Under the pieces are notes generated by a model. That model worked only from the letters and a program-made list of their open reading frames with translations. It was not told the DNA's origin and ran no database searches. Positions 1 to 64,000 of a stretch of DNA of 64,000 bases are shown here, piece by piece. The stretch covers positions 1,240,001-1,304,000 of the forward strand of contig NC_011295.1 in NCBI RefSeq assembly GCF_000020945.1, in the 5' to 3' direction. Made by a program: the position numbers and the translations under genes. Each line of letters starts with the position of its first letter. Position 1 is the first letter of the stretch. Source of the DNA: Coprothermobacter proteolyticus DSM 5265 (lineage in GTDB: Bacteria; Coprothermobacterota; Coprothermobacteria; Coprothermobacterales; Coprothermobacteraceae).

Positions 1-1
1 A

Positions 2-1399
2 GAAGAAACAAAAATGGCCATAGAAGCTGCTCTAGAAGCAAAAAAAGATTGGGCGAACATGTCTTGGATCGACAAAGCATCCATATTTTTAAAAGCAGCC
101 GAACTTCTTAGCACCAAATACAGGCATTTAGTAAATGCTGCTACCATGCTTGGCCAAGGTAAGAACGTCTATCAAGCCGAAATCGACGCTGCATGTGAGA
201 GTATAGATTACCTTAGGTACAACCCTTATTTTGCCTCACTTATCAACCAATGGGAACCTGTATCCTCTAGCGACAGTTTCAACAGAATGGATTACAGACC
301 ACTGGAAGGCTTTGTCTTTGCAGTCTCACCTTTTAACTTCACTGCCATTGCATTGAACTTGGCTACTGCTCCTGCGCTTATGGGTAACGTAGTGGTTTGG
401 AAACCCGCGTCCACAGCAGTGCTGTCCAATTACTACCTAATGCAACTCTATAAAGAAGCTGGTCTTCCTGATGGAGTTATAAACTTTGTGCCAGGCTCAG
501 GCCCCGACATTAGCAACGTTGTTTTCAATGATCCGTACTTTGCAGGTTTGCATTTCACGGGTTCAACTTCCACCTTTGATGGTTTCTGGAAAACTATTGT
601 AGAACACATGGACACATACAAAACCTATCCACGCATTGTGGGCGAAACTGGTGGTAAAGACTTTGTAGTGGCACACCCTTCTGCCGATCCGAAAGCTCTT
701 ATAACTGCACTTATACGCGGCGCTTTTGAATACCAAGGACAAAAGTGTTCTGCTGCCTCCAGAGCATACATACCACAATCCCTGTGGAAAGAAATAAAAC
801 AAGAGCTTGTGGACCAAACTGAATCTATTCTCATGGGTGATGTTCGTGATTTCCGCAACTTCGTTAATGCTGTAATCGACGAAGCCGCCTTTGATAAGAT
901 CATGGGCTACATAGAAAAAGCGAAGAACTCCAATGTAGCAAAAATCATCGCAGGCGGTCAGGGAGATAAAACTAAAGGGTACTTTATAAGACCCACCATA
1001 ATTGAAACCCAGGATCCGCATTTCGTAACCATGGAAGAAGAAATATTTGGACCTGTGCTAACTGTGTATGTCTATGAAGATAACCAGTATGAGGAAATTC
1101 TTCAACTTTGCAATGAAACCTCTCCTTACGGACTCACTGGTAGCATATTTGCCAATGACAGAAAAGCTATTAATAAAGCCTATGAAGTGCTACGCTTCGC
1201 AGCAGGTAACTTCTACATAAACGACAAGCCCACTGGAGCCGTAGTTGGTCAGCAGCCTTTCGGAGGCGCTCGCCGCTCCGGAACCAACGATAAAGCTGGC
1301 TCGCCCTTTAACTTACTCCGTTGGATTTCGCCAAGAACCATAAAAGAAAACTTCATACCCCCCACGAGCTGGACATATCCTTTCCTACAGGAAGAATAA
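2..1399 (+). CDS. 1-pyrroline-5-carboxylate dehydrogenase, 5' end outside the window
   Basis: NAD-dependent aldehyde dehydrogenase that oxidises L-glutamate 5-semialdehyde (from proline or arginine breakdown) to glutamate in the cytoplasm. The visible part shows the family motif GETGGKDF (about residue 210), the catalytic cysteine in GQKCSAASR (about residue 245), and a C-terminal QQPFGGARRSGTNDKAG block typical of the group 1 P5C dehydrogenases. The reading frame is open from base 2 through the ATG at 14, and residues before that ATG (EETK) fit the family. Family members are about 540 residues, so roughly 75 N-terminal residues lie upstream and the ATG at 14 is not the true start. A strong terminator follows at once. 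The family call is secure. Confidence 0.93.
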   Translation, partial: EETKMAIEAALEAKKDWANMSWIDKASIFLKAAELLSTKYRHLVNAATMLGQGKNVYQAEIDAACESIDYLRYNPYFASLINQWEPVSSSDSFNRMDYRPLEGFVFAVSPFNFTAIALNLATAPALMGNVVVWKPASTAVLSNYYLMQLYKEAGLPDGVINFVPGSGPDISNVVFNDPYFAGLHFTGSTSTFDGFWKTIVEHMDTYKTYPRIVGETGGKDFVVAHPSADPKALITALIRGAFEYQGQKCSAASRAYIPQSLWKEIKQELVDQTESILMGDVRDFRNFVNAVIDEAAFDKIMGYIEKAKNSNVAKIIAGGQGDKTKGYFIRPTIIETQDPHFVTMEEEIFGPVLTVYVYEDNQYEEILQLCNETSPYGLTGSIFANDRKAINKAYEVLRFAAGNFYINDKPTGAVVGQQPFGGARRSGTNDKAGSPFNLLRWISPRTIKENFIPPTSWTYPFLQEE

Positions 1400-1426
1400 T
1401 AGAGCTACAAACATAAATAGCATTAG

Positions 1427-1466
1427 GGAGAAGCATCTTCTGGGTGCTTCTCCTTTTTTGTTTTTT
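1427..1466 (+). terminator. Rho-independent terminator after the P5C dehydrogenase gene
   Basis: A 9-bp stem (GGAGAAGCA / TGCTTCTCC) with a 9-nt loop is followed by runs of T. It lies 28 bases after the stop codon. It separates this gene from the MFS gene, whose longest possible ORF would otherwise start inside the T-run. Confidence 0.9.
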
Positions 1467-1488
1467 CGTTATACGGTATCATTTTTGC

Positions 1489-2895
1489 ATGGAAGAGCAA
1501 AAGTCTATGTCCGTATATCGCTATGCCATTTTGTGGGCCGTTCTTATAGGGAACATCATAGGTCCCATAGATGGGAGCATGATTAACGTTGTTCTTCCCA
1601 CATTAAGCGACGCTTTTAGTGTCCCCATGTCTGTAGTGCAGTGGGTACCAGTTGTAAACCTAACAGTGGTGAGCGCTACTATGCTTCTCTTCGGCAAAAT
1701 AGGAGATGCTGTTGGCTATAGAAAACCTTTCCTGTGGGGGTTATGGCTGTTCTGCGCTGCATCTTTCATGGCAGGTTTTGCTCCATCCATCACTTTACTG
1801 ATTATTCTCAGAGCTCTTCAAGGACTAGGCGCTTCAATGATCATGTCTGTTGTCTTCGCCATTATTACCGCCGTTTTCTCACCTGATGAGCTTGGTAGAG
1901 CCATGGGGATAAATATTTTCACTGTGTCCTTGGGACTGGTAATAGGACCATTGTTAGCAGGCTTGTTAACAAACTATTTGAGCTGGCGCTGGGTATTCTT
2001 TGTCGATGGCATTGTAGCTTTGATTGGCATGTTCCTTACAGCCAAATACATACCTAACTTCAAAGGCACAGTTGCAAAAGTTGATTACCTGGGAGCTGCA
2101 TTGTTCTTCTTGTTTTCGTCAACACTTTTACTGTTTGTCAGCCTTTTTTCGACTCATGGTTTTAGTCCATTTAATCAGGCTCTGCTAACAGTTTCTGTTT
2201 TGGCACTAATACTGTTCATTTACCTCGAGCAAGTAAACCCTCATGCTTTAGTTAACCTAAAACTTTTTAGAAATCGTTCCTTCTCTTTTGGCTTAATAGC
2301 TTCCTTTTTTACCTTTGTTTCTCAGTTTATGATGACCTTTGTCCTTCCATTTCACTTACAACGCCTACTTGGCTATCCGCCACACATTTCAGGGCTCATA
2401 GTCACTGTTTTTCCACTTATGAGTATGTTCAGTTCCTTGCTTAGCCAGTTTGTTAATGCTAAAGTATCAGACAACATTCTGTGCTTCATATCATCTGTTA
2501 TATCTGCTTTAGGCATAGTTGCGCTTGCGTTTTCAGGCTCAGATAGTAGTTTTCTGCTCGTTACTTTTGCCCTTGTCATATATGGCTTTGGAACAGGTTT
2601 GTTCCAATCCATAAATAGCAAATCGGTAATGGTTACACTACCTGACAGGTATTTGGGCATAGGCTCAGCCATGCTTTCCATGATACGCAACATGGGAATG
2701 GCTTTGGGCGTCGCTTTCGGAAGCCTAACTCTTTACAGCTTTGTTCCCCACACCATTCTTGGTCAGTCCACATTCTCAATCTCCGATGGCCTTCTCTTCC
2801 TAAGAGGGTTGCGTTACACCTACCTTTTAAGTGCAGGCGCTTCAGTATTAGCTGCATTGTCTTCGCTACTTGCCACCAGCGAAGCTGTCGAGTAA
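1489..2895 (+). CDS. MFS transporter, DHA2 (14-TMS) drug-exporter type
   Basis: Integral membrane protein that probably exports a drug or metabolite by proton antiport. Hydrophobic segments run along the whole length of about 468 residues. Motif A of the major facilitator superfamily is visible as GKIGDAVGYRKPF in the loop after TM2. The N-terminal VLIGNIIGPIDGSMINVVLPTL and the WRWVFFVDGIVALIG motif after TM6 match the EmrB/QacA-like DHA2 family. The in-frame ORF can be extended to 1444, but those codons lie in the upstream terminator. ATG 1489 has no clear Shine-Dalgarno site, while ATG 1507 has a weak GGAAGAG ahead of it and is an equal alternative. The gene stands alone, and its substrate cannot be read from sequence. 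Confidence 0.85.
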   Translation: MEEQKSMSVYRYAILWAVLIGNIIGPIDGSMINVVLPTLSDAFSVPMSVVQWVPVVNLTVVSATMLLFGKIGDAVGYRKPFLWGLWLFCAASFMAGFAPSITLLIILRALQGLGASMIMSVVFAIITAVFSPDELGRAMGINIFTVSLGLVIGPLLAGLLTNYLSWRWVFFVDGIVALIGMFLTAKYIPNFKGTVAKVDYLGAALFFLFSSTLLLFVSLFSTHGFSPFNQALLTVSVLALILFIYLEQVNPHALVNLKLFRNRSFSFGLIASFFTFVSQFMMTFVLPFHLQRLLGYPPHISGLIVTVFPLMSMFSSLLSQFVNAKVSDNILCFISSVISALGIVALAFSGSDSSFLLVTFALVIYGFGTGLFQSINSKSVMVTLPDRYLGIGSAMLSMIRNMGMALGVAFGSLTLYSFVPHTILGQSTFSISDGLLFLRGLRYTYLLSAGASVLAALSSLLATSEAVE

Positions 2896-3511
2896 AGGAC
2901 AGCCGCTACTTTTCACCATGTGAGTGCATAACATCTAGAATTCAGTGATTACATTTTTGAATCAAACAAACAGGCGTTCGTCTATCCTGGGAGTAGCAAT
3001 TCTGGGTACTGCAGTGTCTGTTCATCATGTAACAGTAACAAATACAAAAACACTGCCCCATTAACAAGGATTAGCGCATTAGCACATGAAACTGCCTGCT
3101 GCTTAGCACCAAACCTCGCCAAACGTTTATATCTTTAATAGGAGGTATAGTACTGGAAATGGTATTGCTTATTCTGTGTGTGTTCATTGCAACTCTCCCT
3201 ATATGGTCACAGTATTCCTGATTTCCGCAACACTGATTCCATCAACCAAACCAGGACAACTGCACAATTGTCGAACTTGGAAATGGCAATTCTACCTTTT
3301 TTGCTTTTGTCAATCTTGCTCACGCTTTGCAGGTTCCATCAATCTACGTGGTTACGATTAATTAACGGTGCCTGATTTAGAGTACTGTAATCAAAAAAGA
3401 CACGATCATATTATTTGCAAAAACTTTCGCCGTGCATCGCCCTAATACGTCTAGCCGGCTTCTTTTCGAGTTTATGTATGTTAAGTACATTTCTAAACAG
3501 ACAATAGTATG
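2896..3511. other. Long intergenic region, mostly without recognisable genes
   Basis: About 600 bases separate the MFS gene from the promoter of the catabolic operon. I see no RNA gene or conserved protein here. Two overlapping frames of 61 and 65 codons near 3176 have no convincing protein character. The only feature I would point to is a ribosome-binding site at 3140-3145 ahead of a 20-codon ORF, listed separately. Confidence 0.5.
3159..3221 (+). CDS. Possible 20-residue hydrophobic peptide
   Basis: ATG at 3159 follows a perfect AGGAGG (3140-3145) at a slightly long 13-nt spacing. It opens a 20-codon frame reading MVLLILCVFIATLPIWSQYS. The peptide is one hydrophobic stretch ending in LPIW, which recalls the start of small single-TM proteins such as DUF3309, but it stops where that family would continue. 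It may be the 5' stub of a decayed gene, or chance. Low confidence. Confidence 0.2.
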   Translation: MVLLILCVFIATLPIWSQYS

Positions 3512-3540
3512 TTGACAATTACACAAAATTGATTTAAAAT
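3512..3540 (+). promoter_or_regulatory. Sigma-70-type promoter of the catabolic operon
   Basis: A perfect -35 TTGACA (3512-3517), a 17-bp spacer and a -10 TAAAAT (3535-3540) lie about 65 bases upstream of the GTG start at 3604. Transcription would begin near 3547, immediately before the palindromic operator. Confidence 0.8.
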
Positions 3541-3552
3541 TACATTGTTATG

Positions 3553-3573
3553 TGATAGGTGACTCACCTATCA
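3553..3573. promoter_or_regulatory. Perfect palindromic operator, probable TetR binding site
   Basis: Ten-base arms TGATAGGTGA and TCACCTATCA are exact reverse complements around a single central C. The site lies just downstream of the predicted transcription start, where a bound repressor would block initiation or early elongation. The likely ligand is the tandem TetR protein encoded inside the operon (11459-12682). The pairing is inferred; the symmetry is directly visible. Confidence 0.75.
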
Positions 3574-3603
3574 AAAACACGTGTGAGGAAGGAGGTGCTT
3601 TTT

Positions 3604-4665
3604 GTGGAACTTCCGTCAGTTCTCGAGGGTATTGAAGCCACATTTGTTGAAACGGAACGCATCAACATGCACGTCCATTTCAACAAGAACCGCGATGCCA
3701 CTCCAATCATGTTTATTCACGGAAACTTATCTGGAGCAACCTTTTTTGAAGAAGTGATGGTAGACCTGAGCGATCAGTTTTTCTGCTTCGCTCCTGACCT
3801 AAGAGGGTATGGGCAAACCGAAGATAAAGTGGTCGATGCTACCAGAGGAATGTGTGATTGGTCTGATGATCTATCGTCCCTTCTGGACACCATGAACATC
3901 GAAAAGCTGCACATTGTCGGTTGGTCCATGGGAGGAGGAGCGGCAATGCAGTTTCTCCTTGATCACCCCGACAAAGTGCTCAGTTTAACACTCATTTGTC
4001 CTGTCTCTCCTTACGGTTTTGGTGGCACCAAAACCGAGAATGGAATTCCTTGTTATGAGGACTATGCTGGTTCAGGTGGGGGTACTGTGAATCCGGATTT
4101 CATTCAGAGAATAAAAGAACACGACACAACAGAGAAAGACCAAGCTTCCCCATTGTTTATCATGAATAACTTCTACTTCAAACCACCTTTCAGAGCAAAA
4201 AGAGAGAAAGATCTGCTCCTTTCACTGTTGCTAATCAAAACCGGGGAGAAAGCTTATCCAGGAGATTTCGTACCATCACCGAATTGGCCATTCACTGCTC
4301 CGGGAAAATTTGGCCCACTGAATGCTATGTCTCCTAAGTACTTTAACGCAAGCTCCATTGTGGATTTGCCAGTTAAACCACCCATACTGTGGATCCGAGG
4401 ATCTCACGATACTGTGGTAGCTGATGAATCGTTTTTCGACATAGCAACGCTCGGTAAGCTGGGACTTGTACCTGGTTACCCAGGCGTCGAAGTTTGTCCG
4501 CCACAGCCCATGCTTAAACAGACACGTAAAGTTCTTGAGGATTACAAGTCAAATGGAGGTAAGTACTACGAAGTCGTTGTCAAAGACGTGGCTCATTCTC
4601 CTCACATTGAAAAACCAGGAGAGTTTGTCGCCACGTTGAGGAATTTTATCTCGGACAACATGTAA
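3604..4665 (+). CDS. Alpha/beta hydrolase
   Basis: Predicted cytoplasmic hydrolase of about 353 residues, first gene of the operon. Visible are an oxyanion-hole segment FIHGN, the nucleophile elbow GWSMGGG (serine), a late acidic segment WIRGSHDTVVADES and the C-terminal histidine in DVAHSPHIEKPGEF, so Ser-Asp-His is complete. I use GTG at 3604 because AAGGAGGTG (3589-3597) sits at ideal spacing before it. The longer ORF from 3559 would start inside the operator palindrome. The substrate is unknown. Beside a 3-hydroxyacyl-type dehydrogenase, a CoA-transferase and a thiolase, it may release a short hydroxy or keto acid from an ester or oligomer, which is inference. No signal peptide is seen. 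Confidence 0.82.
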   Translation: MELPSVLEGIEATFVETERINMHVHFNKNRDATPIMFIHGNLSGATFFEEVMVDLSDQFFCFAPDLRGYGQTEDKVVDATRGMCDWSDDLSSLLDTMNIEKLHIVGWSMGGGAAMQFLLDHPDKVLSLTLICPVSPYGFGGTKTENGIPCYEDYAGSGGGTVNPDFIQRIKEHDTTEKDQASPLFIMNNFYFKPPFRAKREKDLLLSLLLIKTGEKAYPGDFVPSPNWPFTAPGKFGPLNAMSPKYFNASSIVDLPVKPPILWIRGSHDTVVADESFFDIATLGKLGLVPGYPGVEVCPPQPMLKQTRKVLEDYKSNGGKYYEVVVKDVAHSPHIEKPGEFVATLRNFISDNM

Positions 4666-4685
4666 CTATTGGAGGTGGATTGTAA

Positions 4686-5675
4686 ATGGAACAGCGGTAC
4701 GCAAAAATACTGGCCACGGGCATGTATTTGCCTGAGAAAGTTATTTCTAATGAAGAACTCAGCGAACGCTATGGATTCGACGTAAGCACATATTTATCTG
4801 GAATCACCCTAAGGCATATTGCTGCCGAGAATGAATGCGCCTCAGATATGGGAGTAAAAGCAGCAGAAGCAGCTTTGGAAAAAGCCAACATGAAACCTGA
4901 AGATATTGACTTGCTTATAATGACAACTGACACTCCCGACTACGTTACACCGCCCACTGCACCTGCCATTGCTTACAAACTAGGCGCTTCAAATGCCGGA
5001 GCGTTCGACATAAACGGGGCATGCGCCGACGCCACCATTGGGCTCAGCATTGCGTCTCAGCATATTATGTTGGACAAAACCATAAACAATGTACTTGTGG
5101 TCGCCCCATATGCCATGTCTAAGTGGCTTGACTGGGACAACAAGGTGCTGGCCCCCATGCTTGGCGATGGCGCTTCAGCGGCCATAGTAACAGTGAGCAA
5201 TGAGCCAGGTTACATCACTTCAACCATTGTGGCTGACGGACAGTACTGGGATGGATACGGTGTATATGTGGGGACAAAGTACCCAGTAACGAAGGAGATG
5301 GTGGAAAAGAAAGAACACTTACTCAGGTTCCACCCAAACTTTCACAAGTATCCACCTGATGTAAACTACGGCCACTGGCCTGACGTGATTAGGAAGAGTC
5401 TCAAAAAAGCTGGGTACACTGAGAAAGACCTAGATATGGTAATTCTTACCCAGGTTCGCCTAGCCGATATTGAACAGACCATGGAAAACCTAGGCTTACC
5501 ACTTGAAAAAACACACTGGATTATGCATAAGTACGGGTATACAGGTTCTGCTTGTGCCTTCATGGCACTTGAAGACGCGCTAAATGAAGGAAAGATAAAG
5601 AAAGGTGACCTGGTAGCGTTCTGCACTTCAGGAGTGGGCTACGTAATGAGCTCTGCCTTGTTCAGGTGGGTATGA
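4686..5675 (+). CDS. Ketoacyl-ACP synthase III / HMG-CoA synthase-like protein with a non-canonical active site
   Basis: Thiolase-fold protein of 329 residues, the usual FabH length. The acyl-accepting cysteine is present in DINGACADA (about residue 112), and the C-terminal half aligns well with FabH. At the place of the FabH histidine motif PHQAN this protein reads LTQVR, and at the asparagine motif HGNTSAAS it reads YGYTGSAC. Cys is therefore kept while the decarboxylation His and Asn are replaced by Thr and Tyr. Known FabH enzymes need both for malonyl decarboxylation, so a decarboxylating condensation looks unlikely; acyl transfer or thioester handling is a possibility. It follows the hydrolase by 20 bases with a good GGAGGTGG site and precedes a FabG-like gene. 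Confidence 0.8.
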   Translation: MEQRYAKILATGMYLPEKVISNEELSERYGFDVSTYLSGITLRHIAAENECASDMGVKAAEAALEKANMKPEDIDLLIMTTDTPDYVTPPTAPAIAYKLGASNAGAFDINGACADATIGLSIASQHIMLDKTINNVLVVAPYAMSKWLDWDNKVLAPMLGDGASAAIVTVSNEPGYITSTIVADGQYWDGYGVYVGTKYPVTKEMVEKKEHLLRFHPNFHKYPPDVNYGHWPDVIRKSLKKAGYTEKDLDMVILTQVRLADIEQTMENLGLPLEKTHWIMHKYGYTGSACAFMALEDALNEGKIKKGDLVAFCTSGVGYVMSSALFRWV

Positions 5676-5702
5676 GTAAAACCAAGTAAAGGGGGAAAAC
5701 GC

Positions 5703-6446
5703 ATGGAACGTGTAAGAGACAAAGTCGTTATCATAACTGGAGCCAGTGGTGGTATCGGCAGAGAAACAGCACTAGCTGTGGCTCGCGAAGGAGGCCATGT
5801 AGCTCTATTTGACATTGACGAAACAAACTTAAAGCCACTTGAAGAAGAGATAAAGAACCTTGGCGTACAATGCAAATCCTACAAAGTAGATGTATCGAAC
5901 TTTGAACAGGTCTCGAATGCAGTCGAACAAGTCATAAACGATTTCGGCAAAGTAGACGCCTTAACAAACATAGCTGGAATAACCAGGGATAACTTCTTAA
6001 CCAAGATGCCTATCGAGGATTGGGACAGAGTCATAGCCGTAAATTTAACAGGTACTTTCTACTGTACCAAAGCAGTTGCCCCTCACATGATGGAACGAGG
6101 TTCCGGCTGCATAGTAAACATTTCTTCTGTAGTAGGAGTTTACGGCAACATTGGACAGACCAATTACGCAGCCAGTAAAGCAGGTGTAATTGGACTCACC
6201 AAAACTTGGGCTAAAGAGTTCGCAAAAAAGGGTATGAGAGTGAATGCTGTTGCACCAGGCTTTATAAAGACCCCCATGACTGACAAAGTACCTGAAAAAG
6301 TTCTCGACCAGATGATAGGTAAAACACCCATGGGGCGCATGGGCGAACCAAAGGAAGTCGCTAACGCGATTCTGTTCCTCATTTCTGACGAAGCTTCCTT
6401 CATTACCGGACATATCCTCCACGTCGACGGAGGATTGGTTCTCTGA
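5703..6446 (+). CDS. SDR family 3-oxoacyl reductase / 3-hydroxyacyl dehydrogenase (FabG-like)
   Basis: Classical short-chain dehydrogenase of 247 residues. It has the dinucleotide motif TGASGGIGRE, the structural NIAG motif, the catalytic Ser (NISSVVG) and YAASK, and the C-terminal GHILHVDGG block typical of FabG. After the second beta strand it carries aspartates (ALFDIDE), which in this family usually indicate NAD(H) rather than NADP(H). That would favour oxidation of a 3-hydroxy substrate in catabolism, whereas biosynthetic FabG uses NADPH. It lies in the same transcript as a CoA-transferase and a thiolase, which supports a degradative role. Whether the substrate is a free acid or a CoA ester cannot be decided. 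Confidence 0.88.
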   Translation: MERVRDKVVIITGASGGIGRETALAVAREGGHVALFDIDETNLKPLEEEIKNLGVQCKSYKVDVSNFEQVSNAVEQVINDFGKVDALTNIAGITRDNFLTKMPIEDWDRVIAVNLTGTFYCTKAVAPHMMERGSGCIVNISSVVGVYGNIGQTNYAASKAGVIGLTKTWAKEFAKKGMRVNAVAPGFIKTPMTDKVPEKVLDQMIGKTPMGRMGEPKEVANAILFLISDEASFITGHILHVDGGLVL

Positions 6447-6478
6447 AAAAGAGTAAAGAAGAAAGGCGGGAAAATAAA

Positions 6479-8095
6479 ATGAAAAGAGTCTTAAAGACTC
6501 TGTTAGGAGAGAACTTCAGTAACTTAAAGAAACTGTTCGCCTCCCTTCTCGTAGTGGCACTCTGTATGGGCTTCCTTGTTGGAATTCCTAAAGCAAAAGC
6601 CCAAAAAGAGATGTTCTTGGTCATGGCGGTGGGGTTTAAATGGTATCAGCTTAACGGCATGAGCTATCAAATGGAAGTCGCTCCAGAGATCATAAATGCG
6701 AGAACATTTGTCCCCGTGAGGTTCATAGCCGAAGCATTCGGAGCAAATGTGGGATGGGATCCAGCAACCAAAACCGTGACCATCAAATCTGACGGAAAAA
6801 CCATACAACTCACTATAGGCAAGACTTCGGCAACTGTGGACGGGAAAGCATACACCTTAGACGCTGCCCCCTACATAAAGAACTCTAGAACCATGGTACC
6901 CGTACGTTTCATCTCAGAGGCTTTGGGCCTTAATGTTTACTACGAAGCGCAAAAGAAAATGATCTATGTTAGTGCAAAACCAAGCTATGCCATCCCCGGG
7001 ATCACTGACAAGGAAATCAAGATAGGTTCTTTTTCGGCACTATCTGGGCCATTAGCAGTAATTGGAATCCCATTTTATCACGGTTTACAATCCTACATCA
7101 ACTGGATAAATGACCAGGGTGGTGTTAACGGAAGAAAAATAAAAGTGATCATTGCTGACGACCAAATGAATCCAGCGCTTACTGTTCCAGCAGTAAAGAA
7201 ATTTGTTGAAGAAGATAAAGTATTCGCCGTAGTAGGCGGTCTTGGCACCCCAGGTTGCCTAGCAGTCATGGATTACCTCAATGAGAAAGGTGTTCCCTTC
7301 GTGTATCAAGGTGGTGGTGCTTCTGCCTTCGCCTATCCACCAAAGAAGTACGTCTTTGCAGTGCAGCCCAACTACATGACCGAAGGTCAAGCATTTGTGA
7401 AATTCGCTAGGCAAAACCTGAACACAAGTAAATTTGCGCTCCTGTACCAAAACGATGATGCCGGCAAAGAAGGTGCTCAGGGCGTACAAGAAGGCGTAAA
7501 GAAATATGGTGGAAGTCTGGTCTACTCATCCTCTTTCCCTGGCACAGAAACCGACTTCACTTCTTATTTAACCAGGATTAAGAATTCTGGTGCTGAAGTT
7601 ATTTTCCTCTATGCACCTGCGAATACATCTGCTGGAGCAAACGCCGTTAAAACTGCAAAATCACTGGGTCTCACTCAGAAAATCATCCTGCCATATTCTT
7701 ATGCGGGAATTACTGCCATGGCTGGCGATGCTGCTGAGGGCGTGTACATAACTGGTTGGGTGGACTTTTCCAACTTAAACGATCCTGGAGTACAAAAATT
7801 CTTCGAGATCTGGGGCAAGTATTATCCAAATGACGACCCACTCACCTTCTCTTATGCTGTTGCTGGCTTCGTAGCAGCAGAGATATTCGTGGAAGCGTTA
7901 CGCAGAGCTGGGCAATATCCCACACGAGACGCCATAGTATGGGCGTTAGAAACATTCAATGGCTGGAACGGTTATGTGGCCAAAGACATTTCTTACGGAC
8001 CTAATGAGCGCGCAGGTAAGTATTCACTTTATTTCATGACAGTGAAAAACAAGGAACTTGTAAAGATTAGCGATTGGATATCCGTGCGGGAGTAA
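6479..8095 (+). CDS. Liv-type ABC substrate-binding protein fused to an N-terminal stalk domain
   Basis: Secreted protein of 538 residues. An N-terminal signal sequence with a long positively charged lead (hydrophobic core LLVVALCMGFLVG) is followed by a copper-amine-oxidase N-terminal-like (stalk) domain at about residues 55-165, with the repeated motifs RTFVPVRFIAEAFGANVGWD and RTMVPVRFISEALG. A type 1 periplasmic binding domain (Peripla_BP_6/LivJ-like) runs from about 175 to the end (IKIGSFSALSGPLA, INDQGGVNGRKIKVIIADDQ). There is no lipobox cysteine. The stalk domain probably holds the binding protein at the cell surface, which is inference. It lies just upstream of the four transporter genes and should supply their substrate specificity. 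Confidence 0.88.
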   Translation: MKRVLKTLLGENFSNLKKLFASLLVVALCMGFLVGIPKAKAQKEMFLVMAVGFKWYQLNGMSYQMEVAPEIINARTFVPVRFIAEAFGANVGWDPATKTVTIKSDGKTIQLTIGKTSATVDGKAYTLDAAPYIKNSRTMVPVRFISEALGLNVYYEAQKKMIYVSAKPSYAIPGITDKEIKIGSFSALSGPLAVIGIPFYHGLQSYINWINDQGGVNGRKIKVIIADDQMNPALTVPAVKKFVEEDKVFAVVGGLGTPGCLAVMDYLNEKGVPFVYQGGGASAFAYPPKKYVFAVQPNYMTEGQAFVKFARQNLNTSKFALLYQNDDAGKEGAQGVQEGVKKYGGSLVYSSSFPGTETDFTSYLTRIKNSGAEVIFLYAPANTSAGANAVKTAKSLGLTQKIILPYSYAGITAMAGDAAEGVYITGWVDFSNLNDPGVQKFFEIWGKYYPNDDPLTFSYAVAGFVAAEIFVEALRRAGQYPTRDAIVWALETFNGWNGYVAKDISYGPNERAGKYSLYFMTVKNKELVKISDWISVRE

Positions 8096-8119
8096 TTTAG
8101 TGAATACCCCAAACAGAAT

Positions 8120-8141
8120 AGAGGGGGCTATAGCCCCCTCT
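8120..8141 (+). promoter_or_regulatory. Perfect 22-bp palindrome between binding-protein and ATPase genes
   Basis: Arms AGAGGGGGCTA and TAGCCCCCTCT are exact reverse complements with no spacer. As RNA it gives a very GC-rich hairpin, but no T-run follows, so it is not a standard terminator. It sits 24 bases after the binding-protein stop codon and may protect or attenuate the mRNA there, giving more binding protein than transporter. That role is inferred. Confidence 0.6.
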
Positions 8142-8196
8142 GCACGGGAAAGCATAGCCATGCATGTGCATGATGACTTGAGGAAAGGAGATATTC

Positions 8197-8940
8197 ATGC
8201 TAAGGATTGAAAACTTAACCGTGAAATTCCAAAGCCTTGTCGCTGTTAACAACTTATCCATGAAGGTAGAACAAGGAAATATTCATTCACTCATTGGGCC
8301 TAACGGCGCTGGCAAGACCACAGTTTTCAACGCAGTCTTCAAATTAGTTCCATACACGGGCAGAATAACTTTCCTCAACCAAGACCTCAGGATGAAGAGC
8401 ACCCATGAATTACTATCCTTGGGTCTGTCGAGGACTTTCCAGAATCTGAACATCTTCTATTCCATGACTGTTGAAGAAAACATAAAAATGGGATTACACC
8501 CTTTCCTTGAAAGCCACCTTTACCAGGACCTACTTGGTTTCGATGTGTATTCTCAAAAAGAAGTCAACGACAAGATCTATGAAGTGGCTGCTCTTACTGG
8601 ACTTCTACCCTATCTAAAAGCTTATCCCCTATTTCTTCCTTACGGTGTTCAAAAACTTGTGGAACTAGCAAGGGCATTGGTTTCAAATCCCAAATTGCTC
8701 TTGCTGGACGAACCAGCGGCTGGCTTAACTTCAGCTGAGAAGGAAAATCTAAAGAACTTGATGAAGGCCATTAAAGCAAAAGGTTTAACGGTTCTCATAG
8801 TGGAGCATGACATGGGTGTTGTTATGGACATATCTGATGTGGTTACGGTTATGAATTTTGGACAAAAAATAGCTGAAGGAAAGCCACAAGAAATTTCTGC
8901 TGATCCTCAAGTCATTGAAGCTTATTTGGGGGTGGACTAA
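8197..8940 (+). CDS. livG: Branched-chain-amino-acid-type ABC transporter ATP-binding protein LivG
   Basis: Cytoplasmic ATPase subunit of a HAAT-family importer, 247 residues. Walker A is GPNGAGKTT, Walker B LLLLDEPAAGL, and the switch histidine lies in IVEHDMGVVM. The ABC signature is divergent: it reads LPYGVQKLVELARAL in place of LSGGQ, with Pro and Val at positions where LivG proteins usually have LSYGQQ. A strong AAGGAG site precedes the ATG. It overlaps livF by one base (TAATG), so the two ATPases are translationally coupled. The symbol is by homology; the real substrate need not be an amino acid, given the neighbouring acid-metabolism genes. Confidence 0.9.
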   Translation: MLRIENLTVKFQSLVAVNNLSMKVEQGNIHSLIGPNGAGKTTVFNAVFKLVPYTGRITFLNQDLRMKSTHELLSLGLSRTFQNLNIFYSMTVEENIKMGLHPFLESHLYQDLLGFDVYSQKEVNDKIYEVAALTGLLPYLKAYPLFLPYGVQKLVELARALVSNPKLLLLDEPAAGLTSAEKENLKNLMKAIKAKGLTVLIVEHDMGVVMDISDVVTVMNFGQKIAEGKPQEISADPQVIEAYLGVD

Positions 8941-9653
8941 TGCTCAAGATCATAGACCTTACCACAGGATATGGACCCGTTGAAGTGCTTCACGACGTTA
9001 ACCTGGATTTCAAAGACTCCCGCATTGTTACTGTATTAGGAGCTAATGGTGCTGGGAAATCAACATTAATTAAAACAATTTCAGGCATATTGAAACCTTG
9101 GAAAGGTTCGATATTATTTGACGGCAAAGACATCTCCAGAATGAGTACTTCGCAAATTGCCAAAATGGGAATAGTCCACGTACCAGAGGGACGGCACATC
9201 TTTCCGAACCTTACAGTAAGAGAGAACCTGCTCTTGGGAGGTTATTTCAGAAGTGACAAGGAAAACAAGGAGACTCTCGACCAAGTACTAAAACTCTTCC
9301 CAGCACTTAAAGAACGCATCAATCAAAAGGGCGGGAATTTATCAGGAGGGGAACAACAAATGCTAGCCATTGCAAGAGGCCTCATGGCAAAGCCCAGGCT
9401 CCTTCTGTTGGATGAGCCATCTCTTGGCTTAGCCCCCATACTTGTTTCTGAAATCTTCCAAACAGTGAAAAGTCTTGCTCAACAAGAAGGGGTGCAGGTC
9501 TTGTTAGTGGAACAAAATGCCCGTAAAGCCTTAGATATTTCAGATACTGGTTACGTCATGGTCTTAGGACGAATAGTTCTTTCTGGTACTTCTGACGAAC
9601 TTAGAGAGAACCCCGAGGTAAGAAAACTTTATTTGGGAGGGCAAAATGTTTAA
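8940..9653 (+). CDS. livF: Branched-chain-amino-acid-type ABC transporter ATP-binding protein LivF
   Basis: Second ATPase subunit of the importer, 237 residues. Walker A is GANGAGKST, the signature is a canonical LSGGEQQMLAIARGL, and Walker B is LLLLDEPSLGLAP followed by VLLVEQNARKAL, a typical LivF block. It overlaps the upstream ATPase gene by one base and the downstream permease gene by eight. LivF and LivG presumably pair as a heterodimer under the LivH/LivM permeases. Confidence 0.93.
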   Translation: MLKIIDLTTGYGPVEVLHDVNLDFKDSRIVTVLGANGAGKSTLIKTISGILKPWKGSILFDGKDISRMSTSQIAKMGIVHVPEGRHIFPNLTVRENLLLGGYFRSDKENKETLDQVLKLFPALKERINQKGGNLSGGEQQMLAIARGLMAKPRLLLLDEPSLGLAPILVSEIFQTVKSLAQQEGVQVLLVEQNARKALDISDTGYVMVLGRIVLSGTSDELRENPEVRKLYLGGQNV

Positions 9654-10506
9654 TCTCGTTCTTAGAGGTTTAGCCACTGGTTCCATCTACAGTTTGACAG
9701 CAGTGGGCATCGTACTCATTTTGTCTACTACAAACGTGATGAACTTCGCTCAAGGGGATACTGGCATGTTTCTTACCTACATTGCTTTTTTCTTCATTTT
9801 AAGAGGCATCGCCCCATCACTCACTCTGCCCATCGTTATTGTTGCGGGAGCCGTGCTAGGATATTTGGTTTACAAGGGGCTTATCTCTAAAGCAAAGAAG
9901 AGTTCGCATCTGGGAATGATGATCATCACACTGGGACTGACCATGATTTTTGAAGGCATAGTGGCCACATTCTTTGGGAACATTCCGCTGTTATTCCCAC
10001 CGCTCATACCAGGTGACCCCGTGCATTTCGGATCGGTGATTCTGGATCGTCAGGATATCTTGTGCTTGGTCACAGCTCTTGTTGTTTTTGGCATACTTTC
10101 CTTCATACTGTACCGAACAAAAATCGGTATTGCGGCTCGAAGCATAGCTGACGACGAATATGCGTCCCGCGTACTCGGAATCCCCATTGATCGAATTCAT
10201 TCATTCATATGGGCAATAAGTTTTGGACTGGCTGGTCTAGCTGGAATAATGACTGCCCCCAGACTTTCCCTTCAACCGCTCTTCATGGTAGTAGTACAAC
10301 TAAAAGCATTCACAGCGGCTGTTCTCGGTGGCATGAATTCAGTAACTGGTGCCATTTGGGGAGGTCTGATTCTGGGTGTTATGGAGAACTTAGTTGCCTA
10401 CTACGTGCCAGCCATAAAGGAAAGCTTTTCCTTGCTTCTCATTGTTGCCATACTGCTTTTCCTTCCAAATGGGCTGTTTGGAAGCCGTGAGGCAGGGAGG
10501 TCATGA
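9646..10506 (+). CDS. livH: Branched-chain-amino-acid-type ABC transporter permease LivH
   Basis: Integral membrane permease of 286 residues with about eight hydrophobic segments. The N-terminal RGLATGSIYSLTAVGIVLILSTT and the later GIPIDRIHSFIWAISFGLAGLAGI and LGGMNSVTGAIWGG blocks are characteristic of LivH. The GGGAGG ribosome site lies within the end of livF, and the stop overlaps the livM start by four bases (ATGA). It forms the membrane channel with LivM. Confidence 0.92.
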   Translation: MFNLVLRGLATGSIYSLTAVGIVLILSTTNVMNFAQGDTGMFLTYIAFFFILRGIAPSLTLPIVIVAGAVLGYLVYKGLISKAKKSSHLGMMIITLGLTMIFEGIVATFFGNIPLLFPPLIPGDPVHFGSVILDRQDILCLVTALVVFGILSFILYRTKIGIAARSIADDEYASRVLGIPIDRIHSFIWAISFGLAGLAGIMTAPRLSLQPLFMVVVQLKAFTAAVLGGMNSVTGAIWGGLILGVMENLVAYYVPAIKESFSLLLIVAILLFLPNGLFGSREAGRS

Positions 10507-11459
10507 TGAAAAAGAAAATTCTTCCTTTCTTACTTTTGATCTTGGCACTCCTCATCCCCTTAGTATTCAATGCGCGGCCCTCCATTGTTGCCTATATAAA
10601 CCTAGCCATCATTTACGCCGTTTCTGCAGTTGGTCTGAACTTGCTACTTGGGGTAGCTGGCCAGATCTCTTTAGGTCATGCAGCCTTCATGGGAATTGGT
10701 GGCTACACCTCTGCCATCCTCATGATCCGGTATGGAATTCCATCCATTGTTAGTGTGTTAGCAGGTGGTCTTTTGGCAGGTCTTTTCGGTTTGATCATAG
10801 GCTTTCCAGCCCTAAGACTCAAGGGATTCTATCTTGCCATTGCAACCATGGCCCTTGGAACTGCCGTAACCGACGTCATAAAAAGGATGGAAATTCTTGG
10901 AGCTGACAGGGGTCTCACCAACGTCCCTCCCGTCACCATTTTTGGCTACCAATTCAGCAGTGAATTTGCAAAGTATTATCTCTATCTGGCTATCTTGTTA
11001 CTAACCATCTTTTTGGTGAACAACCTGCTCAAAAGCAAGACAGGTATGGCTTTTAGGGCAATGAGAGATTCGGAGGTTGCAGCAAAAGTGTTTGGCATAA
11101 ACATTTCCTACTACAAGGTCCTAGCTTTTGTCATCTCTTCTTTCTTGGCCGGCGTCGCTGGTGCCATGTATGGTCATTCTCTTTCATATTTGCACCCAGA
11201 CATGTTCGGATTTGGCTTGTCCATTGAGTTTCTTGCTATTACCATCATTGGAGGTATTGGTACCTTGTGGGGCCCTGTGCTCGGTTCCGCCCTGTGGGTC
11301 ATTGTCCCCAGACTATTTGGTACAAAACTGGAAGCCATGGCTGGAGTCCTCTTCGGTGTCATCCTCATCTTAGTTGTGCTGTTCCTGCCTCGAGGACTCT
11401 CTGAGCTTATAATGAGGATTAATAAATTATTCAAGAAGGAAGAAGGAGAACGAAGCTAA
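10503..11459 (+). CDS. livM: Branched-chain-amino-acid-type ABC transporter permease LivM
   Basis: Second permease, 318 residues. LivM landmarks are GVAGQISLGHAAFMGIGGY near TM3, FPALRLKGFYLAIATMALG, FRAMRDSEVAAKVFGI, and a C-terminal GGIGTLWGPVLGSALW followed by a basic tail. It overlaps livH by four bases; an ATG three bases later (10506) is an alternative start. Its stop overlaps the tetR-like gene by one base (TAATG), so the regulator is made from the same transcript. Confidence 0.92.
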   Translation: MMKKKILPFLLLILALLIPLVFNARPSIVAYINLAIIYAVSAVGLNLLLGVAGQISLGHAAFMGIGGYTSAILMIRYGIPSIVSVLAGGLLAGLFGLIIGFPALRLKGFYLAIATMALGTAVTDVIKRMEILGADRGLTNVPPVTIFGYQFSSEFAKYYLYLAILLLTIFLVNNLLKSKTGMAFRAMRDSEVAAKVFGINISYYKVLAFVISSFLAGVAGAMYGHSLSYLHPDMFGFGLSIEFLAITIIGGIGTLWGPVLGSALWVIVPRLFGTKLEAMAGVLFGVILILVVLFLPRGLSELIMRINKLFKKEEGERS

Positions 11460-12682
11460 TGGGGAAAGGCAAGAAGACCAGGGACCTAATACTGGGAACC
11501 GCACTGGAGGTATTCAGAGAGCGTCGCTATGGCAACAGCTCGGTAAATGAGATTGCTAAACGTTTGGGTGTCCGAACTTCACTGGTTTATTACTACTTTG
11601 CAAACAAAGAAGACATTTTCAACGAGCTGGCCGTTACCTATCGTGACGGACTTGAAGAGGAAATCCGTCAGCATATATCCTTCGAAGGAAGTCTTCTGCA
11701 AAACGTTATCAATATCCTTGTAACCTATAAAGATTACATAAGAAGCCACAAAGACCTTTATGACACCTTCAGAGAGGTGGAATTTGTCGAAAAAGATTTG
11801 ATCAGAGATTACTATCAAAGAATCACTCACCTCATTGCTCAAGTTCTTCCAACAGATTTTTCAAAACTGTACGACTTGGAGACTCTGGCTTTTGCCATTT
11901 TAGGCAGTGTTTACTTTGTGGTGATAAAGAATCTAATATGGGAGAACAAAGAAGACATCGACCAAGAATTAGAAACAGTAAAAGTCTTTCTAGATAAGGG
12001 AATTGACATTGACGGAACTTTTACCCCATTCATAGTTCCCGAAAACCCCATGGAGAGCCAGGAACCCCAATTTGCTTCTCGCGGGGAACGGACGAAGTAC
12101 CAATTACTCAAGGCCGGAGAAAAACTCTTTGGGGAAAAGGGGTTTGAAAAAACACAGCTAACAGAAATCACGTCTGAAGCCGGTGTTGGCCTAGGTACCT
12201 TTTACCTTTACTTTGAAAGCAAGACGGAACTCTTAGCAGAAATTGTCAAGTACGTAAACCACACGCTCAGGAAGACCTCACGCATTTACCAAGATGGTTT
12301 AACAGACCGCAGAACCATAGAAAACGTGGGATTCCAGGCTTTTTACCACCTATTTAAAAACATGGGGCCAGCATACCGCATAGTTCGAGAAGCAGAGTTC
12401 GTCGAACCTAGCATCGGTATTTGGTATTACACACGATTGGCTGAGGGCTACACAAAAGGTCTAGCCCAAGCCATGGAAAGCAAACAGATAAGACCAATGG
12501 ACCCAGAAGTGCTTGCTTACATCCTCATGGGAGTCTCACACACTACTGGCATTAAGTGGTTTGTTTTGGATGAATGCAAAGAAATTAACGATAATTCAGT
12601 TTTAACGGTTCTCGAGCTGGTAATGCATGGCCTTTCTGGTATGGAAAGGAAGGTAACGAATGAATTACAAAGAAATCTATAA
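11459..12682 (+). CDS. Tandem TetR-family transcriptional regulator (two DNA-binding domains in one chain)
   Basis: Protein of 407 residues made of two TetR-like halves. The first has a helix-turn-helix at about residues 10-55 (GNSSVNEIAKRLGVRTSLVYYYFANKEDIF). The second starts near residue 205 (KTQLTEITSEAGVGLGTFYLYFESKTELL). Each is followed by a helical ligand-type domain, so the length is about twice the usual 190-220. Ordinary TetR proteins dimerise; a fused pair could bind as a single-chain dimer. The perfectly symmetric operator at 3553-3573 is the obvious target, which would make the operon autoregulated. The effector is probably the transported acid or its CoA ester (inference). The stop overlaps the CoA-transferase start by 23 bases. 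Confidence 0.88.
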   Translation: MGKGKKTRDLILGTALEVFRERRYGNSSVNEIAKRLGVRTSLVYYYFANKEDIFNELAVTYRDGLEEEIRQHISFEGSLLQNVINILVTYKDYIRSHKDLYDTFREVEFVEKDLIRDYYQRITHLIAQVLPTDFSKLYDLETLAFAILGSVYFVVIKNLIWENKEDIDQELETVKVFLDKGIDIDGTFTPFIVPENPMESQEPQFASRGERTKYQLLKAGEKLFGEKGFEKTQLTEITSEAGVGLGTFYLYFESKTELLAEIVKYVNHTLRKTSRIYQDGLTDRRTIENVGFQAFYHLFKNMGPAYRIVREAEFVEPSIGIWYYTRLAEGYTKGLAQAMESKQIRPMDPEVLAYILMGVSHTTGIKWFVLDECKEINDNSVLTVLELVMHGLSGMERKVTNELQRNL

Positions 12683-13958
12683 CCAAAAATTATTGGACAT
12701 AGAAGGGGTTCTTTCCAAGATAGAATCAGGTGACTCCCTGGTTGTGGGGATGGCAGCCGCAGAGCCAGTTGGACTACTATCTAACTTACACCTCATAAAA
12801 GACTCGGTTCAAGATGTAACAGTGGTTTCCTGTCTCCTGCTTATGGAGTACGAATACTACAAGCACGTTGACAAAGAACATTCACCCTTTAGGTCAGAGA
12901 CATGGTATCTGGGAAATTATGAGAGAGCTCTGTTTAAAGAAGGCAAGGCCACTTACATTCCCAATAACCTGCACATGGCTGCAACTGACCTAATGCAAGC
13001 TAGAAGAGTGAACATTTATTGTGGTTCTGCCACCCCCATGGACAACAAAGGCTGCATGTCCTTGGCCCTGGGCAATGTCTACGAAAAAGATATCTTAGAA
13101 CATGCAGACATGGTCATATTAGAAATCAATGAAAACCTACCCAGAACTCATGGGGATACTGTTGTTCACATAAACGACGTGGACTTTCTTTATGAGTACA
13201 ATGCTCCACTCATCGAAGTCCCTTCGGCTGAAGCTAGTGAAGTAGAGAAAAAGATTGGTGAATTCATAGCAGATCTCATAGAAAATGGCTCCACCATTCA
13301 GCTTGGTATTGGAGGAATACCTAACGCCATTGCCCAGTTCTTAACCGATAAGAAGGAGCTTGGGGTCCACACCGAGTTGATGACTGAAGGCATAGTTGAT
13401 CTTATTGAAGCTGGAGTCATCACAAACTCCCAGAAGTCTTTATGGAAAGACAAGTGCATCGCGTCATTTGTCATGGGAACACAGCGGCTTTACGATTTTG
13501 TGGACAATAATCTGGCCGTAGAAGTACATCGTGGTCGTATTGTTAACGACCCTTACATAGTAGCCAAGAATAAAAAAATGGTAAGCATAAATACTGCATT
13601 AAGTGTGGATCTTACTGGACAAGTGTGTTCAGAGGCCTTCGGCCATCAGCAGTACACCGGTACTGGTGGCCAATTGGACATGCACCGTGGTGCAATAATG
13701 TCAGAAGGTGGAAAAGCCATTATTGCCATGAGATCCAGTGTGAAGAACGACACCATTTCTACCATTGTTCCCACATTAGCTCAGGGAAGCTTTGTCACCA
13801 TTCCCAGACATGATGTGGACTACATAATCACGGAATACGGGGTAGCACATTTAAGAGGTAGATCTCTCAGAGAAAGAACATTGGAAATGATCCGCATAGC
13901 GCATCCGAACTTTCGAGATTACCTGAAAACAGAAGCCGAAAAACTTGGCTTCATCTGA
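12660..13958 (+). CDS. Acetyl-CoA hydrolase/transferase family CoA-transferase
   Basis: CoA-transferase of 432 residues in the 4-hydroxybutyrate/butyrate CoA-transferase family. N-terminal half: GDSLVVGMAAAEPVGLLSNL and later NIYCGSATPMDNKGCMSLALG. C-terminal half: GSTIQLGIGGIPNAIAQFL and the catalytic glutamate in MTEGIVDLIEAG. The tail ITEYGVAHLRGRSLRER is a family signature. It moves CoA from acetyl-CoA or a similar donor to a carboxylic acid, so it would activate the acid imported or released by the operon's other products. It starts inside the end of the tetR-like gene behind a GGAAGG site and is followed by thiolase 18 bases later. Confidence 0.88.
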   Translation: MNYKEIYNQKLLDIEGVLSKIESGDSLVVGMAAAEPVGLLSNLHLIKDSVQDVTVVSCLLLMEYEYYKHVDKEHSPFRSETWYLGNYERALFKEGKATYIPNNLHMAATDLMQARRVNIYCGSATPMDNKGCMSLALGNVYEKDILEHADMVILEINENLPRTHGDTVVHINDVDFLYEYNAPLIEVPSAEASEVEKKIGEFIADLIENGSTIQLGIGGIPNAIAQFLTDKKELGVHTELMTEGIVDLIEAGVITNSQKSLWKDKCIASFVMGTQRLYDFVDNNLAVEVHRGRIVNDPYIVAKNKKMVSINTALSVDLTGQVCSEAFGHQQYTGTGGQLDMHRGAIMSEGGKAIIAMRSSVKNDTISTIVPTLAQGSFVTIPRHDVDYIITEYGVAHLRGRSLRERTLEMIRIAHPNFRDYLKTEAEKLGFI

Positions 13959-13976
13959 AAAGGGAGGAAAAGCTCA

Positions 13977-15149
13977 ATGAACGAAGTTTTTATAAGTATG
14001 CCGCTTCGAACAGCTATTAGCAAATTTGGAGGAAGCTTGAAAGATATACCGGCACCTGAGATTGCAGGCAAAGTCATAAACGCAATTCTTGAAGAAACAC
14101 ATCTACCGCCTGACGCTTTTGATGACGTTGTACTTGGTAACGTCATCCAGGCTGGGGAAAAAATGAATGCTGCCAGACAAGCCGCCATTTATGGTGGAAT
14201 AAGTGACTCGGTACCCGCCATGGTGGTGAATAGAGTTTGCGGCTCCGGGTTGCAAGCTGTGATAACGGCAGCCATGGAAATACAATCTGGCTATGCCTCT
14301 TGCGTTCTTGCAGGTGGCATGGAAAACATGGATAAGGCGCCTTACATCCTCTCAAACGGAAGATACGGTGCTCGTATGGGCGACACAACACTATATGACG
14401 CCATGCTCATGGATGGACTAAACGACGCCTTCACTGGGAAGCACTCAGGTCTAATTACCGATGAGTATTTAGTCCCCAAATACGGAGTGACCAGAGAAGA
14501 ACAAGATCAATTTGCATATGAAAGTCACATGAAAGCCGCCAAAGCCATACAAGAAGGTAAGTTCTCCTCACAAATTGTCCCGATTCAGGTATCAAAAGAA
14601 TTCGTTTTCCAGGTAGACGAAAATGTGCGCCCCGATACCACATTAGAAAGACTTGCGAAATTAAGACCGGCTTTCAAAGAAGGTGGCACCATAACCGCAG
14701 GTAACGCACCATCACTGAACTCTGGGGCAGCTGCCATGGTCTTGTCCACTGAAAAAGTTGCTAATAAGTTCAACTTGCCGGTCTTTGGTAGGATTTTGTC
14801 CTGCGCTGTTTCCGCAGTGGACCCCAATTTCTTCGGCATAGCACCCATACCTGCCGTGAAAAACGCATTAGAAAAAGCTTCTCTTTCTATTAATGATATT
14901 GATCTATTTGAAATAAACGAAGCTTTCGCAGCCATTGCCATTGTGGTACAAAGAGAGCTAAGTATTCCCGAAGAAAAACTTAACGTCAATGGTGGTGCGG
15001 TAGCTTTAGGCCACCCCATTGGAGCGTCGGGTGCCATGCTCGTCACAAAAATACTTTATGAGCTACGAAATCGCCAAGCCAAACTTGGTTGTGTTTCTCT
15101 TTGTATCGGTGGCGGACAAGGAATTGCTCTGATTGTAGAGAGAGTCTAA
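13977..15149 (+). CDS. Acetyl-CoA acetyltransferase (thiolase)
   Basis: Thiolase of 390 residues, the usual length. The nucleophile cysteine is in NRVCGSGLQAV (about residue 88), the histidine in GGAVALGHPIGASGA, and the second cysteine in SLCIGGGQGIALIVERV at the C-terminus. NEAFAAIA, another conserved block, is present. It would cleave a 3-ketoacyl-CoA to acetyl-CoA plus a shorter acyl-CoA, or run in reverse. As the last gene of the operon, before a terminator, it completes a route hydrolase, dehydrogenase, CoA-transferase, thiolase that resembles 3-hydroxybutyrate degradation. The exact chain length is unknown. Confidence 0.92.
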   Translation: MNEVFISMPLRTAISKFGGSLKDIPAPEIAGKVINAILEETHLPPDAFDDVVLGNVIQAGEKMNAARQAAIYGGISDSVPAMVVNRVCGSGLQAVITAAMEIQSGYASCVLAGGMENMDKAPYILSNGRYGARMGDTTLYDAMLMDGLNDAFTGKHSGLITDEYLVPKYGVTREEQDQFAYESHMKAAKAIQEGKFSSQIVPIQVSKEFVFQVDENVRPDTTLERLAKLRPAFKEGGTITAGNAPSLNSGAAAMVLSTEKVANKFNLPVFGRILSCAVSAVDPNFFGIAPIPAVKNALEKASLSINDIDLFEINEAFAAIAIVVQRELSIPEEKLNVNGGAVALGHPIGASGAMLVTKILYELRNRQAKLGCVSLCIGGGQGIALIVERV

Positions 15150-15169
15150 TCACCTCCTATGTTAAAGAA

Positions 15170-15205
15170 GTGGGACTCCCGATGTCAGGGTCCCATTTCT
15201 TTTTA
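15170..15205 (+). terminator. Probable terminator of the catabolic operon
   Basis: TGGGAC (15171-15176) pairs with GTCCCA (15190-15195) around a 13-nt loop, followed by TTTCTTTTT. It lies about 20 bases after the thiolase stop. The stem is short, so strength is uncertain. Confidence 0.7.
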
Positions 15206-15245
15206 AGGTTTTGATAATTCCCCCATGAATTAGAAAAAAGAGACT

Positions 15246-15274
15246 TTGACTTCTGCTTTGTACACAACTTAAAA
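15246..15274 (+). promoter_or_regulatory. Possible promoter of the aldehyde oxidoreductase gene
   Basis: TTGACT (15246-15251) and TTAAAA (15269-15274) are separated by 17 bases, about 100 bases ahead of the GTG start. Each hexamer deviates from consensus, so this is a tentative call. Confidence 0.35.
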
Positions 15275-15376
15275 GCCCTCCGGGTTTTCTCCCTATCAGG
15301 AAACGTACAGAACAGCACTAAAAAGTGTTATCTTTAATAGTAGTTTAAGCAACAAGTCATAGGGAGGTAGGTAACT

Positions 15377-17263
15377 GTGAAAGGCACATTGGGTAAGGTA
15401 CTTGAGGTCGATCTTTCCTCTAAAACAGTGGAAATGCGACCTATCGAAGACAAAACAATGTACGATTATCTTGGGGGCTTGGGCCTAGCAACACGTTTGC
15501 TTTTTGACCAAACCAGACCTCAAATAGATGCTCTTTCAGAGGAGAATGTTCTTGTCATAGCACCAGGACTGTTGGTTGGCAGCGGTCTTCCCACTGCTTC
15601 TAAAACCACTCTTACCTTTAAGTCACCTCTCACTAACGGTTTTGGGAGAAGCGTGGCGGGTGCATACTTGGGAGTCGAGCTTAAGAAAGCCGGCTACGAT
15701 GCATTAGTCATAAAAGGGAAAAGCGACAAACCTGTCTACTTGTTTATTGACGACGACCACGTTGAAATAAGAGATGCTTCCCATCTTTGGGGAAAAGACG
15801 CCATAGAAACACAAGAGCTTTTAAAGGCAGAACTTGGAAACGTAAGAACTGGCGCTATTGGTTATGCTGGCGAGAAACTTTCTAAGATTTCCGGCGTTGA
15901 TTTTGAAGAACGGCAAGCAGGCAGAGCTGGTGGCGGAGCTGTGATGGGCAGCAAAATGCTAAAAGCCATAGCTGTGAGAGGAACTAAGAACATTCCCTAT
16001 GCCAACGTGGAAGCTTTGCGAGAAACCATAAAGAAATGGAACCAAAAAATAGTCGGCAGCCCCGTACAGGAGCTTGATATGAAATATGGGTCTGGTGAAT
16101 TCTACGAATGGGTGAACAAAATAATGGGTGTTTTCCCTGTTAAAAATTGGCAACAGAGCTACTTTGAAGACAGCTTTAACGCTCACCCTGATGGCAAGTC
16201 ACCCTTAGATCCATATTACTGGGCTCCTCTGTATACAGAAAAACACCATCCTTGCCCTAACTGCAATAAACCCTGTGGTAGACATATTGTCTTTAAAGAA
16301 GGCAAATATGCACCACTCCGAGTCGAAGGAGTGGAGTACGAACTTCTCTATTCCTTAGGTGGTGCACTGGGCATAGATGACATAGAAGTGACAGCAAAAC
16401 TCAATAGCATATGCGATAGGGCAGGTCTCGATGGTATTTCTGCTGGAGTCACTCTTGCATGGGCCATGGAAGCCTATGAAAGAGGTCTGCTCACAAAGGA
16501 AGACACCGACGGCCTTGACTTAAGATTCGGAAACAGTGATGCTGCCGTAGCAGCCATGGAAAAACTCGCTAATCGAGAAGGAAAATTGGGAGAACTTCTA
16601 TCCAATGGTGTCAAAGAAGCTTCTCGTAAGCTTGGTAAAGGTTCTGAGAAATTTGCTTTGGAAGTTAAAGGTTTAGAACCACCTGCATACGATGTTAGAG
16701 GCCTCAAAGGCATGGCGTTGGCCTTAGCAGTTTCGGTCAGAGGTGCTTGCCATCTCACAGGTGGAATTTATGCTCCCGAGCTTACAGGTTCTTTCTGGGA
16801 ATTTAGCAACATTGACAGGCTCTCTTCAGAATGGAAAGGCTACGAAGTAAAGACCGGTGAAGATTTCATGACCGTATACGATGTCCTTGGTTTATGCAAA
16901 TTCTCACGTAGCCTTTTCTGGTTGGAGGAAGATGTTGTTGATGCCATAGAAGCAGTAACAGGCATAAGGTTTACGATTGAACAACTCATGGCCATAGGTG
17001 AAAGAATTTACAACCTGCAGAGACTCTTCAACATACGAGAAGGTTTTACAAGAAAGGACGATTATCTACCATATCGCGTTACCCATGAACCCATATCCAA
17101 CGGTGTAACCAAGGGGAGTTATGTTTCTGAAGAAGAACTTCAGGACATGCTGGATCAGTATTACATGGCAAGAGGCTGGTCTAAAGAAGGTGTCCCTACA
17201 AAAATGCACCTAAAGAGGCTTGGACTTGTGGAAGAAGCAGAAGTTTTCGGAGCACCCATATAA
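15377..17263 (+). CDS. aor: Tungsten-type aldehyde:ferredoxin oxidoreductase
   Basis: Cytoplasmic oxidoreductase of 628 residues that oxidises aldehydes to acids, with ferredoxin as electron acceptor and a tungsto-bispterin plus a [4Fe-4S] cluster. The N-terminal domain carries YLGGLGLATRLLFD and the FKSPLTNGFGRSVAGAYLG block. The cluster cysteines are CPNCNKPC near residues 294-301 and the distal cysteine is in DVLGLCKFSR near residue 506. The start is GTG, 9 bases after GGGAGG. In peptide-fermenting anaerobes AOR handles aldehydes formed from 2-keto acids. It stands between two terminators and is separate from the preceding operon. AOR paralogues differ in substrate, so the symbol is generic. 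Confidence 0.9.
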   Translation: MKGTLGKVLEVDLSSKTVEMRPIEDKTMYDYLGGLGLATRLLFDQTRPQIDALSEENVLVIAPGLLVGSGLPTASKTTLTFKSPLTNGFGRSVAGAYLGVELKKAGYDALVIKGKSDKPVYLFIDDDHVEIRDASHLWGKDAIETQELLKAELGNVRTGAIGYAGEKLSKISGVDFEERQAGRAGGGAVMGSKMLKAIAVRGTKNIPYANVEALRETIKKWNQKIVGSPVQELDMKYGSGEFYEWVNKIMGVFPVKNWQQSYFEDSFNAHPDGKSPLDPYYWAPLYTEKHHPCPNCNKPCGRHIVFKEGKYAPLRVEGVEYELLYSLGGALGIDDIEVTAKLNSICDRAGLDGISAGVTLAWAMEAYERGLLTKEDTDGLDLRFGNSDAAVAAMEKLANREGKLGELLSNGVKEASRKLGKGSEKFALEVKGLEPPAYDVRGLKGMALALAVSVRGACHLTGGIYAPELTGSFWEFSNIDRLSSEWKGYEVKTGEDFMTVYDVLGLCKFSRSLFWLEEDVVDAIEAVTGIRFTIEQLMAIGERIYNLQRLFNIREGFTRKDDYLPYRVTHEPISNGVTKGSYVSEEELQDMLDQYYMARGWSKEGVPTKMHLKRLGLVEEAEVFGAPI

Positions 17264-17286
17264 AGAAACCTGCCCTAAGAAACTAG

Positions 17287-17320
17287 AAGGGGCCACTACT
17301 AAGTGGCCCCTTGCCTTTTA
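17287..17320. terminator. Terminator between aor and the convergent ABC remnant
   Basis: An 11-bp stem (AAGGGGCCACT / AGTGGCCCCTT) with a 4-nt loop is followed by TGCCTTTT on the plus strand. It lies 24 bases past the aor stop. Confidence 0.85.
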
Positions 17321-17800
17321 CACGACTAATTGGCTTTCAATAATGTCTTTGTAGACGCAAGAGCTAGCCATGAGTTCCTCATGTGTTCCTTCTTCTACCA
17401 CGCGTCCTTCATTAAGTACTAGCACTCTATCCGCTTTTCTTATAGTGGAAAGCCTGTGAGAAATGATTATTAAGGTCATGTCTTCCTCTTTTAGTTCATC
17501 AAATATCTCTTCTTCTGTTTGTGAATCCACTCCCGATGTTGCTTCATCAAGCACCAAAATCTTTGGCTTCCTTATTACGGCTCTCGCTATGGCAATTCTT
17601 TGCCTTTGCCCATCAGACAGCTTTCCACCTCTTTCCCCGACTACCGTATCGTATCCGTTCTCTAATAAGTAAACGAACTTGTTCACCTTTGACTTCCGTA
17701 CCGCGTCAAAGAATTCTTCTTCTGTAAATTCATCATCTAACAAAATGTTCTCCTTTATAGTCATGTTGAATACAAAATCATTCTGCCTAACGTTTCTCTA
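17318..17800 (-). pseudogene. C-terminal remnant of an ABC exporter ATPase domain
   Basis: The frame contains the late part of an MsbA/LmrA-type nucleotide-binding domain: the Q-loop region (VRQNDFVFNMTIKENILL, read upstream of the first ATG at 17764), the signature LSDGQRQRIAIARA, Walker B ILVLDEATSGVD and the H-loop ISHRLSTI. Walker A and all membrane segments are absent, and an in-frame TAG lies three codons before VRQND. The 5' two-thirds of the gene is therefore lost. The next 370 bases up to the acyltransferase gene hold no intact gene. A hydrophobic open stretch near 17885-18000 (plus strand) could be unrelated debris. Unlikely to be functional. Confidence 0.8.
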
Positions 17801-18202
17801 CAATACCCGTATATTTTGACTAGTATTTGAGCATAGAGAGTATTAGGAAGAAAGAGTACTATCCAATGAGCTACATACCAACAAATCCTGATTTTGTATT
17901 TAATCATTATCGCTGCTGTACTTGCCTCAGGGTCTTTCATGACCCGTTTCGTAACGAAGGAGCGCATAGTATTAACTAGCAGTGACCAAAGGTGAAAAAC
18001 CGTTGGATTTCGCCACCGGGAAGAACTTTCGGTGTTGGGCAACCAGACAACCTGCACAGCAACGGGATTTGGTAGCCTTTTAAGGCTACTTATGAGAAAT
18101 AAAAACCTTCTGCATAGACCACATAAGTAGCATCTAACTAGGTTTTTAGTTTGCCCATAAGTCATTAGAAAACTGTTGTTACAATTGAATAGATTTGGGC
18201 CA

Positions 18203-19231
18203 ATGAAAAGACTTAGGGAATTTGATGTTTTAAAAGGGCTTAGTATTACAGCGGTAATACTCATACATGTCACAAGCCATGGCGTGGGTACCTTTGACCC
18301 CACCTCAACCTCTTATTTTGTTTATCTTATCCTAAACAGGCTTTCGCAGTTTGCTGTTCCCACCTTCATTTTCGCAAGCTGCGTCCTCCTTTCATACATC
18401 CATGGGGATGATTTCCGAACTATTACTGCTGGAGGATTAAAAGCCTTTTACTCGAAACGCTTTGTTCGAATAATCCCGCCTTACCTAATATGGACGCTGG
18501 TATACCTTGTCGTGAAGCACATCGAGTCAAACGGCACAGTGCGAGTTACATGGGGAAACTATTTGAACCTCCTTCTTAGGGGTGATGGGTATTACCACCT
18601 TTATTTCGTTGTAGTTATACTGCAAGTGTACATATTGTTGCCTTTCATAATGTACGTAGTGTCACACTTAAAAGTAAGGTTCCGACAGATTCTCCTGATT
18701 TCCATAGGAGTTCAGGTAGCTTGTTATTACTTATACGAGTTCTACATCATACATTACTTCCCCAGAGGTACACGCCTGATGATCTGGTACTTAGCGGTTA
18801 TACTCGTAGGCGTCTGGATTGGTGAAAATTACGAGGAATACTGCAAAAGAGAGAGACACGTTACCATATTTCTGCCCGCTGCCTTGGTTTCAGGTGTTTT
18901 ATATACCTATTTTTATCATCTTTCAAATATAGGTCAGCCCGTTTCATCAGGCATAGTTAACCTGTGGTGGTACATATATGTTTCGTCCACACCTTTGTTG
19001 CTTCTATACATATCTAAAAAAGTCAACATCAGGTTTTTTGAAAGAGCTGGACAGCTCTCCTTCGGTATATTTCTCATGCATCCACTGTTTTTGTTCATCA
19101 TGAATCGCATCTACGCCACGGTAAACGTCATACTTTACGACATATTCGTCTTTTTCATCATCTATTCGTTGTCCTACATAATAACCAAATGGCTGGAAGC
19201 CACTCCTTGGGGCAAATACATCGTAGGATAA
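18203..19231 (+). CDS. Membrane acyltransferase family 3 protein
   Basis: Integral membrane protein of about 342 residues with ten or so hydrophobic segments. It opens with REFDVLKGLSITAVILIHV, whose early histidine in TM1 is the conserved active residue of the acyltransferase 3 (OafA/WecH) family, followed by YSKRFVRIIPPYLIWTLVYL. Such proteins acetylate or acylate cell-surface sugars. A TTG-initiated ORF extends nine codons further to 18176, but ATG 18203 aligns with family starts. It is a single gene flanked by decayed DNA. The target is unknown. Confidence 0.8.
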   Translation: MKRLREFDVLKGLSITAVILIHVTSHGVGTFDPTSTSYFVYLILNRLSQFAVPTFIFASCVLLSYIHGDDFRTITAGGLKAFYSKRFVRIIPPYLIWTLVYLVVKHIESNGTVRVTWGNYLNLLLRGDGYYHLYFVVVILQVYILLPFIMYVVSHLKVRFRQILLISIGVQVACYYLYEFYIIHYFPRGTRLMIWYLAVILVGVWIGENYEEYCKRERHVTIFLPAALVSGVLYTYFYHLSNIGQPVSSGIVNLWWYIYVSSTPLLLLYISKKVNIRFFERAGQLSFGIFLMHPLFLFIMNRIYATVNVILYDIFVFFIIYSLSYIITKWLEATPWGKYIVG

Positions 19232-19507
19232 AGATGTTAAAACTGCATATCAAGTTCTGCAAAGTTCCCACTCAGCATTCCTTTTTTCCTACAAATTATC
19301 AACATTATTGTCTCCATTTTAAGCTTTAAAGTTAATTTCCTCGCAGTAGCATGTCATTCAACTAACTCAAATTGACATAAACATATATCTCATACCTGCC
19401 CCCGACAAGATATGCAATCGTGTCATATGCAGTCGCTTACATATCAACTCACAGCGACAAGTTTTTTGCAAAGCGCCCTTCTGTCAGAGAAATAGATTAA
19501 AGTACAT

Positions 19508-19867
19508 CTAAAGTTGTAGCTCAGACCTCAATATCTTTACGACCTCTTCAGCACTCAAAACTCTTCCGAAGGAAACAACCTTTTCATTGATAACAAGAGC
19601 CGGAGTGCTCATGATTCCATAAGCTGCAATTTGAGAAAAATCTGTAACATGGTTAAAATCTGCTTTGAGGCCCAGCTTGTCCAAAGCCGACTTGGTATTG
19701 GCCTCCAGCGCTTTGCATCGCGCACATCCCGGACCTAACACCTTAACAGACAGAACGGCCGGATTTGAATCGTTACGAACACAATTCTCCTGCTCGTGAT
19801 CTAAATTTGGAGTTCCTTCACTGAAGCTGCTCGTTTGATTCTCTGGTTTCTCTTGATGCATCTCCAC
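19508..19867 (-). CDS. Thioredoxin-like small redox protein (TM0996/MTH895 type)
   Basis: 119 residues. After a polar N-terminal stretch of about 40 residues comes a minimal thioredoxin fold: VLGPGCARCKALE with the CxxC active site CARC, then MSTPALVINEKVVSFGR containing the cis-proline, and a final helix. Proteins of this type often accompany ArsP-type permeases in anaerobes. It lies 44 bases downstream of the permease gene on the same strand. It may start further in than shown, since the first 40 residues are not conserved in the family. Confidence 0.8.
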   Translation of the reverse strand: MEMHQEKPENQTSSFSEGTPNLDHEQENCVRNDSNPAVLSVKVLGPGCARCKALEANTKSALDKLGLKADFNHVTDFSQIAAYGIMSTPALVINEKVVSFGRVLSAEEVVKILRSELQL

Positions 19868-19911
19868 AGTTTACACTCCCCTTTCGTTCTGAAATGTTTT
19901 CGAACAATATG

Positions 19912-20934
19912 TCAAATCAACACCGCTTGGAGCGCATTAAAAATGTAGCCTACAACCATGATGCCACCGGTTACTATGGCGATGAATAAAACCAGTAATT
20001 TGAGTTTTACAACCTTGCTTAGCATAACCATAGAAGGTAAACTAAGTGCCGTCACCGCCATCATGAAAGACAATACAGTGCCCAAACCTGCACCTTTTGC
20101 AAAGAGGCTCTCAGCTACAGGAATGGAACCAAAGATATCTCCGTAAATGGGCACACCCACAAGAGTTGCAAGAATCACAGCTCCATTGTTCTTACGACCG
20201 AGGATAGAAGATATCCAAGTAGCAGGAATAACGTTATGGATAACAGCACCGATAGCTACACCGATTACAACGTAACGGCCCACGCGGTGCACAATGTCCC
20301 TTACCTGATCTCGTGCGAAGATAAGGCGATCAGTCACGGTTAAGCTTGGAGGATCAATGTCCGCTGCTTTGGTATCTTTTACAAACGAGTAAACGTGCTT
20401 ATCCATACCAAAAACCTCGATAAGAGTCCCGCCTACCACAGCAAGAAGAACGCCAATAACCACATACATTACCGCCACCCTTAAGCCGAAAATACTCATT
20501 AGCAACACCAAAGATCCGAGATCCACCAAAGGTGACGAAATAAGAAAAGAAAAAGTAACTCCAACGGGAAGGCCTGCGTTAGTGAATCCAATGAAAAGCG
20601 GTATAGAGGAACAAGAACAAAAAGGCGTAACAGTACCAAGTAGAGCCGCAAGTATGTTAGCCCATATTCCGTGGGAACGTCCGACAATTTTCTTCGTCCT
20701 TTCCGGTGGGAAATAGCTTTGGACATAGGATATTACAAAGATAAGGACTGATAAAAGCAGAAAGATTTTCGCCAGATCATAAACGAAAAAATGAATCACG
20801 CCACCAACCCTTGTATTCATGTCTAGACCCAGGGCGTTAAGAGCGCTATAGACAACACTGCTGAGCCATTTCATGCCGAGTATTTGATTCTGAAAAAATG
20901 ACCAGACGGCCGCCAATACCTGCATAGCGATCAA
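19912..20934 (-). CDS. Permease of the ArsP / DUF318 family
   Basis: Integral membrane protein of 340 residues with eight or more hydrophobic segments. The hallmark GTVTPFCSCSSIPLFIGFTNAGLPVGVTFSFLISSPLVD contains the conserved CSCSS cysteines known to matter in ArsP, an exporter of trivalent organoarsenicals. A second block, VPIYGDIFGSIPVAESLFAKGAGLGT, is also typical. The gene sits between an ArsR-type regulator and a thioredoxin-like protein on one strand with short gaps. Metal or metalloid efflux is probable, but the substrate is not provable from sequence. Confidence 0.85.
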   Translation of the reverse strand: MIAMQVLAAVWSFFQNQILGMKWLSSVVYSALNALGLDMNTRVGGVIHFFVYDLAKIFLLLSVLIFVISYVQSYFPPERTKKIVGRSHGIWANILAALLGTVTPFCSCSSIPLFIGFTNAGLPVGVTFSFLISSPLVDLGSLVLLMSIFGLRVAVMYVVIGVLLAVVGGTLIEVFGMDKHVYSFVKDTKAADIDPPSLTVTDRLIFARDQVRDIVHRVGRYVVIGVAIGAVIHNVIPATWISSILGRKNNGAVILATLVGVPIYGDIFGSIPVAESLFAKGAGLGTVLSFMMAVTALSLPSMVMLSKVVKLKLLVLFIAIVTGGIMVVGYIFNALQAVLI

Positions 20935-20945
20935 CCCTTATTCTC

Positions 20946-21263
20946 CTAGGTAGTTGAGCTTTTAGAACAACACACTGGATCCGCTATGTTAAAGCGGCTC
21001 AATTGCCCCAAGAATTGTTGAGCTAAGGCGAAGCCAGCAGGGTCGATGGAATAGTGGACCCACTTTCCCTCGTTTCTGCTTTTCACCAAACCGGAGTCAC
21101 AAAGGATTTTCATATGATGAGACAAGGTGGGTTGGCTAATAGAGAGTTTTTCAAGTAGTTTGCACGCACACTTTTCTCCATCATTCAACAAGCTCAATAT
21201 TTCTAGACGTGTCCTGTCAGAAAGTGCCCTAAAGACTTTAAGGTATTCATCATAATGTTCCGT
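20946..21263 (-). CDS. ArsR-family metalloregulator, apparently starting at ACG
   Basis: Winged-helix repressor of about 105 residues: ALSDRTRLEILSLL (first helices), CKLLEKLSISQPTLSHHMKIL (recognition helix), then the beta-wing GLVKSRNEGKWVHYSI. A vicinal pair lies in EKCACKL and another CC near the C-terminus (DPVCCSKSS), possible metal ligands. The only ORF-style start, TTG at 21197, would cut off the first helix. The frame continues upstream through EHYDEYLKVFRALSD to an in-frame TGA with no ATG, GTG or TTG between. A good GAGGTGG lies seven bases before an ACG codon at 21261-21263, so ACG may be the initiator or a mutated ATG. It presumably controls the arsP-type gene downstream. Confidence 0.75.
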   Translation of the reverse strand, partial: TEHYDEYLKVFRALSDRTRLEILSLLNDGEKCACKLLEKLSISQPTLSHHMKILCDSGLVKSRNEGKWVHYSIDPAGFALAQQFLGQLSRFNIADPVCCSKSSTT

Positions 21264-21444
21264 AGTTGAACCACCTCACATAGATAACCATCGATATAAC
21301 GAACATGATTCCAGTTTATCGTAAGAGCCTACGGCTGTCAACATTCTGATAACATTCATCGTGGTTTCATGAGGCTCAACAGTCCAGACTGTCAGATAGT
21401 GCGCGCTGATGAAGCGGTTTGCCCCAGACCTATTCAGGACATGC

Positions 21445-21754
21445 TCAATGCTTGCCAGTTGAGTCGCCAAAAAAGTACTTCATGATCTCATAAATGGCTA
21501 TTGCGATGAGCCAATGGCGGCAACATAACGGAAAGCGCTGAAAGTAGCTGTGAACAGGGAACTTAAAACCACTAATGCAATAAAGATACCGGAGGAGAGC
21601 AGAAGCCAAAGCACATTTCCCAATCTCGGTTGAAGCTATTCTATTGGCAACCTCTCAGCTTCTTCAAACATCAATCTATTGTCTTTAAAGAAGCAAAGTG
21701 CGCTGGGCTACTAATCATAAAGGCAAGTTTGGCACGTGCTACTTCTTTGGTCAT
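21445..21754 (-). pseudogene. Decayed small membrane-protein gene
   Basis: Reading the minus strand from ATG 21754 gives MTKEVARAKLAFMISSPAHF and a stop. A shift of frame continues with RLMFEEAERLPIE, a TAG, then the hydrophobic LGNVLWLLLSSGIFIALVVL. A further shift gives WLIAIAIYEIMKYFFG and a final TGA. The three pieces abut with little gap and look like one protein of about 105 residues with two membrane segments, broken by two frameshifts and a stop. I do not recognise the family. Confidence 0.55.
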
Positions 21755-21790
21755 GTCTGACTTTGGTTCACCCTTATACTCTCGGAAAGC

Positions 21791-22630
21791 TTAACTTCCT
21801 TGAGTACTGCTAACTAGTTTGATAACAGTTAGCTCAGGGTGATTAAAAAGTCTTAACGGTAAAGGAAAATTACCCAGTCCCGGTGAAACGTAGAGATACT
21901 TATCTCCCAGATTGAACAAACCTTTATCGTACACAGGTCCGTTGTAAGACAATTTTGGAAGTGTTATGCCATTGTATTTCAAAGGTCCAAGGAAGGGCAA
22001 TCTAATACTACCGCCATGTGTGTCTCCAGAAAGTATAAGATCGCCTTTCCACTTATCGAACACCTCTTCATAGAAGATATGGGCCAAAAGAATGTTGTAA
22101 TTATTGCTTTCTTCAACCTTAATTGCTTCCAGCACATTGTCAGCTGAGGAATAATAACCCGTAGTAGGGCAACCATAGATACTTATAGGAGTTTCGCCTA
22201 CCTTTACATCTACCCTTTCATATTCAAGCACTGTAGCACCTGCATCGCCGATATCGTCTACGCTGGATGATCCTTCGTGTTCGCCGCGCACATAGTACAC
22301 AGGGTATTCTTCAGACAACACCTTTATCAAGTTGAGTGCCTTTGCCTTTCCTCTGTTGTCTCCACGGTTAAACAAGTCACCAGTTACAGCTACAATGTCT
22401 GGCTGCTGCTTTTCAATAGCTCGCAACAAATAGTTGTTATCTAAACCAAAACTGTATCCGTGAAGGTCCGAGATCTGTACAATGGTGACCGTGCTCCTAA
22501 TTTTCGGACTGCTTATGGTGGTTACAGACACAACAATTTTGAAATTTTCAAAAAGCCAAAAGAAAAACAACGCAAAAAACACAACCAAAACCTTTCTTCT
22601 TTTTCTCAAAGTTATCCCTTTTCCTTTCAA
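21791..22630 (-). CDS. Calcineurin-like metallophosphoesterase, membrane-anchored
   Basis: 279 residues with one N-terminal membrane segment (VVFFALFFFWLFENF), so the catalytic domain probably faces outside. Metal-binding motifs follow the YkuE-like order: QISDLHG, VTGDLFNRGD, YVRGEHEG, LLAHIF and LSGDTHGG. Two positions differ from consensus: GNHE is GEHE and GHTHGG is GDTHGG. The first would replace the catalytic asparagine, so activity may be altered. Relatives are broad phosphodiesterases or lipid-headgroup hydrolases. It is followed directly by the decayed membrane-protein gene. Confidence 0.82.
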   Translation of the reverse strand: MKGKGITLRKRRKVLVVFFALFFFWLFENFKIVVSVTTISSPKIRSTVTIVQISDLHGYSFGLDNNYLLRAIEKQQPDIVAVTGDLFNRGDNRGKAKALNLIKVLSEEYPVYYVRGEHEGSSSVDDIGDAGATVLEYERVDVKVGETPISIYGCPTTGYYSSADNVLEAIKVEESNNYNILLAHIFYEEVFDKWKGDLILSGDTHGGSIRLPFLGPLKYNGITLPKLSYNGPVYDKGLFNLGDKYLYVSPGLGNFPLPLRLFNHPELTVIKLVSSTQGS

Positions 22631-22722
22631 GAATGTCTAATTACACAAGACTAAACATACCCCAAGCATGTTCCAATGACCAGGCACCTACTTCAGCTAA
22701 CTTACAGCTTACTACTCACAAG

Positions 22723-23145
22723 TTACTCAACCCACAAACCGTTTAGCCCACTCGGTTCACTTCTTCTAACGAGTTTTATTCCTTCAAGTTTTTGAATGAA
22801 TAACTCACCGTTGAAAAATGTTCCGTCCATTAAGTGGCCGCCAATTAAAGAATAGTCAGGTAGCCCTAAGACGCAGTGAGCATGGATAACAACCTCAGCC
22901 CCATTTTCAGCCATGCTTATGTTCCCTTCCAAGGAAATAACTTCCATCAGTTGCTGATAGAAACTCTTGGTCACATACTCGTGTCCGTTAAAGTAACCCA
23001 GCTCAGCGTTCTTAAACAGCCCTATCCCATGCAAAACTGCACTATTGACACCACAATCTTTGGCGACTGCTTTTAGGCTTTCCATGAATTTGTCTCCATC
23101 ATGGAGCCTCACAGCAATTATCCCGTTGTTTTCCTTTATAGTCAT
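22723..23145 (-). CDS. PPC-domain (DUF296) protein
   Basis: A single PPC/DUF296 domain of 140 residues covers the whole protein: VRLHDGDKFMESLKAVAKDCGV, AVLHGIGLFKNAELGYF, and HAHCVLGLPDYSLIGGHLMDGTF with the conserved histidines that bind a metal in structures of the family. In plants the domain is linked to AT-hook DNA-binding proteins; bacterial single-domain forms have no settled role. It stands alone on the minus strand with a GGAG site ahead of its ATG. Confidence 0.88.
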   Translation of the reverse strand: MTIKENNGIIAVRLHDGDKFMESLKAVAKDCGVNSAVLHGIGLFKNAELGYFNGHEYVTKSFYQQLMEVISLEGNISMAENGAEVVIHAHCVLGLPDYSLIGGHLMDGTFFNGELFIQKLEGIKLVRRSEPSGLNGLWVE

Positions 23146-23543
23146 ACTCTCACTCCTTTTCCGGATATAAAGTTCGCTAAGCCCAGTTTAGACCAGAAAT
23201 GGCAACTTTGCAACACTTTCGGTCAAGCAAAGTACGACACATTACAACACCACATGCATACTACATATAAGGTCCCATGTTAGCCTGAAAAAATGCAACT
23301 ACTATCGACTGCATTCATATGACAAATGGCAACTAGTTGTTATTGAAAATGAATGTCCGTTATGCCGCGAAAAGTGTTCGAACCAATTTGAATAACAACT
23401 GGTAATTCTCAACAAAAGAGCTTGCCCATTGCATTTATCAAGAATGGGAGTTGTTTTACCAGAAATACTGCTCCCTAAAAACATCTGCCATACTGTGCAT
23501 ATCATTCCAATAGGCGCGCAACCTGGGACCTGCCTACTGTAAT
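23146..23543. other. Intergenic region without a recognisable gene
   Basis: About 400 bases. An 86-codon minus-strand frame (23302-23562) has no family resemblance, no clear ribosome site and an odd composition. I see no RNA gene or repeat here. Confidence 0.45.
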
Positions 23544-23776
23544 TCATTCTTCCCTCTCCCACTTACCAAATACAATTACGCCTGCTTCATTAAGCTTCAT
23601 CGCAACGAACTTTGGTAAATGGTGCCACTCGAACTCATCTTCTGGAACGTGTTTACTGAATTCTTCTGTAGGATTCATAAACACCTTACCTGCTTTAGCT
23701 TCGATCTCAGGATCTACTACCTTTCTACACCCACCTTTTTTAAGTAACAATTAGCATCTCCGATGAACTGCTCTTC
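23544..23776 (-). pseudogene. Fragment of an unrecognised gene next to the CRISPR array
   Basis: From a TTG at 23750 a frame of 68 codons reads as a plausible acidic protein (KVVDPEIEAKAGKVF, EFEWHHLPKFVAMKLNEAG, ending FGKWEREE). Just upstream another frame reads EEQFIGDANCYLKK, and the two join if one frameshift is allowed near 23730. This suggests the 3' part of a longer gene cut off on the array side. I do not recognise the family. An intact short gene cannot be excluded. Confidence 0.35.
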
Positions 23777-23869
23777 GCTTATCTACTCACGCCCTTCACA
23801 GATCTCCAGAATCTTCTACCTGTACGTCATTTCGCACTTCACCGTTCAGCTCAACCGTGAAAGAAGGGG

Positions 23870-24966
23870 GTTTCAATCCCTTGTAGGTAAGCTAGAAACG
23901 CTTTCTTCGAGTCAATGGACTCTGTAACACGTTCCTTGAGTTTCAAACCCTTGTAGGTAAGCTAGAAACAAGCCTTGCTGTGAGAGAAGACTTTATATGC
24001 CAGGGGCGTTTCAATCCCTTGTAGGTAAGCTAGAAACCAATGAGTCTGGGGTTGAAATGAATAAGAGGAGCATGTTTCAATCCCTTGTAGGTAAGCTAGA
24101 AACCACGCTATGTCTTTAACACGCTGTTCCACCATCATAGTTTCAATCCCTTGTAGGTAAGCTAGAAACATGGCAGGAATTGTATTTCGTAGTGGCGAGC
24201 AAAAAGGTTTCAATCCCTTGTAGGTAAGCTAGAAACTTTTCAATTCCTGGTTGTACGACTCACCAATCTTCAGTTTCAATCCCTTGTAGGTAAGCTAGAA
24301 ACTTTTTAACTGGAGGACTAATCCTCCAGTTCCTCCAAGTTTCAATCCCTTGTAGGTAAGCTAGAAACTGGATAGTTATGGCGATTCAATGTACAGCAAT
24401 CATAAGTTTCAATCCCTTGTAGGTAAGCTAGAAACTTTAATTAGGCCGAAACAAGGATTTAAGGAATTGATGTTTCAATCCCTTGTAGGTAAGCTAGAAA
24501 CCCGACGAGGTATTGTTGGGAAGAGTTAGGGAGTATAGTTTCAATCCCTTGTAGGTAAGCTAGAAACTTTTTTACGGTGAGAGAGAAGTGCTAAGGGGAC
24601 ATATGTTTCAATCCCTTGTAGGTAAGCTAGAAACTTTGCTTTTCAAAATGCCGAACGCAGACATAAGGCCGTTTCAATCCCTTGTAGGTAAGCTAGAAAC
24701 ATTTGCGAGAATGGTGCTTGCGATGTATTCACGATGTTTCAATCCCTTGTAGGTAAGCTAGAAACTACCTACACAACTGCTATGCTCACAAAACGACATG
24801 CCGGTTTCAATCCCTTGTAGGTAAGCTAGAAACTCTAAATTTTTTACACCTTCCTTACTCACGAAGTTTGTTTCAATCCCTTGTAGGTAAGCTAGAAACA
24901 CTGAACCTTCACCGCGCCGAACTACCTCTTCATCGAGTTTCAATCCCTTGTAGGTAAGCTAGAAAC
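23870..24966 (-). CRISPR. CRISPR array 1: 17 repeats, 16 spacers
   Basis: Thirty-base repeats start GTTTCAATCC and end GCTAGAAAC on the plus strand, with spacers of 35-40 bases. Repeat starts: 23870, 23940, 24008, 24074, 24140, 24207, 24273, 24339, 24406, 24472, 24538, 24605, 24671, 24736, 24804, 24870, 24937. The repeat at 23940 has one change (A for T). Read on the minus strand the repeat ends in ATTGAAAC, the usual 5' crRNA handle of type I-B and some type III repeats, so I orient it minus with 23870 as the trailer end. After the last repeat, the first 29 bases of spacer 24701-24735 recur and run straight into peptidase-gene sequence. No leader is visible at that end. Confidence 0.97.
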
Positions 24967-24978
24967 ATTTGCGAGAAT

Positions 24979-26584
24979 GGTGCTTGCGATGTATTTGCAA
25001 ATGGTGGTGAAGTTGCAGAATACTCTTCCATAGGACCGAGCTTAAATGGAGAAATACAGCCTGACTTGCTTGGTTACGTTGGTTATCCAGCTACGTTTAT
25101 GCGGTATTACAACATGTTTGGTGGCACTTCCTGTTCAGCACCTTTTGCAGGTGCTGTAGCTACACTGGTTAAGCAGGCACACAAAGATTGGACTGCTGAA
25201 CAAGTTAGAGCTTCTCTTATGAATACAGCAAGCGTCTTATACAACAAAGTTACTGGTGAGCCTATAAGCGTAATGATACAAGGTTCAGGCTTGATTGATG
25301 GAGTAGCTGCTGTAAAAACACCTGCTTTGATAAGTCCTTATGAAATAGATATGACTGCTACAGGCTTGCACCCTGTAGTATTGACAGTAAAGAACGTTAG
25401 CGATGCGACGCTAACATTTACAGTAACGGTGCAGCCTACTTTAGGTAACTTTGAATACGGTCAAAATGATGGTTTGACGCTGTCTTTAACAAGCAGTAGG
25501 ATTATTGTCAGTCCACGCTTAAGTGCTACCTTAGGTTTAACAGCAAAAGCTGATTTAAGCAAACTTACCAAAGGATCACATGAAGCGCTCATTTGGTTTA
25601 GCAATGGCACTGCTACCTTACATGTGCCCATGCTTATATGGAATGATCTTAATACTATTTGGTGGGAAAGAAGCAATCCGTTTGATGCAGGTTACAACAG
25701 TAAGCTACCACCAAAGCTGATCAATGTCAGAGCTACTAAGCTACCTAACAGTAGTGATGTAGCCATAGATTTTACACTTAACAGAGGTTCTATCTCAGGT
25801 TCTTCATGGGGGTCCCCTGAGCCTTACTGGAGCAACTATGCCGATGAAATACGTGTAGACATCGTTAATCAAAGCGGTGCTACAGTTGCTACAGTGTTTG
25901 ACAAAGGACACTTGCTTATAGGGCACTACAGAGCTGTATGGAATGGTAAAGACAGCAATGGTCAGCCTGTGCCTGCAGGTGAGTATAAGTATGTAATAAC
26001 TGTAACAGACTACTTTACCAACTTTGATATTCCCATAATTGATACAGATACGCAGTATACAGGCTACATCACAGTAGGTAACAATGCTACATTAACGCCT
26101 TCTTTAACTGTAACAGCTTCTTCATTTGCTTATATTCCTGCTAATTACCAATCAAAAAACTCCTACAGTGCCTATCACACCTGCACCGCTTAGCATTATA
26201 GAACTGCAAATAGGCAACCCAGTATTTAAGCTGAACAATCAAGCTTTGCTTTTAGACAGCCCGCCTGTGATTAAAAATGACAGAACACTACTGCCTATAA
26301 GGGCTGTTGTAGAAGCTATGGGTGGACAAGTTAATTGGAACGCTGAAGAAAGACGTGTAGACATAGAATACAGAGGCAAAACTGTTACTTTGTGGATAGG
26401 TAAGAACACAGCAAAGGTTAATGGTAAGGAAGTAATGATAGATCCAAGTAATCCTAATGTAGTGCCAGAGATTATAAACGGACGCACCATGCTTCCTTTA
26501 AGGTTTGTAGCTGAAGCATTAGGTTGTGAAGTAAAGTGGGACGATGCTACTAAAACGATAACAATCCTCTTTCCCTCCTATTGA
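24979..26584 (+). pseudogene. Truncated, frameshifted copy of the S8 peptidase gene
   Basis: This stretch is nearly identical to about 58286-59897, the last two-thirds of the intact S8 peptidase. It retains the serine motif GGTSCSAPFAGA, the FlgD-like AVWNGKDSNGQPVPAGEYKY segment and the C-terminal stalk domain. It lacks the signal peptide and the Asp and His parts of the active site. A two-base deficit near 26150 (NYQSKNSY in place of NYADQNTP) shifts the frame between the peptidase part (ends 26193) and the stalk domain (ends 26584). Its left end is fused inside a CRISPR spacer copy. Not expected to give an active enzyme. Confidence 0.93.
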
Positions 26585-26658
26585 TTAATAAAATGGAAGA
26601 AAACAACTTAAACATGATGTTTATGTCAAGTAAAGACAAAAACACTTTTTCTTATTGC

Positions 26659-26943
26659 TCATTTTTTATTAAGCTTGTAGACAGAACAGCACCTGTTACT
26701 GTAAGCTTTTCCGACTTTTTCCCAGCAAATGATTTGTTCACACTCAGCTTTAGTGGTAAAAGCATTGCAGATATTGTAAGTGCCTTCTACATACCTTAAA
26801 ATGGTTTATTTTGTGGATCTATGAGCAGTATAAACCTGCTGTGCTAAATCGCTTTGCACAGTGCTAACAACTTCACTGTAAAAAGCTTCTAACTCTTCTT
26901 CAGTATTTAGGAATCGCTTAAATTTAGATTCGCTACCGTTCAT
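26659..26943 (-). pseudogene. Remnant of a small gene with internal stop
   Basis: ATG 26943 starts MNGSESKFKRFLNTEEELEA and 25 more codons to TAA at 26806-26808. The same frame then continues without interruption through a cysteine-rich stretch (ICNAFTTKAECEQIICWEKV) to TGA at 26659. This reads as one roughly 95-residue gene with a nonsense codon, or a 45-residue ORF followed by debris. Bases 26824-26900 are identical to a segment at 54814-54890. Family not recognised. Confidence 0.5.
26824..26900 (-). repeat. 77-bp repeat, copy 1 (inverted relative to copy 2)
   Basis: By eye this is a perfect reverse-complement match over 77 bases to 54814-54890. It encodes the shared peptide segment EELEAFYSEVVSTVQSDLAQ in both gene remnants. 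Similarity ends sharply on both sides. Confidence 0.9.
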
Positions 26944-26982
26944 TCTAATTATTATAATCAAATGAATGCTCGTGTAAAAATT

Positions 26983-27015
26983 AACACTGGGAATTTATAA
27001 CATCCCAGTGTTTTT
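26983..27015 (-). terminator. Terminator of the type I RM operon
   Basis: A 10-bp stem (AACACTGGGA / TCCCAGTGTT) is flanked by AATTTTT on the minus-strand exit side and TTT on the other, so it may act both ways. On the minus strand it overlaps the last codons and stop of the zinc-ribbon gene. Confidence 0.75.
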
Positions 27016-27153
27016 AAGCTCATCTTCAGACAGTTCCAGTTTACACACAAAACACCTGCCTACAGTTAAAAATTGCCCGCTCAGGTCGTCTTCCGATTCT
27101 GTATAAAGCTTAAGAACGCAAAAAGAAGCATTACCACAGGCAGGACATTCCAT
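26995..27153 (-). CDS. Small zinc-ribbon protein at the end of the type I RM operon
   Basis: A 52-residue frame from ATG 27153. Two CxxC pairs (CPACG near the N-terminus, CFVCK about 32 residues later) form a likely zinc ribbon, and an acidic ELSEDELKNTG tail follows. AAGGGAG lies about 14 bases before the ATG, a long spacing. It lies 45 bases after the HEPN-domain gene on the same strand and ends in the operon's terminator, so it is probably co-transcribed with the RM genes. The function is unknown; such ribbons often bind nucleic acid or partner proteins. Confidence 0.6.
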   Translation of the reverse strand: MECPACGNASFCVLKLYTESEDDLSGQFLTVGRCFVCKLELSEDELKNTGML

Positions 27154-27197
27154 ACTGTCACGTACAATCTCCCTTTCATCATAGGAAGAACGGATGT

Positions 27198-27893
27198 TTA
27201 TTTTTTTCTTTCCTCAATTAATTCAGGATTTAGTTCGCTATATTCTTCCTTCTTTTCCCTTATTTTTTGGCTTAGGGTATCAGATTGCTGTCTTGTGAGT
27301 TCTTCTTCCTTTGCCTTAAGTTTCTCAAAAACAGTCTCATTAAAAATGTCTTCATATTTGTACGCATCAGATACTTCCTGAATCATTTCCCGGATAAAGG
27401 GTAATATTTCATTAAGAATAAACAAACCCTCATCTACAGGGTTAAAATAATACTCGAAATAGTGGACAATATTGTTACGCATGTTGCCTAATCGAACTAG
27501 GGCCGCTTTTCTTCTGTCCCGCTCTTCGCGAATTCTTTTCAATTCGTGCTTATCCGTAACAGCCTCGTCCTCTTCAATGTTTAGATTAAACATCGCTTCG
27601 TATCGTGAAATAACTTCATTGTACGGAATGGTAAGAAAGGTCTCGCGCCTTTCTTTACGGGTCATAAGGTTTTGTCTCGACTGGATATTTTTAACTTTAT
27701 CCTGAAGCTTCTTAAACCTGACCAGGTGTTCTACACTGTTATTTTTATCCAGCACCAGCACATCGTCAAGCTCACATAAACGCTGTTTCATAAGCCGCTC
27801 AACGGCCACAGCAAATAGTACAACCGACAGCTCAAAATGCTCGCTGTCAATAAAATATCTCAGCGCTTCGGACAGGATAACCGAGGTGTGCAT
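27198..27893 (-). CDS. HEPN-like domain protein in the type I RM operon
   Basis: 231 residues, largely helical and charged. Residues 138-143 read RNNIVH, matching the RX4H catalytic motif of HEPN ribonucleases, in a context (GNMRNNIVHYFEYYF) typical of the fold's last helices. The rest includes a long charged coiled-coil-like C-terminus (KLKAKEEELTRQQSDTLSQKIREKKEEY). The start overlaps the hsdMS stop by one base, so translation is coupled. HEPN RNases act in many anti-phage systems, including RM-linked anticodon nucleases, so a back-up toxin role is plausible but inferred. I do not recognise a named family for the whole protein. Confidence 0.65.
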   Translation of the reverse strand: MHTSVILSEALRYFIDSEHFELSVVLFAVAVERLMKQRLCELDDVLVLDKNNSVEHLVRFKKLQDKVKNIQSRQNLMTRKERRETFLTIPYNEVISRYEAMFNLNIEEDEAVTDKHELKRIREERDRRKAALVRLGNMRNNIVHYFEYYFNPVDEGLFILNEILPFIREMIQEVSDAYKYEDIFNETVFEKLKAKEEELTRQQSDTLSQKIREKKEEYSELNPELIEERKK

Positions 27894-30506
27894 TACTCTC
27901 CAAACACCTCCCTGTCCAGAATCATTTTTATGGTCTGTTTTGCGTTTTCCTTTAGCCTTCTGATATTGGTCAGCGTTTCAAACTGAACGTTAAGGAAATC
28001 CACTATTTTCTGCTGTTTTTCAATTGGAGGAAGCGGAACTTTCAGTGAACTTATTATACTTTGTGATATATAGGGCTGACCTGTCACATTTGCATATTTT
28101 CCCAAATCTTTGCTCAGGAGAAAGTAATAAAGATATTTGGTTTTTAGTTTGTCCTTGTTGGTAACAGTAACAACAATAGCATTATCGGTTACCCAAATTG
28201 GCACATCATAATAATGCACATTTCCACAGTAAGCTCCAACTCTGCCAACCACAATAGTTTCACCAAACAGTAATTTATCGTTATTATCAGTATATCCATA
28301 AATACCGTTGCTACCACAAACTGGATATTTTCCTCTGTTAGAAACAAGCGTATTTGAGATGCTTATGCCATTTCGTAACGCTATTAGTTCACCTAACTCC
28401 ACCCATTCCCAATCTCCTTCAAAAATACTGTCGTCGATTCCAGCTTCAAGAATGGTCTTTTCCATAGCATTGCACTGCTCAATAATAGCCTGCTGCTTGT
28501 CCAAGCGGGCAACCAGTTCCTGTTGAACGGGAAGAGGTGGGAGAGGGATTTGGATATTGGCCAGATCATTCGGGTAAACATGAGGTTGCCCTGCTCCTCG
28601 TTGGAGCTTATATAAATCTTCTTGACGCGATTTAAGTATATAAAAAATATATTTAGTTAATGCTTTTTCCTCATCATTAGACTTAATTGTTGTACAGTCG
28701 GAGGCAAATATTGGAATATCGAAATAGTTGACAAACCCAGCATAAGCACCTGAGGCACTGACGGTAATTATGTTGCCGTCTCTATTGCTTTGGTTATGGT
28801 AATATGCAGGCTCCTGTCCTCCAGCTATCACAGGTACATTACCTTCAACTGTATCAGCTTTAGTTATGGAAGTTCCTTTTTGAATATCACATATTTCCCT
28901 TAGACTAACAACCTCCCACTTTTGCTTTCCTTTTATCGTTTTTCTGTACAGCCCCGGGTTAAGGTTATAATCTTTCGTCTTGATTTCCTCAATCGTCGCC
29001 GTCCAGCAGAAATCATTATCTATAAAATCAGGCAGTTCCTTTGTTGGGTTATTAAGCCAATCTATCCATCTTCTAAACACTTCCACCGCTTTAGGCAGGT
29101 TCCCACAAGGCGGTTCGTAAATGTTCGGGTCATCACCCTGGAAAGCTCCGTTAATTGGCCTTCTCTGGGTTGTTAAGGTAAATCCGTCTTCTTTCACATC
29201 AACAAACAGTACCTGCTTTGTGGTGTAAGCATTTTGTTTCTTTGTCTCGTCCCATTCTTCTTTTGTGGGCTTTTCAAAATACAGCACTGTCGTTTTGACA
29301 CCGGAATACGGCTGAAAAATGCCTGCCGGCATGGAAAAGACAGCTTTCAAATCAAACTCTCGTAAGAGCTTCATGCGTATATTCTTGAATACAGAGGAAT
29401 TGTCAAACAGAATCTTGTCCAAGATTATAACTACTGCTCTGGAACGCTTTTTACCTGGTTCAGAAGGTCTCAACGCTGCCATAATATGCTGGATGAACAA
29501 TGCTTCGTAGCGTTTGGCATGGAACTCAAAAGTGCCAACCCGCGACTGAGCAAGTGGACCATACGGTGGGTTAGTTAACACTACATCATACTTTTCTTTA
29601 TGTTCTAACTGTGCTCGGTTGTCTAAGCTGTCAGCCTCAAAGAGGTTGGATTTGCCGTCATTGTGCAATATCATATTCATGAGGGCAAGCTTGTAAACGT
29701 CTGGAGCCTTCTCCACAGCATAAAGAGACTCTTCCTTCAGTTTTCGGTAAAGCATTTCAGCTTCATCAAATTGAACCCCATTATATGCGGCAGTAGACTC
29801 GTTAACTCTCATCCCCGCTTTTACAAGATTATCAATTTTACTCTTTACTACTTCGAAGGCACGCAGAATAAAGCCTCCCGTACCAGCCGCAGGGTCATAT
29901 ATTTTTTCCCCAATTTCCCGGGTCAGCAAGTTCCACCATGAAATGAATGATGTGGCGAGGAGTAAAATACTGACCGTACTGTTTTTGTTCGCCAAGCTTT
30001 TGAACAACAAATTCGTATGCTCTGCCCATAACGTCAAAATTTTGTTCAAGCTCAAGGTCTTTCAGCCGTTTTATCAATTCTTTAATGGTCGGGCTGTACC
30101 TTATACGCCATATATGATTTTTAAATAGCCGTCTGAAAAGGCTTAAATCCCTGCCATCGTGGTCCTTAACTTCGGCCAGTTCGGAAAATATGTTTCTAAC
30201 ATAATCGACTATAGTAAACTCTCCATCGTCAGTCTTTACGGTTTTTCCGTCACTTGCCAAAATCTTTTCTGCCCATGTGGAAAACCTCAGGTGATTTGGT
30301 AAATCAGGCACAAATTTAGTTCCATCCAAACGGGCGAGTTCTTCTCTTTGTTTTTCTCTCTCGTCAAAGAGCTTTAGAAACAAAAAATAGCTAAATTCTT
30401 CCAGATACTCGGTGGTTTTGAGAGTATCGTCTCGAAAAATATTGGCAATATCCCAAAGCTCAGAACCAAGCCTGTGAAAATCTACTTTGTTATTGTTTTG
30501 CGCCAT
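27893..30506 (-). pseudogene. Type I restriction-modification fused methyltransferase-specificity gene (hsdM-hsdS), frameshifted
   Basis: The 5' frame (30506 to 29895) has the HsdM N-terminal helical domain and QYGQYFTPRHI. The 3' frame continues with IYDPAAGTGGF (AdoMet binding), the catalytic NPPYG, and then without a stop two target-recognition domains and their coiled coils (PLPPLPVQQELVARLD and PLPPIEKQQKIVDFL), so M and S are one polypeptide of about 870 residues. The frames join if one G is removed from CCCGGG at 29917-29922, which restores ELADPEIGEKIYDPAAG. The extra base is either a real inactivating or phase-variable insertion, or a sequencing error. The gene lies 14 bases behind hsdR and overlaps the HEPN-like gene by one base. 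Confidence 0.88.
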
Positions 30507-30520
30507 TAATATTCCCTCCG

Positions 30521-32767
30521 TTACACATCAAGAAATGATACTGCTTTTATCTCGTCATAAAGCTGAACAAATTTGTCCAGCGAACCGAATAGTCCCTTTA
30601 TCCGGGCAATTCCACCCTTTTGTTGAAGAAGCTGGCTGTTAGAAAACTGGGTAAAGGTAAGAGCGGGATTGCGTTTCTTAAAATCGTAGAACATCATAAT
30701 AAATTCCACTTGTTCATCGTTCAAATGCTTTTTCTCCTTCAAATGAGCAATAACAGCATCCCTGTTCTTTTCTTCAACAGTCTTAAACCTTGTTTTACCA
30801 AGGGCGACATCAATAAAATCTTTGTAAGTGGCAGTGACTTCGCCGTAAATATCCCTTAAGGTACTGATGTCAAACCCAAAAGCCTCAAGATATTTTTCAT
30901 CAACCGGAATACCAGGATTCAAAGCTTCCCATGATAAAACTGCCTGAACAAATCTTTCTTTTAAAACAGTCTTTTCTTTAATAGCTTTAAGTTGCGGCTC
31001 AATTTGCTTTCTAATATGGTCAAAAGCAGATGAAGTAATAACCTCTGACTTGACTATCCAGACGGGGACGTCAGCAATCACCATTTCGATTTTTTCAGTT
31101 TCCTTAGGTTCCTTACCCTCACCATCTTCTTTATCTGAAGGTATCTTTTCACCGTCAGAAGATACCTCTGTTTCTTCAGTAGTATCAATTATTTCATCAG
31201 TTTCTAAGGTTTCATCGGTGACGACCTCTTCAATACCTGCAAGGTCTACAAAGTCGATGAGTTTAAAGCTTTCCTTTGTCTTGCCGTGTTCTTGCTCGTT
31301 ACACTTGCGAGTGGCACGTCCTTTCATCTGAACATAGAGAATTTTTGACTTTGTGGGCCTAGCCATTACCAGAACTTCGATGTCAGGGGCATCAATACCG
31401 GTGGATAGCATATCTACGGAAACGGCAATACGAATTTCACTGTCGATTTCCTGAAACTTTCTAATCAATTCAGAGGCGTTTCTCACCTGATTATGTATTA
31501 CAACTATAAAGTCTTCTGCTTCGCTTGAGTCCTTTGGGAGTTTGTTCAGTTCGTTGTATTTTGTTATCAACGCATCGCGCAAATGATTGGCATGCGCTAT
31601 GCTTGCCGCAAAAACCAGTGTCTTTGGAATCGTATGCGTCTGCTCATATCCTATCACTTCAAAATATTTTTCGGCTATTAATTCATTCCTTCGCGGGACA
31701 TCCACACGTCTGCCAAGGTCTTCCGGCTCAAAGTCAAAACCCATGTCATGAATCCCACTGAGGTCTACATTGGTCAGGAACTTATATCTCTCGGTAAAAG
31801 CCAGTATGCCGTCTTTAACTCCCTGATAGTAGCTGTATCTGAATACCGGCTCTCCAAAATAATCGTCGGTACTCTGCGTTTCCTTATCAGAAGGAGTTGC
31901 TGTTAACCCTAAAACTTTGGCCTTGCCAGTCCTGAAATGCTCAATAACCGTGTGCCAATCTCCAAAATATGACCGATGGCACTCGTCAAGAATTACCAAG
32001 TCAAAAAAATTATTCGGGTATGCACGATACTTATCATTTACATACAAAAACTGAATTGTTGAAACAGAAATATCGTTATATTTATCCTCTTTTGTGCCGG
32101 TCAAGCGGTTTATTTTAAAGGTATCACCTAATACCTTATTGAAAGAACGGACTGTCTGTTCAGCAAGAGAATCCCTATCTACTAAAAATAAGACTCTCCG
32201 AACAAGGCCGACTTTGTAAAGCTTGCTGATTATTCCCGCCGCTGTTATCGTTTTTCCTGTTCCGGTAGCCATTTCGATATAGGTTCTGTCTCTGCCTAAT
32301 TGAAATGCGCTTACCACCTGTGAGACGGCAATTTTTTGATAATTCCTTAAACCCGCCAAAAGAATATCAGTTTCCGGGTTTAGAAAATCTTTTATCTCTG
32401 CATAGGTCATTAGCCTGCTGATTTTTTCTGGTCTGGTATTTGCTTTAAGATTCTGCCGGTAAAATACCTTGCCGTCTGAAGCAAAAATTAAAAAGACTTC
32501 CTTGCCACTTTCATTTAGTTTTTTTGCGTAATTTTTAGCCTGTGCTAAAGCTGCGTTTAAATCCATACCCTGTTTTTTGGCTTCAATAATTGCAACAGGT
32601 AGGCTGTTCACTAAAATAGCATAGTCTGCTCTTTCTCCGCCCGGTATAGGATACTCCTTAGTTATTTGAGTAAAATCAGCCAAATTCCAATTTAGTGCTC
32701 TTAAATGTTCGTCAATTAAGGACTTTGCATTTTCCTCCGTATTCACTATTTCTTTCCATAATGCCAT
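30521..32767 (-). CDS. hsdR: Type I restriction enzyme R subunit
   Basis: 748 residues, in the shorter EcoKI/EcoEI-like group. An N-terminal nuclease domain shows ERADYAILVNSLPVAIIEAKK (PD-ExK-type D...ExK, about residues 44-65). The SF2 helicase follows with Walker A EMATGTGKT, the DEAD-box-like DECHRS, GLTATPSD and the later QMKGRATR motif VI. An acidic insertion (about residues 510-560) precedes the C-terminal domain. It translocates and cleaves unmodified DNA together with the M and S functions encoded next. It is the first gene of the operon, behind a clear promoter. Confidence 0.92.
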   Translation of the reverse strand: MALWKEIVNTEENAKSLIDEHLRALNWNLADFTQITKEYPIPGGERADYAILVNSLPVAIIEAKKQGMDLNAALAQAKNYAKKLNESGKEVFLIFASDGKVFYRQNLKANTRPEKISRLMTYAEIKDFLNPETDILLAGLRNYQKIAVSQVVSAFQLGRDRTYIEMATGTGKTITAAGIISKLYKVGLVRRVLFLVDRDSLAEQTVRSFNKVLGDTFKINRLTGTKEDKYNDISVSTIQFLYVNDKYRAYPNNFFDLVILDECHRSYFGDWHTVIEHFRTGKAKVLGLTATPSDKETQSTDDYFGEPVFRYSYYQGVKDGILAFTERYKFLTNVDLSGIHDMGFDFEPEDLGRRVDVPRRNELIAEKYFEVIGYEQTHTIPKTLVFAASIAHANHLRDALITKYNELNKLPKDSSEAEDFIVVIHNQVRNASELIRKFQEIDSEIRIAVSVDMLSTGIDAPDIEVLVMARPTKSKILYVQMKGRATRKCNEQEHGKTKESFKLIDFVDLAGIEEVVTDETLETDEIIDTTEETEVSSDGEKIPSDKEDGEGKEPKETEKIEMVIADVPVWIVKSEVITSSAFDHIRKQIEPQLKAIKEKTVLKERFVQAVLSWEALNPGIPVDEKYLEAFGFDISTLRDIYGEVTATYKDFIDVALGKTRFKTVEEKNRDAVIAHLKEKKHLNDEQVEFIMMFYDFKKRNPALTFTQFSNSQLLQQKGGIARIKGLFGSLDKFVQLYDEIKAVSFLDV

Positions 32768-32800
32768 TTGTTTAGCTTCCTTTCAATTCATTACACTATT

Positions 32801-32829
32801 AGTATGATACATTGTGACAATTATGTCAA
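32801..32829 (-). promoter_or_regulatory. Promoter of the type I RM operon with dyad over the -35 box
   Basis: On the minus strand TTGACA (32829-32824), a 17-bp spacer and CATACT (32806-32801) precede hsdR. The dyad TGACA-ATTA-TGTCA (32815-32828) overlaps the -35 box, a natural place for a repressor, though no controller gene is seen nearby. Confidence 0.65.
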
Positions 32830-32840
32830 CACTACTAACA

Positions 32841-33224
32841 CTATCTACCACATGCAGGGCTGCTTTCTAAGATGTAGCCTGTAGGTGTTTTGGTGTAGCT
32901 TATACTGCCTTCTTTGTCTGTAAGCGTAGCTGTAATAACAAGTGATTTATTGGTATATGGGTTAATCGGTTCTGTAGTAAAATAAGTTGCACTTGTTAAA
33001 AGGGTATTTAATTCATCTAACGTAGGATAGCTGTCAGTTAATTTTTCTGCACGCCAGCGGTATAGCAGTGTTTCTATGTTATGGACTGTTGCACAAAAAC
33101 TTGCTTGCTTAGCTCTTTCTGTATAGTCCCTATACATAGGAATAACCACGGCTACCAGTAGCACGATTACTGCTACTACAAGCATGAGTTCTATTAAAGT
33201 AAACCCTTTATTTATCCTACACAT
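32841..33224 (-). CDS. Type IV pilin-like / pseudopilin protein
   Basis: 127 residues. The prepilin peptidase site is clear: a short basic leader then GFTLIELMLVVAVIVLLVAVVIP, with the glutamate at position +5 and a hydrophobic helix. The rest holds a polar globular domain (TDSYPTLDELNTLL, TDKEGSISYTKTPTGYILE) ending in SSPACGR. It overlaps the preceding 66-residue gene by 8 bases. No assembly genes are near, so it is a minor pilin by itself, possibly brought in with the island. Confidence 0.82.
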   Translation of the reverse strand: MCRINKGFTLIELMLVVAVIVLLVAVVIPMYRDYTERAKQASFCATVHNIETLLYRWRAEKLTDSYPTLDELNTLLTSATYFTTEPINPYTNKSLVITATLTDKEGSISYTKTPTGYILESSPACGR

Positions 33225-33417
33225 GGCTTAACTGCTCAAGCCCAGCTTTTACTTTCCTCTCTTCTTTAGTAATTTCACTGGTAAGTTTTTTCTGCACAAG
33301 TTTATAAGCATCTGCAAAGGTGAAGCTTTCTCCTAATTGTTCTACGTATTCTGGATATAAAGCAAACTGCAAGTCATACTGAGAACAGCTGTTGTTTGTT
33401 AAAGGTTTTACAAACAT
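33217..33417 (-). CDS. Small hypothetical protein, possibly truncated at its 5' end
   Basis: 66 residues (for example SFTFADAYKLVQKKLTSEIT and KAGLEQLSHV), helical in appearance, with no recognised family. It overlaps the pilin-like gene by 8 bases. Its start lies only 15 bases from a CRISPR repeat (33433) and lacks a good ribosome site, so it may be the 3' part of a gene cut when the array was broken. Confidence 0.45.
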   Translation of the reverse strand: MFVKPLTNNSCSQYDLQFALYPEYVEQLGESFTFADAYKLVQKKLTSEITKEERKVKAGLEQLSHV

Positions 33418-33432
33418 GTGCGCTACATCAAT

Positions 33433-33529
33433 GTTTCAATCCCTTGTAGGTAAGCTAGAAACTACGTCAACCAATTGTCAGCACCATCCCAGGCTTAATG
33501 TTTCAATCCCTTGTAGGTAAGCTAAAAGC
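33433..33529 (-). CRISPR. CRISPR fragment 2: two repeats, one spacer
   Basis: Repeats at 33433-33462 (same as array 1) and 33500-33529, with a 37-base spacer. The second repeat ends GCTAAAAGC in place of GCTAGAAAC, so it is degenerate at the edge facing the DpnII-like genes. Same orientation as array 1. Confidence 0.9.
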
Positions 33530-33721
33530 TGAAATGAGTAATACTCGCTTTTTTATTCCTTTTGATAAACATTTTTTTGCTTGCAGCGGACCATATGGTC
33601 CTCAAGCATACCACCTTTGAGTTTGACCACTAATAGCGCAAACATTTCATGTATCAAGCTTGTCCATGCCGCCCTCCATTTTCTTCCCAGCAGACATGGC
33701 CTTCTCAAACTGCCCCAAAAG

Positions 33722-34705
33722 CTATTTTTTAAATATAAATAGATATTCGTGCGCTATTAGCAAAAAATTATATTTTATGCTCTGCTTTTTCCAGTAGCCT
33801 GTTGAAGTACAGTTGTGCTGTTCCTTTATGACGATCTCCTTTAGAGTAAGCCCCGCTTTGCAAAATACTTCCATAACTCTAAAACCAAGAGGTATAATGT
33901 TACCCTTTCTGCGCGTATCACCCATAAGAACAGCGCAGAATCTACCTCTTTTTAGGACCCTATATGATTCTGACGCTACTTTATACATTTCTTTTAAAAA
34001 TTCAGGTATGTCGTAATGTGAAAGATCTCCCTCTATATTATCGCTATATTTGATAATATTGCTATATGGCGGATGAGTGCAGATAAGATCAATGCTACTA
34101 TCTTTTACGAAATCGAGGTTTCTTGCATCTCCAATATGTACGTCAGCCAAGCCGCACTTATGTTCAAAATTAACATTTGACAGCGCAAGTTTTACTGCAT
34201 CGGGGTTTATATCGACGCCTAACCCCCTTCTTCCCAATAACTTTGCCTCCACAAGTGTAGTCCCACTTCCTACAAACTGATCCAGTACAACATCATTTTC
34301 ATTTGAATATCTCAATATCACATTTCTGGGTATATAAGGTGACCAGTTACCCCGGTATTTGCCAGAATGAGTTGCCCAATCACCTCTGTCAGGAAAACCC
34401 CATACAGTAGTTGTTTCCAAAGAAAAATCCTCAGGCTCCCATATTTCAGTTTTTGCTTTGCTAACATTATAATTTGTCATTTCTTCTTTTACTAATGTCC
34501 TATAACCAAGCACACCTTTTACGAACCTTTCAGTCAAGGAATTCTTTTGCGCTACATCTTTTATGCTCATGCCATTCTTTATATCTTTGTTTATTTCGTC
34601 TACGATACGCTGATAATCTTCAACGTGGTACGATTCAAGATGTTTTGCATACTCCGTCTTGGTGCATTTATAGCCACATATAGGACACTTCACTTTTAGC
34701 GACAT
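33722..34705 (-). CDS. Beta-class DNA methyltransferase of a DpnII-like system, with N-terminal zinc finger
   Basis: 327 residues. The N-terminus has a C2H2-like finger (CPICGYKC, then HLESYH), followed by a helix-turn-helix-like stretch (SIKDVAQKNSLTERFVKGVLG). The methyltransferase domain has DQFVGSGTTLVEAKLLGRRGLGVDIN for AdoMet binding and THPPYS as the catalytic (D/T)PPY variant. DpnII loci of streptococci carry a second methyltransferase (DpnA) beside the Dam-type one, and this gene holds that place. It lies 4 bases after the nuclease gene. It may protect GATC or a related site; the exact base modified is not certain. Confidence 0.78.
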   Translation of the reverse strand: MSLKVKCPICGYKCTKTEYAKHLESYHVEDYQRIVDEINKDIKNGMSIKDVAQKNSLTERFVKGVLGYRTLVKEEMTNYNVSKAKTEIWEPEDFSLETTTVWGFPDRGDWATHSGKYRGNWSPYIPRNVILRYSNENDVVLDQFVGSGTTLVEAKLLGRRGLGVDINPDAVKLALSNVNFEHKCGLADVHIGDARNLDFVKDSSIDLICTHPPYSNIIKYSDNIEGDLSHYDIPEFLKEMYKVASESYRVLKRGRFCAVLMGDTRRKGNIIPLGFRVMEVFCKAGLTLKEIVIKEQHNCTSTGYWKKQSIKYNFLLIAHEYLFIFKK

Positions 34706-34709
34706 ACCT

Positions 34710-35642
34710 TTATAGTCCTTCCAATATAATGTTCTCCAACACTCCGTTTTCCAGCATGGAGAGGTTTAATATATAATCGACTTCATCAAACGCTTCCCTC
34801 AATGGTTTTTTTGCCGTCTTCCAGCCCAAGCCGTCTGTTATCCAAATAAAGGTATGCTGCGGCGTTTCTCTTTTTAAAAACCTACACAAAGTCACAAATT
34901 CTCCTGCCACTGCTTTTAACTTAGAGCCTCCTCCACCGTAGTAGTTCGTCTCGACAAGATAAAGCTTATCCCCATTGTCTATGGCGAAATCGAATGAACG
35001 CTCCGATTTATCAACTTTTACCTCATAACCAAACAATTCATTTATTTTATGAGCAGTAGCTTGTGAAATATAATTATAGCGATTCTTGGCGCAAATCCTT
35101 TTTATCAATAGCTCGGTTATCATTTCCATAGCCGCACCACTTCTATTCTTCCTTGCATTCGTATCAAGGCCAACTTCGACACCAGTAACATAATCTACGA
35201 CGCTTTTTATATTCTCATTTTTAAACATAGCAAGCAGGCCTGTCTTATCTGCAAATTCGGTCAATGATGCTATTTCTTCAGTTGTGTATGAAGACTTTTT
35301 CTCAAAAGAGTATTCTTTGTAATTAAAGATATTATCATCAAGAGGGTCGAGCACTTTAACGTTTTTCGCTCGCCATGCAACAAGTACTGGCAAAACATCA
35401 ATTACCTCCGGATACTTTGAGACAAGCTCTGCAAACTTTTCGGTTATATTCTCTTTCCCAACGAGATAGTTAAGCAAGTTAAGCGAGATTTCTATATCCT
35501 CCACCTTGTTAATCACTTTTTCCCATGCTACAAAAAAATCCCAGCTTATAATAGTTTCTTTCAAATTTCTTATAAGGTATTCAAATACATCATCCTCATC
35601 CTTGCAACTTATAAGTTTATAAAATAGGTTGCTATATTTCAT
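34710..35642 (-). CDS. DpnII/MboI-family restriction endonuclease (GATC)
   Basis: 310 residues, matching the DpnII family (PF04556) length. Recognisable parts are ARKNRSGAAMEMITELLIKRI, RSFDFAIDNGDKLYLVETNYYGGGGSKLK (the nuclease core with D and E residues) and the later FIWITDGLGWKTAKKPLREAF. The family cuts unmethylated GATC. It overlaps the Dam-type methyltransferase gene by 11 bases and is followed by the second methyltransferase, which reproduces the dpnM-dpnB-dpnA content in a different order. Confidence 0.88.
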   Translation of the reverse strand: MKYSNLFYKLISCKDEDDVFEYLIRNLKETIISWDFFVAWEKVINKVEDIEISLNLLNYLVGKENITEKFAELVSKYPEVIDVLPVLVAWRAKNVKVLDPLDDNIFNYKEYSFEKKSSYTTEEIASLTEFADKTGLLAMFKNENIKSVVDYVTGVEVGLDTNARKNRSGAAMEMITELLIKRICAKNRYNYISQATAHKINELFGYEVKVDKSERSFDFAIDNGDKLYLVETNYYGGGGSKLKAVAGEFVTLCRFLKRETPQHTFIWITDGLGWKTAKKPLREAFDEVDYILNLSMLENGVLENIILEGL

Positions 35643-36579
35643 ATACTCCTCTTTTTACTTTATAATTTGTCACAATCAGCTCACTAATGCTCGCCCTTCC
35701 ATCGGCCTTAGCATTGATGCTGCGCTTAGCGTAAACTCTATAAATATGAAAATCCTTATATAATTCGTCAAAAAAGCTATCATTTAAATCAACGTTTTTC
35801 GGATCAGAGTTGCTGAGCATTAGCAAAGCACCCATCTTATTCATCTCTCTAAAGACTTGAGCTAACTCGATTTGATCGTCATCGGTAAAGTCATATCTGC
35901 TATATGATGTAAAACGGGCTGTAGCAGTAAGCGGCCTGTATGGCGGATCAATGTAGACAAAGCTATCCTTATCTACATAATTCAAGCTCGCCTTATAATC
36001 AGCAGCGAATATACTAACTTTTTTAAGCACATTGCTAACCGAATATAGGTTTTCTTCGTCGTAGATTTTAGGATTTTTATAGCGCCCCGCCGGCACATTG
36101 AAAAGTCCCGCCTTATTTACTCTATACAAACCATTAAAGCATGTGTGATTGAGAAATATGAATTGAGCGGCTCTTTCCACATTCAAGCCCGGCTGTTTAT
36201 TGGCATTGTTGTATAAATTCCTAATATCATAATACATATGCTTACGTTCTTCTTCATCCGCCCTCAAGTATTCCCGTTCCAAAAATGAAAGTATCTCAAT
36301 GAGCTCATTAACGCAATATTTTACAACATTATAAGCATTTATCAAATCTTCGTTAATGTCAAAAACAAAGGCTTCCTTAACATTATAGCTTTGCAGAATG
36401 TCAAACAGCACAGCGCCTCCACCAACAAAGGGTTCGATATATCTTTTAACCCGGCCAGTCTGAAGTGCTCTGGGATAATAATCCCTAAAGGTATCCAATA
36501 GTTGAGCTTTACCGCCAGCCCATTTAACAAACGGGCGTGCCAGGGTTACCGACACATCGTTGAAAGCAGTTTTTCTCAT
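35632..36579 (-). CDS. Dam/DpnM-type adenine DNA methyltransferase (D12 class)
   Basis: 315 residues. It has the D12-class N-terminal motif PFVKWAGGKAQLLDTF, the AdoMet block YIEPFVGGGAVLFDIL, FLNHTCFNGLYRVNKAGLFNVPAGRY, and the catalytic YIDPPYRP (DPPY). It methylates adenine, most likely in GATC, and protects the host against the adjacent DpnII-like enzyme. First gene of the three-gene operon. Its start is 50 bases from a CRISPR repeat. Confidence 0.92.
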   Translation of the reverse strand: MRKTAFNDVSVTLARPFVKWAGGKAQLLDTFRDYYPRALQTGRVKRYIEPFVGGGAVLFDILQSYNVKEAFVFDINEDLINAYNVVKYCVNELIEILSFLEREYLRADEEERKHMYYDIRNLYNNANKQPGLNVERAAQFIFLNHTCFNGLYRVNKAGLFNVPAGRYKNPKIYDEENLYSVSNVLKKVSIFAADYKASLNYVDKDSFVYIDPPYRPLTATARFTSYSRYDFTDDDQIELAQVFREMNKMGALLMLSNSDPKNVDLNDSFFDELYKDFHIYRVYAKRSINAKADGRASISELIVTNYKVKRGVYEI

Positions 36580-36628
36580 TCATTCCTCCATTCTTCTAAA
36601 TATTGCTCTTCTCACGTTTCTTTCCAAA

Positions 36629-36790
36629 GTTTCAATCCCTCGTAGGTAAGCTAGAAACTAAACTTGTCGCTTTCCTTCAATTACCTTTGTGCTGGTTTCA
36701 ATCCCTTGCAGGTAAGCTAGAAACGAAGATCTGGGTCCATAGCCTCGTCGCTCAAGGATCGTTTCAATCCCTCGTAGGTAAGCTAGAAAC
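36629..36790 (-). CRISPR. CRISPR fragment 3: three variant repeats, two spacers
   Basis: Repeats at 36629, 36695 and 36761 with 36-base spacers. They differ from array 1 at one position each: CCCTCGTAGG in the outer two and CCCTTGCAGG in the middle one. It lies next to cas2 on the side expected for the leader end, if the array is read on the minus strand. Confidence 0.93.
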
Positions 36791-36962
36791 ACCCACCGTC
36801 CCTGCAGTAAAACGCCTCTTGCACAAAAACTTTGCCTGCGATGACGGAAAGCCTTTTCTAAAACATTTTACCATGAAGTATTGGATTCCTCGATGCCGTT
36901 GCTCAATGAGTGCATTCTGTCAAAGTCCCGGGTTTTTTGCATTATCTGGGGTCGACAGATTT
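36791..36962 (-). promoter_or_regulatory. Probable CRISPR leader region
   Basis: The 172 bases between cas2 and the first repeat on the minus strand hold no gene. In type I-B-like loci the leader, with promoter and integration signals, lies between cas2 and the first repeat. The assignment rests on position and on the repeat orientation, not on a recognised leader sequence. Confidence 0.5.
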
Positions 36963-37226
36963 TTATATGATGTTAGAGGTGTCATGCTTTTCTCGACCAA
37001 TAATCTCTTTTTTCGTCAAGTAGGCTTCTCTAAGTTTGAAGAATATGATACTATCCTTTTCTGGCTCTATTATTTTCTTAAGTTCCGTCTTGAGTTTCTC
37101 CAACTTCGATTCTGTAATTTGTCCCTCAAAAACAGAATTCTGAATCCATGTAAGATACTTCCTCCCCGTCTTTAGAACCTTCGCAACGCGTTCTTCTCCA
37201 ACATCGTAGACCATTATCACATACAT
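36963..37226 (-). CDS. cas2: CRISPR-associated endoribonuclease Cas2
   Basis: 87 residues, intact. It starts MYVIMVYDVGEERVAKVLK with the conserved aspartate after the first strand, then RKYLTWIQNSVFEGQIT, the usual Cas2 core. It serves with Cas1 in spacer acquisition. The upstream cas1 is broken, so acquisition from this locus is probably lost unless another cas1 exists. No interference genes (cas3, Cascade) are in the window. Confidence 0.93.
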   Translation of the reverse strand: MYVIMVYDVGEERVAKVLKTGRKYLTWIQNSVFEGQITESKLEKLKTELKKIIEPEKDSIIFFKLREAYLTKKEIIGREKHDTSNII

Positions 37227-37235
37227 ATCAACTGG

Positions 37236-37530
37236 TCACCACTCTGCCACAAAAGGCCTGTAAATATCTTCACCCATGAAGTGCTTCTCGAGTTTATAAA
37301 GTTCTAGTCTTATCAACGTCTTGTAGGATACATTTCTCTTGATCTTCTTGTAGTCCAACGTAGACTGCAGTTTTTCGTCAAACACTTCAACAAACTTTTT
37401 TAGGTCTGCTTTCGTTTAGGTAAATGCCATTCAAGCGTTTTTCGAAGTCGGGTATACCTTTTGTTTGCTTGTTGACTGCACAAACATTTGCTACTATGAG
37501 CTGCATGCACGTTTTATGTGCAATAAGTTC
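37236..37530 (-). pseudogene. C-terminal remnant of cas1, frameshifted
   Basis: Two frames on the minus strand give consecutive Cas1 C-terminal pieces. One reads PDFEKRLNGIYLNE and ends at a TGA near 37387. The other reads TKADLKKFVEVFDEKLQS, RNVSYKTLIRLELYKLEKHF and RPFVAEW and ends at 37236, ten bases before cas2. They join with a shift near 37405-37420. The metal-binding residues and the N-terminal two-thirds are missing; the next gene upstream is an unrelated plus-strand gene starting at 37622. Confidence 0.85.
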
Positions 37531-37621
37531 TTGTAAGATTAGCTTATGATAGATATATGCGGCCAAAAAAGAGGTCCCAAGTTGAAGGACCCCAAGCATT
37601 TGCATAAAGGGGCTGAATGAA

Positions 37622-39121
37622 GTGAAGAACTCACGTTTTAGAAGGATTACGGTTGTTGCAATATGCGCCTTTCTTCTTTGCACGCTTTTAGGAACATCTA
37701 CCCAGGTTATAAACGTGCAAGCCCAAACCAGCAACTCTCCCATACCTATTTACATACAGGGGCAGAAGAAGAGTTTTGATAGCCTTCCTATCTTAAGAGA
37801 TGGGCGTGTCTTTCTGCCAATACGTTATATTTCTGAATATTTCGGCGCTCAGGTGACATGGAACGATCAAACTAAGACCGTAACGGTAAAGCAAGGTTCA
37901 AAGACTATTTCTTTGCAAATTGGTAACTCGATAGCGCAAATTGATGGGAAAGAGGTTTCTCTGGATGTACCCGCCTTTATAAACGGGGCACGAACTTACG
38001 TACCGCTGCGGTTTATTGGCGAAGCCTTTGGTAGGTATGTAGATTGGGATCAAACAGAGCGTGCTGTGTACATAGATACAGATGCCGTTTCCAGCACTAT
38101 GCAAATGTCTTTTGGCGGAAAAACGTTCAATGTAAAGGTTGTGAAGGTTTTTCTTAACAACCCTCATGTAGATCTAAAGATTGCTTATGGTCAAAACCAG
38201 ATAGGCCTAACAGAATCACTTCTAAGCATGGCACAGCGTAGCAATGCTATTGCTGCTATAAATGGAACGTTCTTCAGAGCTTATGAAACCACCAACCCGA
38301 AGGAGCCCTCTGGGAACCTGATCATAGATGGTAGAATCGAACATTTGTGCTTCCGTGACAAACCAGCCACTACTTTTGGCTTTACAAAAGATGGTAGAGC
38401 AGACATAGGTCTGATTGGCATGAAAATAGAAGGACTGTACGTCGAGCTCGCGCCTGACATGGAACCATGGATAATGGACATGGGTTGGTACGTCGGAACC
38501 ATAAACAGGTCCCCTCAGTACTGGAGTACGGTAGGGTCGATAAACCTGTATACGCCCAAGCGTGGCTCCACGACACGTGCGTACAACGGTGGCACGAACG
38601 TCATAGTAAGAAACAATACAGTAACGCAGGTCATACACGGGGACAATGTGAGCATACCCAGAGATGGTTACGTAATCAACATCTACGGCAGTGAGAAAAA
38701 ATACGAGGACAGATTCCATGTAGGGACTGTGTTAAGGTACATTGACAATTACTACGTCTACAATGGGAACCCGGATATCTGGCAGCAGGGTGTAATCGAG
38801 GGCGCCTTGAGTGCAGGTCCACACCTCATTACCGATGGCAAGATAACGGTGAACCCGGAAGCAGAAAACTACACCATACCCAAAATCACAGAATATTCCA
38901 TGTCACGCAGTGCGCTTGGTCTGACAAAAGATAACAAGCTCCTCATGGTGACCGTAAGCAGTGCGAAAATAGAGGACTTAGCAACAATTATGCAAAAACT
39001 GGGTGCTTACAATGCCATGAACATTGATGGTGGAGCTTCCAGTGGTTTGTATTACAAAGGGAAACTGCTTACAACTCCTGGCAGAGATCTTAGCAATGCA
39101 CTGGTGGTAATCAGGAAATAA
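37622..39121 (+). CDS. Secreted stalk-domain protein with phosphodiester-glycosidase (NAGPA-like) domain
   Basis: 499 residues from a GTG start. Signal peptide (ITVVAICAFLLCTLLGTSTQVINVQA), then a stalk domain at about residues 40-155 (GRVFLPIRYISEYFGAQVTWND, RTYVPLRFIGEAFG). From about 170 comes a domain with NAIAAINGTFF, EGALSAGPHLITDGKI, SRSALGLTKDNKLLMVTV and NAMNIDGGASSGLYYKG, typical of the NAGPA/DUF2233 phosphodiester glycosidase family. It may act on cell-wall or surface phosphoglycans. It stands alone and is closed by a terminator. The start lies close to the cas1 remnant, suggesting a breakpoint there. Confidence 0.88.
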   Translation: MKNSRFRRITVVAICAFLLCTLLGTSTQVINVQAQTSNSPIPIYIQGQKKSFDSLPILRDGRVFLPIRYISEYFGAQVTWNDQTKTVTVKQGSKTISLQIGNSIAQIDGKEVSLDVPAFINGARTYVPLRFIGEAFGRYVDWDQTERAVYIDTDAVSSTMQMSFGGKTFNVKVVKVFLNNPHVDLKIAYGQNQIGLTESLLSMAQRSNAIAAINGTFFRAYETTNPKEPSGNLIIDGRIEHLCFRDKPATTFGFTKDGRADIGLIGMKIEGLYVELAPDMEPWIMDMGWYVGTINRSPQYWSTVGSINLYTPKRGSTTRAYNGGTNVIVRNNTVTQVIHGDNVSIPRDGYVINIYGSEKKYEDRFHVGTVLRYIDNYYVYNGNPDIWQQGVIEGALSAGPHLITDGKITVNPEAENYTIPKITEYSMSRSALGLTKDNKLLMVTVSSAKIEDLATIMQKLGAYNAMNIDGGASSGLYYKGKLLTTPGRDLSNALVVIRK

Positions 39122-39124
39122 AAA

Positions 39125-39167
39125 GCGCCCCACCAAGGGGCTCTGGTGAGGCGACATTGTTTTTTAT
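39125..39167 (+). terminator. Terminator after the glycosidase-like gene
   Basis: CGCCCCACC pairs with GGTGAGGCG (one mismatch) around a 10-nt loop, followed at 39158-39166 by a T-rich run. It is 4 bases past the stop and faces the convergent gene that ends at 39176. Confidence 0.75.
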
Positions 39168-39175
39168 TTAATCCT

Positions 39176-41179
39176 CTATTCTTTTGCGTTCGCGTCCTCA
39201 ACTTTACTTCTGCGTTCCGTCACCAAAACAAAGGCAATGAGGAGCACCGCAACAAGGCTTGCCATGATAGCAATTATGAGGCTCTGACTTGTTGGTCCAC
39301 TCGCTCCTGTTTGTGCCACGGCGCCAAACGTTATGGCAGAGTTTCTGGGCAAATTGTCAAAATACGCTTTATTTGAAGAAAGGTAACTTAGCATCGTCTG
39401 GCCAAATGCTTCATCAAACGGGGTGTCTTTGAACTGCTGCTGCGCGCTTGTAATCTTCCTTATCTCCAGGCTCAGGTCAGCTAAACCCATCTCCAGCTCC
39501 GGCGTGCTGGCTACATAAGATTTGATCACTGCCAACTTCCCATTTTCCAGCATTACATTGTCAAGAATTTTTCCAAAATAGCTGCTAAGTAGCTTCGCCG
39601 TTTGGGAGTCGGGAGCTACATCAAAGGCACCGTTGCCCAGCTGTGTTAAGGTCTCCTTGACGCTCGCAAACTGCGATTCTGTTACGCCTTTAGGGAACGT
39701 CACAGTCACTACATAACCGTACGGCGGTGCTTTCTCCAAGGCACCCACGATGCGGTAGTCTTTAGGAGGATTTTGATCGTTGTTGCTATCAAAATCTTCT
39801 AAAGCTAGACCAAGGTCGTAAGGAACATCGTAATGCACAGTCAGCGTTTGATTCTTCAAGGAGACAGAAGGAATAAAGCACTGCGTAAAGGGAGGAGAGA
39901 CATATTTTGTCATGCCTTTCCCTATGATGTTTTGCATAGCCATACTGAGCACTGGGGAAACACTGTAATAGGTATCTTTGTCAAAATATCTGTCAGCAAG
40001 CTCCAAAAGCTGATCAAAATCGGAAAGTGCTTGAGTGGGCCTGTTCTGTTTAAGATCTGCAGCCACAGCATATTCCATGACGTAACCGAGGATTTTGCCC
40101 TCAGTGGCATTCTCTATGGAACCAATGTTTTCCCTCAAAATATCCAAAGAAGTGGAAGGCAAACTCACATGATTACCATCAAGCTTCAAAACAGCGTCTA
40201 ACCCTTCTGCAAAACTTGCAGGGGCTTCATAGTGAGCACTATAAACCTCTTGAAGAACTACCTGCTCCGGAGAACCCTCCTCTTGCAGGCTAACGGCTTT
40301 TTTAAATACACTTTCCACATAGTCGCTGAAACCAGGCGTGCGATACCAGCCCACAAACTCATCCATGGAACCTATGGGATTCTCGGGGAAGAAAGCCATG
40401 GCGTAGTTGAACCAATCGCTGGCGTTGTCGCTTGCTTCCGCTTTTATCCTAAGCGGGTTTACCTTTTCATACATGTAGTAAGGAAGAAACTCCACTTCTA
40501 TGTTCTGCACAGGTTCATAGTTTACGAGGTGATAGACAACTTCGTTCCCATCAATCTTATATCCGCCTGGCGTAATACTAAACACGTTGAGAGCGGCCGC
40601 TTTATAAGGGAACTTGAAGGTCATATCAAGCGTTCCGATAGGGCCCTTCCAGTAAGAGCCTGTATTCAAGACATATAGGAAATATCCCCCAGCTGCCTTC
40701 CCCTCATAGCTAACCTGAATTTCTTTCGTTTCATTCTTATCGAAAGTGACGTCAAAATAGATGAGCGGAGCATATTCTCCCTGCTGACCCGGCGCAACAA
40801 ACGTGGGTGTAATTTGATTACCATCCACTTTCACCTTCACTTTAAGGGATTCCAAAGTGCTCGTTGTGTCAAAACCAGGTCTGCTGGCTAAACTGAAAGG
40901 AAAACCAACCTTAAGCGAGACTTTATCCCCCGTATTCACAAAGATAAACTGAGCATTCACGCTTGCAGTACTGTTTCTCATGTCGTCACTTTTGTTAAAC
41001 GTAATGGTTAGGTTTTCTTTTGAAAGTACAATGTTGCTTTCCTGGTACGGCTTTATATTTACGCCCCCTATGAAAAAAGGGGCAGTATCCGCGTAAATGT
41101 TGCTTGCTGGCAGCAGGAAAACGACGAATGCAGCTAAGAACACAAAAAACGGCATCTGTAAACCTCTAATAACTCTCAC
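39176..41179 (-). CDS. Large secreted, C-terminally membrane-anchored protein (DUF4424-like)
   Basis: 667 residues from a GTG start behind AGGAGGAGG. N-terminal signal peptide (FFVFLAAFVVFLLPASNIYA) and a C-terminal membrane helix (SLIIAIMASLVAVLLIAFVLV) with a basic stop-transfer tail, so nearly all of it lies outside the cell. The first 250 residues are beta-rich (LTITFNKSDD, VSLKVGFPFSL, IEVEFLPYYMYEKVN) and resemble DUF4424-type proteins; I am not certain of this. No catalytic motif is seen. It is the last gene of a minus-strand group with a dead lipoprotein gene and a BlaR1/BlaI pair, and may be under BlaI control. Confidence 0.6.
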   Translation of the reverse strand: MRVIRGLQMPFFVFLAAFVVFLLPASNIYADTAPFFIGGVNIKPYQESNIVLSKENLTITFNKSDDMRNSTASVNAQFIFVNTGDKVSLKVGFPFSLASRPGFDTTSTLESLKVKVKVDGNQITPTFVAPGQQGEYAPLIYFDVTFDKNETKEIQVSYEGKAAGGYFLYVLNTGSYWKGPIGTLDMTFKFPYKAAALNVFSITPGGYKIDGNEVVYHLVNYEPVQNIEVEFLPYYMYEKVNPLRIKAEASDNASDWFNYAMAFFPENPIGSMDEFVGWYRTPGFSDYVESVFKKAVSLQEEGSPEQVVLQEVYSAHYEAPASFAEGLDAVLKLDGNHVSLPSTSLDILRENIGSIENATEGKILGYVMEYAVAADLKQNRPTQALSDFDQLLELADRYFDKDTYYSVSPVLSMAMQNIIGKGMTKYVSPPFTQCFIPSVSLKNQTLTVHYDVPYDLGLALEDFDSNNDQNPPKDYRIVGALEKAPPYGYVVTVTFPKGVTESQFASVKETLTQLGNGAFDVAPDSQTAKLLSSYFGKILDNVMLENGKLAVIKSYVASTPELEMGLADLSLEIRKITSAQQQFKDTPFDEAFGQTMLSYLSSNKAYFDNLPRNSAITFGAVAQTGASGPTSQSLIIAIMASLVAVLLIAFVLVTERRSKVEDANAKE

Positions 41180-41308
41180 AAATATCCCTCCTCCTTTCTA
41201 ATCGACTTGTATTACTTGAGGGTTGCCTCCCTGCTTAGAAATTCACCATTTTATCGCCCTCATAGAAAAGACGCAGAAAGGACGAAAAAGTTTCAAATCG
41301 TCTATTAC

Positions 41309-41769
41309 TCATTCTGTTTTGGGTAACATTAGCTGCGCGCCTTGTCCAAGTGATGCTTTAGAAAATACCTTCCAATCTTCATTTAGTATTTCTACGTTGC
41401 CGTCGTCATAAGTAAGTTGAATTCCTGAAGCAGCTACTCTAACCCCATCGATGGCAAAAATGTAACCTTCCAAGTTTGAACGTTACTCAAAGATGACGTT
41501 ACCCTTATAGCTTCCAAGTACAGAAAGGCAAAAAATTGGATGCAAACTTTAATACTTCTTCGCTAAATTTAGGCATTGACTGCTCTGGTACTTTTTGCAT
41601 CCCATTTGTCGCCCTTCGCTGTCACGACAGACCCCATCCTAGGCGTTAAGGAAAAGAGAGCAATCAAATTCTTGTTCGGTTCGCTACCAATCGAACTTGC
41701 ACATCACACAAGAGAAATCGCCCCCACTGCAATGGTCAATGGAACACCTATGTAGTATTTTCCCCTCAT
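41309..41769 (-). pseudogene. Dead lipoprotein gene with a stop in its lipobox
   Basis: ATG 41769 opens a signal peptide (KYYIGVPLTIAVGAISLV) directly followed by TGA at 41704-41706. The same frame then continues CASSIGSEPNKNLIALFSL, so the stop sits where a lipobox glycine would stand (LV-stop-C; GGA to TGA would explain it). Further on the frame shifts twice (SMPKFSEEVLKFASNF, then YKGNVIFE and TAA). A last open piece, GYIFAIDGVRVAASGIQLTY, runs to TGA at 41309. It lies between the BlaR1-like gene and the 667-residue gene. Clearly decayed. Confidence 0.75.
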
Positions 41770-41796
41770 GTTGTTTACCCCGCGCCATCATTTCAG

Positions 41797-44247
41797 CTAC
41801 TTCCCTGCTTTCTCTATGGCCTCTTTAACAGCATTTTGTCCATTTCGATATAAGGTCTCCTCAGAATCAAACATTGGGTCGGGAACTGGATAAAACTCAA
41901 AACCACTTCCGGTTGTGGAAGGCTGTTCAATATAGAACTTCACAGTATCTTTATCTATATTCCCGCTATCGTCAACCCTCGCTACAACCTTATAAGTTGC
42001 ATAAGAAGTAGGCTCTGGCTTGCCAATATAACCACTAAGTTCCGACTTCCAGTCGTCGATGACATCATTTGCAGCATCTAGCTGAGCATCTGTAAGAGTA
42101 GATCTTACACTCTCGAGATAATCCAGCATACCTTTTACAAAAGGCATGTCTTCAAGTTTTTCTGCTTTCAATGTCGCAGTAATATTGGCGTCTAAAATAG
42201 CACTGGCAACGCCATCCTTCACTGTGAAAGAATCAGCTCTTGGGTCAAGTGTTAAATGGATACCTATGTCCTTGTAATATGGGGAATAATTTGCTACAAG
42301 CGCTTCTCGCAACGCATTGGACAGCTGAGCAAGTATTACCTTATCTACATCCAAACTGTTTTCTAATTCCTCTTTAAACTGCTGAGAAGCATCGGCATCA
42401 AACTCGAAAACTTGAGCATCCATATTCCATCGATAGGCTTCAACGTCTATGTTGCTGATAGCGTCACTATCATCTCTGTCAACCTGATATTGATAAACGT
42501 AGAAATTAAGCGGAGATGCGTTGTACACGCTAAGTCTTACCTCATGCTTGACAGATGCACCTTCGGCAAACACATGGGGTCCGACAGCTCCGTCTTCATC
42601 TTTAAAGTTTGCCAACGCCAGTTTATCATCCTGACCTATACATAAGGTGTAATAGTCCACATAAGCACCACCCGTACCCATGTAAGCAAGCGCAATTTCT
42701 TCTTCGCTACCATCAATCAGAGGCCACGTAGCTACAATAAAAGGCTCACTTTGTGATCCAGCTTCTGGTAAAACGCTTTGAAGCATCTTAGTCAGCTCCT
42801 CTGTGTCATAGAACGCATATTTGTTACTGAAGGCGTTGTCAATGAGAAATTTACCTGTTGAAGAATCTTTCTTTACAAAGAACACAGCAGGAACTTTAGC
42901 TGTAACTTTAAGCCCATTTTGCCCACCACTGGCAACCCAGACCACATAGCCTTGAACCTTTATCCTGTCGCTATCAACTTTCTCCATAGAGTCTACTTCT
43001 ATTCGGTCAGGCCAAGGGCTTGACGTCGTCCTTCCCATTGCCAGAGAAGGATCAAGAACCCATTTTGATAGTAGGTTAGATGTCAGATAAGGCGTGTAAT
43101 GCTCTTTTATCTGCTCAGCTACAACATTCTCTGGGTCTATTATTGTTACATTCGTCAGCTCACGACCAAAGTTGTCAAGGAGTTCTGTAATCTGAGCTTT
43201 TTCTTCCGCGGTAAGTTCTGCTGCTGTGCTACCTCCACAGGCAACCAACGCACCAATGACGATAACCGCAGCTACTACAAGGCATAAAGCAACAATGCCT
43301 CCTCTTTTTCCCCCTCCATCAAATATGTTTCCCAGCCTCTCTTTCATGGTTTTCACTCCCCCGTAAAAATAAGTGGAAAATACTGTCTCTCTTTCCCTTC
43401 CCTTATGTATAGCCGACAGTATCGTCTCACTGTACTGCTTTCTAAACTCTGTGCCCGTCCCCTCTACTAGCTCACTGTCACATGCCATCTCAATGTCCGC
43501 GTTGCTTCTGTACCGCATTACATACACTAGCGGGTTGAACCAATGCACTGCATTTGCTACTACCATAACCAATTTGTTCCATATATCTTTGTGCTTGTAG
43601 TGGATGAGCTCATGCTTCATGATCAGTTCTAAGTCCGCTTCACTGTACTCAACATACGGTAGTAGAAAAATAGGCTTAACGAATCCTGTTATCATGGGAC
43701 TCTGTACCTTCTTACTCCTGATTAGTTCTATGTTCCCTTTTGTGCCCATCTCTTGTTTCATTTGGCTAAAAGTAGCTAATGTTTGCTCGTCCTCTACAAT
43801 TTCTGAAAAACGCATTGCCGACTTTCTAAACACTATGTAACCTGCAAAGTAGTAAGTCATGAACAATATTGCTCCAATCAGCCAGATCACAGGCAGTAGG
43901 TCTGCCAGCGTGATTGTGCGCACCGCTGAACTGTTTGGCGTTACCACAGGAGTGGGTTGCGTCGGTATAATGTTTGTTTGCTCACTCAAGTTTGTATTAG
44001 CTGGTAGTGGAATAGGAATCTGCACATTCTGACTTACCGATGGTATGGTTACAGGCGCTTCACCAGCTATGCTTGGACTAAATGGTATAAGCAGTCTGAC
44101 AGCTATAATGAGCCATACTAAATAGCGCCACTTAGCACTGTAACTACGGTTTATAAGTGGCAGTAATAGTAGTAGCACGCCTATAACTATTGATGTGCTC
44201 ATAGAGACCTGAAGTACTTTCTGAAATAAGGTCTCAAGCATACTCAT
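41797..44247 (-). CDS. M56 (BlaR1/MecR1-like) sensor metalloprotease with a large non-penicillin-binding extracellular domain
   Basis: 816 residues. The N-terminal third has the four membrane segments and the zinc protease motif KHELIHYKHKD (HExxH) plus NPLVYVMRYRSNADIEMACDSE, as in BlaR1. A further membrane segment (IVALCLVVAAVIVIGALVACGG) at about residue 320 leads into a 470-residue outer region. That region shows no SxxK/SxN penicillin-binding motifs and looks like a secreted lipoprotein-type domain, so the sensed signal is probably not a beta-lactam. It overlaps blaI by 4 bases. In the known system the protease inactivates BlaI upon sensing. Confidence 0.85.
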   Translation of the reverse strand: MSMLETLFQKVLQVSMSTSIVIGVLLLLLPLINRSYSAKWRYLVWLIIAVRLLIPFSPSIAGEAPVTIPSVSQNVQIPIPLPANTNLSEQTNIIPTQPTPVVTPNSSAVRTITLADLLPVIWLIGAILFMTYYFAGYIVFRKSAMRFSEIVEDEQTLATFSQMKQEMGTKGNIELIRSKKVQSPMITGFVKPIFLLPYVEYSEADLELIMKHELIHYKHKDIWNKLVMVVANAVHWFNPLVYVMRYRSNADIEMACDSELVEGTGTEFRKQYSETILSAIHKGRERETVFSTYFYGGVKTMKERLGNIFDGGGKRGGIVALCLVVAAVIVIGALVACGGSTAAELTAEEKAQITELLDNFGRELTNVTIIDPENVVAEQIKEHYTPYLTSNLLSKWVLDPSLAMGRTTSSPWPDRIEVDSMEKVDSDRIKVQGYVVWVASGGQNGLKVTAKVPAVFFVKKDSSTGKFLIDNAFSNKYAFYDTEELTKMLQSVLPEAGSQSEPFIVATWPLIDGSEEEIALAYMGTGGAYVDYYTLCIGQDDKLALANFKDEDGAVGPHVFAEGASVKHEVRLSVYNASPLNFYVYQYQVDRDDSDAISNIDVEAYRWNMDAQVFEFDADASQQFKEELENSLDVDKVILAQLSNALREALVANYSPYYKDIGIHLTLDPRADSFTVKDGVASAILDANITATLKAEKLEDMPFVKGMLDYLESVRSTLTDAQLDAANDVIDDWKSELSGYIGKPEPTSYATYKVVARVDDSGNIDKDTVKFYIEQPSTTGSGFEFYPVPDPMFDSEETLYRNGQNAVKEAIEKAGK

Positions 44248-44630
44248 TCCCCCCTTGTAAGCTCCTCTATGAACTCCTGGAGCTCCTTTAACTCATCCTC
44301 AGCTATGGCGTTGCTGTTATAAAGCGATGCCACAAAATTCGTTAGAGAGTTGTTGTACAACTTTTCCAAGATGCTCTTACTTTCTTTCTCTAAGTATTCC
44401 TGCTCACTGATCAGCGGTCTGTAGATGTTTACCTTCCCTTCTCTCTTGCACTCAATAAACCCCTTCTCTGTTAACCTCGCAAGAAACGTAAGTATAGATG
44501 TAATCTTCCAATCCTTTTTGCCCTTCAGCTTCTCGCTTATGTAAGCAGATGTCACAGGCTCTTTTGCATCCCAAATGATCTTCATGATCTCCAGTTCAGA
44601 ATCCGGGAGACGCCTTATGGACTTTTTCAC
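44244..44630 (-). CDS. BlaI/MecI-family repressor
   Basis: 128 residues from GTG behind GGAGG. Winged helix: LPDSELEIMKIIWDAKEPVTSAYISEKL, WKITSILTFLARLTEKGFIECKREGKVNIY, then a C-terminal dimerisation region with the EYLEKESKSILEKLYNNSLTNFVASL stretch cleaved in BlaI relatives. It is translationally coupled to the M56 gene (4-base overlap) and preceded by a promoter that carries a TACA-N2-TGTA operator, so it should repress its own operon. Confidence 0.93.
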   Translation of the reverse strand: MKKSIRRLPDSELEIMKIIWDAKEPVTSAYISEKLKGKKDWKITSILTFLARLTEKGFIECKREGKVNIYRPLISEQEYLEKESKSILEKLYNNSLTNFVASLYNSNAIAEDELKELQEFIEELTRGE

Positions 44631-44656
44631 TTTTTCCCCTCCTTCTACAGTTGACG

Positions 44657-44700
44657 AACACCTGTGATATCATTCTACACCTGTAGAAGAACTTTGTCAA
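44657..44700 (-). promoter_or_regulatory. Promoter and BlaI-type operators of the blaI-blaR1-like operon
   Basis: On the minus strand a perfect -35 TTGACA (44700-44695), 17-bp spacer and -10 TAGAAT (44677-44672). The palindrome TTCTACA-CC-TGTAGAA (44673-44688) covers the -10 and contains the known BlaI core TACA-N2-TGTA. A weaker second dyad, ACACCTGTGA, lies at 44658-44667, about one helical turn and a half away. Two such sites are usual in bla/mec promoters. Confidence 0.85.
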
Positions 44701-45245
44701 CGTATTTTGTATTTGATAGACTATGTTTATCTAATTATCTCAAAGGCCACGCTAAACATGTCTACTTGATGCTAGGTGTATTACCACAAAGCATTCACCT
44801 TGGACTATTACGATCCCAAGTAGTTTTAAGTTCATTGTCCTTCTGCAGCAGTTCTTTATTTCATTAGAGTTTACATGGATACAATAAGGTACTATATGAA
44901 TCAAAAGACTCACGCTCACACTACACAAGTAAGTTGAAAACTCCCAGAACATATGCACAGCAGCTACAAAGATGTTGCTACCCATGATGAACCCTGAGCG
45001 GGGAATGAAACGTTCCTAATACTGGTAAAATATTATAAGAAATAAGAAAATTGGTAAATAGTGCTTAGCTGTAGCTCATGAAAGTAACAGTGATAGTGTG
45101 AGATCAGTTTCTTATTGGGGTCCAACACATGTACAACTAACGTCTTGGTAGCAAGAGAGTAACATCCACTGGGAACAATTCCCAAAAAGGCCGAAGTGGC
45201 AACCAATTTAAAGGCCTTACTCTACCTTATTGTCACATTCTTTAG
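44701..45245. other. Intergenic region between divergent genes
   Basis: About 550 bases separate the blaI promoter from the DUF1538 gene. Short frames at 44664-44867 and 44752-44985 show no protein character. I find no clear promoter, RNA gene or riboswitch. Confidence 0.4.
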
Positions 45246-45269
45246 GACGAAAGAGAGGAGGTAGCTAAA

Positions 45270-46793
45270 TTGAGCAAGTTTTTAGCAAAACTCAAAGAAG
45301 TCAGCTTTTCTGTAATACCTGTAACAGTGATGGTACTAATTCTGCATTTCACGGTAATTCCCATGGAAACGACATTGGTTTTTAGATTTCTTATAGGTGC
45401 GGCACTGATAATCTTGGGTTTGACGTTTTTCCTCATGGGTGTCGATAGTAGTATTACACCTATTGGTAGCATAACTGGGTCCACAGTTTCTAAATCAAAT
45501 AAGATCTGGGCCGTTATTATAAGTGGCTTGCTACTGGGTTTCTTCATATGCATTGCGGAACCCGATCTACACATTTTGGCTGGACAAGTACACAGCATCA
45601 CAGCAGGATCAATCGCAAAGAGTAGCATCGTATTAATTGTTTCGCTGGGTATAGCAGCCATGCTTGCTTTGGGCCTAGTTAGAATAATACGTGATGTTCC
45701 CCTTCAAAGAGTACTTTTAATACTCTGTGGCATCATATTCGCTCTCGGTTTGTTCGTTCCACCAGAGTTTCTTGCCATTGCCTTCGATGCTTCGGGGGCT
45801 GCCACTGGAGCTACTACGGTTCCTTTTATACTAGCTTTGGCGGCAGGAGTATCCAGCCTAAAGAAGGACCGAGAAAGTGCTGATAAAGAGCGCTTCGGTC
45901 TGGTCGCTATAACTTTTGCAGGACCGACTATTGCCATTATGCTAATGAGCATTCTGTCTAAAGCTGATAGAATCACAGGTGCCCTTCCAATTGCTGCTGT
46001 TGAATCTTCCTCGGTATTAGGTCTCTTTATTGCAATGCTGCCTTCCATAGCACGGGAAGCCCTAATAGCAATACTTCCCATATTTGTTGTGTTTCTGGTC
46101 TTCCAAGTAGTAGCATTCAAACTACCAAAGGCTTCTGTGAAAAACATCTTATCTGGCATGTTGTTAACCTTTATCGGCTTAGTTATGTTTCTGTTAGGAG
46201 CCAATGCGGGTTTCATGGAAGTTGGAAACGCCGTGGGCTACAACATCGCCTTGCTAGACAACAAAGGCCTGCTCATCCTTATTGGTTTCATTATTGGCGT
46301 GGTTACAGTGCTTGCCGAACCCGCTGCTTATGTTTTAGTGGATGAGGTCGAGCAAGTAACCAACGGCAACCTAAAGAGAAGCGCCGTATTGTTTACCTTG
46401 TCTTTGGGCGTGGGAGCTGCCGTGTCTTTGTCCATGGTGCGGATTCTAATCCCGCAGGTGCAGTTGTGGCACTACTTGCTTCCTGGATACATCATTTCCC
46501 TCGCTATGACCTACTTTGTTCCTGAACTTTTCTACGGTATTGCATTTGACTCTGGCGCGGTAGTGTCAGGTCCAATGACAGCAACATTCATTTTGGCATT
46601 CGCACATGGCGTAGCTGATGCTGTGGAGCACGCCAGTCTCCTGGTTGATGGATTTGGCATTGTTGCCATGGTAGCGATGACTCCCATCATTGCACTACAA
46701 ATACTTGGCTTCATTTACAACAGAAAACCTAACGTAGAAGAACCAATAACTGAACAAGAGCCTATATGCATCACATTTGAGGCTGACGTCTAA
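45270..46793 (+). CDS. DUF1538 multi-pass membrane protein
   Basis: 507 residues from TTG, eight bases after GAGGAGGT. Two homologous halves, each with about six membrane segments: the first has ITPIGSITGSTVSKSNKIWAV and CIAEPDLHILAGQV, the second FIIGVVTVLAEPAAYVLVDEVEQVTNGNLKRSAV. The repeated (A)EP(D/A)hhhL and the phrase FDASGAATGATTVPF / FDSGAVVSGPMTATF are hallmarks of DUF1538. Probably a transporter; the substrate is unknown. Single gene. Confidence 0.88.
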   Translation: MSKFLAKLKEVSFSVIPVTVMVLILHFTVIPMETTLVFRFLIGAALIILGLTFFLMGVDSSITPIGSITGSTVSKSNKIWAVIISGLLLGFFICIAEPDLHILAGQVHSITAGSIAKSSIVLIVSLGIAAMLALGLVRIIRDVPLQRVLLILCGIIFALGLFVPPEFLAIAFDASGAATGATTVPFILALAAGVSSLKKDRESADKERFGLVAITFAGPTIAIMLMSILSKADRITGALPIAAVESSSVLGLFIAMLPSIAREALIAILPIFVVFLVFQVVAFKLPKASVKNILSGMLLTFIGLVMFLLGANAGFMEVGNAVGYNIALLDNKGLLILIGFIIGVVTVLAEPAAYVLVDEVEQVTNGNLKRSAVLFTLSLGVGAAVSLSMVRILIPQVQLWHYLLPGYIISLAMTYFVPELFYGIAFDSGAVVSGPMTATFILAFAHGVADAVEHASLLVDGFGIVAMVAMTPIIALQILGFIYNRKPNVEEPITEQEPICITFEADV

Positions 46794-46886
46794 ACGATTG
46801 ACGAGTACGCATGAAGTTGATACTCAACAAACACAGTTTTTCACTAATGGGGTTTGTAAGTGCGATAATGAAAGTATAAATGCGAT

Positions 46887-46919
46887 GAGAACCATATTAG
46901 GGAAACAACATTGGTTCTC
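46887..46919 (+). promoter_or_regulatory. Inverted repeat upstream of the DUF262 gene
   Basis: GAGAACCA (46887-46894) and TGGTTCTC (46912-46919) are perfect reverse complements 17 bases apart, with partial extension by TGCGA and GCA. They lie 32-64 bases before the ATG. It could be an operator or a 5'-UTR hairpin. Confidence 0.45.
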
Positions 46920-46950
46920 GCATATGGCATGTTACAGGGAGGATAAGTAA

Positions 46951-48702
46951 ATGTCTGAAGTGCTTTTCAATCAGGTGAGTTTCCCCGTGAAAAAGCTGGT
47001 GCAGGACATAGAGGTAGGGCAAATCGGTTTGCCAAACATACAGCGTCCCTTCGTTTGGCCCACTATCAAGGTCCGAGATCTTCTTGATTCAATGTACAAA
47101 GGCTATCCCATTGGTTATTTGCTTTTCTGGAAAAATGGTTTTAGCGGAGACCATAGAGTTATTGGAATGGATCAAAAGCAGGTGAGTCCTGAACTACTCA
47201 TCGTCGACGGTCAACAGCGTTTGACTTCACTTTACGCCGTAATGAAAGCAGTACCTATTATCGATAAGGATTTTCGCACAACGCGTATACGCATAGCCTT
47301 TAACCCCATAGAAGAAAAGTTTGAAGTAACTAACCCTGCAATTGAAAGAGACATACAGTGGATACCTGATATTAGCGTACTGTGGGATCCAAAAACAAAT
47401 TCCTATGCCTTCATAACTGAGTATCTTCAGCGCCTACGTTCGCAATATGAGTTAACCGACCAACAAGAGAAAACTATCCCGGATGCTATAAACAACGTAA
47501 TCAAATTAAGCGAATACCCGTTGACTGCATTAGAAATTTCTTCCAGTGTAAACGAAGAAGATGTATCGGAAATATTCGTTCGCATTAATAGTAAAGGGAC
47601 AGCATTGAATCAAGCCGATTTTATATTGACATTGATGTCAGTTTTCTGGGACGACGGTAGAAAAGAGTTAGAAGATTTTTGCAGACGCGCAAAGTCTCCT
47701 CCCTCCGGTAGAGAAGCATCACCGTTCAACTACTATTTCCGGCCAAGTCCAGATCAATTGCTTCGCGTAAGCGTGGCACTGGGCTTTCGTAGAGCCAGAC
47801 TTGAATACGTATACTCCATATTACGAGGAAAAGACTTACAGACCGGAGAGTTTTCTCCTGAGCGTCGCGACGCCCAGTTCGCCGTACTTAAAGAAGCTCA
47901 ATCATACACACTAAATCTTCAAAACTGGCATGATTTTTTCAAAGTTCTCTTGTACGCCGGTTATCAGAGTGATCAACTCATCTCCTCCGAAATGGCTGTA
48001 GTTTACAGTTATGCCTTGTGGCTCATAGGAAAACGCGATTTTAGAATTGACGACAATGCCCTTAGAAGAATCATAGCAAAGTGGTTCTTTATGTCTTCCT
48101 TGACTGGTAGATACAGCAGTTCGCCAGAAAGCCGAATGGAACAAGACTTAGCGCTGCTCAGGGGGAAAACTACACCACAAGAATTTGTGGACGTTTTGGA
48201 ACAGCAAATCAACGCTGTACTAACATCAGACTACTGGAGATTCACATTACCAAACGAGTTAGAAACTTCAGCAGCCCAAAACACTGGACAATTCGCCTAC
48301 TATGCAGCTCTTTGTTTACTTGACGCACCTGTACTTTATTCAAAGCTGAAAGTCGCTGACCTACTCAAGCCCGGTATCAACGCCAAGAGGAAAGCGATAG
48401 AGCGCCACCATCTATTTCCGCGTAAATACTTAGAAAGAACAGGCATAAGAGACCGAAGGCTGATTAACCAGGTTGCAAACTATGCTCTGGTAGAATGGGG
48501 TGACAATGATAAAATTTCTGACCTTCCACCAAAAGAGTACGCGCCCAAGTACGAGAGTGTCTTAACTGATGAGGAACTAGAGAGAATGTACGATTTGCAT
48601 GCTCTTTGGAAAGGCTGGTACGAAACAGACTACATAGATTTCCTAAAGGAACGCAGAAAACGCATAGCAGCAATTGTAGAGAGAGGATTCCAAAGTTTGT
48701 AG
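46951..48702 (+). CDS. DUF262-domain protein, GmrSD-like restriction factor
   Basis: 583 residues from ATG behind AGGGAGG. The N-terminus is a DUF262/ParB-like domain: LPNIQRPFVWPTIKVRDLLDSMYKGYPIGYLLFW and the nucleotide-cleaving motif LLIVDGQQRLTSLYA. The C-terminus carries a DUF1524/HNH-like segment IERHHLFPRKYLERT and NQVANYALVEWGDND. GmrSD-type enzymes recognise modified (for example glucosylated) phage DNA and cut it using NTP hydrolysis. It is a single gene, without an RM partner. Its substrate is unknown. Confidence 0.82.
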   Translation: MSEVLFNQVSFPVKKLVQDIEVGQIGLPNIQRPFVWPTIKVRDLLDSMYKGYPIGYLLFWKNGFSGDHRVIGMDQKQVSPELLIVDGQQRLTSLYAVMKAVPIIDKDFRTTRIRIAFNPIEEKFEVTNPAIERDIQWIPDISVLWDPKTNSYAFITEYLQRLRSQYELTDQQEKTIPDAINNVIKLSEYPLTALEISSSVNEEDVSEIFVRINSKGTALNQADFILTLMSVFWDDGRKELEDFCRRAKSPPSGREASPFNYYFRPSPDQLLRVSVALGFRRARLEYVYSILRGKDLQTGEFSPERRDAQFAVLKEAQSYTLNLQNWHDFFKVLLYAGYQSDQLISSEMAVVYSYALWLIGKRDFRIDDNALRRIIAKWFFMSSLTGRYSSSPESRMEQDLALLRGKTTPQEFVDVLEQQINAVLTSDYWRFTLPNELETSAAQNTGQFAYYAALCLLDAPVLYSKLKVADLLKPGINAKRKAIERHHLFPRKYLERTGIRDRRLINQVANYALVEWGDNDKISDLPPKEYAPKYESVLTDEELERMYDLHALWKGWYETDYIDFLKERRKRIAAIVERGFQSL

Positions 48703-48750
48703 CAAAGTTCTGTTCGACATTAAGAAACACCGTACCTACCCTACAATATC

Positions 48751-48787
48751 TATAAAAGAAGCGGCCCCTACTTACCAAAGGGGCCGC
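48751..48787 (-). terminator. Terminator of the ribose operon
   Basis: On the minus strand GCGGCCCC and GGGGCCGC form an 8-bp GC stem, followed by TTCTTTTATA. It is 27 bases beyond the rbsB stop. Confidence 0.85.
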
Positions 48788-48813
48788 CATGCTTTCACCT
48801 ACAATGTTGTTCT

Positions 48814-49761
48814 TCAGTCCAATGTATCCACGTTATCCTTTGTGATCAGCTTTAAGTCGACAGGCACGTAAGTTGGTACCTCTTCACCTTTGAGCACTTT
48901 GTCAGCATATTCAACGCCCAGAGATCCTATTCTGTCCGGCTGCTGAGCCACCGTTGCTGCCATCTTTCCGTCTTTTATAGCCTGCAAAGCGTCATCAATT
49001 GCGTCAAAACCAACTACCATGATCCCCTGCCGTCCAGCAGACTCGATTGCTTGGACAGCACCCAGTGCCATTTCATCGTTTTGTGCGAATACGGCATCTA
49101 TTTCAGGTTGCGCTTGCAAAATGTTTTGCATAACAGTCATCCCTTTGGTCCTGTCAAAGTCCGCCGGCTGGGAGGCCACAAGCTCAATTTCTGTGCCTTC
49201 TATGGCCTCCATGAAACCCTTACCCCTGTCTCTCGCAGAAGACGCACCAGGTATGCCCTCGAGTTGCACAACTTTGCCTTTCCCACCGAGCTGCTGAACA
49301 ATGTATTCACCAGCCATCTTGCCACCTGCTACATTGTCAGATGCTATGTGGGTCACCACTTCCCCGCCGTTGGCTCCTCTGTCCAAAGTAATGACAGGTA
49401 TATTAGCATCATTTGCCAGCTTTACAGCATTGGCTACAGCATCGCTGTCAACGGGGTTTATGAGCAGTAAACTGATTCCTTGCTGAAGAATATCTTGAAC
49501 ATTTGAATACTCCTTGGAAGAATCATTTTGAGAATCAAGTACGACGAGTTCATAGCCTAACTCATCAGCTTTCTGCTGAGCTCCGTCCCTTAGAGTCACA
49601 AAGAATGGATTGTTCAAAGTGGAAATCACAAGTCCAATCTTCTTCTGCTCTTGCTGACCCTGTTCAGGCTTTGTACCTCCTGTACAACCCACGACCAAAC
49701 CTGCCACAAGGAACAATGTCACCAGTACTCCAAGTACCCTCTTCACGCTCTTCCTTTCCAT
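48814..49761 (-). CDS. rbsB: Ribose ABC transporter substrate-binding lipoprotein
   Basis: About 315 residues. Signal peptide with lipobox LVVGCTGG, then the sugar-binding type 1 periplasmic fold: [69 protein letters not shown] and [18 protein letters not shown], all typical of RbsB. I use the ATG at 49761, 8 bases after GGGAGGT; seven more codons are open to 49782. It is the last gene of the operon and delivers ribose (or a related sugar) to RbsC/RbsA. Confidence 0.92.
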
Positions 49762-49834
49762 GCTTCCGTACCTCCCTTTCATCTTTTATCAACTTTTTGA
49801 AGCCGCAATGGTACTACATCCTGAAAAGGCATTG

Positions 49835-50776
49835 CTACCTTCTCCTCCTGTCGATTAACACTGCAACCAGTATTACGATGCCCTTTATTAACTGCTGATA
49901 GTACGAGGAGACGTCAAGTAAGTTAAGTCCATTGTTTAACACGCCAATTATTAGAGCTCCGATAATAGTCCCAACTACACCTCCTTGTCCTCCAGATAAA
50001 CTAGTACCGCCTAGTACAACAGCAGCTATGGCATCAAGCTCCGCGCCAGTCCCAGCAGTAGGTGAGGCAGAATCAAGCATAGACGTAACTACCATACCTG
50101 TCAATGCAGCAGTGAAACCGGACACAGCATATACTAGAAGCTTTATGTAATCAGTTTTTATTCCAGATAATTTAGCTGCTTTCTCATTACTGCCTGTGGC
50201 ATATATGTAACGCCCGGTAGCTGTCTGGGTCAAAACATAGTAGGCGATAATAAAAACAAAGAACAAAATGATTACAGGAACTGGTATAGATAGTATTTTG
50301 CCCTGCCCGAGAAAACCGAAAGCTTCACCTAAGTTTGATTTTGGACGCCCACTTGAGTAGACCAGCGTCGCCCCTCTAGCCATAGTCATCATAGCCAACG
50401 TAGCAATAAACGGTGGGACATTTCCTTTTGTTACCGACAGGCCGTTAACCAAGCCCAGAACAGTTCCTATAACTAGGCCAATAAGAATAGCAATCCATAC
50501 GTTAAGTCCAGAATGTATCATACCAGCCGTTACCATTCCAGAGAACGCGAGTATTGAACCCACGGAAAGATCTATGCCACCGGTTAGAATCACAAATGTC
50601 ATTCCGATGGCCATAACTGCATTCAACGATGTTTGAGTCAAAACGTTTAGGATATTACCCCATTTTAGAAAGCGTGGAGAGAGTATACTCAAGACTATAC
50701 AAAGACCAAGAAGACCGATAACCGATTGCATTCCCCTCAAGAAAACTGACCAGTCTCTTTTCTTAGTTGGCTTCAA
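49835..50776 (-). CDS. rbsC: Ribose ABC transporter permease
   Basis: About 313 residues with eight to ten membrane segments. RbsC markers: LNAVMAIGMTFVILTGGIDLSVGSILAFSG, GLVNGLSVTKGNVPPFIATLAMM, and AIAAVVLGGTSLSGGQGGVVGTIIGALIIGVLNNGLNLL. The start is probably TTG at 50776, with GGGAGGT at 50784-50790 and 7-base spacing. This makes a 14-base overlap with rbsA. An ATG at 50803 would put a 41-base overlap and lacks a good site. Confidence 0.92.
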   Translation of the reverse strand: MKPTKKRDWSVFLRGMQSVIGLLGLCIVLSILSPRFLKWGNILNVLTQTSLNAVMAIGMTFVILTGGIDLSVGSILAFSGMVTAGMIHSGLNVWIAILIGLVIGTVLGLVNGLSVTKGNVPPFIATLAMMTMARGATLVYSSGRPKSNLGEAFGFLGQGKILSIPVPVIILFFVFIIAYYVLTQTATGRYIYATGSNEKAAKLSGIKTDYIKLLVYAVSGFTAALTGMVVTSMLDSASPTAGTGAELDAIAAVVLGGTSLSGGQGGVVGTIIGALIIGVLNNGLNLLDVSSYYQQLIKGIVILVAVLIDRRRR

Positions 50777-52271
50777 AATACATACCTCCCGTACTGATGG
50801 CATAACGCATAATTTTTTCTTGCGTGGCCTCGTTATCTTCTAAACACCCTGTAATTCTTCCTTCGTGCATTACCAGAATTCTGTCGCATATTCCCAATAT
50901 TTCAGGTAGTTCGGAAGAAATCATGATTATCGCAATGCCATTTTTCTTGAGTTCGTTGATCAAGTTGTAAATTTCCACCTTGGCACCTACGTCTATTCCA
51001 CGCGTCGGTTCATCCAAAATCATTATCTTGGGTTGAGTCATGAGCCACTTCCCGACGAGTACTTTCTGTTGATTACCACCACTCAAATTCTCAACTGTCT
51101 GAGAAATAGAGGGGGTCTTAATTCTCAGGCGTTGCACATAATCACTCACGGTTTGAGCTTCCTTCCGCGTATCCACTTTGCCAAGTAAACCAGTGAACAC
51201 TTTGAGGGTTGCCAACGTCATGTTGTAGGAAACACTTTTATCCAAGAAAAGTCCTTCCTCTTTTCTATCCTCTGTCAGATAAACAATTCCGGCTTCTATG
51301 GCAGCGCTTGTGGATGTAAGCTTTAATTTCTTTCCCTCTACGAAAACATCACCGCTGTATTTGTAAACACCAAATAATGTTTTTGCAAGCTCAGTACGTC
51401 CTGCTCCCACAAGCCCCGCTATGCCAAGAACTTCGCCTTTTCTAAGTTCAAAACTTATATCATGTAACAATCCTGGGACACTTAAGTTACGCACTTCAAG
51501 AACAACATCACTGACAGGAACTTTTACTTTGGGAAACTTTTCTTTTAATTCTCTACCAACCATCATCTTGATGAGTTCATCAGTATTAGTTTCAGCAACG
51601 ACCTTTGTTCCAATGTATTTACCATCTCTCAGAACTTCAACTCTGTCAGCAATCTCCATTATTTCCTCTATCTTGTGGCTAATCAGTATGATTCCTTTGC
51701 CTTCACACTTTAATGCTCGGATGACCTTGAAAAGGTTCTGAACCTCATCAGTAGTCAAAGCGTCTGTGGGTTCGTCCATGATTATTATTCGGCAGTCCAT
51801 CGAAAGGACCTTGGCTATTTCTACCATTTGCTGCTCTGCAACACTAAGCGTTTTGACAATTCTTTCAACATCAATGTCGACCCCGAGCCGATTTAATAAC
51901 TTCTTGCTTTCTTGCTTCAAATATGATTTATCAATACGCTTGGTAACAGAATTTCTCTTCTCCCTACCCAAAAAGATGTTTTCGTAAACTGTTAAGTCAG
52001 GTATGAGGTTCAACTCCTGATGTATTATGCCTATGCCAAGCTTCATGGCATCCCATACATTTCTGATGTCCACGATGTCACCATTTATTTTTATTTGACC
52101 CTTATCCATGGTGTATACGCCGCTCAAGATTTTCACCAGAGTGGACTTCCCGGCTCCGTTTTCTCCCAGCAATGCCAAGACTTCTCCACTGTCAAGCGTA
52201 AGACATACATCATCAAGAGCCATCACACCGGGAAATTGCTTGCAAATGCCCTTCATTTCGAGAAGTGGCAT
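50763..52271 (-). CDS. rbsA: Ribose ABC transporter ATP-binding protein (two ATPase domains)
   Basis: 502 residues with two nucleotide-binding domains, as in all RbsA/MglA proteins. The first has Walker A GENGAGKST, signature LSVAEQQMVEIAKVL and Walker B IIIMDEPTDAL. The second has a degenerate P-loop, GLVGAGRTEL, signature LSGGNQQKVLVGKWL and IMILDEPTRGIDVG. It starts one base after the rbsD stop and powers ribose uptake through RbsC. Confidence 0.94.
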   Translation of the reverse strand: MPLLEMKGICKQFPGVMALDDVCLTLDSGEVLALLGENGAGKSTLVKILSGVYTMDKGQIKINGDIVDIRNVWDAMKLGIGIIHQELNLIPDLTVYENIFLGREKRNSVTKRIDKSYLKQESKKLLNRLGVDIDVERIVKTLSVAEQQMVEIAKVLSMDCRIIIMDEPTDALTTDEVQNLFKVIRALKCEGKGIILISHKIEEIMEIADRVEVLRDGKYIGTKVVAETNTDELIKMMVGRELKEKFPKVKVPVSDVVLEVRNLSVPGLLHDISFELRKGEVLGIAGLVGAGRTELAKTLFGVYKYSGDVFVEGKKLKLTSTSAAIEAGIVYLTEDRKEEGLFLDKSVSYNMTLATLKVFTGLLGKVDTRKEAQTVSDYVQRLRIKTPSISQTVENLSGGNQQKVLVGKWLMTQPKIMILDEPTRGIDVGAKVEIYNLINELKKNGIAIIMISSELPEILGICDRILVMHEGRITGCLEDNEATQEKIMRYAISTGGMYFEAN

Positions 52272-52667
52272 TTAGAAGACCACCCCTGATCTGAGGATGA
52301 TGTTGCAATAAGGCGTGTATTCGCCAGTACGGACCACTGCCACACATTCCTTAGTCATAACCTTTAACTCTTCATGAGAGACTTCCTTAATCGGTATATT
52401 GCCTAAAATCTTGAGCAATTCTGCATAAGTCTCAGGACTCTTTTCCTTCATCTCAGTGGCTATAATGGCTTCTTCCACGCAAAGTTCGGAGAGTATAACT
52501 CTTAAAGTATCCAGGAATCTTGGTATGTCACGAGTTAAAGCCAGATCTATTCTTTCAACACCTTTAGGTATTGGCAAGCCACTGTCTGCAATAGCTATGG
52601 TGTCTGTGTGCCCCATGGAGGCAATGACTTCTGACAGTCTCGAGTTGATCAAAATTGTCTTTTTCAC
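52272..52667 (-). CDS. rbsD: D-ribose pyranase
   Basis: 131 residues. RbsD landmarks: the N-terminal INSRLSEVIASMGHTDTIAIADSGLPIP with the catalytic histidine and aspartate, ERIDLALTRDIPRF, and a C-terminal RTGEYTPYCNIILRSGVVF. It interconverts pyran and furan forms of ribose so RbsK can use it. It overlaps rbsK by four bases (ATGA). Confidence 0.95.
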   Translation of the reverse strand: MKKTILINSRLSEVIASMGHTDTIAIADSGLPIPKGVERIDLALTRDIPRFLDTLRVILSELCVEEAIIATEMKEKSPETYAELLKILGNIPIKEVSHEELKVMTKECVAVVRTGEYTPYCNIILRSGVVF

Positions 52668-53566
52668 GGTTCTCTCCTCCTGAGAAATTCCTCCACTTCC
52701 TCATATGTGGGTATGGATTCCTGGGCTCCGGGCCTAGTTACCGTTATTGCACCAACCGCGTTTGCAAATTTCATAGCAGTTCCAATGTCTTCGTGCCGAC
52801 CTAAAGCCGTTAGCAAACCACCGATGAAAGCATCCCCTGCGGCCGTTGAATCTATGGCATTAACCTTAAAGCCCTCCACGGAGATCTCCTGATTTGCATC
52901 TTTGTAGAAACAACCTTCTGAGCCCAGAGTAACAACAACTGCATTCGCTCCCATCTGTAGCAGTTTTCTTGCCCCTTCAACTATGTTGGTCTCCCCTGTT
53001 AATAAAGCAAGCTCAGTTTCATTCGGGATTACTAAATCGACCATAGTATAAACATAATCAGGGAGAGGCAAAGCAGGTGCAGGGTTCAATACCACTTTCG
53101 TATTCAAGTTATGTGCCAGTTCAATAGAAGCTATAACGGTTTCAACAGGGATTTCCATCTGCAAAACTACAAAATCTGCTGACTCAATTTCACCTTTGAA
53201 CGATTCAACCCAATGCATATCTAACTTGTAATTCGCACCTGGGTAGACAACTATGGTGTTATTTCCCTGTGAATCCACAGTAATGAAAGCATTGCCAGTG
53301 GAATCATCCACCGTCTTTATGGCGAAATCTGGAATACGGTCTTTAGGCAGATTGCCAAGGAGTACTTTGCCTGAAGCGTCGTTGCCCACCGCTCCCACCA
53401 TTAGTACCTCAGCACCAAGCCTTGCTAAAGCAACAGCTTGATTTAAACCCTTTCCTCCCGGACTCGTACGTAAGCGAACTGCTGGAACAGTTTCGCCCTT
53501 TGAAGGAAGATGGTCCACATCCATGGTAAAGTCCATATTCATACTGCCGATAACGACGGCTTTCAT
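52664..53566 (-). CDS. rbsK: Ribokinase
   Basis: 300 residues, PfkB family. N-terminal GSMNMDFTMDVDHLPSKGETV and SPGGKGLNQAVALARLG bind the sugar. The C-terminal DSTAAGDAFIGGLLTAL contains the catalytic aspartate and anion hole. It phosphorylates ribose to ribose 5-phosphate. Its ATG overlaps the rbsR stop by one base (TAATG). Confidence 0.95.
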   Translation of the reverse strand: MKAVVIGSMNMDFTMDVDHLPSKGETVPAVRLRTSPGGKGLNQAVALARLGAEVLMVGAVGNDASGKVLLGNLPKDRIPDFAIKTVDDSTGNAFITVDSQGNNTIVVYPGANYKLDMHWVESFKGEIESADFVVLQMEIPVETVIASIELAHNLNTKVVLNPAPALPLPDYVYTMVDLVIPNETELALLTGETNIVEGARKLLQMGANAVVVTLGSEGCFYKDANQEISVEGFKVNAIDSTAAGDAFIGGLLTALGRHEDIGTAMKFANAVGAITVTRPGAQESIPTYEEVEEFLRRREP

Positions 53567-54573
53567 TAGATCACCTTCTTAACAGAATTTCTAATTATCA
53601 ACTTTGGTTTTAAGGTGATAACCGTATCTTCAACTGTTTTTCCCTCTATGAGTTTGATTAGCAGTTCAGTTGCTACCTCACCCATCTTGTAGCAAGGTTG
53701 CGCCACAGTAGTTAGCTTTGGTTCTACATATTTGGCCATGGGTATGTCATCAAATCCAGTAATAGAAACGTCCTCAGGAATTCGAAAACCTGCCCCTTTA
53801 AGTACCTCCATGGCACCAATAGCCATGAGGTCATTAGCACAAACTACAGCAGTAAAGTCCCTTCCCCTTTTAAGAAGCTCTAATACGCCTTCACTACCTC
53901 CAGAAATCTTGTAGTTCCCTTCTACCATAAGCTCTTTATCTAAGACTAATCCAAAATCTTTCAAAGCCTGCTCAAAACCTGCATATCTGTACATGGAGTT
54001 AGGGCTCTCATGTGGTCCACCTATGTAAGCAATTTTCCTGTGACCCATTTCAAGAACATAGCGTGTGATTTCGTACATGCCTTCATAACCGTCGGTATAC
54101 ACGCCAGGCAATTTCTCATCATAAAAGTGGCGATCCAGTAAAACAAATGGCATCTTGTAATCTCTTAATTGTTTCACGTGCTTGAACACAGGCATGCTGC
54201 TACTTGTGAAGACTATGCCGTCGACACATTTCGACTTCAGTACCCTGATATAAAGTTCTTCTTTATCACTGCGGTCATCAGTGTTGCAAAGGATAATATT
54301 GTAGCCGTGTTTATTTGCTGTGTCTTCTACGGCTCTTGCAATCTCTGGGAAAAAGGGATTTGTAATATCTGGAAGGATAAGGCCTAAAGTGTTCGTTCTT
54401 CTGGTTACTAGACCTCTGGCAACCCTGTTGGGTTGGTAATTCAAGTGCTCCATTACCTGCAAAACTCTTTGTCTGGTCTCCTCACTGACCCCTTCGGGCT
54501 TGTTGTTAATGACTCTGGAGACCGTGGTAATGGAGACATTTGCTAATCTTGCAACGTCCTTAATGGTCGCCAT
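53566..54573 (-). CDS. rbsR: LacI-family repressor of the ribose operon
   Basis: About 335 residues. The HTH starts MATIKDVARLANVSITTVSRVINNKPEGVS, followed by the hinge helix (HLNYQPNRVARGLV) and a sugar-binding domain (LGLILPDITNPFFPEIARAVED, VVCANDLMAIGAMEVLK, SITGFDDIP). I prefer ATG 54573 because it is the usual LacI start; seven further codons are open to 54594. It is first in the operon and surely regulates it through the operator just upstream. Confidence 0.92.
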   Translation of the reverse strand: MATIKDVARLANVSITTVSRVINNKPEGVSEETRQRVLQVMEHLNYQPNRVARGLVTRRTNTLGLILPDITNPFFPEIARAVEDTANKHGYNIILCNTDDRSDKEELYIRVLKSKCVDGIVFTSSSMPVFKHVKQLRDYKMPFVLLDRHFYDEKLPGVYTDGYEGMYEITRYVLEMGHRKIAYIGGPHESPNSMYRYAGFEQALKDFGLVLDKELMVEGNYKISGGSEGVLELLKRGRDFTAVVCANDLMAIGAMEVLKGAGFRIPEDVSITGFDDIPMAKYVEPKLTTVAQPCYKMGEVATELLIKLIEGKTVEDTVITLKPKLIIRNSVKKVI

Positions 54574-54608
54574 TCTTGCCCGCCCTTCTCCCATTTCTTT
54601 ACGAAAAC

Positions 54609-54661
54609 GTTAAACGAAAACGTTTAACTACATTTTAAAGTACCGTTCACCTACTTGTCAA
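54609..54661 (-). promoter_or_regulatory. Promoter and LacI-type operator of the ribose operon
   Basis: On the minus strand a perfect -35 TTGACA (54661-54656), 17-bp spacer and -10 TTAAAA (54638-54633). The inverted repeat GTTAAACG-AAAA-CGTTTAAC (54609-54628) covers the predicted transcription start. CGAAAACGTT occurs twice 13 bases apart (54602 and 54615). CG-centred sites of this type are normal for LacI-family repressors. Confidence 0.8.
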
Positions 54662-54716
54662 TACCTCAGAGCAAGTAACAAGCATTAGTTGTTTTGTTTG
54701 TCTTTTTCCTAAGTAA

Positions 54717-54953
54717 ATACTTTCCTTAGGTTGCGAGGGACACTGGGACGATGAAAGCAGGAACACTGCCTTAAAAGAAGTTATCCGTGATAGAGCAGAA
54801 AAACCTGTTACGCAAGAAGAGTTAGAAGCTTTTTACAGTGAAGTTGTTAGCACTGTGCAAAGCGATTTAGCACAGCAGGTTTATACTGCTGCTTATGAGG
54901 TTTATTTAAGAGAATGCAGTAAAATAGTATGTAAAGTTGGGAAACTCATATAA
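54717..54953 (+). pseudogene. 3' remnant of a gene resembling a leucine-rich-repeat protein N-cap
   Basis: An open frame of 78 codons without a usable start: CEGHWDDESRNTALKEVIRD, then KPVTQEELEAFYSEVVSTVQ and QQVYTAAYEVYLREC to TAA at 54951. The first part recalls the helical cap before leucine-rich repeats in bacterial surface proteins; this is only a resemblance. It directly precedes the C1 peptidase gene. It shares 77 identical bases, inverted, with the remnant at 26.8 kb. Confidence 0.45.
54814..54890 (+). repeat. 77-bp repeat, copy 2
   Basis: Exact reverse complement of 26824-26900 as read by eye. Both copies lie within remnants of small genes, and both regions also carry copies of the S8 peptidase gene. 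Confidence 0.9.
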
Positions 54954-54976
54954 GGTAAGGAAAGGGGTGTAAAAGA

Positions 54977-57235
54977 ATGAAACTAAAAGGTTTACGTAAA
55001 CTAAGCAGTGCTGTATTAGTAGCACTGATGCTGTTAATAACACCTGTATCGCTACCTGCTACCAATCCACAAGTTTTAGCAAACACTGTAGAAACAGCTA
55101 CTGTTCCGCAGTTGCCTCTTAAGTTTGAACAGCTACCTACACGTTTTAATTGGGCTGACTACGGCATTGTTCCAGAAGGCAGAGATCAATCACCTTACGG
55201 CACTTGCTGGGCTTTCGGGTTAACAGGAGCATTTGAATCAGTAATTGCTTTGCAGTATCACGAAAAAGTAGACTTATCAGAAGCATGGCTTGTAAGAGCA
55301 ACTGGTAAACTTGCACCTGTTATGATAACTTCTACATCGCCTTGTGCATTAAGAGAAGAAGGCAATACAAAATGGGCTGCAGCAGAAGCACTAATTAGAG
55401 TTGGACAAGCTTCAGAAGACTGTTTACCATATCTTTCAGCTACAGCTGCTATGTGCTGTGTAGGTTCAAGTTGCACGCTTCCTTCATGTCCTGTAAAATA
55501 CCGTGCAGACAGCTTTAAAGTAGTAGCTGTAAGTGATCAAACAGAAGAAGAAATTATTAAGGTAAAACAGGCATTATTAGAACACGGACCTATGGAAGTT
55601 GGTTATTATACTGCACGTGAGGATTATACAGATGTGAGTCGTAATGCAACTGTTATTGCAACAGCTTCTGTTGTCTTTATCAACCACGAAGCACTGCTAA
55701 CTGGATGGGATGATAGCCTTGGAGTATGGATAGTTAGAAACAATTATGGAACTTCTTGGGGACGAAACGGCTATGGCTACATAAAGTATGGAAAAGCGGG
55801 TATTGAAAAGAATTTTGCTTATGTAACAGCAACAGTATTTGATCCTAACGACATTGTTTTAGCAGGCGATAACGGAACAGCACTTGGCTCAGAATCGTTT
55901 GGTAGCAATACTGCTTGGATGGGCATGCAGTGGACTGTTACTACACCGATTTACTTAAAGAGCGTTGAGTTTTGGACTGCTACTTTTAACAGCCAATACA
56001 CTGTATATGTAGCACCTGGGAAAATTACAGAAGCAGGCGAGCCCATCTTTTCTACTTCTGGAACAGCACCAGAAATAGGATACTACAGCATACCAGTAGG
56101 CATGATTCCACTTGCCCCTGGTTATTGGAATGTGCAGATAAAGATTACATCTCCAGATAGTAGGTATGTTCTTCCAACAACTGGCAAACCTGAAATTTTA
56201 CCCAATCTTAAACTCCAACCAGACACCGTATTTATACGCCGCTCAGACAATGCTCCGTGGGAAGATACGCTGAACATAGGCAATTCTAAGCCAATACGCA
56301 TACGCTTAAACACTGCTGGAACTTATCCAGTGCTTGAACCTTCACCAACACCACTACCATTACCAACACCACAACCAAAGCCTACGCCAGAGCCAGAGCC
56401 AACACCTACTGTTAGTTTAGCTATCTTTGTTACTCCTTCTCAGGGTGGCACTGTAAAAACTGTTCCTTCTGAACCTTTTAGACAAGGACAGCAAGTGCAG
56501 TTAACAGCAATACCCAATGCTGGTTACCATTTTGTTTCATGGGAAGACGGAAGCACTAACCCTATTCGCATACTAACCTTAAACAGTTCAGCTACTGTAA
56601 CTGCAAAGTTTGAAGCTGATGCAGACAAAGAATATGAAATTGTTTACTCAGACAACTTAGGAAACAGCTGGACAAAAACAGTAACAGAAGGCGACACAAT
56701 TACCATACCTTTACAACGGACTGACGGCTGGACATTAAAAAGCGTCACAATAAATGGACAGCTTTCAGGAGTAAAAGATTCTTTAACGCTGTCTAACATT
56801 CATTCTGACTTTAACGTTGTTGTTAAGTATGTGCTAAAGCACAATATATCTTTGCAAGTTGGTTCAAAGGAAATGCTTCATAACCTGTCTCCTATTCAGT
56901 TAGATGCACCACCTATCATAGTAAGCGATAGGACACTTGTGCCTTTGCGTGCTATAGCAGAAGCATTTAATGCACAGGTAAACTGGAATCCTGATACAAA
57001 GCAGGTAACTGTAAAAATAGGCGATAAGACTATCTTGCTAACCATAGGTAATCCTAAAGCTTCAGTTAATGGGCAACCAGTTTACATAGACCCACAAAAC
57101 CCACAGGTAGTTCCTATCATCTCCAATAGTAGAACGATGGTGCCGCTTAGGTTTATAGCAGAAACTATGGGTGCTACTGTTGAATGGGACCCTGTGTTTA
57201 AGAACATATACATTAGCTACGAAGAAGAACCTTAA
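54977..57235 (+). CDS. Secreted C1 (papain-like) peptidase with InlB-type repeat and C-terminal stalk domain
   Basis: 752 residues. Signal peptide (LSSAVLVALMLLITPVSLPA). Papain domain at about 50-290: the cysteine in QSPYGTCWAFG, the histidine in NHEALLTGWDD and the asparagine in IVRNNYGTSWGRNGYGYI, so the triad is complete. Next a beta-sandwich (300-450), a Pro-Thr linker (PTPLPLPTPQPKPTPEPEPTPT region), a bacterial repeat of the GGxVxxxP...W.DG type (about 480-545), another small domain, and a stalk domain (about 630-750, RTLVPLRAIAEAFNAQVNWN). Probably surface-bound and used to digest external protein. No propeptide is obvious. It heads a run of peptidase genes. Confidence 0.88.
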   Translation: MKLKGLRKLSSAVLVALMLLITPVSLPATNPQVLANTVETATVPQLPLKFEQLPTRFNWADYGIVPEGRDQSPYGTCWAFGLTGAFESVIALQYHEKVDLSEAWLVRATGKLAPVMITSTSPCALREEGNTKWAAAEALIRVGQASEDCLPYLSATAAMCCVGSSCTLPSCPVKYRADSFKVVAVSDQTEEEIIKVKQALLEHGPMEVGYYTAREDYTDVSRNATVIATASVVFINHEALLTGWDDSLGVWIVRNNYGTSWGRNGYGYIKYGKAGIEKNFAYVTATVFDPNDIVLAGDNGTALGSESFGSNTAWMGMQWTVTTPIYLKSVEFWTATFNSQYTVYVAPGKITEAGEPIFSTSGTAPEIGYYSIPVGMIPLAPGYWNVQIKITSPDSRYVLPTTGKPEILPNLKLQPDTVFIRRSDNAPWEDTLNIGNSKPIRIRLNTAGTYPVLEPSPTPLPLPTPQPKPTPEPEPTPTVSLAIFVTPSQGGTVKTVPSEPFRQGQQVQLTAIPNAGYHFVSWEDGSTNPIRILTLNSSATVTAKFEADADKEYEIVYSDNLGNSWTKTVTEGDTITIPLQRTDGWTLKSVTINGQLSGVKDSLTLSNIHSDFNVVVKYVLKHNISLQVGSKEMLHNLSPIQLDAPPIIVSDRTLVPLRAIAEAFNAQVNWNPDTKQVTVKIGDKTILLTIGNPKASVNGQPVYIDPQNPQVVPIISNSRTMVPLRFIAETMGATVEWDPVFKNIYISYEEEP

Positions 57236-57251
57236 GGACAGAAAGCGTAAA

Positions 57252-57310
57252 AGAGAGAGACATGGAGCTCAACTATTACGTTTCCATGTCTCTCTTCGGT
57301 TTTATTTTCT
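57252..57310 (+). terminator. Terminator after the C1 peptidase gene
   Basis: A 14-bp near-perfect stem (AGAGAGACATGGA / TCCATGTCTCTCT) with a loop of about 17 bases is followed by TTTTATTTT. It is 16 bases past the stop. Confidence 0.85.
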
Positions 57311-57557
57311 TTTGCTGTTACGGCATTGAGCTGAACACACTACCGGTTACTACTATCCAAGAGCTTAGCAGCGTCACCATGGTTGTTGCACACGCTTGCT
57401 TTAGTCCACATTAGAACATATGGTGAGCTACTGCAAGCGGTTTTACCAGGTGTAATAGCCACACAGAGCTACCCTTTTTAAGCATCCTTCTTCTTCAGAA
57501 GCATTAAAATATGAATAGGGGCATAAGCCCTAGTTTTGATAGAGGGAGGTTTTGGAG

Positions 57558-59897
57558 GTGAGGAAAGGTTTTAAACAGCTTAGCAGTGCTATAAGCCTGC
57601 TCTTGGTTCTCCTTTTGCTTATCCCACTCACAAATTCGTACGCTTCTGCTAATTCGAATGTGAACACGCAAACATTGGATCGTATTAAACAAGCTTACGA
57701 CATTGCTGGTGTTACCACGCTTTGGAATATGGGTCTTACAGGTTCAGGTATGAAAATTGGTATCATCGATGATGGAATAGATTATAAAGTTCCAGACTTA
57801 GGTGGTTGTTTAGGTAGCGGTTGTAAAGTAGCTGGAGGCTGGAACTTTGACGAAAACTCACCAGACATCATGCCCCGAAACCGTGATTATTCTCATGGAA
57901 CACTTCTTAGTGGACAGATGGTCGCTAATGGCAGTATGAAAGGTGTAGCATACGAAGCCACTATTTACGGCTATTCAGGACAATCGTTCCCAGATGTAGG
58001 CTTTAAAGGGTTAGAGCGTGCCATAGAAGATAAAATAGACTACTTAAACTTTTCCTCTGGTTTTACTGTAGGAGGTAGAGAACCCAACTACACAAGAGAG
58101 TTTACAGACCCTTACTTTAAGTCTTTGTATGAAAAAGCAGAAAAACAAGGCATGGTAATTTTTGTATCACCAGGGAACTTTGGTAGTGCCCTTTTAGAAG
58201 ATGCACGCCATTACTTCTTACACTTCCGTGGTGGCACGTTCTTTTCACCAGTAGGCGAGCGTGTAGCTGAACCTACTACGCTTTCTATAGGTGCTTACGA
58301 TGTATTTGCAAATGGTGGTGAAGTTGCAGAATACTCTTCCATAGGTCCGAGCTTAAATGGAGAAATACAGCCTGACTTGCTTGGCTACGTTGGTTATCCA
58401 GCTACGTTCATGCGGTATTACAACATGTTTGGTGGCACTTCTTGTTCAGCACCTTTTGCTGGTGCTGTAGCTACACTGGTTAAGCAGGCACACAAAGATT
58501 GGACTGCTGAACAAGTTAGAGCTTCTCTTATGAATACAGCAAGCGTCTTATACAACAAAGTTACTGGTGAACCTATAAGCGTAATGATACAAGGTTCAGG
58601 CTTGATTGATGGAGTAGCTGCTGTAAAAACACCTGCTTTGATAACTCCTTATGAAATAGATATGACTGCTACAGGCTTGCATCCTGTAGTATTAACAGTA
58701 AAGAACGTTACCGATGCGACGCAAACATTTACAGTAACGGTGCAACCTACTTTAGGCAACTTTGAATACGGTCAAAATGATGGTTTGACGTTTTCTTTAA
58801 CAAGTAGCAGGATTGTTGTCAGTCCACGCTTAAGTGCTACCTTAGGTTTAACAGCAAAAGCTGATTTAAGCAAACTTACCAAAGGATCACATGAAGCGCT
58901 CATATGGTTTTACAGCGATACTGCTACCTTACATGTGCCCATGCTTATATGGAACGACCTTAATACTATTTGGTGGGAAAGAAGCAATCCGTTTGATGCA
59001 GGTTACAACAGTAAGCTACCACCAAAGCTGATTAATGTCAGAGCTACTAAGCTACCTAACAGTAGTGATGTAGCCATAGATTTTACACTTAACAGAGGTT
59101 CTATCTCAGGTTCTTCATGGGGGTCCCCTGAGCCTTACTGGAGCAACTATGCTGATGAAATACGTGTAGACATCGTTAATCAAAGCGGTGCTACAGTTGC
59201 TACAGTGTTTGACCAAGGACACTTGCTTATAGGACACTACAGAGCTGTATGGAATGGTAAAGACAGCAATGGTCAGCCTGTGCCTGCAGGTGAGTATAAG
59301 TATGTAATAACTGTAACAGACTACTTTACCAGCTTTGATATTCCCATAATTGATACAGATACGCAGTATACAGGCTACATCACAGTAGGTAACAATGCTA
59401 CATTAACGCCTTCTTTAACTGTAACAGGTTCTTCATTTGCTTATATTCCTGCTAATTACGCTGATCAAAACACACCTACAGTGCCTATCACACCCGCACC
59501 GCTTAGCATTATAGAACTGCAGATAGGTAACCCAGTATTTAAGCTAAACAATCAAGCTATGCTTTTAGACAGCCCACCTGTGATTAAGAACGACAGAACG
59601 CTACTGCCTATAAGGGCTGTTGTAGAAGCTATGGGTGGACAAGTTAATTGGAACGCCGAGGAAAAACGTGTAGACATAGAATACAGAGGCAAAACTGTTA
59701 CTTTGTGGATAGGTAAGAACACAGCAAAGGTCAATGGCAAGGAAGTAATGATAGATCCAAGTAATCCTAATGTAGTGCCAGAGATTATAAACGGACGCAC
59801 CATGCTTCCTTTAAGGTTTGTAGCAGAGTCTTTAGGTTGTCAAGTGGAGTGGGATGACAAAACCAAAACGATAACAATCCTTTTCCCCTCCTATTAG
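57558..59897 (+). CDS. Secreted S8 (subtilisin-like) peptidase with C-terminal stalk domain
   Basis: About 779 residues from GTG 57558, eight bases after GGGAGG; TTG 57552 is too close to it. Signal peptide, then directly the S8 domain, without an inhibitor_I9 propeptide: aspartate in IGIIDDGIDYKVPDLGG, histidine in YSHGTLLSGQM, serine in GGTSCSAPFAGAVATLV. Later come a beta domain, a FlgD-like segment (LIGHYRAVWNGKDSNGQPVP) and a stalk domain (about 655-775: RTLLPIRAVVEAMGGQVNWN, RTMLPLRFVAESLG). A truncated copy lies at 25-26.6 kb. Likely anchored at the surface for protein breakdown. Confidence 0.92.
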   Translation: MRKGFKQLSSAISLLLVLLLLIPLTNSYASANSNVNTQTLDRIKQAYDIAGVTTLWNMGLTGSGMKIGIIDDGIDYKVPDLGGCLGSGCKVAGGWNFDENSPDIMPRNRDYSHGTLLSGQMVANGSMKGVAYEATIYGYSGQSFPDVGFKGLERAIEDKIDYLNFSSGFTVGGREPNYTREFTDPYFKSLYEKAEKQGMVIFVSPGNFGSALLEDARHYFLHFRGGTFFSPVGERVAEPTTLSIGAYDVFANGGEVAEYSSIGPSLNGEIQPDLLGYVGYPATFMRYYNMFGGTSCSAPFAGAVATLVKQAHKDWTAEQVRASLMNTASVLYNKVTGEPISVMIQGSGLIDGVAAVKTPALITPYEIDMTATGLHPVVLTVKNVTDATQTFTVTVQPTLGNFEYGQNDGLTFSLTSSRIVVSPRLSATLGLTAKADLSKLTKGSHEALIWFYSDTATLHVPMLIWNDLNTIWWERSNPFDAGYNSKLPPKLINVRATKLPNSSDVAIDFTLNRGSISGSSWGSPEPYWSNYADEIRVDIVNQSGATVATVFDQGHLLIGHYRAVWNGKDSNGQPVPAGEYKYVITVTDYFTSFDIPIIDTDTQYTGYITVGNNATLTPSLTVTGSSFAYIPANYADQNTPTVPITPAPLSIIELQIGNPVFKLNNQAMLLDSPPVIKNDRTLLPIRAVVEAMGGQVNWNAEEKRVDIEYRGKTVTLWIGKNTAKVNGKEVMIDPSNPNVVPEIINGRTMLPLRFVAESLGCQVEWDDKTKTITILFPSY

Positions 59898-59938
59898 GAC
59901 AACCTATCAAGACTAATCTAACAGCTCATAGCTATTTT

Positions 59939-59967
59939 GGGGAGAGGACTTTCCTCTCCCCTTTTTT
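59939..59967 (+). terminator. Terminator after the S8 peptidase gene
   Basis: A perfect 10-bp stem (GGGGAGAGGA / TCCTCTCCCC) with a 3-nt loop is followed by TTTTTT. Confidence 0.95.
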
Positions 59968-60047
59968 GTTCTTTAAAAAACACATTGAACCTGGATGTAA
60001 TGCTAAAATGCTCGCATACCATACACAAGGAAGAGAGGTAAAGGGGG

Positions 60048-63005
60048 ATGAAATCAATTATTAAGAGAGGGTTAGCATCACTCCTCATTATGGTGCTTGC
60101 GTGTTCATTTGTGGCACTACCATCTAAGGCAGATACGCTTTCGAAGCTTTCTTCTGATCTTACCCAGGAGATGCTAACCTCCACTGCATTTCAAGATGTC
60201 ATGGTTGTTCTAAGGGATGAACCCGTCATCGAACATACTAAAAACAGAACTGGAACTGACAAGTTGGATACTAATAGCATTAAATCTGATTCCAATAGTT
60301 CTTCCTATGAGAACAAACTCATAATGACTCAAAGCACGGTGGTTAATAAGATCAAGCAAATGTCACCTGATGCAGAAATAGGACATAACCTCACCTGGAC
60401 ACTGAATGGATTTACTATGAAGGCGAGAGGTGTAGATTTAAGCAAGATTGCAGACATTAAAGAAGTAAGAGCAGTGTATCCCATACCTATGGGTCAAATG
60501 CCTGAACTAAGTGCCATAGTAGCCGAGACTCCAACTGCAGGCTCTGAAGATTTAGTGCTTGCACACATGAACGAAGAAGTCCTCACGGGACTCCATGTAA
60601 AAGACGTATGGCAGATGAAGGATGCAAAAGGCAATCCCATTGAAGGAAGCGAGATTGTCATCGCAGTAATTGATACTGGTGTGGATTATACTCACCCAGA
60701 CTTAGGCGGCTGTTTGGGACCTTCTTGCAAGGTCATCGGAGGTTACGATTTCGGCGATGACGATAGCGACCCCATGGATCAAATGGGGCATGGAACGTTA
60801 GTAGCAGGTACAATTGCCGCTGATGGTCGACTAAAGGGAACTGCACCAAAAGCAAAACTATTGGCTTACAAAGTGTTGCCCACATTGACAACCACAACAC
60901 CAACTAGTGACATACTTTTAGCCTCTGGTAACATTTATCCGGCCATCGACCAAGCAGCTAAAGATGGTGCAGACATAATAAACATTTCCTTAACCGACGA
61001 GTCCAGACTAAAAACCGATTACGGCAAGGAAATAATAGAAAATCTGGAAACCTTGAACATAATCGTTGTGGCCGCAGCGGGAAATTCGGGATCAGCTGTT
61101 TATTGCGACGATCCTTTTTCACCAGACCTCTGCCCCAAAGGCTATTCAGCACCACTGCTAACAACTTCTACCGAACCGAATGTGATCACTGTGGGAGGCT
61201 CTGTCTCCACAGATATGCCCGTAGCAAGAGTTGCGCCCTTTTCTTCCATGGGCCCATCAATTGACTTTCGTCTCAAACCAGATTTAATAGCTCCTGCCTA
61301 TACGTTCAACACAGCTACTGGAAGCAGATATGTTTATGAAGAGGGAACTTCCTTCTCGACGCCTTTAGTTTCTGGAATAACCGCACTCATTAAGCAAGGT
61401 CATCCAGATTGGTCAACAGAAGACGTAAGAGCGTCGCTTATAAACACAGCCACTGTTTTCTATAATGACGACAACAAAGAGCCTGAATCGTCACTCATGC
61501 AAGGTTCTGGCCGCGTAGATGCGTTAAGAGCCTTGGAAACAAGCGTTTTAGTAGAGCCCTACTCTATATCAATGACAGCAACTGGGCTAAAAACTGCGGA
61601 TCTGGTCGTAAAGAATGTTAGTGGGACTACTCTGACTCTCTCGGCATCAGTGGAACTAACGTTGGGCAATTTCGAACTCGGTGCTAATGATGGGCTGAAG
61701 CTATCTATTTCCCCAAGCACATTGACAATACCAAAGGGGGGCTCGGCCACAGTAACATTGATCCCCTCAGCCGACCTAACGAAACTTTCAAAAGGACCTC
61801 ACGAAGGCTTAATTTGGCTTACTAATGGAGATACAAAGGTACATGTGCCTGTACTTATTTGGAATGATCCATCAGCTTGGTGGTTCCCTGTTACTGAAAC
61901 TAGGCCATCAAAGCTTGCCAACGTGAGAGCATCTTCTACTGTTCTTGACTTCAGCATCCCTGAGCAACGGACGGTGACAATTGATTTCACATTGAGGTTT
62001 GGCTCTATTGATGGTCCAGCCGCGCTTGTGGACACCCCTACCACAATTCCATATGGATATTTTATGAACTCGGTCTCATTGGTTGAAGTGTCCATACTTG
62101 ATGAAAACAATGCCACGGTAACCACTTTTTACTCTGAGAGAGGACTGTTAATAGGACATTACAAAGCTGTCTGGAACGGCTTAGGCGAGGACAAGTTTCC
62201 TGTGAAGGATGGAAAATACAAATATGTTATAGCTGCTTCTGATTCCGGCATATCGGTAAAAGAACAACAATACGTGTACATAAATGTGGAGACTGCATCG
62301 GGCTACATTCAAGTAAAGAACAGTCCAGATACAACTCCCCCATCGTTAACAGTGAATATTCCTGAGGAGTATACCGTTACAAAGTACGTATTCGAACCAG
62401 ATCCGGTGTTGGTTCTGAGCGGAAAAACAGAAGCGGGCAACTTTGTGGAGATAAACGGAGAAAATGTCCCCGTAGACAGTAGTGGAATGTTCAAAGCAAA
62501 CATCCCACTAACAACACAGGTGAACAAAGTCACAGTAATCGCGCGGAGAAAGGTTTTGGATGAATTAACAGTGGAAACTTGGAAACTCATAACTATCCAG
62601 TTGGTTCCACTCAATCTCATTGAACTCCAAGTCGGAAAGCCGCAGTTCAAGGTAAATAATCAAGCCAAAATCTTAGATGCACCACCAATCATAAAGAACA
62701 GCCGCACTCTGCTCCCCATTAGGGCCGTTGTTGAAGCCATGGGTGGGCAGGTTAAATGGGACTCTGCTGACAGGCGCGTTGATATAACCTATGAAGGAAA
62801 GTCCATAAACCTTTGGATAGGAAAGAACAAGGCTAAGGTTAATGGCCAAGAAGTAATGATCGACCCATCTAACCCCAATGTGGTACCAGAAATCACAAAC
62901 AGCAGAACCATGGTTCCTTTAAGGTTTGTAGCAGAATCTCTTGGTTGCGATGTAGAATGGCTACCTGATACAAAGAGCATCAGAATAACATACCAAGCAG
63001 GTTAA
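60048..63005 (+). CDS. Secreted S8 (subtilisin-like) peptidase with propeptide and C-terminal stalk domain
   Basis: 985 residues. Signal peptide (LASLLIMVLACSFVALPSKA), a propeptide of inhibitor_I9 character (about 45-150: QDVMVVLRDEPVIEH, LTWTLNGFTMKARGVDLSKIADI), then the S8 domain with VIAVIDTGVDYTHPDLGG, QMGHGTLVAGTIA and EEGTSFSTPLVSGITALIKQ. After it a beta domain, a FlgD-like segment (LIGHYKAVWNGLGEDKFPVK), a bacterial Ig-like segment (LSGKTEAGNFVEINGENVPV) and a stalk domain (RTLLPIRAVVEAMGGQVKWD). It parallels the preceding S8 peptidase but is more distant in sequence. Good GGGGG site before ATG. Confidence 0.93.
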   Translation: MKSIIKRGLASLLIMVLACSFVALPSKADTLSKLSSDLTQEMLTSTAFQDVMVVLRDEPVIEHTKNRTGTDKLDTNSIKSDSNSSSYENKLIMTQSTVVNKIKQMSPDAEIGHNLTWTLNGFTMKARGVDLSKIADIKEVRAVYPIPMGQMPELSAIVAETPTAGSEDLVLAHMNEEVLTGLHVKDVWQMKDAKGNPIEGSEIVIAVIDTGVDYTHPDLGGCLGPSCKVIGGYDFGDDDSDPMDQMGHGTLVAGTIAADGRLKGTAPKAKLLAYKVLPTLTTTTPTSDILLASGNIYPAIDQAAKDGADIINISLTDESRLKTDYGKEIIENLETLNIIVVAAAGNSGSAVYCDDPFSPDLCPKGYSAPLLTTSTEPNVITVGGSVSTDMPVARVAPFSSMGPSIDFRLKPDLIAPAYTFNTATGSRYVYEEGTSFSTPLVSGITALIKQGHPDWSTEDVRASLINTATVFYNDDNKEPESSLMQGSGRVDALRALETSVLVEPYSISMTATGLKTADLVVKNVSGTTLTLSASVELTLGNFELGANDGLKLSISPSTLTIPKGGSATVTLIPSADLTKLSKGPHEGLIWLTNGDTKVHVPVLIWNDPSAWWFPVTETRPSKLANVRASSTVLDFSIPEQRTVTIDFTLRFGSIDGPAALVDTPTTIPYGYFMNSVSLVEVSILDENNATVTTFYSERGLLIGHYKAVWNGLGEDKFPVKDGKYKYVIAASDSGISVKEQQYVYINVETASGYIQVKNSPDTTPPSLTVNIPEEYTVTKYVFEPDPVLVLSGKTEAGNFVEINGENVPVDSSGMFKANIPLTTQVNKVTVIARRKVLDELTVETWKLITIQLVPLNLIELQVGKPQFKVNNQAKILDAPPIIKNSRTLLPIRAVVEAMGGQVKWDSADRRVDITYEGKSINLWIGKNKAKVNGQEVMIDPSNPNVVPEITNSRTMVPLRFVAESLGCDVEWLPDTKSIRITYQAG

Positions 63006-63020
63006 AACAACTACTTATAA

Positions 63021-63048
63021 GGGGGCTGGCCGAAAGCCGGCCCTTTTT
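63021..63048 (+). terminator. Terminator after the second S8 peptidase gene
   Basis: GGGCTGGC and GCCGGCCC (one G-T pair) form a stem with a short CGAAA loop followed by TTTTT. Confidence 0.88.
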
Positions 63049-63187
63049 CACCAAGCCTTGTTTAGAAAATCTTTTCCAATATGTAAGTGTTACTTTATGC
63101 AGAGGAGCACCAAACAACAAAAAGTAAGCTAACATACATGTAGGGAATCCACACTCATACACGAGGTGGAAAAAGGAGGGGGACTAA

Positions 63188-64000
63188 ATGTATAAGAGTG
63201 GAAATAAGAGAATGTTTCGGATAACCGCTCTGAGCTGTTTGCTTCTAGTTTGCCTGTCAATGATGGGTTGTACTACACAACAAAGTAAACTGGAAGACGG
63301 ACTTTACTTAGCAAAGTGGGAAGGTTACACAGGCATTACCACAGACGAAAAAGCTATAGCGTACATACCCATAATGAGTGTCGGTACTGAAGAGGACTAT
63401 GAGTACCCCCAACAGTATACACAAGCCGCGTTCAATGTAGTCATGGATGGAGAACCTACCTCTAAAAACGCTTGGATATACTGGCCCACAGATTTCATCC
63501 AGACTTACGGTACAAACCGCCAATACAAATTCTCTTATCTAACAGTGGAGTTATCAAACTTAACAGAAGGCATCCATGAAATAACAAGTGTGAAAGTTGC
63601 AGGAACGAAAAATAATTTCGTTTTCCCAGTCCACTGGATCATTGAAGTGCGAGAGCCATCAGACGCGACACCTTGCCTTAAAGCAGAAGAGCGATCTTGG
63701 CACCCCTTTTTTCTCGATCCCACCAAACTTTTCGGTCTTCGAAACACATGCAGTACGGAAGTGATTGTTGATGGGGTTAGTCCTACTGGCACAGATTTAG
63801 ATGCGAAGATGTATTTACCTCCCGACGCTGCAGCTTCTTCAACGTCTACAGTTAGTACAAACAGGAGAGGACCTTACCAGCAAGTCACGATAGCGCCTAA
63901 CTCAGTAGAATCGATAATAGTCACTTTTTCTCCAAAGACACCTGACAGGGAATTGGCACCTTTTACCCAATTCAATCCATTACTTATTTATCATGTTTCA
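63188..64000 (+). CDS. Predicted lipoprotein, 3' end outside the window
   Basis: The frame from ATG 63188 (GGAGGGGG about 9 bases before) stays open through base 64000, 271 codons. Signal peptide with lipobox (LSCLLLVCLSMMGCTT), then a polar beta-rich domain (KLEDGLYLAKWEGYTG, FSYLTVELSNLTEGIHEITSV, PVHWIIEVREP), and a later stretch reading DGVSPTGTDLDAKMYLPPDA. No family recognised. It follows the peptidase genes on the same strand but has its own leader after a terminator. Confidence 0.8.
   Translation, partial: MYKSGNKRMFRITALSCLLLVCLSMMGCTTQQSKLEDGLYLAKWEGYTGITTDEKAIAYIPIMSVGTEEDYEYPQQYTQAAFNVVMDGEPTSKNAWIYWPTDFIQTYGTNRQYKFSYLTVELSNLTEGIHEITSVKVAGTKNNFVFPVHWIIEVREPSDATPCLKAEERSWHPFFLDPTKLFGLRNTCSTEVIVDGVSPTGTDLDAKMYLPPDAAASSTSTVSTNRRGPYQQVTIAPNSVESIIVTFSPKTPDRELAPFTQFNPLLIYHVS

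What the first reader, a model, noticed from the sequence alone, without database searches (positions are those of the whole stretch)
24701..25060. CRISPR array fused inside a spacer to a truncated peptidase gene
After the last full repeat (24937-24966) come 29 bases identical to the start of spacer 24701-24735 (ATTTGCGAGAATGG...GATGTATT). The sequence then switches within GGTGCTTGCGATGTATT to the S8 peptidase gene. The intact peptidase (58286-58302) has GGTGCTTACGATGTATT at the same place, so spacer and gene share a 17-base segment with one mismatch and the switch lies inside it. A recombination at this microhomology between a duplicated spacer and the gene would explain the end of the array, the lost leader side and the 5'-truncated peptidase copy. 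It is also possible that the spacer derives from a relative of this gene.
Basis: partly seen in the sequence, partly recalled or inferred. Interest (0 to 1): 0.75.

Follow-up and report, generated by a model that had tools for sequence, protein, structure and literature searches.

The report
CRISPR array spliced into protease gene
In this heat-loving bacterium a decaying CRISPR array was joined, inside a duplicated phage-derived spacer, to the back part of a protease gene at a short chance sequence match; it is a clear, real scar of a dismantled immune locus, informative but not a new kind of system.

Summary
After the last repeat (24937-24966) come 29 nt identical to spacer 24701-24735. The sequence then becomes a 5'-truncated S8 peptidase (24979-26582, 96% to 58290-59895). 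The two parts overlap by 17 nt with one mismatch.

The leader side is indeed the broken side. The crRNA strand is minus, and array A3 (36629-36790) still has the leader, cas2 and a cas1 stump. A sister genome (Coprothermobacter sp. UBA10526) keeps type I-B cas genes beside the same leader. Cas1 is absent from this genome.

The spacer is probably not peptidase-derived. It reads FARMVLAMYSR against FARMVLAMHSQ of a phage portal protein, with TAA/TGA beside the protospacer. Two neighbouring spacers match phages of the same group perfectly. So the 17-nt overlap is most likely a chance microhomology used by illegitimate recombination.

The donor was probably not the intact gene: 44 of 62 differences lie at third codon positions, so both copies had been evolving as functional genes. 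The event belongs to the break-up of a I-B locus, in which array pieces A1, A2 and A3 are now separated by restriction-modification genes. Ordinary in kind, unusually well documented.

The parts
23870..24966 (-). CRISPR array A1: 17 repeats, 16 spacers (crRNA strand minus; trailer at left, leader side at right)
   Evidence: 16 of 17 repeats perfect; left flank 90% conserved with G003 up to the first repeat
24701..24735 (-). complete copy of spacer SpX (35 nt), related to a phage portal gene
   Evidence: frame +1 FARMVLAMYSR vs phage FARMVLAMHSQ; TAA/TGA right flank at the protospacer
24937..24966 (-). last full repeat of A1 on the broken side
24967..24995 (-). second, truncated copy of SpX (29 of 35 nt)
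24979..24995 (+). 17-nt overlap between spacer and S8 gene (one mismatch at 24986): recombination zone
24979..26582 (+). 5'-truncated, frameshifted S8 peptidase copy; lacks about the first 244 codons incl. the presumed catalytic Asp and His; keeps the GTSCSAP serine motif
   Evidence: 2-nt indel near 26146-26150
26824..26905 (.). 82-nt arm of an inverted repeat with 54809-54890 (fragment of a coding 3' end)
27198..32767 (-). type I restriction-modification genes between A1 and A2
   Evidence: no match in four related genomes
33433..33529 (-). array fragment A2: 2 repeats (second with 2 mismatches), 1 spacer
33722..36579 (-). DpnII-type restriction-modification genes between A2 and A3
36629..36790 (-). 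array fragment A3: 3 repeats, 2 spacers
36791..36962 (-). leader of the I-B locus, still next to A3
   Evidence: 86% to G002 between cas2 and first repeat; aligned to G004 at the same distance from the repeats, score 59 vs null max 18
36963..37226 (-). intact cas2
   Evidence: 93% to G002 Cas2; TIGR01573
37236..37482 (-). cas1 stump: C-terminal residues about 254-335, frameshifted
   Evidence: TIGR03641 positions 270-324
57558..59897 (+). intact S8 peptidase paralogue

Best explanation
This is a recombination scar in a decaying type I-B CRISPR-Cas locus of Coprothermobacter. A phage-derived spacer (SpX) became duplicated in the array, probably by misalignment of repeats. One copy then recombined illegitimately with an S8 peptidase allele at a chance 17-nt near-match. 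This joined the array, on its leader side, to the 3' two thirds of the peptidase gene. The rest of the spacer, any further units toward the leader and the first third of the peptidase were lost or displaced. A1 is now cut off from the only surviving leader (next to A3), cas1 is a stump, and A1 is most likely inactive. Shown: the junction, the repeated spacer, the leader polarity, cas1 loss, the divergence pattern of the peptidase copies. Inferred: phage portal origin of SpX, order of events, the enzyme pathway, and that A1, A2 and A3 were once one array.
For: Junction sequence and overlap. Duplicated spacers occur elsewhere with this repeat: L102 has a tandem one. Leader on the right: ATTGAAAC end of the minus-strand repeat; G002 order cas4-cas1-cas2-leader-repeat; G004 the same side with an aligned leader; L103 array then leader; TAA to the right of both perfect protospacers, i.e. 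5'-TTA on the crRNA side. Phage origin of SpX: protein match 9/11 where 150 shuffles reach at most 8, in the portal reading frame, PAM-like flank. No homology of spacer and peptidase outside the 17 nt: 2 of 12 matches to the left, 2 of 6 to the right. No Cas1 genome-wide, while G002 and G004 have it. Peptidase differences 44 of 62 at third positions.
Against: No strain with the unbroken arrangement was found, so the pre-event state is inferred. SpX matches the known portal genes at only 24 of 35 nt; by nucleotides alone 4 of 150 shuffles do as well. The flanks of A2 and A3 show no recognisable spacer remnants, so one original array is not proven. Absence of cas genes other than cas1 was tested only in the window and 12 kb on each side.
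Confidence: 0.78

Rival explanations
1. The spacer was acquired from a relative of the S8 peptidase, and the overlap reflects shared ancestry (a self-targeting or near-self spacer).
For: 16 of 17 nt identical, and the peptidase reading frame runs through the spacer copy (ENGACDVF).
Against: Identity stops sharply on both sides of the 17 nt. The spacer fits a phage portal gene in another frame with a PAM-like flank. Two other spacers of A1 are perfect phage matches with the same flank. No TAA/TGA flank at the peptidase site (sequence).
Confidence: 0.06
2. Assembly chimera joining an array to a gene at a short shared sequence.
For: Such chimeras exist: L103 passes from phage DNA into an array through a 37-nt spacer identical to its protospacer.
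Against: There the shared stretch is 37 identical nt; here it is 17 nt with a mismatch. The fragment differs from the intact gene at 4%, so it is not that gene assembled twice. The genome is held as a single contig.
Confidence: 0.05
3. A1 never belonged to the A3 array: it was a separate array whose own leader was deleted together with the front of a neighbouring peptidase copy.
For: No recognisable spacer halves flank A2 or A3. A simple deletion between direct microhomologies would give this junction.
Against: Same repeat, same strand, same order trailer-A1-A2-A3-leader-cas2, and only one leader found in the genome. Note that this rival shares the microhomology joint with the best explanation and differs only in the wider history.
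Confidence: 0.3
4. The second SpX was acquired independently from the same phage site, rather than by duplication.
For: Repeated acquisition from one protospacer is possible.
Against: Identical over all 29 nt with the same end next to the repeat. Simple duplication makes up 86% of complex array events, new insertion of the same spacer 1% (PMC11472070).
Confidence: 0.1

Closest known systems
Type I-B CRISPR-Cas locus of Coprothermobacter sp. UBA10526 (G002 C147 / L098)
   Same: same leader (86%), cas2 93% identical, repeat identical over the 24 nt visible, same order
   Different: intact cas1, cas4, cas3, cas5, cas7; here cas1 is a stump, the rest was not found, and the array is in three pieces
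Degenerate or orphan CRISPR arrays after loss of cas genes
   Same: array without adaptation genes and without an adjoining leader
   Different: here the exact recombination joint lies inside a spacer and can be read
Spacer duplication by repeat misalignment (SpacerPlacer, PMC11472070)
   Same: a spacer present twice in one array, four units apart
   Different: the second copy is cut short and joined to a chromosomal gene
Protospacer-spacer chimeric contigs in IMG/VR (L102, L103)
   Same: array continuous with a gene through a spacer
   Different: those share the whole 36-37 nt spacer and are probably assembly artefacts

Membership tests
Type I-B CRISPR-Cas locus | repeat family and regular spacing | tested here: met
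   RF01315 hits, spacing 65-70 nt
Type I-B CRISPR-Cas locus | leader adjoining the array | tested here: not met
   absent at A1; present only at A3
Type I-B CRISPR-Cas locus | cas1 and cas2 adaptation genes | tested here: not met
   cas2 intact, cas1 stump only
Type I-B CRISPR-Cas locus | interference genes cas3, cas5, cas6, cas7, cas8b | tested here: inconclusive
   none in the window or 12 kb on either side; the PF10040 search also missed the real Cas6 of G004, so it is not informative
Illegitimate recombination at microhomology | short overlap of both parents at the joint, no homology beyond | tested here: met
   17 nt, one mismatch, sharp edges
Illegitimate recombination at microhomology | independence from RecA / pathway used | not testable with these tools
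   needs genetics
Self-targeting spacer | near full-length match and PAM at the chromosomal site | tested here: not met
   20 of 35 nt match, 16 of them within the 17-nt overlap; no TAA/TGA flank
Functional S8 subtilase (for the truncated copy) | Asp-His-Ser triad in one open frame | tested here: not met
   Asp and His part missing, frameshift in the C-terminal part

The most novel reading that the evidence does not exclude
Chance microhomologies between phage-derived spacers and the host chromosome act as recurrent break-up points of CRISPR arrays, so that arrays without cas genes are dismantled, and acquire gene fragments, at spacers rather than at repeats.
Probability: 0.12. Interest if true: 0.55.

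Novelty: new member of a known kind. Interest (0 to 1): 0.36.

Why it matters
Loss of CRISPR immunity is usually seen only as absence. Here the joint is readable to within nine to seventeen bases, with the spacer's likely viral source, the leader polarity and the sister locus known. It shows that spacers, not only repeats, can serve as recombination substrates. It also ties Coprothermobacter arrays to a phage population in a metagenome (two perfect spacer matches).

Tried and rejected
Leader on the left of A1: first considered because the left flank is conserved with G003 and reaches the first repeat; dropped after the G002, G004 and L103 layouts and the repeat ends showed the leader on the right. 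Spacer from a peptidase relative: rejected (see rivals). Exact searches for SpX pieces in viral contigs, for a degenerate pattern in the peptidase frame and for a 30-nt piece in genome contigs: nothing. Array against annotated phage and plasmid records: only weak hits. Spacer remnants at the A2 and A3 edges: none above shuffles. A relative with an orthologue of the whole peptidase: none; the best is a 40% paralogue in UBA10526. No paper found on this locus.

Full report
Setting. The window is bases 1240001-1304000 of a single-contig genome of 1,424,912 bp.

The observation. Array A1 has 17 repeats (23870-24966), 16 of them perfect. After the last repeat, 24967-24995 equals the first 29 of 35 nt of spacer 24701-24735, here called SpX. 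From 24979 the sequence is an S8 peptidase gene, 96% identical to the intact gene at 57558-59897. The overlap is 17 nt with one mismatch. The junction carries the spacer's base at the mismatch, so the switch is in the last nine bases unless the donor allele already had that base. In the genome no other site comes within one mismatch of the 17-mer.

Chance. A joint without homology would show an overlap of about one base, so a 16/17 overlap at the joint is not accidental. But for some spacer of the arrays a 16/17 match somewhere in the chromosome is expected about twice (shuffled spacers). A chance microhomology of this quality was therefore available for recombination.

Polarity. The minus-strand repeat ends in ATTGAAAC, the usual crRNA 5' handle (own knowledge). 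In G002 the order is cas7-cas5-cas3-cas4-cas1-cas2-leader-repeat, and its leader region matches window 36791-37080 at 86%. In G004 cas1 also lies to the right of the array, and its flank aligns with the window's at the same distance from the repeats (score 59; shuffles at most 18). L103 carries the same leader to the right of its array. Two A1 spacers match phage DNA perfectly, 37/37 and 36/36, both with TAA on the right, which is 5'-TTA on the crRNA side.

The locus is dismantled. A3 (36629-36790) is followed by the leader, an intact cas2 and a frameshifted cas1 stump. No Cas1 is found in the whole genome, whereas G002 and G004 have it. A1, A2 and A3 share repeat and strand and lie in the order expected of one array. 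Between them lie the peptidase fragment with type I restriction-modification genes (A1-A2) and DpnII-type genes (A2-A3). The stretch 26580-33432 has no counterpart in four relatives. That A1-A3 were one array is inferred, not shown; their edges give no recognisable spacer halves.

Source of the spacer. A repeat search of viral contigs led to Coprothermobacter phages of one metagenome. SpX aligns at 24 of 35 nt to their portal gene (SPP1_portal, phrog_64). In the portal frame it reads FARMVLAMYSR against FARMVLAMHSQ. Shuffled spacers reach at most 8 matching residues in 150 trials, against 9 of 11 for SpX. The flank is TAA or TGA, as at the perfect protospacers. By nucleotides alone the match would not be convincing (4 of 150 shuffles equal or better). 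Against the peptidase, identity ends sharply at both edges of the 17 nt, and the frame differs. The spacer is therefore probably phage-derived and its likeness to the peptidase accidental.

The donor peptidase. The fragment and the intact gene differ at 62 positions, 44 of them third codon positions; 39 codons differ silently and 18 by residue. Most of the divergence thus built up while both copies were under selection, before the truncation. The donor was a second allele or paralogue, not the intact gene. G002 lacks the intact gene and keeps only its last 63 bp, so this region is labile. The fragment lacks the presumed catalytic Asp and His, has no start codon near the joint and is frameshifted in its C-terminal part.

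Mechanism. Best account: SpX was duplicated (four-unit distance; duplication is the commonest complex event in arrays, PMC11472070); one copy recombined at the microhomology with a peptidase allele; leader-side units and the peptidase's first third were lost or displaced. The stretch is shorter than RecA normally needs (own knowledge), so an illegitimate route such as template switching is likely. Artefact is unlikely: apparent chimeras of this shape exist in IMG/VR but share 37 identical nt.

Verdict. Real and well resolved, ordinary in kind: a scar of CRISPR locus decay.

Noticed in passing
L102, L103, L104 (IMG/VR metagenome 3300006674): Contigs filed as viral contain long Coprothermobacter-type CRISPR arrays joined to phage DNA; in L103 the joint is a spacer identical to its protospacer (37 nt), so they look like assembly chimeras.
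   Followed up: partly
window 24170-24206 and 24436-24471: Spacers with perfect matches to contractile-tail phages of that metagenome (L107:15005, L109:6598), with TAA beside the protospacer (5'-TTA PAM on the crRNA side).
   Followed up: yes
window 54752-59832: In G002 this 5-kb stretch (papain-like protease with Cu_amine_oxidN1 domains, intact S8 gene) is missing and only the last 63 bp of the S8 gene remain; the breakpoints look like two Cu_amine_oxidN1 3' ends.
   Followed up: partly
window 26824-26905 and 54809-54890: 82-nt inverted repeat, 98% identical (77 nt perfect), apparently a fragment of a coding 3' end, on both sides of a 28-kb segment.
   Followed up: no
window 33233-33432: An open frame with no Pfam match runs directly into the first repeat of A2, so a second gene may be fused to the array there.
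   Followed up: partly
L079 3785-3828 (G003): The conserved trailer flank ends in 19 nt of a CRISPR repeat followed by unrelated sequence at the contig end.
   Followed up: no
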